Source of the DNA: Eunapius fragilis
Taxonomy: Eukaryota; Porifera; Demospongiae; Spongillida; Spongillidae
Assembly (NCBI GenBank): GCA_963681505.1
Contig: OY811975.1
Location: 1,384,586-1,448,585 of the forward strand
Direction: 5' to 3'
DNA: 64,000 nt
In this document: positions 1-64,000 of the stretch, piece after piece
Layout of the letters: each line of letters opens with the position of its first letter
Position numbering within the stretch: the first letter of the stretch is position 1
Notes under the pieces: model-generated
Databases searched by the model: none
The model's input: the letters and a program-made list of their open reading frames with translations, nothing else
Told to the model about the DNA's origin: nothing
Program-made: the position numbers and the translations under genes

Positions 1-2075
1 AAACACCACCAATTGCACCCAAAATTTTACAATAAATTGAACATTGCTTCAACCAGAACACATGTGACTGTTTCAAGTGCAGATGTATTACAACGCTTGG
101 CCTGTCACTTCATATAGAAATTATTATAATTCACTGTTCCCACTTTCAGTGTGTACAGTACAGGACATAGAACTTGCAAAATACTTTTATTATTAACAAA
201 CATCATTTGAAGCTCTTGGTGATGGTTGAGAAGAACACTCAGGCTAGATTTCTACTGCAACTGTCTGACCCTGCTCATTTGTCTACACACTTCATGTGAT
301 GGGCAACCAGAGAAGCATTTTACAAAAATGTATGCATTAGTTCTCTATAGCCAACAGACTTACAGCCCATAACCACCAGTTTTTAATAGGGGTAGGCACT
401 CAGTGAAATAGTTAGCAGGAGGTGGAGTGTACTTATGTGTGAAGAATTCCCCATGGCTGGCAGGAATGCTTCAGATTCAGTATAACTTAAAAACCATAAT
501 TTCTGTTATTGGTCTGTGTGTACCAAGGTTAAGGGAAAATGTTATAATCCTATATTTAGCACACGAACATAGTATATGCTACAAATGGGCTAAAAATATA
601 GGGCTATGACATTTTCCCTTACTATTACAGACCCTCTTTTCCATGCTTTTTGCACCACCATTGCATTCAAATCTATATCTCCCAACTTTCTCATAGAGAA
701 AGTATTTTAGTTACTTGTATGATAAAGTAACGAGATCCCATTGCGACCTTTGTCATTCAAAAATGCTGGTAGTTAGTGTCTTGCGCAGCAATGTAATGGC
801 GTCAAATATTGCATAAATAAGGAGAAGAAGCTAGAGATTACACTGGTAGGGACACGGATGTGTGAGCAGATGGGAGTCCCTCAAATATCAGGTTTCATAA
901 CATCTCTAAGTCAACACCCATTTTTATCCGTGCGAAAGGATGAAATAATTGCGATATAATTGTAAGAAGCAGAAGGTATTTACTTATTAATGATTTTAGA
1001 TTATGCTTGAAGCCAGTTTTTTTTGGCTCTGTGATATGTGCTAAAGTTAAGCATTTCGTAGAGATCGGTCATCAGCCTATTCATTCACTATGCCTTTGAG
1101 GAGCTCAGAGTAGCAAACTTTGAACGTACCCCTAGAGGTAGTAGGTGGGTGAGGCTAAGGCAGTTGAGCAACCAGTACATTGGCATATACATGCATGTGT
1201 GTGTTACCTCCGTTAATTTGGCTTTGAGAAACAGATGGTGCCTCCATTTCCCTTGACTCAGCCCTCATCTTCTCCCCTATCTGCCTCTTTCTGAAACATC
1301 GTAATAACAGCTGTTCAAGTGATTTTGCAAGCAGCTCAAGATATGTCAAATTTATATCAGTTGTAGTTGCTGTACATATTTACTGATCGCAGTTGATAAA
1401 ATATATAATGCTGCGATTTGAAACTACATTGTCCTGCTTTGTAACTATATGTCATTCCTTCATAGATGCCACTGTTCCTCCAGAGATGTGTTTCTTTTAA
1501 AATGAATTGACCTACCTTGGATGTTGAAAATGCATGGCATGCAACCACAATTTATAAGTTTGTTTCTCTACATCCTTTCACCACTTTTCTTCATATCATC
1601 CTGCTTTGAAGTTCATTTTGAGGCATCTGGAATTTCAAAATTGTCTACCTTGAAACACTCTATAATCCCTGTGCTGCTCTTGTGTTGATGAAACTGCACC
1701 AAACACAGCTGCATGGGTTCTTAATTATTACTGCCTATACAAGCCATTGCCTCTTTCAGCACCAAGGTTGTCTACTGATGTACCTTCTAGCTCATCATGT
1801 TCCACTGTAAGCACAAGAAACAAACCAAATTATATTTCCCCTCATTATGCTCCAGCATGAGGTTCATGGTTGTCGCTAATTTCAACAGCACATCTAGACG
1901 TCCTAAAATCACTGCTTCATCTTTCCTGTCATGCATCCTTCACAAAAAAAGAGCTGCATCAATTTAAATCTTCCTATTCTTGATGAATTGCACACTTACA
2001 TGCCCTCCTATAGCCTGAAATGTCAAACACCAAACGACTAATCCAGACTGAGCCACCGGTATGTATATGCATAAC
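1..2075. other. Intergenic sequence without a recognised gene
   Basis: Only short open frames without recognisable motifs are present. One MITE-like copy lies at about 497-719. The paralogous segment shared with 49.3 kb onward begins at about 2076, so this part lies outside the duplicated unit. Confidence 0.5.
497..719. mobile_element. MITE copy, family 1, degenerate left arm
   Basis: The right arm reads through the family landmarks: a tract meaning 'cctatatttagc', then a cttactattacagacc stretch, a ttgcaccaccattg stretch, and the terminal caactttctcatagagaaag followed by agttacttgt. The same order is found in the copies at 7531-7811, 29490-29774, 30217-30431, 54744-55015 and 56668-56934. 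The left arm is eroded. Confidence 0.6.
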
Positions 2076-2461
2076 AAAGAAAGTAACCTTAGTTTTTTTT
2101 AGGTTTGAGTGTGGGAACGAGTGGACGTTATCTCTGTGGTCTGAGCTTCTAAGCGTCGGCAGTTTGATGTATTTTAGGCAGTCGACATTTCTATTCAAAT
2201 ACACCCGCTAAAGCTTAATTGATTTTACGGTACATCGGCAATAGTGGGTCCCGGATCGGTTGTATTGTTAATAGGATTCATGACACTTCAAATCCTTCAC
2301 AAAACCTACTAACGTAGGTTTCCGATTCAATTATTTGTTTTTTTCATGCGTAAAATGACCCATATCAATTACGCTAGTGAAACATAATTCAAGCATTCAT
2401 GTACATGTATAAAAACTACAGCTCTTGCAGTTAACATCATTCTTTATCAGCGACTTGTCCA

Positions 2462-5400
2462 TCACAGCTTCAATTCTATATCTCCATTAGCGATAATAAG
2501 CTCCACTTGCTCTTTCACGTGGCAGTAGGTACCTTTGAGCTCACCGACGATGTATTCAGACTCTTTACTATTGGAGTGGTTATGAACGGGCAAGGTTAAT
2601 CCTACTGTACATTGCGGCTTAGGTGGCTCCTTCTTCGTTGTGCAGCATTTGCAGAGTAATGACATCACCCAAGCCGCTCGGACGTCGCCGTTTAGTACGC
2701 AGAAGAAAATAAAAATGAAGAACCCTTGCAACGAGTTAGCAACTGTGAATGCGATCTGGAACGCCTTGTCAGCTTTAGCGATTGTCAATGCTCCGAATAC
2801 CCACGTGAGACCAAGCAGACAGAATATTCCAGTGATGTTACACAATAGTTTGACAGTACCGAAATTATTCACTGGTCCATGAGATCGCTTGATGAGGTGC
2901 TTGACAAGGGTCAGGATCACCACGACGAATATGACTGCATTGAAGGAAATTACCAGAAGGATTGGTCCCAAAAAAGCAGCAAAAAATACGGGTACGTTAT
3001 TGATGAAGCAACTGAAACGGTTAAGTGTAAAATCAATACAAGTACATAATGATGGACGTACAATCCTTCAGTTGAGTTATGCCTGACTCTGACAAGTAAA
3101 TTCCTATCGATTGAGAGCGGGATTAGCACTGGAACCAACGGAACGACTGAGTGGTACAAAGAACACATTGACGTGAACATGAATGTAATGTCCCATGCAA
3201 ACAGACCCCAACAGATGATGGAGACAGCAATAATGTAACGTGTGGTGATTCGGACAAACACAATCACAATTTTCTGGAACATGAGGAGGGCCTCGGCCCC
3301 CATCCACATCACAGCCACCAGGGTGAAGTAGTGTATCAACACGGACGCAGTCACACAGCCTCCAAATCTTTCAGTCCTATCAATCCCAATCACAAACACC
3401 AACAACATGCCAATGAGGGCACAACATAACTGGATGTGGAACTTGGAAACATCCTTTTGCCTCAGTTTCCTAAACAGTTACAATTTATTTACACACAATC
3501 AGTAAGTGGATACATTATATGTTTTTACTTTATCAGCAGTAGAGTAATAAGTGCAATTACCAGACCAGACAGGGACAGTGCTATGCCAATGTATGAGATG
3601 ACCTCCAATGGATCATGAACAACCTTATCCAATTGCTGATTGGGCTGGACCCTAATTGATATGTCCTGTATTGATATTGCAATGCTTGTATATAGCACAC
3701 TTTCTTTTGACACCCGGAGTCTTACCACAAGGATGGCAAAGTTTGTCAAGTGGAAGCATTGGCACTCAATACTAGAAACAGCTGTCAGATTGCTTTGATG
3801 CACATATGTAACACATCCATCAGTAGTCCAGTTGCCTTTGCCACCTGTATGGGAAATAAACCATATGCTGCATGATAATTCATCTTTCTCTCAAATTTCC
3901 TATGCAATTTCTTTAGTCACCATTTATCCTATCACTTATACATATTTCATACCTGCAGCTTGAAAATCCCAGCTAACACAGATGTAGTTTGTAAAGTTCT
4001 ATGCACAATAGTGTTAAACATAAGTCCTATGCTATTATGATAATGAATGTACTTACTTTATTTGGTATGGTAAAATTAAGCACAACTGGATCAGTCTGAT
4101 AGTTTGTCATAACACCAACAACTGTAACACCAATAACAAGTGGTATCACAGTGATGTCATTTAAAACGTGATTTGCCAATGGAAATAACGATGCAGTCTT
4201 ATATATGGAAAAGAAAATTCCAACATAAGTTAAATTAGAAGTAGCTCTTATTGAATTGAACAATGAAGGTGGAAGAGCAACTGAAGCAGTTAACTTTGGA
4301 GGACTAGAATCAGTAGGTGTGTTGGTAGTTTCTCCTTTTGTTTGTTTCTCATCCTCAGTTGAAAAGTCTTTTCCTTCAGTGGTAAGTGTTTCTAATGGAA
4401 TCTGAATGCCAGACTAAATTAGCAACTAAATCTGTATGAAATACAATTTACCTTTTCAGCAAAAAATACAGCTTGGTTTGTAGATACGCGAATGTTTATA
4501 AAGCTGTTCTGTTGAACAAGATTAGTAGCAATTATCTCAAAGTTCTCCACCAATCTGTGAAATAATGCAGTTTAAAAGAAAATTACACAATGAAGAATGA
4601 GCAATTACACTGGGCCATATTTGCTCAAAACTGATGAAAGCCATGTTTGGACGCTGCTTAACACTGTAACCACATTGATAATGGTCTGATTGAGGAAATT
4701 ATTATCATCTGCAATAACTACATGTAGATAAAAGGTGTGCAGGATACCTCTGCCTGTATTGGCACTTCTGGTGACGATATGTTGGAGATTTGTGTGATTA
4801 CATTTGTCACAACAGCCAAGTTAAAAACGCTCTGGTCCACCTCTTGTGTGGCTTGGGATACCAAAGTCAGCAGCTGTGTTGTAATGTTTACCATATTATG
4901 GGCTGTAATGGTTTGCTGCGTATATGTGATGGAAAGATTGTAAAATTAGCAGCATTGCACATAGATTAAGTTTCAAGCTACATTTTGTATGGCAGTGTTT
5001 AGGTCTTTGAACTGTCTGGTGACAATGGTGGGACACTGTGAGACATCTTCGGTCCACTTCAGGTCTCCATTACAGAGCCTTGTGATGTTCTGACCCACCA
5101 CTCCATATTGACACATCTGGGAAAACGTTTGGCCAATTGCTACTTCAGGCCAACTGTATATTCCACGGTCCCCATTGGACGAATTCAGATCACAGCTGCA
5201 GAATTCCATTGCTGCAAAGCAAAAAGTACTCGTCTAATTAATTGCTTAGAATAATAAATAATTGCAATGCATGCATACCAGATACATGTAGATTGAGAGA
5301 GCTTGCTATATGAATAGAAGAAACATTTCCTATCATTGAATTAATTGAATATAAAAATGTTTGGATGTCAAGGTTGAGAAAGATAATTATTTTGCACCCA

Positions 5401-8400
5401 ATCCTGCTCCATCCATTGATGACATCATTTTCGCACCTACAAAGTCATGAATGGATCATACGTGATGTAGTTATGCTTAGCTGTACCTCTGTACTGCAGC
5501 ACACAATGCTACTATACTTTCTGGTGTGGGTGCTTCACTTGCCATCAGAGTGATACTGTTGTTGGTAAACTGTATCAACTGAAAGAAAGGTATTAATGAC
5601 TTGCAGTTTTGTATTCATCCACTCACCTCATCCTGGAATAATGACAAAGCCTCATCATTCTGGTGGTTATCTACACTAGTTAGTGAAGACACTCTGAGAT
5701 ATACCACAGAAGGTTTAGATGGTGGGACTAACAAAGTTAATAAAAATTTCATAAATTTATTGTGTTATCTCAGAGGACCTCACCAGGTGGCGTTATAGCT
5801 GTGACAACAGCATTTGGGCCACACCCACCTGCAGTACAGGCACACAGAGATATGGTGTACATGGTATTACTTAACATGTTTTGAAGTAGAATAGTGGATG
5901 TATTTGTGACACTGTAAGGGCTTGCTGGAGAGCCAGTTGGTGGACTGTACATCACCTTTGTAGTGACTACAACAGTAATGACAGTGACACAGTTCCTTCC
6001 TTACCATGTATCCTGTTATGATTCCATTACTGCACTTTGGAGGGCTCCATGATACACGTAAACTGCTGTAGCTAAGGGAATTGATAGTAACGTTGAGAGG
6101 TGAAGTAGGAGGGGCTTGAAGTGTGGTAAACAATCGAGGTACGGACACTTTTCCGAATCCTGCTGCCATATTTGCCAATACATCAAATGTGTAGGCTGTA
6201 TATGGTACTGGAAACATTAATACAACAGGTGGATTATGGGAGTAAAGGCGTGACAGGTAACGTACTAAGCAACATGGTTTGGAGTTCCAAATATCTCTGG
6301 TATCCTGGAACTGTGATGAAGTAACTAAAATTTTGTCCATTTAAACAGCTATTATCCATCAATTTAGGGCTGACAACAGTGATGTTTACAGAGTATGAGG
6401 CAATGACATAGTTCTTTTCCAGAGGACAACTCCATGTCAGATTGGCAGAGGTAGAGGTGAGGGCATTATCTGGAACCTCAGGTGGCTGGGGGACCTGAGC
6501 TTGCACTGTAAATGACCAGTAGATTAAAGAAATGTCTTTAATTCACATGCATCCATGCTTGTATGTATTTAAAAACTCACAATTAAGGGACGAATCAAGT
6601 ACGGGTTTACTAAATGGTCCAGGTCCTTGACTGGTGTAGGCTCTCACTGAAATATTGTATTGAACACATTCCTGCAGTGCACCTAATACAAGTTGGGTCT
6701 GGGCGCCACTTGTATTCACATAACTGATCCCAAGCTGCCCACTTTGCAATTGCCAAGTGTACTTAACCTCGTAGACTGTGGTGAGTGTGCAATTATTTAT
6801 AGTATTACCATTCCAACTGATATTGATGGACGTTGGGGTAATAGTGGTGGCTGTCACATTGATGGGAGCACCGATGTTTGCTGAGGAAAATATACTTTGA
6901 TTTAATCTGCAAAATAGTAATCATAAGCAAACACATTATTGCAACTACACACACTTATGCACTCGATCATATTATCAAATACACATTAGCGTTAGATATC
7001 ACACACGTACACACACACCATTGCAAATAAAATTAGGATCTTTGTAACTTGCATGCAGAACACCAAAGATTAAAAATTTATCTTTCCATAGCTTCACACA
7101 ATATTGACACAACACTTTGTTTTTTTTGGTGATTAAAATGATAGTATTTTTAAGTGATTGTTATACTGTTAGTGCTGCTACATTTCAGATAGATCCTATA
7201 ATCTGTCAAAGGCAAAGAGTTAACCAGATCATTCAACATGTGGTCAACCAGTGATCAAGAAGCAATATTGGTCAGTGGACGTCCACGGCACCCACAGCGA
7301 AGAGTAGAGGAATGAGGCAATTCAAATTAATGTCCTGCATTCTTCTTAATCAAAATGGATGCCAGAAATCCAACATAAGTTGAAGTTTTAGTTTTGTGTT
7401 GCCCAATCTAAACTGTATGGATCTTTTCATGAAGCACCATATGAAAACTGGCCTATGACCAAATATGTCTGGTGGTATTGATCTTTCTAACTGATCAATA
7501 CACTGAAATTGCAGTCCATTTAATTTCTTCACAAGTAAGAACATTCTCTATGAGAAAGTTGGTGAAAGATAGGATTTGAAGGTAATGGTGGTGTAAAAAG
7601 CAAGGAAACAAAGGTCTGTAATAGTAAGGAAAAAAGTCATAGTCTTATATTTAGCCCGTTTATAGTATATACTAAGCTCGTGTGCTAAACATAAGACTAT
7701 GACATTTCCCGTACTATTACAGACCCTTGTTTCCTTGCTTTTTACACCACCATTGCCTTCAAATCCTATATCTCACCAACTTTCTCATAGACAATGTTTT
7801 TAGTTACTTGTTTCATAGATATTTTCTCACACAGGGGAGGCTCTGAACACTGGACTTTCACACCGGACTTTTGACATCATTCATTTTGCAAACATTAACG
7901 TGGTTTAGGCGTTGCGGGATGGGAAAGATTATGATAGTGTCTGCATTGCAACATTGTGCAATTTGTCACATGCTATGGACGTTCTTAAATCATGACGCTA
8001 CTCCAGTATCATGCTCTTAAAATTTACACCTACAAGCTTAACTCACATGCATGTTCCATCATATGCATGCATATCACGCTCCTGCAGCGATCAACATGCG
8101 TCGATTGATCTTACCTATTATTGCCTTGTGTAGCGTTTAGTACGCCCAAATATAACAATACAATTACCAAAATATAAAATCGACTATTTGACCACAGCAG
8201 GCTCTCCTCCAGCCCATTCTGAAGCCATTGATGAAATTTCCATTTTAAAAATGTGTTCCTATCACAAGTTAAGCGTGGTCAAGATAATTCCGGGACTGGG
8301 TACGAGGACGGGCCGTACCGCGCGGTTTTGCTACTTGAAACAAACGACGAAATTACTCACTTTTGTTTTCTCGTTCGATTAAGTATAACGATCCGATCGT

Positions 8401-11400
8401 AAGGAATCTCGTTATAAACGATCGCGTGATTTTAATGATTTCATAGTTGGGATCAAATCCTATATGGAAGTTTCTAGAGAAACATTCGATAAAAAGTGGG
8501 GCTGATCAGATGTAATTTACTGCATGGTCTGTTGTACTTGTATATTAATGTTTCATTCTCATTCAATACCATGCAAAATGCAAAGAATAGAAACAAGCCA
8601 AAATGGTACTGCCAAAATTGCTGCTAACTGTCTTTTGGATCAAAAGGGGAGTTATTCTGTATCCGTACTTTACATCTATTTATGCCCACCACTATTGCCA
8701 GCATCCTGACTTTGGAGCTCCTATTAATGTCTGCAGAACGTAGATGCAGGAATGCAGAATTATAAAATTCTAAGATTGCATGCATGTTGGTGCAAACGTA
8801 AAAATGAGTAGTATATAGAATGGACTGGCAGAATTTGATTCACCAATCAATGTACTTCATGTTGTAAAGATAAGCCATAGATATAAGTCTAAGACAAAAG
8901 TTGCCTAAACAAACAATTCAATATTGGGCATTGGATGGATCTAAAGGAAAAGGAGATGAAAATACAATTACAGTTGTTGAAATGTGTAAATAGACTATAT
9001 GATTGTTGATATAGTGTTTGTAGACGAAAATGATATTCATTTGTCTTATATTGTACTGTTTCATTGCATTTCTTCAGCTCTCCATTCAAAAATCGAAAAC
9101 AATGCATAAATGAAACTGATGTATGTTTTATGGGGTTGGTATCATACAGCTTTTTCAAAGCCTTACTTAAATCAGAACCTCTTATATTCAATGTGTGGAA
9201 TTAATATCGTACTGAATAGCAAGTCTACACCTTGTTATTCCTCAATGCCACAGTTTTTATTGCGATCGCACATGAATTTTAAAAAGTTGTCACTTTGACG
9301 GTACACAAGAACGAATTTTAAACGTAGTTTGTTGCTCTTTCTAACCATTATAATATTATAAAAAGTAGTAAAAAACATTCTATATCGCAGGAAGAGGGGG
9401 AGGGTGTGAGAATGATAAATAGAACAACTAATTGTCTTACTTCAAAATAGTCTAGATATTGTTCTCTATATCACTCATCCATGATTTTTAAAAATTCAAG
9501 AAACAAGCAACGAAACCATTCTGTATGAGAAAGTTGGTGTCATAGGATTGTGGTGTGAAATGAAGGAAACAGGAGTCTAATAATAAGGGGAAATGTATAC
9601 ATTCCACACCTACAAATGTGTGAAATATAGGACTACTTTATTATTAGCCCATGTTTTCATGAAGGGGACTTGATGGAACTAGTGGGGGGTGTCCACAGGT
9701 GGAGATCCATTACTCTCACTGTACAGCTTAACAAGGTACTTGTATGTACAGGCATTCAAAACTACGACAGGAATACTATTGTGCTGGCTAGCACATAATA
9801 TTATGCTTTGGAAGTGAGGGTGTGGCTTGTAGTATGTCAGTAGATGTATGATCCTGTGCGAGATATTTTGTTATCGAGCCCTATACACCAAAATTCGGTA
9901 CTGGTACTATTCGCTTTTGTATTTTGCTCGATGTGTCATACATGTCTGACACCTAAATGAATAAATAGTACTGTATGTACTTGCAGTTGCAAGTATTACT
10001 ATTGCAATGGAATGAATGCACAATCCAATGTAATTGGAATTCTATTTTTGCTTTTCCAATGAGGTATGTGTTATTGAATTCTTATTGGCTATCTAAATCA
10101 ATGTACCATATAGGCATCGGGATAGCAAACATGGTGTAGACCAAGCTGTGGCTCAATCAAGTGAACATAACCATGTAAGGCATTTGCTAGCATGAAATTA
10201 CAGCAGTTGACAATTGCCATGTAGTGAAGTGGAGCCGATGAGGGTCACAATTAATCAGATCCTTCGGAAGCTGGTTCAGATAAATTGTGACCCTCATCAG
10301 CTCACAGGTTCCATCATAGATAACTAATCTATGGTTCCATTATGTCGGATAATGAAGTCATTAAAAACATGACCCTCGTCTGGAGGAACAACCGTGAATC
10401 GGATCATTTCCCTCTTTGTCGCTATCGAACTATTACACAAATCGGAGCAGTTTTGCTGTATCATAACTGAGCGTGCTTTTAGAGAACAAAAATACTCGTG
10501 CCCACGTCTCATACTCGGCCCAACTGTTAATTCGACGCTATATTTCTTCTACTTTTAGTGTTATTACAGGGCTGTCGCGATTGCACGGTTTTTACCTGAC
10601 CACTTTTCGCTCGTGTCTCAGTCTTATATTATTAAAGAACAATGATATGATTCGATAGCCTCCATCTGGTACCTCAAATCTACCTCTGGGCTGAGCCCAT
10701 TCGTGGAATGCATACCTATTTAAGTAGCCAATTAGAGAGTATTGTTAGGCACGCCTCCTTGCGGCCATGCATTCAACAATTGGGTTCAGCTCTAGAGAGC
10801 AAGAAGGCATTGCTAACAACACTGTTTATATCAGGAGATGTTGCCATGCCCACCCAACTTCACCACAAATTAGGTAGGTATGCATTCCACCATTAAGCTC
10901 AGCCCTAGGATGAAGTACCAGATGGAGAGTCACCTAAATGTCCGGTGGTCTGGCAACATCTCAGGGCAGAAGTTCCTGGTGTATTTACTATCACATATTC
11001 TCGGGCAATAGTGATATATTACGAATCTTGTAAAGTAGTATGTTGTTTAATTACACCCCACCCCCCACCCCCCACCCCAGCACTATTACATTATCTCACC
11101 CTTCACTGTATGAATTCAATTAATATGCATGTTGTTTTCCAGGTTCATCATGGGCAGGAGAGAGCAGAAAATGATGCTGTATGCTCCATTAGTTTATTAG
11201 TATGTAATTTTATATTGTATTTTGTACTCCTCAGATTTTGTTGTGTGATATGTTACCATGACATAACTATTAGAATAGTACCATAATTTAACATGTCATT
11301 TCTTGTTGCAGTAATTTTTAGTAGATGCATGGGCCTATACAGCTTCAGAGACTGAGGTAAGTACTGAATATTCATAACTCATTTAACTATGAACACACAA

Positions 11401-12972
11401 GCATCCAGTAAAGTAATAGTTAACAAGAGATGAAATAATCTCCATGTTGGTTGAAAAAGCTTAATGTATAACTTATTAAATTATTATGCACATTGTACAT
11501 GTATATAAGTTTGCATTTTACTTCCAGCCCTCAACATTTTGATATAAATGGGAATGAAAAACTCTGTGTGTGAGGAGCAGATTGGTGCAATCCATATTTC
11601 TAACTGGTTTGAGTACGATTATCACCACAACGTCGATGAGAGCCTTCACAATGACATGCCAAGAAGCTAAAATTGCCTGCAATCCTACATGTATTGGCAT
11701 ACAATATATCAATGAAATTAATATTGAATATGTGAAACCAATGACAATGAATTTAATTAGGCATGCGGCTGAGCATTACACACTGGCTTGATCACAAGAT
11801 CATAGGGATTTAGCCAACGTTTAGGGTTGCAATGAACACTGATGGTTTCTTTAGTTACCAATGCAATGCGCTTTATATTTTCTCTACTGATGATCGAGCT
11901 GCGAATTTTCTCTATTGCCCGAGCGAGTACTGTATTTAATGTGCATGAAAAGAGGAGTGTGGTGATGAGGAATGTGGTGCTAACTTCTAATCGGTCCCTT
12001 TGCGCTTTAGTAAATCCGTCGCTTGAAGGTTAACTGCTGCGTGCATGATTCAATACCCAATAATTCTGTCGTTATAGTTCTTGCACCTTGATTATTGCTG
12101 TGTATTATGCAATCTACGCGTATTGGTTAACGCACACCGCCGTGGTAAGTCAAATTTTACCGCGGCACCTTGAATATTATATAGATCAGAATATAACACT
12201 CACCTAGTATATACAGTTCGAAGAAGTCGATGCCCATATTTTCATTATTGGCAATGTCAGGTTCATCCAAACATATCCGAACTTCTAAGTCTTCAGAGAC
12301 GGAAGTAGGGAACAATTTGCAGAACGATGGGGGTGAAGAGCAGCACGTGACCTCATCATTTCGACACAGCTGTCCGTCCCACAAGAGGTCATCGTTGTAT
12401 GTCTTTCCTGGCCATGGGATGGCTAAATTATTTCCTGACTCGCAGTAGTAATCAGATCCTACAAATGAAGGTGGATTGGTTCCCCTTGCGCATGGGCAAG
12501 CATCTGAATGGTTAAATTCCGTACCCCCTACGGCATACGTGTACACGTGTTGTCTGTTTCCAACCGACCCGTAAGTAATGCTAACTCCATCGACGTAGTA
12601 AATGTCCAGATTGTATCCCAATCGTTTGTAGTTCAAGAAAGCGTCCATCGTTCCAATCTGATAGCCACTCAATCTTCCGCAGATCATTTGATAGCTAGCT
12701 CCGCAAGTGTTTATACTCATCGAGGCACAAGGTGCACTTTCGTATTTCTTTCCGCACGATCTAGGTGACGTGAACGTTTGCCACGAGGAGGGGCACTCCT
12801 GCGTTGGATCGGACATATTTAGATAGCCGACCTTTGCCCACTGCAAGCCTGATACGTTACTAGTAGGGAGAAAAAATGGAGCTGTTGTGAGATCGCCAAA
12901 CGCCAAGCTCAGAAGGCAGACGGCGAGGTAGAATGTCGCCAACTTATCGCGACTAGTGACTTGCATGGGCAC
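2462..12972 (-). CDS. Adhesion-type GPCR with cysteine-rich head, FN3 repeats, HRM, GAIN/GPS and 7TM (copy A)
   Basis: My gene model has 16 exons: 12204-12972, 6581-6880, 6266-6505, 6005-6207, 5784-5955, 5627-5727, 5487-5578, 5279-5436, 4982-5211, 4748-4915, 4609-4685, 4452-4554, 4053-4413, 3529-3844, 3062-3469 and 2462-3011. All introns are GT-AG and phases agree, giving 4,248 nt and 1,415 aa. The protein order is: signal peptide; cysteine-rich head (to about residue 256); three fibronectin III domains (about 257-560); a linker; a hormone-receptor-like motif (about 680-750, SWPEVAIGQTF); a GAIN region; a GPS with W997, C1002, C1019, C1021 and the cleavage triplet H-L-T near 1023-1025; seven membrane helices (LTWVFG in TM6, NSLQGFFIFIFF in TM7); and a cytoplasmic tail of about 70 residues. 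Adhesion GPCRs self-cleave at the GPS and signal at the plasma membrane. The ligand is unknown. The start is the first Met before the signal peptide. The junction 4748/4685 was chosen by phase and is the least certain. Confidence 0.88.
7531..7811. mobile_element. MITE family 1, full-length copy
   Basis: A 281-bp near-palindrome. The left end reads acaagtaagaacattctc and the right end gtttttagttacttgt. The arms pair over more than 100 bp, through a shared gcaaggaaacaaaggtct segment. It has no coding capacity. A copy at the matching site in unit B (54744-55015) shows the insertion predates the segmental duplication. Confidence 0.8.
9500..9655. mobile_element. MITE family 1-related copy, 3' arm missing
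   Basis: It aligns to 56668-56934 in unit B, where the right arm is retained. In unit A the sequence passes directly from the element's centre to a segment found at about 57325 in unit B, so unit A has lost about 470 bp. Confidence 0.65.
10237..10298. repeat. Short inverted repeat, reduced in copy B
   Basis: The arms gatgagggtcacaatt and aattgtgaccctcatc flank a short centre. The corresponding site in unit B at about 57918 keeps only one arm. Confidence 0.7.
10662..10925. mobile_element. Imperfect inverted-repeat element, non-coding
   Basis: The outer arms read ccatctggtacctc and, on the other side, gaagtaccagatgg. A second paired block is gtggaatgcatacct and aggtatgcattccac. The length is about 264 bp. 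A copy at the same intronic site in unit B (58300-58563) makes it older than the duplication. Confidence 0.65.
12204..12972 (-). CDS. Head exon of GPCR copy A: signal peptide plus cysteine-rich extracellular domain
   Basis: This exon encodes the first 256 residues and lies 5.3 kb from the rest of the gene. After a hydrophobic leader (ATFYLAVCLLSLAFG) it carries a domain with landmarks GLQWAKVGYLNMS, YVDGVSITYG, RQHVYTYA, CPC, PSFVGSDYYCESG, LWDGQLC, a CC pair, PSFCK, and a closing DLEVRICLD. I recall this signature from many uncharacterised sponge and cnidarian secreted or membrane proteins but know no named function. The donor at 12203 (GTGAGTG) leaves phase 1, and exon 2 at 6880 completes the codon in frame. 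Confidence 0.85.
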
Positions 12973-14684
12973 AATAAAATAGTAATTTCTATGTAATCAC
13001 AATAGCTTATATATTAAACTGTCTCAACAACATCCTGGAAATTTCTAGTCCGGATTATGAATATTTGAGTACAGTATATACATCGAACATGACCAGTACG
13101 TCTTGGGGTCCTAAACAGGAAGTTTAAGTTCTACAGCATGATATAGGTACTAAATTTAAAAAAACCAAGCAATGCTCATATACCAACGAGTTCACACATG
13201 ACATATGTCTCATTGTATTAATAGCTCCGCTCCAACAGCGCGCCAACGAGAAGGGGAGGGGAGGGGCAAAATTCCTCGGGCCAGGGCTTTTTAAAGGGCC
13301 CGGAACTTTAGAGTCACTCCCTGACCGACCTTTTAAAATGATACAGTCATCAGATATGAAACAATATGAATTCTCTCAGGTGTGTTGAAAAGGCCATTAA
13401 GGCTCTTTATTGAACCTTGAGGACCAATGTGTGGTGTAAAGGTGTGTCCCTGGTGCACATCCTATGTAGGTGTGTAGATGTGTCCCTGGTGTGTAGGTGT
13501 CCTTGATGAGTAGATGTGTCACTTCAGGCACTAGGGACACAGCTATACCACACACCAGGGACAACTAAATATCAAGGACACATTTACACTGACACCAGGT
13601 CACCTACGCACCAGGGACACATTCATTTACACATCAGTTACACCTACACACCAGGGACACACCAGGGACACATCTACACATCAGGACATGTACCAGTGCT
13701 TGGCTGACTTCACATGTGACTATTATGACTTGACTAAGTCATTTTTGTAGTGACCGTGACTTGACTTTGAAATGCCTAATTTCACATCTATATGAGCGAT
13801 TAATCTGCTGAAGTAGAATTTTAACTTGCATTCTTCACCATTTATGGTCATATATGTAGCTTGAGCTATGGGATTGCAAGCAACTGAGAAGGAAGTAACT
13901 TCCCCACTAAGACTTTTCTTGGAACCTTGCACTTACCCACTAAGACTTTTCTTGGAACCTTGCACTTGACTATGTATGATACAACAGTACGGTATCGCAC
14001 ATGCATGGCTTTTGTCATGTTAAATAAACGTGCGCATGATTTATATACACGTCCATGCATAGCTGATGACTATCGGTAGGAAGTAGAAAGTTTATGAAAA
14101 CCAACCCTGGTATTCAAAGAGGTTATGATATAAATAATACCGTATTCGATGAAATGGGAGCCTGACGTGGAAAAGCAAGAGCAAGCCCTTATAAATAATC
14201 TTGTCCTTAGTTCACTTTATTTTTGGACGCCTTTGACGATGAATTATCCAGTGTGGAATACGGAATGATCACCCGCCCATGCGTACGTGCCATTAGGTTT
14301 TACAATTAGATAGTTAGATTTATAATACGGTATATTGTAAAAGGGGTACATAAAGCTGACTAAAAATGCACCCACTTTGTAGGTACTTTATGCTAAACTA
14401 TTGAGGCAAATTTTTAAAAACTCTTGACTTATATGCTGTCCTTCGTATATTCAAGATAATATAACATAATTTTTTTAAAGGCGCAATTGAAAGCAACTTA
14501 GTTATAATATAAAGTACAATAACTACTGCGCATAAAGGTGTAGCCAGACGGGTTAAAAATAATATTATTATTATCAAAAGTTTTGCTCAGTTGGCATCTA
14601 GGCTGGCAATCCCTGCTCATTGGTCATTATATATATGAAAAAAAAAAAAAATGGCGTCAAAGTTGCCTTCGGATGTAAGAAAGC
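12973..14684. other. Sequence upstream of GPCR copy A, no gene seen
   Basis: The stretch contains a G/A-rich segment near 13250, a minisatellite at 13430-13690 and AT-rich sequence to 14.6 kb. A promoter for copy A should lie in its first few hundred bases, but I cannot identify a specific site. Confidence 0.5.
13430..13690. repeat. Minisatellite that switches strand midway
   Basis: The left part repeats gtgtccctggtgtgtagg-like units. From about 13530 the units appear as their complement, caccagggacaca, so the array can fold on itself. Spacing is irregular, which rules out CRISPR. Confidence 0.75.
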
Positions 14685-14830
14685 CTAAGTGCTGCTCGTG
14701 CAAATTCTGACTTGCTTCTTGTCCGGTTTCCAAACTGTTGTAATGTTGCTGATCCAGTCAGTTGGCTGATCCACTGAAGCTATCACTCCAGCTTGCTCTA
14801 GTTGCACCAGCTTGCTCTCCACTGCACAAT
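14685..14830 (-). mobile_element. Gypsy-type reverse transcriptase fragment, antisense to the next element
   Basis: The minus strand shows the N-terminal edge of a Ty3/gypsy reverse transcriptase, with motifs such as QLEQAGVIASVDQPTDW and ITTVWKPD. It is a short fossil. Its orientation opposes the adjacent remnant at 14915-16780, so the two either come from different insertions or were rearranged. Confidence 0.6.
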
Positions 14831-14914
14831 GGAATGGGAAACACATTCGGGTAGAAACAGATCATAATCATCATAAAGAAATCCATTCTAGCTGCCCCTA
14901 GACGTCTACAGCGG

Positions 14915-16780
14915 ATGTTGCTGCAGCTTCAAAGATATTCCCTGGATGCGGTGTACCGGCCAGGTGAACAGCAGGTGGTGGCAGACACGTTGTCCAGAGC
15001 ACCACTGAGTCAGACGGCTACTGAATGGAAGCTGGATGAGGTGGTGTTCCAGCTGCAAGACATCAAGGAATCAGAATACATCCCTATCAGTGACCAACGT
15101 ATTGCAGAGGTGAGAAAAGCAGGACTTCAGGACGAGGAACAGATGGCATTGCGGAAGGTGATCACGTTAGGGTGGCCATCGGTAATATCTCAAGTACCAG
15201 AGGTGGTGCGCAGCTATTGGAATTTTCGAGACACTATGGCTGTTCAGGATGGTATTGTGTACAAAGCAGGGCAGGTGGTCATTCCGTTGAAGATGAGGCC
15301 CGATATACTGCAGCGTTTGCACTCCAGCCATCAAGGCGTCCAGTCCACAGTGAGAAGGGCTCGAGATGTGGTATACTAGCCTGGCATGCGTAAGGACATA
15401 GAGATACCAGTGAGTCAGTGTCCAGTGTGTGAAGAAACCTCCCCAGCTTTGCCTAAAGAGAAGCTGCTAGTCCATGAGATTCTGGGAAAGCCCTGGGAAA
15501 AGGTCGGCATGGATTTGTTTAGGGTTAAAGGAAAAGACTACTTGATAGTTGTGGACTACCTCACTGATTTCTTTGAGTTGTCAGAGCTGCCAGACCTTTC
15601 AGCCTCATCTGTAGTTCAGGCAGCAAAGCAGCAGTTTGCACGCCATGGCATACCAGTCTGGGTGCATTCAGATGGTGGTTCACAGTTTGCTGCTCGAGAG
15701 TTCTCAGATTTCTCTCAAGCCTGGGGTTTTGAACACACTCTGTCATCTCCGTATAACAGCCAGTCCAATGGCAAGGCGGAATCGGCAGTAAAAATCGCCA
15801 AGAAGCTGTGGAGGAGAAGCAAAGATCCATATCTGGCCCTACTAGAGTGGAGGAACACCCCTACCATTGGCATGGGGTCTAGTCCTTGTCAGAGACTGTT
15901 GGCCCGACGGACAAGGGGAGTTGTTCCAATGGCAGAGTACAAACGGGATCCAGTCATTGAAACCCATGTGTTGGAGAAAAAGCACAAGAAGCAGCAGCTG
16001 CAAATACTGAGGGCCAATCAAAGGGTACCTCGAGAGAGGACTCTGCCATCCCTTGCTGTTGGACAACCAGTGCTGGCGCAAGATATGCGAGCGTTCAAGA
16101 CTCAGTGGGACAGGGGTACTTGTGTGGGCCATTTGTCAAATCGATCCTATATTGTGGACATTGATGACCAGCTGGTTCGGAGAAATCGTAGGTTTCTGAA
16201 GCCCTCAGAGAACAAGCCATCATGCTCGGAAGAAGTGTTGGAGGAGAATACAAAAAAGGCTGAGGGTCCTGTAGCCCAAGCAACAGCAGCTGAAGTACCC
16301 AATGAACTGCAACAGGATGAAAGCGCTTCAGAAGAGGAACGAGAGGAACAACCAACATTGGAGACGGAGCCGAATACTCACCCAGACCCTGCACAGAAAT
16401 TGGTCCAGAGCGAGATTGGCCCAAATCAATACAAGACACGAAGTGGTCGTATCTCCAGACCCCCAGCATGGTTTAAGGATTTCGTGAAACACTAACTTTG
16501 AACATTTTGTGTGTATGCTGCTGATTGATAAAAGGGAGGGGATGTTGTAGGACTGGGCACGGGGGCACGTGAGTATTCCTTTTTGCATAGTTTTGGGATT
16601 AATCTCGTGGACTAAGAAGTCCGTGTGCATCTGCCAAAGGAGTGGTTGTCTTGAGCGTAACAGCTATCACAGCCGGCGCCCAAATTGCCACCAGTTTTTG
16701 GTTCACAACATATCAACGTTGACGCTGCTGTTGATACTGTCGTCAACCAAAAGTTTACCCGTGTCTTTTGTAAACACAGG
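14915..16780 (+). mobile_element. Gypsy-type LTR retroelement remnant (RNase H end, integrase, 3' LTR)
   Basis: The reading begins with the end of RNase H (VYRPGEQQVVADTLSRAPL), followed by an integrase with a degenerate zinc-binding region, a catalytic core (WEKVGMDLF, HSDGGSQF, SNGKAESAV) and a C-terminal tail. A purine tract lies just before a probable 3' LTR starting near 16543. The 5' half is missing. It is a fossil with few visible breaks in the part that remains. The family is Ty3/gypsy, close to the Pol proteins common in invertebrates. Confidence 0.75.
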
Positions 16781-16781
16781 C

Positions 16782-16918
16782 TGTAGTATCGTATACGCGT
16801 TCTGAACACAATGTGATCTGACACACAGTTCTTGTCTTAAACTCCAAGCACACGACACACCACATGTAATCACACCACACGCACGTGATCCCCGTGAATA
16901 CTTTTATCAAATGCCACA
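16782..16918 (-). repeat. 3' LTR of the minus-strand gypsy-type element
   Basis: On the minus strand it starts TGTGGCATTTG and ends CGATACTACA, i.e. TG...CA. It matches 20926-21048, and the pair lies at the two ends of the element. Confidence 0.85.
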
Positions 16919-19900
16919 ACCCCCTTGTTCCAGTTAAAAACTGTACAAAGTCTTGATACCGCTTTGGTGGCTTGATTATTCTTCCATATCTTGTTGTAGT
17001 GAGTTTCTCAGCTGTGGCCTGAAGTGAATCTTCAGCAGTAGATACCCCCCACTTGATTTTGGTGATCTGCCTCCACCCTAATGGGTTCTGCATCTCTCTG
17101 GGCTGTAACTGTTGTTTCTCTGTGATACACTTCTTCTCTCTGGGCTGTAACTGTTGTTTCTCTGTGATCCACTTCTTCCCCAGATGTGTTGCTTACTATT
17201 GGCACATCTTCCACCTCTACCTCCTGTTCCTTCAATTTCATCAGGTGTCTTCTATTCCTCCTTTGGATTTTGCCGGCTTCTGTTCTCACAATGTAAGAAC
17301 GTGGTGTTTTGGCATTATTAATTACGACCACCGGTTCCCATTTGCCTTGAATCCGAACACGTGCCTTCTCCCCTTTCTGGAGTGGAGGTAAGGATCTAGA
17401 ACCTGTGTCATAATACCTCTTTTGAGTTTGTTTATTCTCTTTTAGTTTGAGCTTCACCAGTTCTGGACGTACTACTTCTGGCTCAAGTTGTGAAGATACC
17501 ACAGGTAAGTTAGAGCGTAAACATCGACCCATCAGAAGTTGTGCTGGTGAGGCTAAATGGTCTATCACTGTGTTTCTATATGCCAGCAGACACAAGTAAA
17601 GATCCTGATTATCTGCAACTGCCTTGTTCCACATTCTCTTTATGATCTGTACACTTTTTTCAGCTAGGCCATTTGACTGTGGATAGTATGGACTTGACGT
17701 GGTGTGCTGTATTCCCCACTCTTTTGTGAACTTCTGATATTCTTTAGCTGTGAATTGAGGTCCATTATCACTAACAATCACAGTCGGTATTCCATGTCTA
17801 GCTAGTATTGACTTTGTATGATGCACCACTGTTGAGCTGCTTGTGTTTTCCAGAAGCTTTACTTCTATGAAACGCGAGTAATAGTCAACCATTAAAAGAT
17901 AGTCCCTGCCTGACCATTGGAAAAGGTCTGTTGCTACTACTTCCCATGGCCTCTCTGGCATCGGGCCTGGTAACATGGGTTCCTTTGGGTTGGAATCACG
18001 ATGTTCTTGACATACATCACAATTTGCAATTGTATGTTCGATTGCCTTGTTCATACCTGGCCAGAACATCACCTCCCTCGCTCGCTGTGAGCACTTCACT
18101 ATTCCCATATGACCCATGTGAATTCTCTTTATCATGCTGCTTCTCAAAGCATTAGGGATAATCAGTTTCTCTCCTTTTAACAGGATTCCATCAACTTCCG
18201 ACATCTGATCACGAATATTCCAGTATTCCTGAATTTCCTTGGGCACCTGGGACTGTTTCTCAGGCCATCCAAACTGCACGAAGTTTCTTAGCATTTGCAT
18301 GTTTTGATCCTTAATTGTGGCTTCCTTTATTTCCTGTAGCCAAACATCTGATACTGAGGAGTGGTTTAGGACAAGATTCACCGCACATGACAATTCTTCT
18401 TCCATCCTATCTTTGATTGTGTCCTCTATGCATGCTCTGGATAATGTGTCAGCTATTATCATTTCCTTTCCAGGTTTATACTTCAAATTGAAATCATACT
18501 TCTGAAGGCGCAGAAGCATGCGCTGCAAACGTGGCGGAGCATGACGCAAGGGTTTTTGCATGATTGCCTCCAAAGGTTTGTGGTCTGACTCCACTTCTAC
18601 TTCCTTGCCGTATACATACTGGTTGAATCTCTCCAGTCCAAACACCACTGCTAATAGCTCCTTTTCAATTTGAGCATATCTTCTTTCTGTGTCCATCAGA
18701 GCGCGGGATGCATATGCAACTGGTTGACAGTCTTGTAGTAGAACCACACCTAATCCATGTTGGGAAGCATCACAGCTTACAGTGACTGGTTTCTTGACAT
18801 CAAAGAAAGCAAGGACAGGCACTTCAGATAAGGTTCTTCATCTTCTGGAAAGCATCACTCTGTTCCCAACTCCATTTAAACTGGATATCCTTTCTCTTAT
18901 TGGGTGTGTCACCATTGACATATCTGGAATGAACTTTCCTACATAGTTGATGACTCCCAGAAGTCTCTCCACACCTTTTTTGTCTTCCGGAGGTGGCATC
19001 TCTGATATAGCCCTGATCTTCTCTTTGTCTGGTGAAATACCGTCAGCATTGATAGTGTGACCCAGATAAGTCACCTCCGATACACCAAACTTGCACTTTT
19101 CCTTGTTCAAGGTTAGACCGATCTTCAGACATCTCTGTAGTACTGCTTCTAATCGTTTGTTGTGTTCTTCAATCGATGAACCCCATACCAAAATATCATC
19201 AATGTCTGTTTCAACTCCAGGTAAGTCACCAAAGTTTTGATTCATTCTCTTTTGAAATATTTCCTGCGCTGATTTGACCCCAAATGGCATTCTTCTGAAA
19301 CAGTATCGCCCAAAAGGACTATTGAATGTGGTTAAGAGCTGACTCTCTGGATCCAGAGGGATTTGCCAATACCCGTGATTTGCATCTAGCTTCGAAAAAC
19401 ACTTTGCACCAGATAACCGGGTTGCAATGTCCTCTAAGGTTGGAAGCTGATAATGTTCTCTTCGAATAGCCTTGTTGAGGAATCGAGGATCCAAACATAC
19501 TCTGAGTTTCTTGGTTTGTGATTTTTCTACAGTAACTAGAGAATTTACCCAGTCGGTAGGCATTTCAACCTTCTTGATGACTCCAATGCTCTCCATGTAA
19601 TCCAGTTCTTCTTTTAGGCGCTCCCGCAGTGCCACTGGTTGATTTCTTAATGGGCATACCACAGGTTGAATGCTGCTGTCAACTGAGATGTGGTAAGGTG
19701 TTGCCAAACACCCAAGTCCCTCAAACACTTTGCTGTAACATCGAACAATGTTTTCACATTTGCCAATACACATAACCGTCCTAATCAAACCTAACTCTTC
19801 AGACGCTCGGAAACTTAATATAGGACTTTGGTCAGTTTCGATAACAAAAAACTCTAGCAACTTGTTTTCACACTTCAGTTTGCAACAGCCCAATGTTGGA

Positions 19901-20925
19901 ATAGTGTCACCTGAGTAACTAAATAGCTTAGTTTTTGTTGGTTTCAGCTTTGGGGTGTACTGCAGGGTTGTGAAGATTGCCCAAGGTATGATGTTTGCCT
20001 GTGAGCCTGTGTCTACTTTGAATTTGACTGAACTTCCATTGACACATAAGTTGCGGAGATATTCACTGTTGTTTTCCCGTCTGTTTTGTTAACTCCTACA
20101 CCTCCAACAGCATGTGATTTTTCCTTGGTCACTGCAGAAACTTTTTTCATTCTACAAAACTTGGAGAAATGATTCATTCCTCCACACTGAAAGCATCTCT
20201 TTCCATACGCTGGACACTGTCCTCGACGATGTGACAAACCGCATCTATCACAACATTGCTTATCTTCGAACTGTTTGACTCTTTCTTTTTCTGGTGATCT
20301 AGACCTTACTGGAGTTATACGGCGCAGTGTGTATGCCTGTTTCAGGTCCCTCCTCACCAAGGAGCTTCATCTGTTATTGTGACTATTCATCTGCTTGACA
20401 AATAGACATAGCTTTGTCAAGTGTAAGGTCTTGTTCTCTCAATAGACGTTGTTGCACACGTTCTGAGACAGTACCACAAACTACTCTGTCACGGATAAGC
20501 TCGTCCTCTATCACGCCAAAGTTACAGCTCCTGGCTAATAGTTTCAATGCAGTTACGTACTGGTTTATTGTCTCATCCGCTGCCTGGTTGCGTGTGTTGA
20601 ACTTAAACCGCTCCATGGTAACATTTTGTTTTGACCTGCAATAGTCTTCAAACCTCCTAAATAAAACATCAATCTTATTAACTTCCTTGTCCGCTAACCG
20701 CATTGTATTGTAAATGTCCCTACCTGTCTGCCCAATCAAGTACAGGAACGCACAGCATTGCTCCTTCTCCGACTTGTCTGAAAGTGTAAGTGTTAAATAT
20801 AGCTCCATGGTTTGTTTCCACGCCCGCCATTTTTCTGAACCGATACACTGTCAGTGGTAGAGAAATCCATCTCACCGGGAGATTTAATGTGTTCCATTTT
20901 CCACAAAAGACCACTCCTGACACCA

Positions 20926-21048
20926 TGTAGTATCGTATACGCGTTCTGATCTGACACACAGTTCTTGTCTTAAACTCCAAGCACACGACACACATGTAAT
21001 CACACCACACGCACGTGATCCCCGTGAATACTATTATCAAATGCCACA
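20926..21048 (-). repeat. 5' LTR of the minus-strand gypsy-type element
   Basis: Same termini and order as 16782-16918, about 14 bp shorter. At 123-137 bp these LTRs are short for the family. Confidence 0.85.
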
Positions 21049-21053
21049 CAGGC

Positions 21054-23460
21054 CAGCAACTTCCCTACCTTGCCCAGTTTCTTCATGTTGTGAACATATT
21101 CTTCCATCTATGTGGAAAATTCACATGGATAGGCATGCCTCTGGTGCTCTAGATCTCCCAGGCAAGATACCACACTGTTGGCTCTCCCTCAATCAGTACT
21201 CTGTTTGTTCTAACTGTTCCACACTGGTAGCCATCTCACATACTCATGCTCACATATCTCATTGCACTGGTAGCAACTCATGTGTCACAGACATCAACCA
21301 TGCTGGGGATACAAATGTTCCGGGTGTAACTATGGATCATGAGTACCCTTCATTTGATGATATATTTTCCACATAATTTCCAACTATCAAGCGCATACTT
21401 GTTTGTGCTCGTCAGGCTGTTGGAAGAGTCCTTCTAGGTATTTTGCAGTCTATTGTTTTTCATGAGTCAATTATTGCTTGGAAAAAACTATTTATGTTCC
21501 CAAAGTGCATATTGTATTGCAATCAAAGAAGGGGTCGTTCCTTTAAACCATCTGACATCAGGAAATTATGTGAATTATGGGATACTGGACATGAGTTGGA
21601 ACTTTGGAACAATGTAATTTCGAGAAGCATTGCTTATTTAAAGAAAGTATCCAAAACGAGTAGTTGTCAGCAACTTTTAGATAGGAGACGTGTTAGCATT
21701 GCTACGGCACTTGCGGAAGAAGGGTTATTTGGCAAAGCATGTCGTATGCTTACATCATCTGGCATTGCAGCTAACAATGAAGAAACTTGGGAACTTTTGA
21801 AAGCAAAGCATCCTTATGTTCCCATCCCATCACACCCTACAAACATACCACCTCATTCTTCTGTTGATTTGTTGCCATCTGACTTTAACATTCGTGCTGT
21901 TCTACTTTCATTTCCTAAAGATACCTCTTGTGGACCTTCTGGTTTACGAGTGCAGCATTTATTAGATGCCTCCAAAGCTTCTTTACCTTCCTCATTGCTG
22001 TCTGCATGAAGGCGGTAATAAACAAATTGGCTTCTGGGAGAGCTCTTCCGGAAATAGCTGAGTATCTAGCAGGCGCAACTGTGATTGCTCTGAAGAAACC
22101 CGGGGGAAATGATATTCGTCCTATTGCTGTCGGGGAAGTATTGCATAGATTAACAAGCAAGTGCCTCTGTGCAATTGTGAAATATAAAGCCAGTGAATTT
22201 TTCAACCCTTACCAATATGGGGTTGTCTGCCCAAGTGGAGTAGAAAAAATGATCTATTCACTGCATTCAAGTATTGATGATCATTGTTTTGTGTGTCATT
22301 TTGCAGCATTTTGCAAAATGACACACATCTCACGTGTTACACCTCCAACCTTAATAAAGTCATCATTGTCTGAATTTGATGATAGCATTCACCACTGTTT
22401 CACAGAGTGCTTGGCCCTTAATCTGTCACCACAAAGTTCAGGTTGGAAGCAAGCCTGCTTAAGCCTTAGCAGAGGAGGGCTTGGTTTAAGATCAGTAGCT
22501 GTTCACTCCACAGCAGCATACCTAGGCTCAGTTAGTTCCTCTTCCCCAGACTTGGCATCTAGCCAGTATGTTATAGATGCACTTAACCTATTCAATCTCC
22601 AAGTTTCTGCTGAGGATACTGTATCTATTCCGTTGCCAACGAAGTCTCATTTTCAGCATGATTTGTCACAACGAATTGAGAATTGCCAATTCCATGCACT
22701 GTATAACTCTGGCAGTCTGGCCGATTGGGCCCGCTTACTCCCAATCTCATTGGTGCATGCCTCCTCATGGCTTCAGGTGGTTCCATCCCCTATAGGCAGG
22801 GTTGCGACTTGACTACAAGCGAAATGCAGTGGGGCATCAAATGGAGGCTTGGTCTTCCTCTAACACCTGAATTAGGGGTATGTGCTTATTGTCCAGACAA
22901 AGCTCTGGACACACACCATGCTGTTACTTGCAGGTTTGGGGGATGGAATGCTCTATGCAATGCTATTTTTGATTTTTGCAAGCGAGCCCTTCTGAACCCA
23001 AAATTGGAAGCAGGTGCAGGTTTGGGTCATGAAAGGAGACTAACTAGACCTGCAGACATACTCATCCCAAGCTGGTCCAATAGTGATAAGCCTGCAGCCA
23101 TTGATGTGTCCATCACCTCTCCGCTTAAATCAAACATATTGTCTGAAGCGGGTGTGGTGGCAGGTGCAGCAGCAAGGCAAATAGAAGAGAGAAAGCATAT
23201 ATCCAATGATACTATCTGCTCCGAATTGGGATGGAAGTGTGTACCATTAGTGGTGGAGACGTTTGGTGCTTGGGGAAGAACTACAGGCCAGTTTTTTGGA
23301 GAACTCGCATCACGACTTGCGGCTCATAGCCGTTCCTCAAAGACTATAATGTTGAATAACATCTATGGGAGACTAAGCCTCACACTAGTTCGAGCCAATG
23401 ACCGTGCTTTCAATGCTAGGGTGGCTACAACAATGGACCTGCTTGAAGGCTAGGGTAGTT
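21054..23460 (+). mobile_element. Non-LTR-like reverse transcriptase element with zinc fingers and C-terminal nuclease-like domain
   Basis: Near the start the reading shows paired Cys and His residues in an N-terminal zinc-finger pattern (CPVSSCCEH, then HC and CSNCS). Next come a linker, an RT-type N-terminal portion (TSCGPSGLRVQHL, then IALKKPGGNDIRPIAVGE) and a C-terminal block with CAYCPDKALDTHHAVTC followed by RPADI and AAIDVSITSPL. The last two resemble the D...D-x-x core of restriction-like endonucleases of R2-type LINEs, which is inference. The RT palm with its YxDD is not visible, so an internal deletion is likely. The frame changes along the element and it is not functional. The gypsy element at 16782-21048 inserted at its 5' edge. 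An A-rich stretch follows near 23624. Confidence 0.6.
22290..22327. repeat. Perfect 16-bp-arm hairpin inside the RT element
   Basis: The arms tgtgtgtcattttgca and tgcaaaatgacacaca enclose a 6-base loop. It sits exactly where the expected RT palm is missing. Confidence 0.85.
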
Positions 23461-23645
23461 TTGTGCAAGTTCGTGTGTAGTAACGTGTATATATGTGCAT
23501 TAATTTTATTGTTTATTATTATAATCGTACATGTATTTATCAACTACTGTATATTGTTTTAAAAGTTCTTTTCGGGTTTTTGTACTGATAGTCACATGTC
23601 AAATTGAATACTTTCGATTCGTAAAAAATAATAATATTAATATTC

Positions 23646-24262
23646 ATGAAGAATCGGGCTCACCTCTCTGTGAAGATTGAGGTCGGTTATGGCTTGAGCA
23701 GTGAGAGCATCAACTCTCGCCCAGCAGACATCCTTGTTCAGAGTTGGGACAGAGGCCACCTTGCTGCTTTTGATGTCACCGTCACCTCACCCCTTACCCC
23801 TGCCATCCTAAACATATCCAGTATCCATGAGGGAGCAGCTGGCCGTGTTGCTGAAGCCAGGAAACACACAACCAATGATGCTAAGTGCCAGGATTTGGGG
23901 TGGTTGTGCATTCCCCTTGCAGTGGAGACGTATGGCAATTGGGGGAAGGAGGTACGTGGTGTTTTTAATAGTCTCGCATCTTTACATACCTTTGGTCAGA
24001 CCAGCCATAAGTCAGGCCTTCTGTAGCCATGTAAATATGTCTTTCGTCAGGTCTATTGCCAGGGCCATCTTGGGACGAGCTCTAGTGTAGGTATAAAACA
24101 TAGGATAGAATATTCTTAGTGACAATATTAATAATAATTCTGTATGAGCATTTATTCCATTCGTGCATTGTCTTGTATCGAGTATTCATGTATTCTTATT
24201 AATTATGCTCTTCCTGAAAAAAAAAACTAAATAAATAAATATAAATAAAAAATAAAAATAAA
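23646..24262 (+). mobile_element. 5'-truncated 3' end of a related LINE-like element
   Basis: The open frame 23646-24026 carries RPADILVQSW, AAFDVTVTSPL and GWLCIPLAVETYG, aligning with the C-terminus of the element at 21.0-23.5 kb. An A-rich tail of (aaat)n type lies at about 24219-24262. This is what a 5'-truncated LINE insertion leaves. Confidence 0.65.
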
Positions 24263-24690
24263 TGAACACTTGCCTCATAAGATCGATTTCTTCGGCCATC
24301 CCTAGTAGGATGGTGTCCACATGAATTTTGAGTTTGTGTATGTATCAGTGCACTGTAAAATTAAGATTTATTTAATACATAATAATATTATTAAAATGAA
24401 ATAAAAGAAGAATCAAAAAGAATCATGCACTGGTAGCAGGACACAAAAATTTAATAGTCTACATGCATGCATGCATGGATATATAAAATTAACAATCAAT
24501 CTCGATTTATTAGAACATGATGTTCTGAACAAGGATCAATGCCATTATTCCACCATTGATAGGATGTGATTGATAGACTGCATTGTTGAAGAGGTGATGT
24601 GTCACTATGGGGTTCCTGAGGGGTTACACAGCGACTAGGGTGCCAGTGTACGAGGAGAGGTAGTACAGAACATATGTGACATACACAGAA
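24263..24690. other. AT-rich spacer, no gene seen
   Basis: AT-rich sequence with a short atgc repeat near 24460. No coding or structural signal was found. Confidence 0.5.
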
Positions 24691-25364
24691 CAGTACTTAT
24701 CACCCCTAAGAAAATGAGCAGGTTGAACAGTTCAACCAGACAATGGCTACAATTTTGGTTAAGTACAGGAACAAGGAAGATTGGGATACTCACGTACATC
24801 ATGTACTTATCACCCCTAAGAAAATGGGCAGGTTGAACAGTTCAACCAGACAATGGCTACAATTTTGGTTAAGTACAGGAACAAGGAAGATTGGGATACT
24901 CACGTACATCATGTATTTAATGGATTAGCTTACCATACAGTGGTCACCATATCAATTGGTATCCGGGTGTTCACCAAATACTCCCCTTGGATACAATGCT
25001 GGGATAAATTACTGACGACGAGAAGGCCACTTCTCTACCATTTTATGCACAGGATTTTCATAGGTCATTGGAGGAGTCCTTCAAACTAAAAAACCTCACA
25101 TTGTTGCACCCAAATGCTATGAGCAGATACAACAAAAATCAGAGAGAATATTTCACGTTGATGAGCGAATTTCAGTGGCTGTACAAATCTTCAGTGAAGC
25201 AAGGAGTCAGCAAGATGACTAGTCGTCTCACACACAGTAATAGAACGTATATAGGAGATGTCAACTACAGGACTGAGCTCATAGGGTCAACACAGACCCT
25301 CGTTGTTCACCAAAATCGGCTGAAATTATGCTATGCATGGTGTATAATATTGCATATCCTATTA
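24691..25364 (+). mobile_element. Gypsy-type integrase C-terminal fragment
   Basis: The motif EQFNQTMATILVKYRN and the later YIGDVNYRTELIG plus TLVVHQNRLKLCY are typical of the end of the integrase core and the C-terminal domain of gypsy elements. It is a broken fossil. It contains a 110-bp direct duplication and is cut on the right by the element at 25365-26116. Confidence 0.65.
24695..24914 (+). repeat. 110-bp tandem direct duplication
   Basis: Two nearly identical consecutive units begin with cttatcacccctaagaaaat and end with cacgtacatcatgta. They differ by one base (gagcagg against gggcagg). Confidence 0.85.
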
Positions 25365-26116
25365 CAGGGGCGGATTTAGGGGGGAGGGGGGGGTCCAGGG
25401 GGTCCGGACCCCCCCTTTCCTATATGATTAATGACGTAATGCATACTGTAATCTATGCAGCGTTCTGCATGTTACCATCCTTGGATTTGCAAGCTTGCAA
25501 ATCGTTCTAGCCAAGCGCAGTCTATATCGATCTAATTTAATCCTACATAACAGCATGTGTGCATGTAGATAATTAGTATTTAATCACGCGATCGGTGCAT
25601 GTGATGTGAGCAGCAATTGAGGTAAGCGATCAAAAGACGGGAGTGGGATGGGTCTCAGATTCTTTTCCTAACAGGTAGCTATAGAGCTAAACAAACTAAT
25701 ACTAGAGTAAAACATACATGACTCAGAGTCATTAACGTCTATAGACCGACATGTATAGCTGCATGGTGCATGGTCACGTGCACGCTTCAGTCATCACAAA
25801 TTCACAAAGCTTTCCGTCACGAATTTAATTGCGGAGCAGTAGGAACCATAGCATTGTGAAGAATGAAGAGTTTTCTCGTCGCCATCCATGCAGGCTCTAT
25901 AGTAATCCGGATATCGCGTGATGTATATGTATTGGATATCACTGTGAATTTCATGCTAAATAAACGCAAAAGCAAAAAAGCGGCTGGGGCTTCGCCCCAG
26001 AACCACTGATGGGGCTATCAGCGCTCCCCCAGACCCCCTTGCTGTCACGGGACCTCCCCCAGTTGTGAATATATTTATCAGACCCCCCCTTTCCCAAAAT
26101 CCTGGATCCGCCCCTG
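25365..26116. mobile_element. Non-autonomous DNA transposon, hAT-like ends
   Basis: The terminal inverted repeats caggggcggatttag and, at the right, ctggatccgcccctg are followed inward by long C- or G-rich tracts. TATTA flanks both sides (25360-25364 and 26117-26121). This terminal type is widespread in animals and I associate it with hAT-like elements, though they usually make 8-bp duplications. No transposase is present. It interrupts a gypsy fragment. Confidence 0.65.
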
Positions 26117-26175
26117 TATTAATACATAACACCAGTAGTGTGATTTGTAATTACTAGGCCACGTGTATCTCACAT

Positions 26176-28556
26176 GTGCATGGTGCCTTGGGAGAATCTG
26201 ATAACATCAGCTTTCGCCACTGGCGAGAAGGTGGGATTTCGGAACAGGCGTTATGGCAGTTTCTATTAACAGGCGAGTTCGATGCAGCGGTGGAAAATTG
26301 GAGCAGCTACCTAGAAAGGCTAAACCACTTCCTCGCGGCGAATATGGTAGAAGATGAACAAAAGAAAGACGCGTTCCTCTGCTGTATTGGAAGAGACTCG
26401 TATGGGTTGCGGTTGCTACGCGCATTAATGGCTCCTAATAAATCAGCAGTCTGTACTTACCAGCAGTTGACGGACGCTCTCATCGTGCACTTCGTTCCTA
26501 AACCAGTTGTAATTGCGGAACGTTTCCGTTTCCATAAGCGGAATCAGATGGAAGGGGAAACAATTAAGTTATACGTTGCCGCGTAATATAGAAGTTCGCT
26601 GAACACTGTGATTTTGGAACAAGCTTGTCGGATACTCTCAGAGATAGGCTAGTATGCGGAATGGGAGACGAGAAGGTGCAACGACGCCTCCTGCCACGGC
26701 AAGACTTAACTTTGATGACGCTGAGATGGCTGAAAGAGCTGCGAAAGACGCGGCACAGTTTCATGAGACTGATGCACGAGAAGTACACCGTCTTCCGCGA
26801 CAACTAGGACACTGCTACCGTTGCGATGGTAACCACGACTCTAACTGACAGCGCAGGTTTATTAATGAACAGTGTAAGTACTGTAAGAAGCGGGGGCACA
26901 TTGAGAGGGCATGCAGAACAAAGAAAAGAGAGCTTAAGAAGAGCACAAGGAGCTGCTAAAACACAGGAAGGACAAGACAGTACAGAGGATGAAGAGACAG
27001 TAAACTGGGGAGAGGTACATGCACTGGGAATGGAACAATGGAAAGAAGGGAAACCCTTGTATGTTGAGGTGTGAATCTATAAGGTCAGTGTAACTCGATA
27101 TTGGAGTAGCAGTCTCTCTACTGCCTTACCGAATATACTATGAACGGTTTTCCCACTTACCTATCCACAAATCCAAGGCCTGCCTCAAGACTTACACGGG
27201 TAAGAAATTGTACCCTCATGGACAAATAACGATGAATGTGCAAATGGGAAGGAGTCACAGGAGACTACCACTGCTAGTTGTGGACGGATTGGACCACCAT
27301 TGCTGGGGAGGAATTGGCTAGCTGAAATCCCGGCTGTCAACTGGGATTACATTAAGGCAAGATGTAGAGAGGGAGAGAAAATTGAAGCTGCTGCTGTCCA
27401 AATACCCAAACCTGGTGAAAGATTTCCATTGGAGTGATGAAGGGGATCAACGGTCATCTTTCCCTCAAGAACGATGCAAAACAAGTTTTTCTGAAGGCAT
27501 GGCCAGTTCCCTACAGTTCAAGAACAAAAGGTGAAGACGAACTGACACACTTGGAAAAAGAAGGAATCATTACTCCAGTGGCATGGAGCAACTGGCAACT
27601 CCTATCGTTGTGGTACCCAAACCAGACGGGTCTGTCCTACTGTGCGGTGACTTCAAGGTAACGCTGAACCCAGCCCTGAATGTAGACAAGTATCCATTCC
27701 CACGAGTTGTAGACATCTTTGCCGCTTTGGGGGTATAGCATGCAGTATCTTTAGCAAGATAGATCTTCATCTAGCTTATTTGCAGATAGAGCTGGATGAG
27801 ACGTCGATCTAAGGAACTTCTTACCATCAACGCACAGAAGGGACATTACCGATTCAATCATCTAGCCTTTGGAATAGCTTCAGCACCAGCCATCTGGCAA
27901 AGAGCAATAGAACAAGTGTTACAGGGAATTCAAAAAACAGCTTGTCTTATAGATGACATCATTGTAGCGGGGGCCAATGTTAAGGAGCACCTCGAACTGC
28001 TGTAAAGGGTCCTCAGCCATCTGGATAGCTACAACTTAACCCTGAGTAAGAAGAAGTGTGCCTTCTTTCAGAAGGAGATCACCTATTGTGGGTATTGGGT
28101 AGATGGAGAAGGGTTGCATGCATAAAACATCCAGGCAGTAGTGGATGCTCCATCTCCTGGCAATCTCTCACAACTGTGTCCCTTTCTAGGAATGATAAAT
28201 TACTACCACAGGTTTCTTCCCAATCTGTCAACATGGCTGGAACCCTTACATCATCTACTACAGAAAGAAATAGACAACGAAGTGTTGGCAGTAGCATGGG
28301 GGGTGAAACGGTTCCATCAATATCTGTATGGCCTTCATTTTTACGCTTGTGACTGACCACCAGCCACTGATTGTGACTGCCCTGTTCTGTCCTGAACGAA
28401 TCATCTCTGCAACTACAGCATCCAGGTTGCAACGACAAGCAGACATCCTTTCAGGATACTCGTACACTATTAAGTACCGTAGGACAACCCAACATTTGAA
28501 TGCTGACGCCCTGTCTAGACTACCTGTTCCACATGAGGATTCAGTACAAGAATGAA
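26176..28556 (+). mobile_element. Gypsy-type relic, copy 1 (gag to RNase H)
   Basis: A gag-like region (26.18-26.6 kb), zinc-knuckle-like Cys/His residues near 26.8 kb, reverse transcriptase pieces (27.4-28.1 kb; YRFNHLAFGIASAPAIWQ) and the end of RNase H ([20 protein letters not shown]) are readable in order. No integrase follows. It is a heavily broken fossil, with about ten or more breaks. The sequence after 28557 is shared with copies 2 and 3. Confidence 0.75.
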
Positions 28557-29490
28557 TCACCATACATCACATGACCTATGTAATATACCATCTAATAATA
28601 GATATAGTCCAACAGTTGACTCCACATCAATAACCGGTTTTCGTCTAAACCGGCTAGCAGTTTCAAGCCTACCATCCCTCTGCTGGATGTGGAAGCAGCT
28701 CCGCGCTGTTGTCAATTTATTTTCCAGCTTTAAGGCACGTGGCATAAACCAAGATTATTGAACGCAAGAACGTCCCTGCAAGCACAGCAAGCACAGGAGG
28801 ACTGTCACTTAAATTTACATTGTTAATTCGAATGTATATACAACTTATACAATTAAGCATTTATATACATGAAACAAAACTTTTCAAATACAATCCGGCG
28901 ACTTGAGAACTTGAGTTATGGCTTGCAAACCCATCACAGATGGCAAAAAAAGAGTCGAATCATTTAGAAATCATTGTGCGATTGAACAGAGAAAATCACG
29001 CAAAAATCGAACAATTGACGTGTTTGTACTGTGGGCACCATCGTAGCGCAGAACATACATGTGAGATGTATATACGCTCAACATTTGGAGGCCATCCCAC
29101 CCCCCCACCCCCCGCCCCCGCCACCTTGCCTTGAATTTGTCTTTCACTAACATCTCATATTCACTGAAAGACAAATTCAAGGCAAGGGGGCGGGGGGAGG
29201 GGGGGGGGGGGGGGGGGGGGGGATGGCCTCCAAATGTTAAAGCGCATACAAGTCTTTAGGAAGCTGTTGTTCCACCGTCCAGTGAAATGATATGATTCTT
29301 AATAACTTTAATTAAAATTATTTGGCATCCTGACTGTTCGCAAAGGACGGCACCGAGTAACAGATTGCAATTCTCTACAGCATGAATGAATGAATGTGGT
29401 AAGCGTAAATTTCAGGACAATCGCTATACTGAACCTAAATTAAAGTTGGCCTTTTCCCTTTATCAGTATGCAGCACACTAACTACTACAT
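28557..29490 (+). repeat. Shared flank of gypsy relic copy 1
   Basis: This non-coding stretch follows the RNase H end and recurs after copy 2 (31986-33350) and copy 3 (about 44905-45169 plus 46521-47090). Landmarks are aaccggttttcgtctaaacc, ggatgtggaagcagctccgc and aacatttggaggccatccc. Confidence 0.8.
29076..29241. repeat. Local inverted duplication around a poly-C/poly-G tract
   Basis: The left arm reads aacatttggaggccatccc, then C-rich sequence, then ccttgccttgaatttgtctt. The right arm is its complement, ending in gggatggcctccaaatgtt, with a G tract of more than 20 bases. Copies 2 and 3 of the repeat have only one arm. Confidence 0.85.
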
Positions 29491-29774
29491 GTAAGTAAAA
29501 ACATTCTCTACGAGAAAGTTTGTGGGATATATAGGATTTGATTATGACATTGGTGGTATAAAAAGCAAGGAAACAAGGTCTTATCAGAAGGGAAAATGTC
29601 ATAGTCCTATATTTAGCACATTTCTAGGGCATGTGTTGTTTGTGTGCTAAATATAGGACTATGACATTTTCCCTTCTGATAAGACCTTGTTTCCTTGCTT
29701 TTTATACCACCAATGTCATAATCAAATCCTATATCCCACCAAATTTCTCGTAGAGAATGTTTTTACTTACTTGT
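29490..29774. mobile_element. MITE family 1, well-preserved copy
   Basis: The element is nearly fully palindromic: gtaagtaaaaacattctcta at the left and agagaatgtttttacttact at the right, with arms of about 130 bp. Copy 2 of the surrounding repeat at about 33345 lacks it. Confidence 0.85.
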
Positions 29775-30216
29775 TTTCTTAATTTTTTTTCATATATTAT
29801 ATAAAAGCGAGTCCTCCAGCCGATTCTGAAGCTATTGGTGAAATTTTCATCGCTTAGAAATGTTCCTGTCCTGAGTTATGCGATGCCAAGAAGAAGGAGA
29901 AGAAGACGAATGAGAAGACGACCCGCCCCTTGTTCCGAGACTGGGTACGAGGACGGGCAGTACACTCTTGTTCTCAACAACCACGCGGTTCAGCGACATG
30001 AAACAAAAACGAAACTACTCATTTTTGACTTCTAAATCGATTGCTAAAACAAGCTACACGATCCGATTGTCGGGAGTGTTGTTACAGACGGGTCGCGTTT
30101 TTTTTAATGACATTCATAGTCGTGGTGAAATCCTATATGGAAGTTTCTAACGAAACTTCCGATACAATTTATAAGATCGATCTTAATCATATTGGAGGGC
30201 ATATATTATTGGAGGG
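29775..30216. other. Spacer between two MITE copies, no gene seen
   Basis: The segment near 29815-30155 resembles parts of GPCR intron 1 (a gattctgaagc...ttggtgaaat block and a cctatatggaagtttct block at about 8200-8470). It is another dispersed non-coding repeat. Confidence 0.4.
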
Positions 30217-30431
30217 CATTTGCGCAGGTTTTGAGAAAAGGGTAATGAGACAAAAATCCTATATTGAGCACGTGTAAATGTAACAGAACCAAAAGAAGTC
30301 AGTGCTAAATATAGGATTTTTGTCTCATTACCCTTTTCTCAAAACCTTGTTCCCTTCCTTTTAACACCACCATTGCCTCCAATTCCTATATCCCACCAAC
30401 TTGCTCGTTAGAGAATGTTTTTCATTACTTG
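30217..30431. mobile_element. MITE family 1 copy with shortened left arm
   Basis: The arms gttttgagaaaagggtaatg and cattacccttttctcaaaac pair around a short centre. The right side continues into the family's terminal cccaccaacttgctcg and ttcattacttgt, while the left terminus is missing. Confidence 0.75.
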
Positions 30432-30589
30432 TATCATTAAAAACGCGACCAGCGTATACCTCGCGTTGTAAGAAACGGATAGTTTAGCTTATTGTTCCTA
30501 TCGATCTAGAAGGCAAAGGCGGTCATTTTAATGTTTTGTTCCAGTCTTCAAACTGTTTGCAGTAACAGTGGAAAACAAAGACGACGTAG

Positions 30590-31985
30590 CGAAGGAGAGA
30601 AATTTGAAGCTGCTGCTGTCCAAATACCGCAACCTGGTGAAGGATTCCATTGGAGTGATGAAGGGGATCAACGGTCATCTTTCCCTCACGAATGATGCAA
30701 AACCAGCATTCTGAAGGTACGGCCAGTTCCCTACAGTTTAAGTTGAAGACGAACTGACACACTTGGAAAAAGAAGGAACCATTACTCCAGTGACATGGAG
30801 CATCTGGCAACTCCTATCGTTGTGGTACCCAAACCAGACGGGTCTGTCCGACTGTGTGGTGACTTCAAGGTAACGCTGAACCCAGCCCTAAATGTAGACA
30901 AGTATCCACTCCCACGAGTTGTAGACATCTTTGCAGCTTTGGGGGGGAGCAGTATCTTTAGCAAGATAGATCTTCATCTAGCCTATTCGCAGATAGAGAT
31001 GGATGATACGTCCAAGAAACTTCTTACCATCAACGCACAGAAGGGACTTTACCAATTCAATCATCTAGCCTTTGGAATAGCTTCAGCACCAGCCATCTGG
31101 CAAAGAGCAATAGAACAAGTGTTACTGGGAATTCCAGAAACAGCTTGTCTTATAGATGACATCATTGTAGCGGGGGCCAATGATAATAAGCACCTAGAAC
31201 TGATGGAAAGGGTCCTCAGCTGTCTGGATAGCTACAACTTAACCCTGAATAAGAAGAAGTGTGCCTTCTTTCAAAAGGAGATCACCTATTGTGGGTATTA
31301 GGTAGATGGAGAAGCTAAGGGTTGCATAAAACATCCGGGCAGTATATAGTGGACGCTCCATCTCCTGGCAATCTCTCACAACTGCGTGCCTTTCTAGGAA
31401 TGATAAATTACTACCATAGCTTTCTTCCCAATCTGTCAACATGGCTGGAACCCTTACATCATCTATTACAGAAGGAAGCACAATGGGTGTGGTCAGAAGA
31501 CTGTGCAAAGGCCTTCCAAGAAATCAAACAGCTGATTGCTTCTGACTTGGTGCTGGTACATTTCAACCCAGAACTTCCACTTACCTTATCATGTGATGCA
31601 AGCCCATATGGGCTTGGGGCAGTGCTGTCTCACATTATGCCTAATGGAGTGGAGAGGCCAGTGGCATATGCTTCACGAACATTGACAACGGCTGAGCGTA
31701 ACTATGCCGAAATAGACAAAGAAGCGTTTGCAGTAGCATGGGGGGCAAAACGGTTCCATCAATATCTGCATGGCCTTCATTTTTACGCTTGTGACTGACC
31801 ACCAGCCACTGACTGCCCTGTTCTGTCCTGAACGAACCATCTCTGCATCTACAGCATCCAGGTTTCAAGGATAAGCAGTGTTCCTTTCAGGATACTCGTA
31901 CACTATTAAGTACCGTAGGACAACCCAACATGTGAATGCTGACGCCCTGTCTAGACTACCTGTTCCACATGAGGATTCAGTACAA
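30590..31985 (+). mobile_element. Gypsy-type relic, copy 2 (reverse transcriptase and RNase H)
   Basis: The reverse transcriptase part shows [38 protein letters not shown] and CLIDDIIVAG. RNase H shows LTLSCDASPYGLGAVLSH and the end [12 protein letters not shown]-like. It is a fossil with several breaks, better preserved than copies 1 and 3. It ends at the same point as copy 1, and the flank that follows is shared. Confidence 0.8.
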
Positions 31986-33350
31986 GAATGAATCACCATA
32001 CATCACGTGACCTATATGTAATTTACCATCTAATAGTCCAACAGCTGACTCCACAATTATTACCGGTTTTCGTCTAAACCGGCTAACAGTTTCAAGCCTA
32101 CCATCCCTCTGCTGGATGTGGAAGCAGCTCCGCGCTGTTGTCAATTTATTTTCCAGCTTAAGCACGTGGCATGAACGCAAGAACGTCCCTGCAACCAGAG
32201 CAAGCACAGGAGGACTGTCACTTAAATTTACATTGTTAATTCGAATGTATATACAACTAATACAAGCATTTATATACATGAAACAAAACTTTTCAAATAC
32301 AATCTGAGTTATGGCTTGCAAACTCATCAGGCCATCACAGAGGGGAAAAGAGAGTCGAATCGTTTAGAAATCATTGCGCGATTGAACAGAGAAAATCACG
32401 CAAAAATCAATAAAGCGCATAATTTTTTCTACACAATGATTGCTAAATAATTCGACGCTTCCCCCCCCCCTCCCCTCTCCTCCTCCCCCCCCCCCCCCCC
32501 ACACACGCATGCATTTGCCACTGTGTGAAGGTCTAACATATCTGAATCTTCTTTATATGCACATGTATATTCATGCACCAGTTTAACCGAGTCTCTCTTC
32601 AGGATATTAATCATTTATTAATACCAAATTTTGATCTTTCAACTTCCCGTTGGCCTGAGGCTGCTTCGTAACGTACTTCAAAATATCGAACAATTGACGT
32701 GTTCGTACTGTGGGCACCATCGTAGCGCAGAACATATAGCTAGTACATGTGAGATGTATATACGTAAATAAAAATATAATAATAGATACTTTAAGCCCCA
32801 AAATTGGGCTTAATATAAAGATATTATTAGGCCAAGGCGCTGAAGTTACCATTCACCCTCCTAAAAAGAGAATGACCCCAAAAGTTGACATCAAGATTCT
32901 ATGGGCATATTCGGCTAAAAAAAATAAAGCAAATGACATACTAGAGTATTCGACATTATATTCAGACACTAATTTGGATTCCCCTTCAGTTAAATCGCTC
33001 AACATTTGGAGGCCATCCCACCCTCCCCCGCCCCCTTGCATTGAATTTGTCTTTCACTGACATCTCATATTCACTGCTTCACTGGATAATATCCAAAGCG
33101 CATACAAGTCTTTAGGAAGCTGTTGTTCCACCGTCCAGTAAAAAGATATGACTCTTAATAACTTTTATTAAAATCATTTGGCATACTGACTGTTCGCGAA
33201 GGACGGCACCGAGTAACAGATTGCAATTCTCTACAGCATGAATGAATGAATGAATGTGGTAAGCGTAAATTTCAGGACAATCGCTATACTGAACCTAAAT
33301 TAAAGTTGGCCTTTTTCCTTTATCAGTATGCAGCACACTAACTACTATAC
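31986..33350 (+). repeat. Shared flank of gypsy relic copy 2
   Basis: It aligns with the flank of copies 1 and 3 as far as aggttcagtatagcgattgt-like complement sequence near 33290. It is interrupted by the mitochondrial insertion at 32765-32995. A segment of about 280 bp (32406-32685) is shared with copy 3 but absent from copy 1. Confidence 0.8.
32765..32995 (-). pseudogene. nad1: NUMT: fragment of mitochondrial nad1
   Basis: On the minus strand, 231 bp encode [16 protein letters not shown], then [16 protein letters not shown], then a glycine pair, a TGA codon and MVTSAPWPNN. This is the conserved acidic loop and following helix of NADH dehydrogenase subunit 1. The frame stays open only if TGA is read as tryptophan, as in sponge mitochondria, so the DNA came from the organelle. 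The two other copies of the surrounding repeat (near 29073 and 46872) run straight through the site, so the insertion boundaries are clear. A CG dinucleotide is present on both sides. It is not expressed as a functional protein in the nucleus. Confidence 0.9.
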
Positions 33351-33353
33351 AAT

Positions 33354-36300
33354 TTATAAGATCGGAGGGCATTTGCGCTTTCCATCAGAACACTTCTCCC
33401 ACAGAGGTTTTAGTGGCACACTGAATAAGCTCCATTCCTTCGAGGCCGCCTCCCATTTGTGCTTGTCACCCCAACCTAACCCGCACGGCTTCAAAGAATA
33501 GGGTTCTGTAACAGGATTGGATCGAGCTAGCATTAACTTACATAGGGAATTGGTTTGAGGCATATTTTCACTCCGCATGGCTGAAATGAAACAACACAAC
33601 GTGTACATTAATCAAAATTTGCTACTAACTTACGAGAGTCAAAGATTTTTTACACATGTGCACGCCGCACGGCTGAAAGAATAGAGCCACAAAATTACTT
33701 TTGCACTACTATAGTATGGAGCCACCTACATAACGAATACGCCGATGTTTACAGAATTTGATCCCACATGGCTTCAATGCGGAGTTGGGGAGCATTTGGG
33801 GATGCATGAGTTAACCAACAATACATAACGCTATGCACTTACAAAGTTAATTTTTTTGGAGCACATTTTGATGCCGCAAGGCTTGATTATGTAACAAGAC
33901 ATGTAATCGGGCGTAGATTACTAGCACGTATCATGTCACTTACAAATGGCAAAATTGGGCCATCACACCATTTGATACTCCGTAATTGATAGTAAGGATA
34001 AATGCTGAGCTTGTTGTCAGGCCAGCCATGCAGCAGACGTAAACAGAACTGGACCGGCCCTTTGTAAAGCTTATAATTTCCAGACAGTTCCAAGCTAATC
34101 TGATACATAAAACTTGCTGTCAAAGAAATTCCTCCTCTAATTATATCCTACAAAAAAGTCAAGTCATATAAGATACTTAGTATACTGAGCAGAGTATCAT
34201 GTAACCTACAAGAAGGGATGCAGAAGCCCCTGCAGAAGCAGATAGCTTTAATGACGGTATTAGCGCTCCTTTAACCGAAGCGCATTGGTCTATGCAAGCT
34301 CCCAAATCTGCATCTATGCCGAGCTGTGTGCTTAGAGATACTTCAAATCTCAACTCTGCAATATATATGAACAATGGTACTGTATACTCCAGCAGAGTAT
34401 ACTCCGGGCTTCTGTATAGGGGATATCTCCATGATTTGCATAATGGTATCTCCTTGCTGTAGTCAACGAGCACTTTTCCAGCAAGACTGACATATAGTCT
34501 GTTGTCAATTCGCTTCTCCCCAGGTTTGTTTTCGCTTGACAAAAGAGCTTCAAAGAAGGTTATGGATTGACCAAATGCGTAGGCTCGAGCCACACCCTTA
34601 GCAAACAGTTTAAAACTGCTAGGATTGCTTTGGCCTCCAAATCCAGCAAATGCACCAAAGGCAGCCCCCAAATTTAGCTGAGGAATTCCAAATGACTTTC
34701 CCCATATGTATGCCTTATGCATTGGGTAGGACCGAACGTCAAAATTTCTGGTATTTAAGTCTTGAACCATATTGAAATCGTTATTGTTTTCATTCCAAGT
34801 AGTACCTCGTTTCATCATGTGACTTCGGAGGAGAGCCGACCAATTGCTAGGTGCCTTAGGACCCAGCAGGTGTATGTAGTATGCTAGCTGCATCCTTAGC
34901 TCAGTGTTGTTCCCTCTAGAAGCTGTCAATATTGTCTCAAACAATCTGTCATAGATTGGGGGTACTTCTGACTCTGCTTCTGCTATAATTGAACGTAATA
35001 CCATCTCTGTGAGATCATCTGATGGATATGACTCAAGTGCATATTGGAGGGCATTCTGAACATCCACAGAACCAGTACTGTACCTCAGTGCATACACTGT
35101 GGCCAACTGGACAGTTGGGTTAGAAGATTAAGAAGTATCTCTTTGGTCACTTGGGATTGAGTGTTTCCCAGGGAGTGGATGTAATGGACCAGGATTGATG
35201 GATCAGTTGTTTGGTTGATGCGGTTCACTAGAAAGTGTACCACCTGATCTTTCTGTTGAGGTGGTAGAGATGAGGCCAGTGCACCATAGGAGAGGATGAG
35301 GGTATCTGTTGGATCATCACTGGAAGCAATGAGAGTCTCTATTAGTGACAGTGTGTCAGGATGAACTTTCTCAACAAATGCTAAGAGCACAGAGAGAGTA
35401 TTCCTTTCCTTCTGGTCTGTGGTACTCTGATGGGCTTTCAACAGAGCCTGAATTAATATAGACATGAAGGATAAGCTATGACATCATGAATGCATGCACC
35501 AGTTCAAACTAGATACCTGTTGTGACTCAATACTTCCTTCTGCACCAAGGAGAGAGTAAAGAAATACTCTCATTTCAATGTCCTCCTCACTAGTTGAATT
35601 GACAAGCTATGCAAAGAACAGCATGTCTATGTATAGCTATAGATTCCAATCACACCAACAGCTTGTTGGTTGGTGAGACGTGTAACAATAATTTTTTTAC
35701 CATGCTGATGTAGTCCATGACTTCTGTGAGAGCTGGTACTACACCAGGTGAGTGCCCATTTTCATATTCCATTCTAAGAATACTGCTGATCAGGTGTCCT
35801 AGACAATGAAGCAGTCAGCTTTTCAAAAGGGTACATTTTCTCACTATTGCTTACTAGTATTTGTGTCAGACAGATTTTTGTGAAGGTGAATTAGGTGTGG
35901 CTTGATTGATGGATTGTCATTTCGTAGCTGGGCAAAATCTGTATTTCTGGGCTCTCCACCTAATGCATGATGGTGGGAGGTAAAGTGTTTTGCGATATAG
36001 GGTTTGGGGACATGAATTATTGTGGTTCATTGAAGTTGAACTTCTATGTGGGTGATGGTTACCATTATGAACAGTAGCAAATATGCTGCTCTCAGTTAGC
36101 TCTGCATCAATCGTGCTCCTTCTGACTACAGATAGCTTGGGTAACATTTCTCCAACTTTAGAGAGTACTGTCCAGAACCACTGAGTTTACTGGTGCCAAA
36201 TGACTCATCATAGGTGGGGATATCATCAGAAATTGATTCACCATAGAGAGGGATTGGCTGAACTGGTCCATTCACTGTTATTTTGACAGTGGCACTTGAA

Positions 36301-39128
36301 CTTAGCATGGTTCCTCTTTTGTATTCAACAACTTCTGATTTTATGATGCCCACTGGCCTTCTGTTCAACTCGTTAGACATAAACTGAATTACACTTTCAG
36401 AATTAACTTTACGATGCATGATCATGTGATATTCATCAGTTGTTTCATAGCTAAGTGTTGCAATAATTTATACACCTTCATAATTCAACCCCTCAATTAC
36501 CTCACCTGTAATGTGCAATATGCTTGGATTGAGTATCTTCTTCAATCTCCTTGGTGGTTCTCTTAAAGTTTGCTTGAAAAGCAGCCGCTATTCCTTTCTT
36601 GAAGTTGGTGGCTGAGATATTTTCATTGGGCTTGTGTTGTACTGATACGACCTTCCCATCTGATGTTTGGATGAAACAGAATGGGTCCTTTAGCAGTTCA
36701 TCGGCTGCACCTGACGCAACCGTCAGCCTGCGATTGTATAGCATCGTTAGATTGCCATTTATGGATTCACCCCACCAAGCCGAAAGATTACCAAACCTTA
36801 ATATAAATATAACTTAGGCATCAACATGTCGCCGCGATCGATGCGTGGGGTAATTCTAGCACGCATGCCTATATATATTAGTAAAGAAGCACACTGCAGT
36901 AGTCTAGAAGTGGTGCCTTAACTTATATAGTACTATAATTATTCATGAACCTTCTTCATGTTGTATCTAAGGGGCGTATTCATTTTCTGTTGCATTTTCA
37001 AAGCCCCCAAAAGATGCCATTAAAGCCAAAGCATGCTTTGGATTGTTAATTTGTGGACTAACATGTAGTTATACAATGAATTGAAATAAGGATGGTATAC
37101 ACTTTAACCATGCATGCACAGGTAGTGTCGTGTGAGAACCAATTGCGAATGATGCAGACCTGAAGACCGGTGACCCGGCTTGATTTAGTTCTATTCGTTA
37201 ATTTTTAGCGTTTATCTTTATCTGTTACAAAGATAAAGCTGTGTACATTTATTTACAAGCGCGCCAGATTAGTGTCGGTGACTTATAGTATCCGCGCCTC
37301 CCAAATACGAATGCATGGCGCGCGGTATTTGGCTCGAACGCGGAAAAATGTGCACGCACTTTGCACAGCTGTAAATCTTCTTAACGGATGAGTTAGAAAC
37401 GAAAGAACAGAACAAATCGAGTATGTAGGTAAAGGGTCTCTTTGCCTGTAAACCGAATTCGAAGCGATTTGCTTATACACCTGGAGAATTTTATGGCAGT
37501 TTTGAACTCCGCTAATGTGTCGGACGTTGCATGCAGTATTGCTGCAAAACTGTAGCAGAAGACCTACTTCCATTGTATACCGCGTAGAGAAATGGTGTGC
37601 TATGAAGGGACAAAAATAGCGTTTACCGTTTGGAAATTATGCGATTTAAACGTAAATACGATTTGTAACCATTTCCTATATAGTGTAATATAATTTATAC
37701 GATGTATCACGCATTTTGTGCGAAACTGTTCCATTTATTTACATAAGGGTATTCATTAATAGTTCTTTGCTGTCATGTTACGGCCCTTAGCAGTCACAGG
37801 GTACCGATATGGAGTTGTCTATCGTATATATGGAACAGCGTCCAGCAAAATCACCCTAGTGATTCTATTTCAAATTCCAGGACAAAGAAAAGAGAAAAGT
37901 GAAATATGCGGCTAATTATAAAGTCAGTGCCTAATAACATTATGATGGGTAGTCCAATTTAGGATGCGTAAGGACCATTTGATAGAAGCTGTTTGGAGTT
38001 CGCGGAAAATTGAAAAAATTTGAAAACTTGAAAAACTACCCAGAAAGGTGATTTTGCTGGACACTGTCCCATATATTGTTTCTAAGCTTACATGTACTCC
38101 CTTATTATATTATTATGCATCACGTAGTTTTGCATATAGATAGTTCAATTGAATAATCTTGGCAAAGAGGCATTTATAATAACGTCCCCCCCCCCTCACA
38201 CACACACACACACACGGGCTAGGCAACCTGATGCCAGCTGGTATACACACTACCAGGAAATTATTTTAAAAAGAGGATTTAACGCATTCTTAAACGATAG
38301 CATCGTTGCAAAGTTCAGCATGTACGCGTGTGGTATGCATGCTTTTGTGTTGGAACTAAATAACTTCCTTTTCTCCAAGCTACGCCAATTTGTATGCAAC
38401 TTTACTGCTTACACTTCTCCACGCAGACCCTCCTGTGGTGAAACGGTGGTGTTCTCGAGGTCAATGCAGATTCTGGTCGCCTTTAGTTCATTAAATGTGC
38501 CCACTATAAAAATTAGAAGCAACACGAAGATCACGGTTGCTGCATGTGTGCACTTTCAGTTTGAATTTTGTAGCCATTTATACCCTTGCTAAAACTAATA
38601 TGAGTTAAAATTGCCACTGCCCACTGGTCGCTGTGGCATGCGATGATATATTTTACTTAATTCTTATACTGATTACATACCCTCAGCTGTGCCGCTGTCA
38701 TGCCTCATTTTCTTTTTACTGGCCCAACACATGGGGATGGCACAAAACCCTTACCTGATTCACATCCAGCTCTGACAATGGAGCTGGCAACGAGCTGTGA
38801 TTGGGTTCCGCCCATCACTTTCACCAACGTTGCCGAGTACGAGTACACACAGCGCTGTGTGTTCTGTGCGAGCATGCATGTAATAGCAAAAATGCATGAG
38901 GGATGTATATCAATATGACTTAACGAAGATCATCATGCACAAGCACATGGATGCACCCTGCGCCAGCAATTGCATGCATACAAAATACATGCATGATGCA
39001 ACTATAGACATCAAGTTCTTAATCAATCTCACCGAACACGCCTTTGTTGCAATGTATTTTGATTCTGCCCGTCCACACAACTGACAGATCAGCAGCACTG
39101 TAGCAAGTACAGCCAAACGAGTGGCCAT
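33354..39128 (-). CDS. Large lipid transfer protein, MTP/vitellogenin-N type
   Basis: Modelled exons: 39033-39128, 38755-38854, 38413-38503, 36506-36796, 36191-36450, 36063-36155, 35855-35959, 35701-35798, 35517-35606, 35151-35447, 34210-35106, 33944-34147, 33843-33881, 33730-33771, 33634-33672, 33542-33580 and 33354-33488. Phases agree throughout (2,916 nt, 971 aa). A signal peptide (MATRLAVLATVLLICQLC) is followed by RCVYSYSATLVKVMGG, the start of the vitellogenin N-terminal beta barrel. A helical region follows (LLKAHQSTTDQKERNTLSVL; DTLILSYGALASSLPPQQKD), then beta-rich sequence. Family members carry lipid; MTP loads lipoproteins in the ER, and the length fits MTP (about 900 aa) better than vitellogenin. 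The C-terminus, made of Cys-rich microexons, is unlike MTP as I know it. Family 0.8, MTP subtype about 0.5. Confidence 0.75.
33542..33881 (-). repeat. Tandem microexons encoding PCG-x-K-x-C units
   Basis: Four consecutive small exons (39, 42, 39 and 39 nt), all phase 0 with GT-AG borders, encode PCGIKMCSKKINF, PCGIKFCKHRRIRY, PCGVHMCKKSLTL and PCGVKICLKPIPY. The last exon of the gene (33354-33488) begins with the same PCG. Introns are 49-71 bp. Exon and intron duplication together explain the array. Confidence 0.8.
36797..38412 (-). other. Intron 3 of the lipid transfer gene, longest in the gene
   Basis: Donor GTAAGC at 38412 and acceptor AAG at 36797. I see no coding exon in this 1.6 kb. 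A (ca)n microsatellite preceded by a C tract sits at about 38187-38216. Confidence 0.5.
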
Positions 39129-39437
39129 ATCGTCTCCTTAGTATGTCTATACTGTCGTTTGGCTTATAATTATTATGTACGACCAATTGTGCGTATGTGC
39201 TAGAGCCAGACTGCTTATTGCTTATATAAACATGTACTGCCTGCATATTACAATTCTGATCTGCGCAAACATGTTGATCCACGTGCTAAGCCAACAATAG
39301 CTGTTTATGTATCACAGGTGCAAACACGCATGTTGACCCACGCGCAAAGCCAACATGGCTGTTTCCGTATCAAAGGTGCATACACAAATACCGAATAACA
39401 CAAAAGATTGCCAACCCGGTCCTGGGTATACACGTCC

Positions 39438-39599
39438 GAGGAATTGCTGTGTCATCCCGAGAAGATCGGCGGCCATGTTATTTTGGTGTCCCCAAATCTG
39501 TTACGGAATGTGTCTATTCTGTTTCAGACTGTGATCATCCTGTAACAGATTTGGGGGACAATCTAAAATCATGACAGCCGGTCTTCACAGCAATTCCTC
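39438..39599. mobile_element. Short inverted-repeat element (MITE-like)
   Basis: The outer arms gaggaattgctgtg and cacagcaattcctc, and the inner arms gtccccaaatctgttac and gtaacagatttggggg, make a 162-bp imperfect palindrome just upstream of the lipid transfer gene. There is no coding content and no clear target duplication. Confidence 0.6.
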
Positions 39600-39991
39600 T
39601 AAGTTGCTCTTAGACCATTGCCCCGTAAGCAGAAAGGGAGTGGGGGGTGGGGGGTGGGGCTGGAAACTATATTCATCCCTCCCAAAATCACACCCCCCCC
39701 TCCCCCGGCTACGGCCATACTCTAACTGTGTCCCCCACTTAGGTCTCCCTAATATTGATCATACATTGATCACTGATAACCCCAGTTATCGTACGATAAC
39801 CGGAGTTATCAATTTTGTTTTCGATTTGTCTTTCGTGGAGCTGAAGTGATTTGCAATACATATTGGCATTGATCTCTAGCTAGCGTACAAATGATCGTAT
39901 TCAGGAAGTGTTTTGCCAGTTTCATTATCTGGAGTTTGGGTGTGAATAAAAATAGAGCAGCAGTTGTACTGAAAATTTACGATGCGTAACA

Positions 39992-40387
39992 ATGAAAGCG
40001 CCAATGGTTGGGGACAGAGTACAGACAACTGCAGCAGCGGCAATGGGCAAAAAGCTAGCAATACAACGCTACAAGGCTAATGCAAAGGTCAAAAGGCTTT
40101 CCGGTTACATTCTAACTTCAGAGGGTAGTGGACGTGGTCGCAAATGGAGGGTACACTGGGACGATGTCAAAATCGGCGAATCCGTTCACTGTTCTAAGGT
40201 ACTGGAGAATGCTGGGTCTGTTGAGGAGATCGAAGATGATGTAGTCATGGCTGAACATGAATCAGACGAGAAGCTACCAGCATGCAGAAGAGCTGGCGGA
40301 GGCGGAACCAGATATGGAAAAAGGCGGGGAGCCATCATCAATCAACCCGTTAGTTGTCAAAGGCATCAAATGGACCATAGTCGATAA
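39992..40387 (+). CDS. Fragment of a possible piggyBac-like transposase N-terminus
   Basis: A 131-residue frame shows VGDRVQTTAAAAMGKK, GSGRGRKWRVHWDD and an acidic stretch (EEIEDDVVMAEHESDE). The pattern of a basic W-x-V-x-W segment plus acidic linker recalls N-termini of piggyBac-derived proteins in invertebrates, but the catalytic domain is absent. Another frame to about 40480 still looks coding (KGIKWTIVDN), so the piece is degenerate. It could also be the start of an unrelated gene. Confidence 0.35.
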   Translation: MKAPMVGDRVQTTAAAAMGKKLAIQRYKANAKVKRLSGYILTSEGSGRGRKWRVHWDDVKIGESVHCSKVLENAGSVEEIEDDVVMAEHESDEKLPACRRAGGGGTRYGKRRGAIINQPVSCQRHQMDHSR

Positions 40388-40633
40388 TAGATGTTGATGA
40401 ATCATTGGCTCATGATACTGTTCTGTTTGCTGAACACTCCAAATATGTTACAAGTAAGAAGACACCAGTGGTAGCAAGAAGGCCATTTGAAGATGTCATG
40501 TATGCAGAAATATGGTTGCGATGTACTGCAAGACATGAATAATGTGTATACCACACAACCCCAACGAATAACAGAAGCAGTCCGGAGGACTTTGAGTAGA
40601 ATAACAGAAACAGTCCGGAGAACTGCGAGTATA

Positions 40634-42611
40634 CAGTGGAAATCGTGATACTTGTCGTTAAAATTTTTTGGGTGTGTTTTAATGTTAACTTGATTTTTTA
40701 ACATTAACTGTATGCAGTATTGAAAATCTGACAACACAGTGTTGTTGACCAAACATTTGTAAACAAGTACCGGAAATAAGTAAGTGTCACGTGACTAACA
40801 CGTCTGTTTGTTTTTGTTTTTAAGTGTCCCAGTCCAAAAAACGGATTTGTAGCATATTTCTCAGCTCTGAGGCAGCAGATCAACACAAAATTTGGTATAT
40901 AAGAGAAAAACAAACCTGCCCAACGTTTGGCCGAGTCATATTTCAAACCCGGGAAATACTTTGTGTTTTTCCATGGGAGACACGTTTATTTAGGTCGAAA
41001 AGCGTTTAGCATGCCGTTATGCACAATGGGCGTTATATGCGACAGTACATCGATTTGTATACCGAGGGATGGTTATTGCATCATAGACACCTATTTTTAC
41101 AACGTAACAGTTAATTTTACCGTCAAAATTTCTGCTTGCAAACGTTGAAGCTTAGAAAACACGCCATTTTCGAATGAATCTCATTACAATTGTTACGTTA
41201 TTGAAACAATTTCATAATATTAATTAAAGTTTTGATTTTATGGCTGAAGACGGGAACGGTTTCAATTGCGAAAACGGATCTTCTAAGAACCAAACATCAA
41301 CCAGCGAAAAAAAGCGGCGAGCAAGTAAGGAGGCAAATCATGTGTGGGCACCTTTGAAGCGAACGAAGTCTCCGACGGGTAATCCCAAAGCTGCCGCTTT
41401 GAAGCGGTGGTCGGTCAGCGAAGCAAATTCCTCAAAGAGCAGAAGGACGAATACTACTATCGCAGAGAGTGCAGCCAAGGAATTGGAGTCCCTCGCTGTA
41501 AAGCATGAGATATAAAATAGAATAATAATTGGATGGGAGTACAGTTAAGCTGGGTGCTCCTTGTGACCATCCAGCAAGGCCTCTTCTCCAATACTTTCCC
41601 ACAGCTCGACCCATCTTTGTACCGTTCTTGAGCATACCAAAAACATCTGACTCACATTTGTTTGGGCATCAGTGGGAGACATTCCGTTGGACACCTCTAT
41701 GTAGAACATTCGTAATGCAAATGCTCTTGCCTCACTATCGGACACATTTGGCATGTGTACAGCGAGGGACTCCAATTCCTTGGCTGCACTCTCTGCGATA
41801 GTAGCGTTCGTCCTTCTGCTCTTTGAGGACTTGCTTCACTGACCGACCACCGCTTCAAAGCGGCAGCTTCGGGATTACCCCTCGGAGCCTTCCTTCGCTT
41901 CAAAGGTGCCCACACATGATTTGCCTCCTTACTTGCTCGCTGCTTTTTTTCGCTGGTTGATGTTTGGTTCTTAGAAGACCGTTTTCGCAATTGAAACCGT
42001 TCCCGTCTTCAGCCATAAAATCGAAACTTTATGAAATTGTTTCAATAACGTAACAATTGTAATGAGATTCATTCGAAAATGGCGTGTTTTCTAAGCTTCA
42101 ACGTTTGCAAGCAGAATTTTGACGGTAAAATTAACTGTTACGTTGTAAAAATAGGTGTCTATGATGCAATAACCATCCCTCGGTATACAAATCGATGTAC
42201 TGTCGCATATAACGCCCACTGTGCATAACGGCATGCTAAACGCTTTTCGACCTAAACAAACGTGTCTCCCATGAAAAAACACAAAGTATTTCCCGGGTTT
42301 GAAATATGACTCGGCCAAACGTTGGGCAGGTTTGTTTTTCTCTTATATACCAAGTTTTGTGTTGATCTGCTGCCTCAGAGCTGAGAAATATGCTACAAAT
42401 CCGTTTTTTGGACTGGGACACTTAAAAACAAAATCAAACAGACGTGTTAGTCACGTGACACTTACTTATTTCCGGTACTTGTTTACAAATGTTTGGTCAA
42501 CAACACTGTGTTGTCAGATTTTCAATACTGCATACAGTTAATGTTAAAAAATCAAGTTAACATTAAAACAGACCCAAAAAATTTTAACGACAAGTATCAC
42601 GATTTCCACTG
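40634..42611 (-). mobile_element. TA-flanked DNA transposon in foldback form
   Basis: TA (40632-40633 and 42612-42613) flanks ends beginning CAGTGGAAATCGTGATAC. Arms of about 870 bp (to 41500 and from 41758) are inverted copies enclosing a 257-bp loop. Each arm encodes a basic N-terminal segment (SKNQTSTSEKK, ANHVWAPLKR, AALKRWSVSEA). The loop, read from the right arm, adds a helix-turn-helix (QTNVSQMFLVCSRTVQRWVE). In the right arm a frame change after WSVSEAS separates the basic segment from the loop. No DDE catalytic domain is present, so the copy cannot move by itself. TA target and CAGT ends fit the Tc1/mariner/pogo group. Confidence 0.8.
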
Positions 42612-42968
42612 TAAGGGAGGTAAATTAGGGCTTAGGGAAAGGTAGTGGGGGCGGAAGGCCCGCTACGCCCAACCCAACTTTTTACCCCCTCTCCGAATCC
42701 GCTCTCAAATTGCACCCGTCCCTCCCTCCCGTTACTAACTCCCCTCTCCTTAATAAACGCCATCTTGCCTTGAACGAGGCGCCTTCGGCGCTGTACCTTT
42801 CAATATTGCTTTTTGCTGTATCATTGATCACCCTGATGAAAATACTCTTAAGAATGACATTATATAGGTGTAATACAAGAATAGTAACATGAATATTGTG
42901 CACAATGAGGCTAAGATTGCATTGCTATTTTCTAGCTGAACCTAAGAGGTAACCACAATAAGGTCGTT

Positions 42969-43514
42969 GTGAATGTACATTGTGTCAATCATAATTCTCA
43001 TAAGGTAATTAGCTGCATTAAAAGTCAGGGTCGTTTTTCAAGGCATGTTGCTATCAATGCCATTATACATAGGTCACTGGCAGCAATAAACGTACCATCA
43101 ACACTTGAGCCCATTGGCCTATGCAGATCAGATGGCAAGCGACCTGATGGTTGTTCCATTGCCCCATGGAAGTCTGGCCAGTGTCTTGTTTGGGACTTTA
43201 CTTGTGTGGACACCTTTGCAGCCTCATACATGTCTGATGCCACAAGGGAAGCTAGAGCTGTAGCCACAGCTGCTGAAGCCAGGAAGAAGGAGAAGTATCC
43301 TCTGCTGTCCAAATCCAACCATTTTGTCCCAGTAGCAATAGAGACCTCAGGTGCCCTTGGCCCTGAAGCTCTCAGTTTGCTCACGGATATCAGCAGGCGT
43401 CAGCAGAGCATCACTCATGACCACCAGTCTCTCCCTTTCCTTCTGCAAAGAGTGTCCATTGCACTCCAGCAGGGCAATGCTGCCTCTGTAATGGGCACCA
43501 CAAGTAGTGTGTAA
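42969..43514 (+). mobile_element. LINE-like RT element, C-terminal fragment
   Basis: The 181-residue frame carries SQGRFSRHVAINAIIHRSL, GLCRSDGKRPDG, LVWDFTCVDTFAASY, then FVPVAIETSGALGPEALSLL and SIALQQGNAASVMGT. This C-terminus is familiar to me from RT proteins very abundant in cnidarian and sponge genomes. KRPDG...WDFTCVDT occupies the place of the nuclease-like core in the 21-kb element. The rest of the element is absent. Confidence 0.7.
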
Positions 43515-43794
43515 TTTATATAGAGTGTGTAATTAATATAGTGCATGTCATCAGATAATCATTTTATCGTTTTAGTTAGAAACTTATTGTCGAGTTGGAT
43601 TTGCTATTCTAACTTAATATTTTTAAAAATTTTTTTTTTAAAATTACAAGTAATGACTATTTATATTTCATAAGATCATATGGATACACCTTTTAGTGCA
43701 ATTGTAATTATTAAATCATTTCTTAAGGCTCAAAAAATAGTGCTGAAGTTTGATAACTGGAGTTATCAAATCTTGATCAATCTATGATTAAGAA

Positions 43795-44880
43795 CAAAAG
43801 TTGAAGATGAACTGACACACCTGGAAAAATGAAGGAACCATTACTCCAGTGACATGGAGCAACCAGCAACTCCCATCGTTGTGGTACCCAAACCATACGG
43901 ATATGTCCTACTGTGTGGTGACTTCAAGGTAATGCTGAACCCAGCCCTGAATGTAGGCAAGTATCCACTTCCACAAGTTGAAGACATATGTGCGGCTTTG
44001 GGGGGGGGGGGGGGGGGGGAGGGGGGAGCAGTATCTTTACCAAGATAGATCTTCATCTAGCTTATTTGCAGTTGGAGATGGATGAGACGTCCAAGGAACT
44101 TCTTACCATCAAGGCACAGAAGGGACTTTACCGATTCAATCGTCTAGCCTTTGGAATAGCTTTAGCACAAGCCATCTGGCAAATAGCAATAGAACAAGTG
44201 TTACAGGGAATTCCGAAAACAGCTTGTCTTATAGATGACATCATTGTAGCGGAGGCCTATGATTAGGGGCACCTAGAACTGCTGGAAAGGGTTCTCAGCC
44301 GTCTGGATAGCTACAACTTAACCCTGAATAAGAAGAAGTGTGCCTTCTTTCAGAAGGAGATCACCTACTGAGGGTACTGGGTACTGGGTAGATGGAGAAG
44401 AGTTGCATAAAACGCCAGATAAGATCAAGGTATAGTAGTGGACGCTCCATCTCCTGGCAATCTCTCATAACTGCATGCCTTTTTAGGAATGATAAATTAC
44501 TACCACAGCTTTCTTCCCAATCTGTCAACATGGCTGGAACCCTTACATCATCTACTACAGAAGGAAGCAAAATGGGTGTGGTCAGAAGACTGTGCAAAGG
44601 CCTTCCAAGAAATCGAACAACTGATTGCTTCTGACTTGGTGCCGATACATTTCAACCCAGAACTTCCACTCACCTCATCATGTGATGCAAGCCCATATGG
44701 GCTTGGGGCAGTGCTGTCTTACATTATGCCTAATGGAGTGGAGAGGCCAGTGGCATATGCTTCACGAACAATGACAACGGCCGATCCAAAAAGACAAAGA
44801 AGTGTTGGCAGTAGCATGGGGAGTGTAACAGTTCATCAATATCTGGATGGCCTTGAATTTTACGCTTGTGACTGACCACC
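43795..44880 (+). mobile_element. Gypsy-type relic, copy 3 (reverse transcriptase and RNase H)
   Basis: It is homologous to copies 1 and 2: reverse transcriptase words such as YRFNRLAFGIALAQAIWQ and LIDDIIVAEA, then RNase H LTSSCDASPYGLGAVLSY. A G tract of more than 20 bases at about 44001-44023 lies inside it. It is a heavily broken fossil. Confidence 0.75.
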
Positions 44881-45176
44881 AGCCACTGACTGCCCTGTAC
44901 AGCCTGATCCAACAGTTGACTCCACATTAATAACCGGTTTTCGTCTAAACCGGCTAACAGTTTCAAGCCTACCATCCCTCTGCTGGATGTGGAAGCAGCT
45001 CCGCGCTGTTGTCAATTTATTTTCGAGCTTTAAGGCACGTGGCATAAACTAATACAAGCATTTATATACATGATGGGCTTTTCAAATACAATCCGGCGAC
45101 TTGAGTTATGGCTTGCAAACCCATCACAGAGGGGAAAAAAGAGTCGAATCATTTAGAAATCATTGCGCGATTGAAC

Positions 45177-46513
45177 CATAGATTGAAGACCTTACGGAAC
45201 GGGATTGGAAATGCAATACATTGCAATGGCATTGACACTGTTTCACGTAACTATGACGTCATGTACATTTTATGAGTATTCATTACATGGTGCGCTATGG
45301 AGTCTTGGTGTGAGGGTGAAGAGAGGAGTCGGTGTGAGGGTGATGGGAGGAGTCTTGATGTGAGGGTGAAGGGAGGAGTTTAGTGTGAGGATGAAGGGAG
45401 GAGTCTTGGTGTGAGGGTGATAGGAGTCTTGGTGTGAAGGTGATGGGAGGAGTCTTGGTGTGAGGGTGATGGGAGGAGTCTTGGTGTGAGGGTGAAGGGA
45501 GGAGTCTTGGTGTGAGGTGATAGGAGTCTTTGTGTGAGGGTGAAGGGAGGAGTCGGTGTGAGGGTGATGGGAGTCTTGGCGTGAGGTTGAAGGGAGGAGT
45601 TTAGTGTGAGGGTGAAGGGAGGAGTCTTGGTGTGAGGGTGATAGGACTCTTGGTATGAGAGTGAAGGGAGGAGGAGTCTTGGTGCGAGGGTGATAGGAGT
45701 TTTAGTGTGAGGGTGAAGGGAGGAGTTTAGTGTGAGGATGAAGGGAGGAGTCTTGGTGTGAGGGTGATAGGAGTCTTGGTGTGAGGGTGATGGGAGGAGT
45801 CTTGGTGTGAGGGTTGAGACAGTAAGTTCACTGCATTCATGGCGCCTTTGTTGTTCGTACTTCTCTGGTTTTTTGACAATCATTCTCGCCGATACATGTC
45901 CGAATTAAATTGTCAGATATGCAGGGCTGTAAGTACGCTTCTATAAGTACAGAAAGCTTCAACCCCCCCCTAAGGCACCTATTGGCCTTAGCTCTTTTCG
46001 TAAAACTAATTTTGAAGCCAAACTATCTACCATAGTGGCACAACAATCCATATGGCACGTAAGGTATTTTAGCTACTTTTTTGTGTTTGAAGCTATTTAA
46101 CTTTAAAGCCATAGGACTTGTTCTCTTCAAACCAGCACTACGGTATTCTTCAAACGTCGAGCGTTTTAGCAAGGCAAGCTTCGTCGCTTGAACATGCTGC
46201 ATGTTGCCACGGCGATTCATACAAAAATATCACTTTGCTTTGGCAACGCTTGATCGACTTGTTTTGGTGATCCACGCACTCTAAGCTTTACATACATTGT
46301 GTCTGAAGTAACCAAAAGAGTTAGAAACCATCTATAGACTTTAGGGAATCTTAACTGCTTCTATTCAGTTGTCTACGTCCACACCAATTCTCATGTCACC
46401 AAGAAAGCCCGCGCGAACTTAATTAGATTCATGCAAAACAAGGATGAAAATTTTCATTGAATTGGAATAGATGCAGCGTTTTCAATCCCGTTCCGTAAGG
46501 TCTTCAATCTATG
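45177..46513. mobile_element. 1.34-kb TIR transposon with a minisatellite cargo
   Basis: The ends are perfect inverted repeats of about 31 bp starting CATAGATTGAAGACCTTACG. ATTGAAC is duplicated on both sides (45170-45176 and 46514-46520), and the uninterrupted site is seen in the other two repeat copies (near 28983 and 32383). No transposase is encoded, so it is non-autonomous. The superfamily is unresolved: 7 bp is between the usual hAT and Mutator target lengths. Confidence 0.85.
45292..45816. repeat. Minisatellite, unit about 25-27 bp
   Basis: About 20 imperfect units of the form ggtgtgagggtgaagggagg plus agtctt run without spacers. The long open frame on the minus strand (PSPSHQDS-like repeats) is a by-product of the repeat. 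Confidence 0.9.
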
Positions 46514-47090
46514 ATTGAACAGAGAAAATCACGTAAAAATCAATAAAGCGCATATACTGTTCAATTACACAATGATTGCTAAATGATTCGACGCTCCCCC
46601 CCCCCCCCTACGCATGCATTTCCCACTGTGTGAAGAAGGTCTAGGATATCTGTATCTTCTTTGTATGCACATGTATATTCATGCACCAGCTTAACCGAGT
46701 CTCTCTTCAGGATATTAATCATTTATTAATTCCAAATTGTGATCTTTCAACTTCCCGTTGGCCTGAGGCTGCTTCGTAACGTACTTCAAAATATCGAACA
46801 ATTGACGTGTTCGTACTGTGGGCACCATCGTAGCGCAGAACATATAGCTAGTACATGTGAGATGTATATACGCTCAACATTTGGAGGCCATCCCACCCCC
46901 CGCCCCCTTGCCTTGAATTTGTCCTTCACTGACATCCCATATTCACTGCTTCACTGGATAATATCTAAAGCGTATACAAGTCTTTAGTAACAAGTCTTTA
47001 GGAATCTGTTGTTCAACCGTCCAGTGAAAATATATGACTCTTAATAACTTTAATTAAAATCATATTGCATACTGACTGTTCGCAAAGGAC

Positions 47091-47489
47091 GGTGTCATAG
47101 TCGCCAATGACTCCCCTAAATTTTGACTCCCCAGTCATTCACGCCTAGGCATATATGACTCCCGGTAATAAATAAATGCCTAGGCGTATTTGACTCCCCA
47201 GTCATTTACGCCTAGGCATATATGACTCCCCAGTCATTCACGCCTAGGCATATATGACTCCCCCTTGATAAGAATGACTCCCGGGAGTTATCACAGCCTT
47301 AGGCATAATTAACTCCCCGTCGATCTTTGCCAATGTATATGATTCCTCTGTTGTCTGCCTAGACAAAAATTGGCTCCTGTCTTGGGAAGGCGTTATAACC
47401 TTAGGTATAAATAAATCCCCGTTGGTTTTTCCAGAAATAGCAAATAAAGGTATTTAAATGACTGGGGAGTCATTGACGACTATGACACC
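47091..47489. mobile_element. Short TIR element with internal repeats
   Basis: The ends ggtgtcatagtcg and cgactatgacacc are inverted repeats, extended inward by aatgactcccc and ggggagtcatt. The inside repeats a unit containing gactccccagtcat and cgcctaggcata three to four times. Left flank is the gypsy-relic repeat; right flank is unrelated. Confidence 0.75.
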
Positions 47490-47772
47490 ATCAATTAATC
47501 CCCCAGTAATATCTGGCTATATAATCTGTATCATGATCTGAATATATAGAAAATGAATGAACACTGACAAAGACAAAGTCTTCTTGCTACTTACAAAGAC
47601 TGACAGTTAATGCACAACCATGAAGCAGGAACACTTTTTTTCTGAATGTTCATGCAGCGGAAATGGTACCACTGTTGGCATGGATCCCAATGTATGACAT
47701 TGTCATCAGATGATTCTGGCAGTCTACATGTGCAAGTCAAATGTATTCTGAAACGTTTGGTTTTGTTCCTCT
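47490..47772. other. Spacer, no gene seen
   Basis: No coding motif or repeat was recognised between the TIR element and the protease gene. Confidence 0.4.
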
Positions 47773-48834
47773 TTACTGCAATAGATCCGTGGGGTGAAGA
47801 AACATGGGGTGAAGAAAATGGTTGTAGGCAGTTCTGCTCAAACAGTGCACCAAACGTTGACGAAGATTTTTTTGCTCAAATGTCACCTCCCCTAAATTTT
47901 CCCCCAATGCAGCATGGTAGGCGAAAGCAATGGCAAATAATCCACAGTCCACTCCTCCTGTTTGCTGTTGAACGGGCATTGCTCTCACAGTTAGAACATT
48001 GCTTTGGGTGGCTTCTTTGTAGATTATGGCAATTTGCTCTTTCAGGCTATCACTTAAAACATGGTTGAATTTGCTATCATACAGCCTGACCTCTCCTTCA
48101 TGATAGCTGGTGGTCACCCAGTGGTCACGTTCAGGTACAAAAAAACCTGTACAACTGCATAGGGCAATGTAATAAATAAAATGTGCATTCATGTCATAAT
48201 GGCATACCTTCCTGAAATGATCCATCACTTATCAATGCTGGAGAGAATCCCTTATTTTGAAACAGTAGAGTAGACTGCAAACCAGCTAAATGTTGAAATT
48301 GTTTTTTCAGGAGTTTTTGTGCAGCTTGAATGTGTTCATCAGTCAACATTTCGTTGGTTTCAATAATTGTTTTATGCTTGTAGCTGAGTGATAAATCTTT
48401 AATCCAATGGGGACACTGCTGCAAAAAATTTGCATGAACAGTCAAATTTAACAATATACATGTAAAGAATAATTTGCACACCTTTTGTGATTTGATGACA
48501 TTTCTCTTTGAAGATTTATTTGAAGAACTCAATACAGACTATATATTCACACCCATAGCAATTGAGACATCAGGAGTTTATGGGTCAGAGACCTTGAAAT
48601 TTCTGAAGGAGCTTGGCCATCGCCTTAAACAGACATCAGGAGAGTGTAATGCCTACTCCTACTTGCTGCAAAGGCTATCAGTTGCAGTCCAACGTGGAAA
48701 TGCCACTTCTGTTATGGGTTCTGTGGACCAGCATGCAGTGGAAGACTTTTTTCAGTAACTTTTTATTAGTATAGTTAATTGAGTGTATGATTTCTGTAAT
48801 TACCAAAATATTAAAAGACAAAATATTAATCTCC

Positions 48835-48866
<32 letters not shown>

Positions 48867-48880
48867 GACTTCATCTTCAT
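47773..48880 (-). pseudogene. Ulp1/SENP-type (C48) cysteine protease, interrupted by a LINE
   Basis: Exons read 48208-48418 and 47773-48146 with GT-AG borders. The catalytic set is visible in order: His in RDHWVTTS, Asp in RLYDSKF, Gln in MPVQQQTGG and Cys in GVDCGLFAIAF. The upstream part ETNEMLTDEHIQAAQKLLKKQF is one I recall from invertebrate C48 proteins often linked to transposons. C48 enzymes remove SUMO or related modifiers in the nucleus. A short first coding exon ends at 48482 and its start lies beyond a LINE insertion (48541-48860), with the ATG at 48880. The catalytic exons look intact, so a shorter product from another start is possible. Whether this is a host or transposon-borne gene is open. 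Confidence 0.6.
48541..48860 (+). mobile_element. 5'-truncated LINE 3' end with poly(A) and target duplication
   Basis: It encodes FTPIAIETSGVYGSETLKFL and RLSVAVQRGNATSVMGS, the same C-terminus as at 42969-43514. A poly(A) run (about 48836-48860) closes it, and AATACAGACT occurs on both sides (48531-48540 and 48861-48870). This is the signature of target-primed reverse transcription, and it places the family among LINEs. Confidence 0.85.
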
Positions 48881-49011
48881 TTTAAAAGAATTGATTTTAA
48901 TGGGTCAGTCATTGTAAAATATGTACAATAATTATAATATGTTATACACAACACCATTACATTTTAAAGCTACACAGTTATTAATACACTGGAATGGAAA
49001 AGTTGGGTAGA

Positions 49012-49261
49012 CTAACATCCAGTTGCCAATGAACGGGACAACAGAGCTTTGGCATCAGCTTTGACTAGGACCAGGTTTAACTGGCCATAGAGAGCAGAAG
49101 TGGCCTTCATGGGACTTGCAAAAATTTGATCTGATTGCAAGGCACACAGCCAGCTGAGAAAGGTTTGCCTGTGCTTCAGGCCCATAAACCTTGACTGCCA
49201 AAGGCACACCCACCCACCCCAGCTCCAAGTTTATTTTCAGACCACTGAGCCATTGATCCAT
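49012..49261 (-). mobile_element. LINE C-terminal fragment, minus strand
   Basis: The minus strand shows ELGWVGVPLAVKVYGPEAQA and a following alanine- and leucine-rich end, aligning with GWLCIPLAVETYG and GWKCVPLVVETFG of the other fragments. No tail or target duplication was identified. Confidence 0.55.
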
Positions 49262-52200
49262 TTGTTATAGCACATTAAAAATCAATTCATCAGTAATAGC
49301 AAAGAATGTAACCTTTGTTTTTTTAGGTTTGATTGTGGGAACAAGTGGGCGTTATCTCTGTGGTCTGAGCTTCTAAGCGTCGGCAGTTTTACTGTATTTT
49401 AGGAAGCGACATCTCTATTCAAATACATCCGCTAAAGCCCAATTGGTACATCGGCAATAGGGTGTATTGCTAATTGTATTCATGACACTTCATATCCTAC
49501 ATAGAACCTACTAACGTACGTTTCCGATTCAATCAATTTGTTTGTTTCATGCGTAAAATCACCCATTACAGTTACGCTGGTGAAACTTAATACAAGCATT
49601 CATGTACATGTATAAAAACTACAGCTCTTGCAGTTAACATCATTCTTTATCAGCGACTTGTCCATCACAGCTTCAATTCGATATCTCCATTAGCGATAAT
49701 ATTAAGCTCCACTTGCTCTTTCACGTGGCAGTAGGTACCCTTGAACTCACCGACGAAGTATTCAGACTCTTTACTATTGGAGTGGTTATGAACGGGCAAG
49801 GTTAATCCTACTGTACATTGCGGCTTAGGTGGCTCCTTCTTCGTTGTGCGGCATTTGCAGAGTAATGACATCACCCAAGCCGCTCGGACGTCGCCGTTTA
49901 GTACGCAGAAGAAGATAAAAATGAAGAACCCTTGCAACGAGTTAGCAACTGTGAATGCGATCTGGAACGCCTTGTCAGCGTTAGCGATTGTCAATGCTCC
50001 GAATACCCACGTGAGACCAAGCAGACAGAATATCCCAGTGATGTTAGACAATAGTTTGATGGTACCGAAATTATTCACTGGTCCATTAGATCGCTTGATG
50101 AGGTGCTTGATAAGGGTCAGGATCACCACGACGAATATGACTGCATTGAAGGAAATTACCAGGAGGATTGGTCCCAAAAATGCAGCAAAAAATACGGTTA
50201 CATTATTGATGAAGCAACTGAAAGGGTTAAGTGTAAATGCAACATAAGTACAAAATGATGGACGTACTATCCTTCAGTTGAGTTATGCCTGACTCTGACA
50301 AGTAAATTCCTATCGATTGAGAGCGGGATTAGCACTGGAACCAACGGAACGACTGAGTGGTACAAAGAACACATTGACGTGAACATGAATGTAATGTCCC
50401 ATGCAAACATACCCCAACAGATGATGGAGACAGCAATGATATAACGTGTGGTGATTCGGACAAACACAATCACAATTTTCTGGAACATGAGGAGGGCCTC
50501 GGCCCCCATCCACATCACAGCCACCAGGGTGAAGTAGTGTATCAACACGGACACAGTCACACAGCCACCAAAACTTTCAGTCCTATCAATGCCAATCACA
50601 AACACCAACAACATGCCAATGAGGGCACAACATAGCTGGATGTGGAACTTGGAAACATCTTTTTGCCTTAGTTTCCTAAACAGTTACAATTTATTTACAC
50701 ACTATCAGTAAGTGGATACATTATATGTTATTACTTTATCAGCAGTAGAGTAATAAGTGCTAGTACCACACCAGATAGGGACAGTGCTATGCCAATGTAT
50801 GAGATGACTTCCAATGCACCATGAACAACCTTATCCAATTGCTGATTGGGCTGGACCCTAATTGATATGTCCTGTATTGATATTGCAATGCTTGTATATA
50901 GCACACTTTCTTTTGACACTCGGAGTCTTACCACAAGGATGGCAAAGTTTGTCAAGTGGAAGCATTGGCACTCAATACTGGAAACAGCTGTCAGATTGCT
51001 TTGATGCACATATGTAACACATCCATCAGTAGTCCAGTTGCCTTTGCCACCTGTATGGGAAATAAACCATATGCTGCATAATAATTTATCCTACTCTCTC
51101 TCAAATTTCCTATGCAATTTCTTTAGTCACCATTTATCCTATCACTTATACATATGTCATACCTGCAGCTTGAAAATCCCAGCTAACACAGATGTAGTTT
51201 GTAAAGTTCTATGCAAAATAGTGTTAAACATAAGTTATATGCTATCATGATAATGAATTTACTTACTTCATTTGGTATGGTAAAAATAAGCACAACTGGA
51301 TCAGTGAGATTGTTTGTCATACCACCAACAACTGTAACACCAATAATAAGAGACCACAGTAATATCATTTAAAACATGATTTGCCAATGGAAATAACGAT
51401 GCAGTCTTATATATGGAAAAGAAAATTCCAACGTTAGTTAAATTAGAAGTAGCTTTTATTGAATCGAACAATGAAGGTGGAAGAGCAACTGAAGCAGTTA
51501 ACTTAGGACGATTAGGATCAGTAGATGTATTTGTAGTTCCTCCCTGTATTTGTTCGTAACCTTCCGTTGAAAATTTCTTTCCTTCAGTGGTAAGCTTTTC
51601 TAATGAAATCTGAATGCCAGAGTAAATAAGCACTAAATCTGTATCAAATGCAATTTACCCTTTCAGCAAAAAATACAGCTTGGTTTGTAGATACGCGAAT
51701 TTTTATAAAGTTGTTCTGCTGAACAAGATTAGCAGCAATTATCTCAAAGTTCTCCACCAGTCTGTGAAATAATGCAGTTTAAAAGAAAATTACACAATGA
51801 AAAATAAGCAATTACACTGGGCCATATTTGCTCAAAACTGATGAATGCCATTTTTGGACGCTGCTTAACACTGTAACCACATTGATAATGGTCTGATTGA
51901 GGAAATTATTATCATCTGCAATAACTACATGTAGATAAAAGGTGTGCAGGATACCTCTGGCTGTATAGGCACTTCCGGTGATGATATGTTGGAGATTTGT
52001 TTGATCACATTTGCCACAACAGCCAAGTTAAAAATGCTCTGGTCCACCTGTTGTGTGGCTTGGGATACCAAAGTCTGCAGCTGTGTTGTAATGTTTACCA
52101 TATAATTGGCTGTAATGGTTTGCTGTAAATGATGGAAGGATTGTAAAATTAGCAGCATTGCACATAGATTAAGTTTCAAGCTACATTTTGTATGGCAGTG

Positions 52201-54743
52201 TTTAGGTCTTTGAACTGTCTGGTGACAATGGTGGGACACTGTGAGGCATCTTCGGTCCACTTCAGGTCTCCATTGCAGAACCTTGTGATGTTCTGACCCA
52301 CCACTCCATATTGACACATCTGGGAAATGGTTTGGCCAATTGCTACTTCAGGCCAACTGTATATTCCACGGTCCCCATTGGACGAATTCAGGTCACAGCT
52401 GCAAAATTCCATTGCTGCAAAGCAAGTACTCTTCTAATTATTTGCTTAGAATAGTAACAAAGCATGCATACCAGATACATTTAGATTGAGAGAGCTTGCT
52501 ATATGAATAGAAGAAACATTTCCTATCATTGAATTAATTGAATGTAAAAATGTTTGGGTGTCGAGGTTGAGAAAGATAATTATTTTGCACCCAATCCTGC
52601 TCCATCCATTGATGACATCATTTTCGCACCTACGAAGTCATGAATGGATCATACATGATGTAGTTATGCTTAGCTGTACCTCTGTACTGCAGCACACAAT
52701 GCTACTATACTATCTGGTGTGGGTGCTTCACTTTCCATCAGAGTGATACTGTTGTTGGTAAACTGTATCAACTGAAAGAAAGTTATTAATGATTGCAGTT
52801 TTGTATTCATCCACTCACCTCATCCTGGAACAATGACAAAGTCCCATCATTCTGGTGGTTATCAACACTAGTTAGTGAAGATACCTTGAGATATACCACA
52901 GAAGGTTTAGATGGTGGGACTAACAAAGTTAATAAAAAATTTAATAAATTTATTGTGTTATCGCAGAGGACCTCACCAGGTGGCGTTATAGCTGTGACAA
53001 CAGCATTTGGGCCACACCCACCTGCAGTACAGGCACGCAGAAATATGGTGTACATGGTATTACTTAACATGTTTTGAAGTAGAATAGTGGATGTATTTGT
53101 GACACTGTAAGGGCTTGCTGGAGAGCCAGTTGGTGGACTGTACATCACCTTTGTAGTGACTACAACAGTAATGACAGTGACACAGTTCCTTCCTTACCAT
53201 GTATCCTGTTATGATTCCATTACTGCACTTTGGTGAGCTCCATGATACACGTAAACTGCTGTAGCTAAGGGAATTGACAGTAACATTGAGAGGTGAAGTA
53301 GGTGGGGCTTGAAGTGTGGTAAAAAATCGAGGTACGGACACTTTTCCGAATCCTGCTGCCATATTTGCCAATACATCAAATGTGTAGGCTGTGTATGGTA
53401 CTGGACACATTAATGCAACAGGTGGATTATGGGAGTACATGCGTGGCAGGTAACGTACTAAGCAACAAGGTTTGGAGTTCCAAATATCTCTGGTATCTTG
53501 GAACTGTGATGAAGTAACTAAAATTTTGTCCATTTAAACAGCTATTATCAATCAATCTAGGGCTGACAACAGTGATGTTTACAGAGTATGAGGCAATGAC
53601 ATAGTTCTTTTCCAGAGGACAACTCCATGTGAGATTGGCAGAGGTAGAGGTGAGGGAATTAACTGGAACCTCAGGTGGCTGAGGGACCTGAGCTTGCACT
53701 GTAAATGACCAGTGAATTAAAGAAATGTCTACAATTCACGTATTTCCAAACTCACCATTATGGGACGAATCAAGTACGGGTTTACTAAATGGTCCAGGTC
53801 CTTGACTGGTGTAGGCTCTCACTGAAATGTTGTATTGAACACATTCCTGCAGTGTACCTAATACAAGTTGGGTCTGGGCACCACTTGTATTCACGTAACT
53901 GATCCCAAGCTGCCCACTTTGCAATGGCCATGTGTACTTAACCTCGTAGAGTGCAATGACCACACAGTTATTGATAGCATTACCATTCCAACTGATATTG
54001 ATGGACGTTGGGGTAATAGTGGTGGCTGTCACATTGATGGGAGCACCGATGTTTGCTGAGGAAAATATGCTTTGATTTAATCTGCAAAATAGTAATCATA
54101 AGCAGACACATTATTGCAACTACACACACTTACGCACTCGATTGCATTATCAAATACACATTAGCGTTAGATATCACACATGTACACACATACCTTTGCA
54201 AATAAAATTAAGATCTTTGTAACTTGCATGCGGAACACTAAAGATTAAAAATTTATCTTTCAATAGCTTCACACAATATTGACACATCACTTTGTTTGTT
54301 TGGTGATTATAATGATAGTATTTTTAAGTGAGTGTTATACTTTTAGTGCTTCTACATTTCAGACAGATCCTGTAATCTGTCAAAGGTAAAGAGTTAACCA
54401 GGTCATTCAATATGTGGTCAACCACCGATCAAGAGGAGCAATATTGGTCAGTGAACGTCCACAGCACCAACAGTCACAGCCAAAGAGTAGTAGAATGAGG
54501 CAATTCAAAAACAGAGGAACCCTTGGCACGCAGGCTTCAAATTAATGTCCAGAATTCTTCTTGACCAAAATGGATGCCAGACATCCATCATAAGCTGAAT
54601 TTTTAGTTTTGTCTTGCCGGATCTAAACTGTGTACGCATCTTGTCATGAATCACCATATGAAGACTGACCTGTGGCCAATGTCTGGTGGTATTGATCGTT
54701 TAACTGATGAATACACTGAAATTGCAGTCCATTCAATTTCTCC

Positions 54744-55015
54744 ACAAGTAAGAACATTCTCTATGAGAAAGTTGGTGAAATATAGGATTTGAAGTAATGG
54801 TAGTGTAAAAAGCAAGGAAACAAAGGTCTGTAATAGTAAGGAAAAAAGTCATAGTCCTATATTTAGCCCGTTTATAGTATATACTAAGTTCGTGTGCTAA
54901 ACATAAGACTATGACATTTCCCGTACTATTACAGACTCTTGTTTCCTTGCTTTTTACACCACCACTGCCTTCAAATCCTATCAACTTTCTCATAGACAAT
55001 GTTTCTAGTTACTTG
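54744..55015. mobile_element. MITE family 1, copy at the site matching 7531-7811
   Basis: Same termini (acaagtaagaacattctc at the left, agttacttgt at the right) and same flanks as in unit A. About 10 bp shorter near the right end. Confidence 0.8.
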
Positions 55016-56667
55016 TTTCATAGATTTTTTTCTCATACAGGGGAGGCACTGAACAGTGGACTTTCATACCGGACTTTTGACATCATCCAGCAAACATTAA
55101 TGTGGTTTAGGCGTTGCGGGATGGGAAAGATGTCTGCATTGCATAACATTGTGCAATTTTTCACATGCTATGGACGTTCTTAAACCATGACGCTACTCCA
55201 GTATCATGCTCTTAAAATTTTACATCTACATGCTTAACTCACATGCATGTTCCATCATATGCATGCATATCACGCGACTACAGCGATCAACATGCGCCGG
55301 TTGATCTTACCTATTACTGCCTTGGCGTAGCGTTTAGTACCGGCGCACAATACAATTACCAAACTATACAAACGACTATTTGATCACAGTACGCCCTCCT
55401 GTAGCCCAATCTGAAGCCATTGATGAAATTTCCATTTTAAAATGTGTTCCGATCACAAGTTAAGCGTGGTCAAGATAATTTCGGGACTGGGTACGAGGAC
55501 GGACAGCTAATGTTCTCTGCAACCGCGCGGTTTTATGACTTGAAACATATGACGAAATTACTCACTTTTGTCTTCTGATTCGATTAAGACGACTAGTAAA
55601 ACGATCCGATCGTAAGGAGTCACATAAACGGATCGCGTGATTTTAATGATTTCATAGTTGGGATCAAATCCTATATGGAAGTTTCTAGAGAAACGTTCGA
55701 TCAACAGTGGGGCTGATCAGAGGTAATGTACTGCATGGTCTGTTGTACTTGTATATTAATGTTTCATTCCAATACCATGCAGAATGCAAAGAACAAAATG
55801 TTACTGCCAAAATTGCTGTTGACTGTCTTTTGGATCACAAGGGTAGTTATTTTGTATCCGTACTTTACATCTATTTATGCCCACCACTATTGCCAACATC
55901 CTGACTTTGGAGCTCCTATTAATGTCTGCTGAATGTACATGCAGGAATGGAGGAAGGAGGGGCAGAATTATAAAATTCCATGTTTGCATGCATGTTGGTG
56001 CAAACGTAAAAATAAGCAGTATATAGAATTGGCTGGCAGAATTTGATTCACCAATCAGTGTACTTCATGTTGTAAAGATAAGCCATAAATGTAATATTTG
56101 CCAAAATAAACAATTTTACCGGGCATTAAATGAATCAAATGGTAAAAGGAGATGAAAATACAATTACAGTTGTTGAAATGTGTAAATAGACTATACAATT
56201 GTTTATATAGTGTTTGTAGACGAAAAAGATATTCATTTTCTTATATTGTACTGTTTAATTGTATTTCTTCAGCTCTCCTTTCAAAATTTGAAAACTGCAT
56301 AAATGAAACTGATGTATGTTTTATGGGGATTAGTCTCATACAGATTTTTAAAAGTCTTACTTAAATCAGAACCTCTTATGTTCAATGTTTTGAATTAATA
56401 TCGTACTGAATAGCAAGTCTACACCTTGTTATTCCTCAATGCCACAGTTTTTATTGCGATTGTACATGAATTTTAAAAAGTTGTCACTTTGACAGTACGC
56501 AAGAACGAATTTTAAAGGTAATTTGTTGCTCTTTCTAACCATTATAATATTATAACAAGTAGTAAAAAACATTCTCTATTGCAGGAAGAGGGGAAGGGTG
56601 TGAGAATGATGAATAGAACAACTAATGGTCTTACTTCTTTATATCGCTCATCCATGATGAAAAAAAA

Positions 56668-56934
56668 TTCAAGCAACAAGCATTCTGTATGAGAAAGTTG
56701 GTGTCATAGAATTGGAAGGCAAGGATTGGAAGGCAATAGTGGTGTGAAATGAATGAGACAGGAGTCTAATAATAAGGGAAAATGTATAGTCCTACATCCC
56801 ACACCTACAAATGTGTGAAATAAAGGATTATTTTATTATTAGGCCCTTGTTTTCTTCCTTTATACACCACTATTGCCTTCCAATCCTACATGCAAACAAC
56901 GTTCTCATAGATAATGCTTTATTACTTGTGTCAT
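56668..56934. mobile_element. MITE family 1-related copy, both arms present
   Basis: The left part gtatgagaaagttggtgtcat pairs with the right part ending aacgttctcatag and ttacttgt. The centre carries cccacacctacaaatgtgtg. Unit A keeps only the left arm and centre. Confidence 0.7.
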
Positions 56935-58299
56935 GGTATTTTTCTTTGTTAAATGAGAGATAGAGATAAAGCGTACTAACGTGGCTATTTTGAAATAAGT
57001 GCTATTTATCTTTCTCACATCCAAACTGCTACACAGTTCAGGAGGTTGCGTCTGCTAAATAGAAGAGGGGGGTGTCCCAATGTGGAATTTGGACATCTGT
57101 GGAAGTGGGGATGCTATGATGTATGGGAATGAGAGGCATCCATTGGTTTCTTTGGAGTGGTGTCTACATGTGGAGATGGAAGGTGGAACTGGGGGTACAT
57201 CTGCTGGTGAGGGTAGGGAATCTCACATGGAGGAGGGGGCATCTATACTAGTGGAGATGGATGCCTAGATGTGGAGGAGCTAGTAGCATCCATTGGTAGC
57301 CTTGTAGTGACTTGGACATCCCAACATGAAGGGGACTTGATGGAACTAGTGGGGGGTGTCCACTGGTGGAGATACAATGTTTACTCTTACTGAACAGTTA
57401 ACAAGGTACTTGTATTTACAGGCATTCATAAATACGACAGGAATACCAAAGGTGGGTACTGTGCTGGCTAGCACATAATTTTTAGCTTTGGAAGTGCGGG
57501 TGTAGCTTGTAGTATGTCAGTAGATGTATGGTCCTGTGCGAGATATTTGTTATCGAGCCCTATACATCAAAATTCGGTACTGGTAACTATTCGCTTTTGT
57601 ATTTTGCTCGATGTGTCATACATGTCTGACACCTAAATAAATCAATTGTATTGTATGCACTTGCAGTTGCAAGGTAGTATTACTATTGCAATGGAATGAA
57701 TGCACAATCCAATGTAATTGGAATTCAATTTTTGCTTTTCCAAAGAGGTATGTATTATTGAATTCTTATTGGCTATCTAAATCAATGTACCGCATAGGCA
57801 TCGGGATAGCAAACATGGTTGTAGACCAAGCTGTGGCTCAATCAAGTGAACATAACCATGTAAGGCATTTGCTACGATGAAAATACAGCAGTTAACATTT
57901 GCCATGTAGTGAAGTGGAGCTGATGAGGGTCACAATTTCAGCTCACAGGTTCCATCATAGATAACAAATCTATGGTTCCATATATGTCGGATAATGAAGC
58001 CATTAAAAACAATGACTCTCGTCGATCTGGAGGAACAACCGTAAATCGGATCATTTCCCTCTTTGTCGCTATCGAACTATTACACAAATCGGAGCAGTTT
58101 TGCTGTATCATAACTGCGCGCGCTTTTAGAGAACAAAAATACTCGTGCCCACGTCTCGTACTCTGCCCAACTGTGTCATATTTCTTCTACTTTTAGTGTT
58201 ATTACAGGGCCGTCGCGATTGCACGGTTTTTACCTGACCACTTTTCGCTCGTGTCTCAGTCACAGTTTTTTATTATTTTAAAAGAACAATCGATAGCTA

Positions 58300-58563
58300 C
58301 CATCTGGTACCTCAAATCTACCTCTGGGCTGAGCCCACTCGTGGAATGCATACCTATTTCAGTAGCCAATTAGACAGTATTGTTAGGCACGCCTCCTTGC
58401 GGCCATGCATTCAACAATTGGGTTCAGCTCTAGAGAGCAAGAAGGCATTGCTAACACCACTGTTTATATCAGGAGATGTTGCCATGCCCACCCAACTTCA
58501 CCACAAATTAGGTAGGTATGCATTCCACCATTAAGCTCAGTCCAAGGATGAAGTACCAGATGG
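58300..58563. mobile_element. Imperfect inverted-repeat element, copy in unit B
   Basis: Aligns with 10662-10925, with the same outer arms around catctggtacctc and gaagtaccagatg. Confidence 0.65.
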
Positions 58564-59670
58564 AGAGTCACCTAAATGTCCGGTGGTCTGGCAACATCTC
58601 AGGGCAGAAGTTCCTGATGTATTTACTATCACATATTCTCGGGCAATAGTGATATATTACGAATCTTGTAAAGTAGTATGTTGTTTAATTACACCCCACC
58701 CCCCACCCCCCACCCCAGCACTATTACATTATCTCACCCTTCACTGTATGAATTCAATTAATATGCATGTCGTTTTCCAGGTTCATCATGGGCAGGAGAG
58801 AGCAGAAAATGATGCTGTATGTTCCATTTATTTAGTATGTAATTTTATATTGTATTTTGTACTCCTCAGATTTTGTTGTGTGAGAATGGATATGTTACCA
58901 TGACATAACTATTACCATGTCATTTCTAGTTGCAGTAATTTTTAGTAAGTTTATGGGCCTATACAGCTTGAGAGACTGAGGTAAGTACTGAAAATTCATA
59001 ACTCATTTAACTATGAACAAACAAGCATCCTGTAGAGGAATAGATAAAATAATCTCCATGTGGGTAGAAAAGCTTAGTATTAGTATAACTTATAAAATTA
59101 TTGTGCACATTGTATATAAGTTTGCATTTTGCTTCCAGCCATCAACACTTTGATATAAATGGGAACGAAAAACTCTGTGTGTGAGGAGCAGATTGGTGCA
59201 ATCCATATTTTTAACAGGTTTGAGTACGATTATCACCACAATGTCGATGAGAGCCTTCACAATGACACGCCAAGAAGCTAAAATTGCCTGCAGTACTACA
59301 TGTATTGGCATACAATATATCAATGAAATTAATATTGAATGTGTGAAACCAATGACAATGAATTTAATTAGGCATGCGGCTGAGCATTACCCACTGGCTT
59401 GATCACAGAGATCATTGGGATTAAGCCATTGCAATGAACACTGATGGTTTCTTTAGTTATCAATGCAATGCGCTTTATATACTGATGATCGAGCTGCAAA
59501 ATTTTCTCTATTGCCCGAGCGAGTACTGTATTTAATGCGCATGAAAAGAGGAGTGTGTTGTTGAGGAATGTGGTGCTAACTTCTAATCGGTCCCTTTGCG
59601 CTTTAGTAAATCCGTCGCTTCTAGATTAACTGCTTCGTGCATGATTCAATACCTAATAATTCTGTCGTTA

Positions 59671-62600
59671 CAGTAGGGACTCGAAGATACGGAAAAATCG
59701 CACCTCAAAGATACGGAAAATAAGGCACATTCATTGCTCTTTAAATAAACAGTCCGTGGTCTTAACAAACCAACCACGTTGCCCTCTAATGCGATTCACC
59801 GCTGAAGGCGCCCTTACCTGAAATGTAATTCACTTGAGCGCGCCGCTTCGTTGTGCCTGGCAAAGTAAACAATCTGTTGTCGACTATTTCCATATTGTCC
59901 TCATGCCAGCCATAGGTTCCGCGCGTTTGCAGACCTCCCTAGAGCTAGCGTACGTATTAAATACACCTGCCCCGCGCAATGCACACTGCGTGCATGCATG
60001 CATGTGGATGTAATATGCATTATGAGTTCTCCTTTCACACTCACCAATTCAAGTCTGTTGGTAAGACAATATTATTCAAAGAACTTCAAACAGGGGCCTA
60101 CCTGTGGCATTATTCATGCAGACTTGTTCGTGTCCATGTTGGTGCAATGATGTATATGTTCACAGTTTATTTTAAAACTAAACAAAAATTGGCTAACCTG
60201 AGTACAATCCCAGTTCATTGAGTGCCGGTATACAATTTTATAATCTGATGTCTATCCATGCATGTGTGACTGCATGTATCAAAGAACATTTGTAAACTTT
60301 CAATTGCATCATTATAACTTTAAATTGTTTACCTTTACATGCATGCAAGTGTGTGTCCCATTACGAATGCATTATTTATGACAACCTAGCCACATGTCCA
60401 CACAGAACAATCACAGATCAATTGCTTTCTGGTCTCTGGCACCATGAGGTGAGATGGACATTGCAGACAAATGTCTGTGATGTATGTATGATCAGGTTTG
60501 GCCAGTTGACACTTTTTATAGCATTTAGGAATTTACCAGTACCCCAGCTACACTATGCAGACATACATTTCATAAATTGGTCCTTCTGTGTACCTCACCA
60601 GAATTAACATACCCATTGTACATAGTCTATTATTTATGTTAATGCAGACTTGTCTTTTTTCAACCATCCAGAATGTTGGCAACTGAAAATAATAAGCATT
60701 TTGCCATGTGCACAAAATTTAGATTTATAGGGAGTATCTTACCATGTCAAGGCACAGGTTCCTCCACAAAATATGCACGCGAAGAGTGAAACCAGAACCT
60801 TTCAGAATAAATAATTGTTCCATGTCCATAACTTTAGCATAATAACTATGCATCCAGTTCAACACTTACCACATGGCAATGCATATGCATACCTGCCAAA
60901 ATTTATGTAATATTTTTTAGAAGGCATTACAACAGATGCATGCACTGTACAAGAGGCATATAGGGACAGGTAGCGACTTCAAGTGTATATATTTGCTCTA
61001 TGTAAATGACTATGGACTTGCATGAACCGTGTAACACACGGCAATGGCAGTACTAGTACTAGTCTGCGATTGCAATAAAACTGACCCATCTGTTTAGCTT
61101 GCTAATGATTTTCCACGCACTTGCTATGTACTCAGGTACATGTGGATTATATGTCGTAGGAGTTCTCAGTCCTCAAACAACTATATCATACCTGACCACC
61201 CGAAGGTATGTATGTATCGTGGAATTGAGGTACTGCTATTGAAAACTTATAGGGATGCGTTTTTATTTACTTTTTAGCGCTAGTACAAAAGTATGTACCC
61301 TGTTTTATCGTAGCTAAGAATACAACTAAAGTACGTGCAGAACTTACCACAAAACATGTCACGCTTTGCGCATCAATTGGAGTTTCGATTGTTTGGAGTA
61401 CAATTTATAGCACGGGTTGCGAGGCAGAAAACCGAGTTTAGAACTTTGCGAGAAGTTAGAAGTTATTAAGGAAGTGAAGGCAGGTAAACCAATAGATGAT
61501 ATATCGGTGCTTGTGTACAGTTTGGAATAAGTAAGAGGCAGGCTTACCAACTCTATAAAGATAAGGATGCCTTGCAAGTATCAGCACGAAGTGACAGTGT
61601 GCCTGTCCACTCAAAGTTCAGAATGAACAAAGCCAGGACACTAGAAATCAATCCCGCTGTGTATGACTGGTTTTGTTCTTCTGTGCGATCGTTTTGAGGT
61701 GCTGGTAAATCCCTACCTCTTGCGATGGCTTCATTTGGAAGGTGAGGTTATGATTCCAACCAGCGAGGAGGAATCATAACTACACGGTTCATGTATGTCC
61801 ATGCATAGTCATTTACATAGAGCAAATATATACACTTGAAGTCGCTACCTGTCCCTATATGCCTCTTGTACAGTGCATCTGTTGTAATGCCTTCTAAAAA
61901 ATATTACATAAATTTTGCAGGTATGCATATGCATTGCCATGTGGAAAGTGTTGAACTCGATGCATAGTTATTATGCTAAAGTTATGGACATGGAACAATT
62001 ATTTATTCTGAAAGGTTCTGGTTTCACTCTTCGCGTGCATATTTTGTGGAGGAACCTGTGCCTTGACACGGTAAGATACTCCCTATAAATCTAAATTTTG
62101 TGCACATGGCAAAATGCTTATTATTTTCAGTTGCCAACATTCTGGATGGTTGAAAAAAGACAAGTCTGCATTAACATAAATAATAGACTATGTACAATGG
62201 GTATGTTAATTCTGGTGAGGTACACAGAAGGACCAATTTATGAAATGTATGTCTGCATAGTGTAGCTGGGGTACTGGTAAATTCCTAAATGCTATAAAAA
62301 GTGTCAACTGGCCAAACCTGATCATACATACATCACAGACATTTGTCTGCAATGTCCATCTCACCTCATGGTGCCAGAGACCAGAAAGCAATTGATCTGT
62401 GATTGTTCTATGTGGACATGTGGCTAGGTTGTCATAAATAATGCATTCGTAATGGGACACACACTTGCATGCATGTAAAGGTAAACAATTTAAAGTTATA
62501 ATGATGCAATTGAAAGTTTACAAATGTTCTTTGATACATGCAGTCACACATGCATGGATAGACATCAGATTATAAAATTGTATACCGGCACTCAATGAAC

Positions 62601-63142
62601 TGGGATTGTACTCAGGTTAGCCAATTTTTGTTTAGTTTTAAAATAAACTGTGAACATATACATCATTGCACCAACATGGACACGAACAAGTCTGCATGAA
62701 TAATGCCACAGGTAGGCCCCTGTTTGAAGTTCTTTGAATAATATTATCTTACCAACAGACTTGAATTGGTGAGTGTGAAAGGAGAACTCATAATGCATAT
62801 TACATCCACATGCATGCATGCACGCAGTGTGCATTGCGCGGGGCAGGTATATTTAATACGTACGCTAGCTCTAGGGAGGTCTGCAAACGCGCGGAACCTA
62901 TGGCTGGCATGAGGACAATATGGAAATAGTCGACAACAGATTGTTTACTTTGCCAGGCACAACGAAGCGGCGCGCTCAAGTGAATTACATTTCAGGTAAG
63001 GGCGCCTTCAGCGGTGAATCGCATTAGAGGGCAACGTGGTTGGTTTGTTAAGACCACGGACTGTTTATTTAAAGAGCAATGAATGTGCCTTATTTTCCGT
63101 ATCTTTGAGGTGCGATTTTTCCGTATCTTCGAGTCCCTACTG
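59671..63142 (+). mobile_element. pogo/Tigger-like transposon in foldback form
   Basis: The ends begin CAGTAGGGACTCGAAGATAC and are flanked by TA (59669-59670 and 63143-63144). The matching place in unit A (about 12074-12081) reads straight through with a single TA, so this is a clean insertion. Arms of about 1.36 kb (59671-61033 and 61781-63142) are nearly identical inverted copies around a 747-bp loop. In the loop the plus strand shows a degenerate CENP-B/pogo-type helix-turn-helix: TLREVRS, then FGISKRQAYQLYKDKDALQ, then KARTLEINPAVYDWF, with frame changes and stops between them. The DDE catalytic domain is absent, so the copy is non-autonomous. The repeated short frame in each arm (near 60353 and 62206) has no recognised domain. 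Confidence 0.88.
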
Positions 63143-64000
63143 TATAGTTCTTGCGCCTTGACTATTATATAATCTACGTATTGGTTAACGCACACCGCCG
63201 TGGTAAGTCAAATTTTACCGCGGCACCATGAGTACTATATAGATAAGAATATAACACTCACCTAGTATATACAGTTCGAAGAACTCGATCGCGACATTTT
63301 CATTATCGATAGATTCATCCAAACATATCCGAACTTCTAATTCTTCAGAGATGGGAGTTGGGAACGATTTACAGAACGATGGGGGTGAAGAGCAGCACGT
63401 GACCTCATCATTTCGACACAGCTGTCCGTCCCACAAGAGGTCGTCGTTGTATATCTTTCCTGGAGGCGATCCGGTGGTTACATTCTTTCCTGACTCACAG
63501 TAGTAATCAGATCCTACAAATGAAGGTGGTTTGGCTCCCCCTGCACATGGGCAGGCATCAGTCTGGTTAAATTCCGTATTCCCAGCGGCATACGTGAACA
63601 CGTGTTGTCTGTTTTCAAGCGACCCGTAGGTGATGCTAACTCCATCGACGTAGTAAGGGTATCCCAATCCTGTGTAATTCATGAAAGCATCAGTCGTTCC
63701 AACCTGATAACCACTGAATCTTCCGCAGATCATTTGGTAGCTGGTTCCGCAAGTGCTAATATTGACCGAGCCACAAGGTCCTCCATTGTTCTTCTTTCCG
63801 CACGATCTAGGTGACGTAAACGTTTGCCACGAGGAGGGACACTCCTGCGTTGAATCGGACATATTTAGATAGCCGACCTTTGTCCACTGCAGACCTGATA
63901 CGTTACTAGTAGGGAGAAAAAATGGAGCTGCTGTGAGATCGCCAAACGCCATGCTCAGAAGGCAGACGGCGAGGTAGAATGTCGCCAACTTATCGCGACT

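What the first reader, a model, noticed from the sequence alone, without database searches (positions are those of the whole stretch)
33354..33881. Array of 39-42 nt symmetric microexons encoding a PCG-x-K-x-C repeat
Four neighbouring microexons, each phase 0-0 and each starting with a PCG codon triplet, followed by a last exon starting PCG, give a Cys-rich tail to a lipid transfer protein. The unit duplicated with its introns, so copy number and splicing could vary freely without frame loss. I do not know such a tail in the MTP/vitellogenin family.
Basis: seen in the sequence. Interest (0 to 1): 0.75.

Follow-up and report, generated by a model that had tools for sequence, protein, structure and literature searches.

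The report
Repeated tiny exons on lipid-transfer gene
An animal-type gene for a probable lipid-carrying protein ends in four tiny, evenly phased exons that each add the same small cysteine-rich unit; the exons look real, but whether the number of units is varied by splicing, and what the tail does, is untested.

Summary
On the minus strand, four exons of 39, 42, 39 and 39 nt, each AG|PCG...|GTRRGT and phase 0-0, precede a last exon that also opens PCG. AG|PCG occurs 5 times in both strands, all here; the full exon pattern, defined after seeing the array, occurs 4 times, all here, and 0 times in 60 simulated windows. Differences in the 7-codon core fall 10/0/29 on codon positions 1/2/3, the mark of selection on protein.

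New here: the preceding exon ends in a half unit. Spliced, the repeat reads C-x(6,7)-P-C-G, five copies, each straddling an intron, so skipping whole cassettes would rejoin intact cysteine pairs. The array is basic. Its only Pfam neighbour is the Out-at-first C-terminal domain, below that family's cut-off; 0 of 20 shuffles find it.

The host gene is probably a large lipid transfer protein (Vitellogenin_N at the cut-off on one exon; no PDB match). Two upstream exons carry a one-base frame break, so the copy may be decaying or misread. Duplication with introns is unproven. No relatives were found; a sponge origin was not tested.

The parts
36506..36796 (-). exon E1 (FGNLSAWW...TQSKHIAHY), N-terminal lipoprotein-like domain; acceptor AG just upstream, needs a phase-2 donor in an exon not yet found
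   Evidence: Vitellogenin_N 24 bits, cut-off 24; splice context
36063..36450 (-). exon E2 (YETTDEYHM...FATVHN), with a one-base frame break near 36161
   Evidence: coordinates of its two frames, splice context
35701..35798 (-). exon E3 (HLISSILRMEYENG...DYISM), joined to E2 in phase 1
35517..35606 (-). exon E4 (LVNSTSEEDIEMR...ESQQ), phase 0-0, 90 nt
34210..35447 (-). exon E5, HEAT-like part then a further part of unknown fold; one-base frame break at 35124
   Evidence: HEAT_2 weak, below cut-off
33944..34147 (-). exon E6, phase 0-0, ends IKWCDGPILPF = second half of a repeat unit
   Evidence: pattern CDGPILPFPCG
33843..33881 (-). microexon 1, 39 nt, PCGIKMCSKKINF
33730..33771 (-). microexon 2, 42 nt, PCGIKFCKHRRIRY
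33634..33672 (-). microexon 3, 39 nt, PCGVHMCKKSLTL
33542..33580 (-). microexon 4, 39 nt, PCGVKICLKPIPY
33354..33488 (-). last exon, PCGLGWGDKHKW...KCPPIL*, closes the last unit
30583..33347 (+). gypsy-like retroelement copy (extent by similarity to other copies; its true start was not determined) whose end lies 6 nt past the stop codon; not part of the coding tail
   Evidence: RVT_1 at 30747-31298; similar pieces within 27361-29487 and 43798-47092

Best explanation
A large-lipid-transfer-protein-like animal gene carries a C-terminal tail built from an old tandem series of symmetric microexons. Spliced together, they give a basic, cysteine-laddered tail of five C-x(6,7)-P-C-G units, each unit split by a phase-0 intron. 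Shown: the exon anatomy, the phases, protein-level constraint on the core of the unit, the repeat register. Inferred: each C...PC pair forms a disulphide-closed hairpin, so the tail is a short chain of stapled hairpins made in the secretory pathway; [quoted passage not shown] Because the pair straddles the intron, any whole-cassette gain, loss or skip leaves complete units, which would make tail length easy to vary in evolution. Regulated splicing of the cassettes is possible but unshown.
For: Splice sites, lengths and phase in 4 of 4 microexons and in both flanking exons. Pattern absent from 60 simulated windows. Core differences among the four microexons 10/0/29 at codon positions 1/2/3 over six pairs, column permutation p 0.00017 in 200,000 draws. 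Five C..PCG units; 12 Cys in the 108 residues from IKWC to the stop; the 70-residue array part has pI 9.6 with 15 K/R/H against 1 D/E. OAF_C match E 0.00019 for the 53-residue array, 0 of 20 Cys- or PCG-keeping shuffles match it at E up to 1. Host gene: Vitellogenin_N. A disulphide-linked C-terminal fold proposed to shield the lipid cavity is described for honey bee vitellogenin (PMC9219001, abstract and passages).
Against: No transcript. Two one-base frame breaks in upstream exons; in 8 ORFs of the window's duplicated receptor block no one-base indel separates the copies, so frequent sequencing error is not obvious and decay is possible (those ORFs were picked for being open, which under-counts breaks). 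The last exon shares only PCG with the others: its 7-codon core differs from each microexon at 3-4 first, 2 second and 3-6 third positions. Over the whole unit dN and dS are not clearly apart (0.39 and 0.42 for microexons 1 and 4), and dS could not be computed in 3 of 6 pairs. Vitellogenin_N falls to 21.8 bits, below cut-off, on the joined protein; no PDB match for the gene body. No structure of the tail was computed.
Confidence: 0.5

Rival explanations
1. The gene copy is a recent pseudogene or decaying allele; the array is a faithful fossil of a tail that works, or worked, in an intact copy.
For: Two one-base frame breaks in exons E2 and E5; a retroelement copy ends 6 nt beyond the stop; no one-base indel between copies in 8 ORFs of the duplicated receptor block.
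Against: The splice junctions from E1 to the last exon keep GT and AG, the array has no stop or shift, and the upstream exon frames hold no stop apart from the two breaks. Two isolated assembly errors would look the same.
Confidence: 0.3
2. The tail is a genuine relative of the OAF (Out at first) C-terminal domain, expanded by exon duplication and fused to a lipid transfer protein.
For: OAF_C is the only Pfam family reported for the array, E 0.00019, and 0.00013 with flanks; the best stretch is array residues 13-39 on profile positions 23-54; 0 of 20 shuffles match.
Against: 22 bits against a cut-off of 29. Less than half of the 69-position profile is covered. Scanned alone, microexons 3-4 plus PCGLGW reach only E 3.4. 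The profile spacing of the two motifs (about 19-20 positions) differs from the 13-14 residues here. No BRICHOS or OAF_N family in the exons scanned.
Confidence: 0.15
3. The segments are intronic or spurious and the protein ends soon after 33944.
For: No RNA. Read on from 33944 without splicing, the frame meets a stop at 33887.
Against: Pattern statistics and codon-position bias.
Confidence: 0.05

Closest known systems
OAF_C, Pfam PF22873 (Out at first, C-terminal; mature part of a BRICHOS-family protein)
   Same: Cys-rich C-terminal stretch; array residues 13-39, with two PCG motifs, align to it. PMC9714404 (section 2.3 read) reports four conserved disulphides in a 70-residue mature part.
   Different: Score below the curated cut-off, shorter and regular spacing, five units, different host protein.
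C-terminal region of vitellogenin (honey bee, PMC9219001, outline, abstract and passages)
   Same: Disulphide-linked appendage at the end of a lipid carrier; proposed to cover the lipid site.
   Different: There a fold of helix and strands after a vWF domain; here a simple repeat, with no vWF family in the Pfam scans. The same paper says MTP lacks a homologous region.
Schistosome micro-exon genes (PMC8293314, passages)
   Same: Short symmetric exons removable without frame loss.
   Different: There the genes consist mainly of such exons, at most 36 bp, with varied products; here four exons of 39-42 nt encode one repeated motif at the end of a long ordinary gene, and splicing variation is unshown.

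Membership tests
Large lipid transfer protein superfamily | Vitellogenin_N (PF01347) domain | tested here: inconclusive
   24 bits at the 24-bit cut-off for exon E1 alone; 21.8 bits, E 8.3e-05, for the joined 773-residue string
Large lipid transfer protein superfamily | helical (HEAT-like) region followed by lipid-binding beta sheets | tested here: inconclusive
   HEAT_2 E 0.0057, below cut-off, beside chance-level ERAP1_C and CTP_synth_N; single-sequence AlphaFold puts helices within residues 3-195 and 271-288 of 305 but mean pLDDT is 35, unusable
Microsomal triglyceride transfer protein (MTP) | orthology to MTP rather than vitellogenin or apoB | not tested
   no collection of animal genomes at hand; no PDB sequence match
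OAF_C (PF22873) | curated Pfam score of 29 bits | tested here: not met
   21.6 bits for the array, 22.2 with flanks, 18.4 for the 97-aa tail
OAF protein | BRICHOS/OAF_N part ahead of the C-terminal domain | tested here: inconclusive
   no such family in Pfam scans of the exons, but exons before E1 are not known
Micro-exon gene type (schistosome-like) | several symmetric exons in a row | tested here: met
   4 exons, phase 0-0
Micro-exon gene type (schistosome-like) | exons of at most 36 bp making up most of the gene (PMC8293314) | tested here: not met
   39-42 nt, at the end of a gene whose other exons are 90 nt or longer
Micro-exon gene type (schistosome-like) | alternative inclusion producing variant proteins | not testable with these tools
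   needs RNA

The most novel reading that the evidence does not exclude
An adjustable-length disulphide ladder: the cysteine-pair unit is out of register with the exons, so any number of microexons can be included or lost while every C...PC pair stays whole, letting an animal tune the tail of a lipid carrier by splicing or copy number.
Probability: 0.2. Interest if true: 0.6.

Novelty: new variant of a known kind. Interest (0 to 1): 0.42.

Why it matters
If expressed, it would be a small, clean example of a repeat tail grown by symmetric microexons, with the structural unit straddling each intron. Exon number would then equal repeat number, so tail length could be compared across individuals and species directly from DNA. 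It would also be a Cys-rich tail on a lipid-transfer-type protein; the listings of the eight literature searches made name no such tail, but most listed papers were not opened.

Tried and rejected
Whole genome of the window: none held. Relatives in viral contigs (5 and 8 pattern matches, none confirmed) and bacterial/archaeal genomes (25 pattern matches, none confirmed). Phage records with the open frame 33887-34147, which is exon E6 plus unspliced run-on: no match. PDB by sequence for the 97-aa tail: 21 sequences up to E 10, all labelled coagulation factor X, best E 0.008; the five printed alignments pair scattered cysteines and one PYPCG, and I set them aside as a chance likeness without a control. 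AlphaFold of the downstream part of exon E5: mean pLDDT 35, not used for a fold search. Signal-peptide exon, sought between 36800 and 42000 by hydropathy alone: a candidate ATG at 39128 (MATRLAVLATVLLICQLCGRAES...) has a phase-0 donor that does not fit exon E1, which needs phase 2, so it was left out. Introns as repeat copies: the five introns align only at their ends. Literature: eight searches, of which one search returned nothing; four papers were opened: PMC10182729 (passages), PMC9714404 (outline and section 2.3), PMC9219001 (outline and passages), PMC8293314 (passages).

Full report
Anatomy. The gene lies on the minus strand. Exons that can be followed run from 36796 down to 33354. Between exon E6 (34147-33944) and the last exon (33488-33354) lie four short segments: 33881-33843 PCGIKMCSKKINF, 33771-33730 PCGIKFCKHRRIRY, 33672-33634 PCGVHMCKKSLTL, 33580-33542 PCGVKICLKPIPY. 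Each follows AG and is followed by GTAAGT or GTAGGT; each is a whole number of codons, and so is E6, whose donor is GTAAGT. Introns are 62, 71, 57, 53 and 53 nt.

Is it more than chance? Codons for PCG, in any frame, occur at 14 places in the two strands of the 64-kb window; 5 of these follow AG, and all five are in this gene; 60 order-2 Markov windows gave a mean of 0.73 AG|PCG each. The full pattern AG|PCGxxxC...GTRNG occurs 4 times, all here, and 0 times in the 60 simulated windows. That pattern was written after the array was seen. Open 39- or 42-nt segments between AG and GTRRGT, without any motif, number 7 in both strands, 4 of them this array. In the seven-codon core of the four microexons, differences summed over six pairs are 10, 0 and 29 at codon positions 1, 2 and 3; a column permutation gives p 0.00017. 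Results against: over the whole unit the dN/dS contrast is not consistent (dN 0.39 and dS 0.42 for microexons 1 and 4; 0.56 and 2.85 for 1 and 3; 0.85 and 1.53 for 2 and 3; dS not computable for the other three pairs; one codon of microexon 2 left out), and the last exon's core differs from every microexon at first and second positions too. I read this as constraint on the PCG-x-K-x-C core and drift in the rest.

Register. The exon before the array ends IKWCDGPILPF, and the last exon starts PCGLGW without a second Cys. Read across the junctions there are five copies of C-x(6,7)-P-C-G (CDGPILPFPCG, CSKKINFPCG, CKHRRIRYPCG, CKKSLTLPCG, CLKPIPYPCG), each spanning one intron. The exon is thus half a unit out of register with the cysteine pair. 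Disulphide pairing is inference.

Duplication. The units very likely share an origin by protein sequence, but the repeat finder on 32500-35000 reports only one 18-nt pair, lying at the donor sites after E5 and E6, and no repeat of the unit; the five introns align only at their ends. Duplication with introns is plausible and old; it is not shown.

Host gene. Exon E1 scores 24 bits for Vitellogenin_N at a 24-bit cut-off; the joined string scores 21.8 bits, below it, with HEAT_2, ERAP1_C and CTP_synth_N also below their cut-offs. PDB sequence searches of the downstream part of E5 and of the joined string found nothing up to E 1. An AlphaFold run without an alignment was unusable (mean pLDDT 35). 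I call it a probable large lipid transfer protein; MTP in particular was not tested. The Pfam scans show no vWF domain.

Integrity. Exon E2 changes frame near 36161 and exon E5 at 35124, each consistent with one base too few. As a control, eight ORFs of the receptor block duplicated at about 2-13 kb and 49-64 kb show no one-base indel between copies: of 8 indels, 6 are multiples of three, one of 4 nt lies at an ORF edge and one of 2 nt at 4143. The ORFs were picked for being open, so breaks are under-counted. The breaks may be true lesions or errors. Splicing round them was not tested. A gypsy-like element copy ends at 33347, 6 nt past the stop. An 18-nt stretch that includes the stop (33347-33364) recurs at 30162-30179 near the element's other side, which suggests a target duplication with the stop kept (inference).

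Resemblance. The array matches OAF_C at E 0.00019, 21.6 bits, cut-off 29. Of 20 shuffles that kept all Cys (10) or all PCG and Cys (10), none matched OAF_C at E up to 1; neither did three rough hand scrambles at E up to 10. Array residues 13-39 align to profile positions 23-54. Cut in two, microexons 1-2 give E 0.0015 with a best stretch on 23-34, and the second half E 3.4 on 44-54, so OAF_C seems to hold two motifs of this kind. OAF's mature part is reported as 70 residues with four conserved disulphides (PMC9714404, section 2.3). Membership fails the curated score; common ancestry stays possible.

Function. A stapled, basic tail on a secreted lipid carrier is the likeliest reading; secretion is assumed from the family, since no first exon was established. 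A disulphide-linked C-terminal region that may cover the lipid cavity has been proposed for honey bee vitellogenin, and that paper states that MTP lacks a homologous region (PMC9219001). Schistosome micro-exon genes show the idea that short symmetric exons can vary proteins by splicing (PMC8293314). Nothing here shows that this array is spliced variably.

Limits. Apart from Pfam and the PDB, no animal sequences or RNA could be searched; the contig and phage collections used are viral and prokaryotic and gave no relative.

Noticed in passing
2071-12954 and 49296-64000: Two copies (about 87-91% identical in three long pieces) of a block; the first copy holds secretin-family 7tm_2 and fibronectin III matches, an adhesion-receptor-like gene duplicated within the window (the second copy was not scanned against Pfam).
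   Followed up: partly
27361-29487, 30583-33347, 43798-47092: Three related gypsy-like element copies, about 82-97% identical in pieces; the middle one ends 6 nt beyond the stop of the lipid-transfer-type gene.
   Followed up: partly
30162-30179 / 33347-33364 and 30211-30225 / 33364-33378: Short identical stretches on the two sides of the middle element, possibly a target-site duplication that holds the gene's stop codon.
   Followed up: partly
29487-29774 and 30226-30347: Palindromic repeats (91% and 82% self-complementary), MITE-like, the first with relatives at 7533-7829 and 54746-55037 among others.
   Followed up: no
60296-60604 and 62209-62517: An ORF on the plus strand and one on the minus strand whose printed first 100 of 103 residues are identical, the sign of an inverted repeat.
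   Followed up: no
45299-45814: Minisatellite with a 26-nt unit, about 20 copies.
   Followed up: no
47594-48228: Ulp1-type C48 peptidase and PHD-finger matches just above cut-off on the minus strand, perhaps from a mobile element.
   Followed up: no
39033-39128: Minus-strand ORF start with a hydrophobic, signal-peptide-like N-terminus (MATRLAVLATVLLICQLCGRAES) and a donor site; it may be the first exon of the lipid-transfer-type gene if a further small exon lies between.
   Followed up: partly
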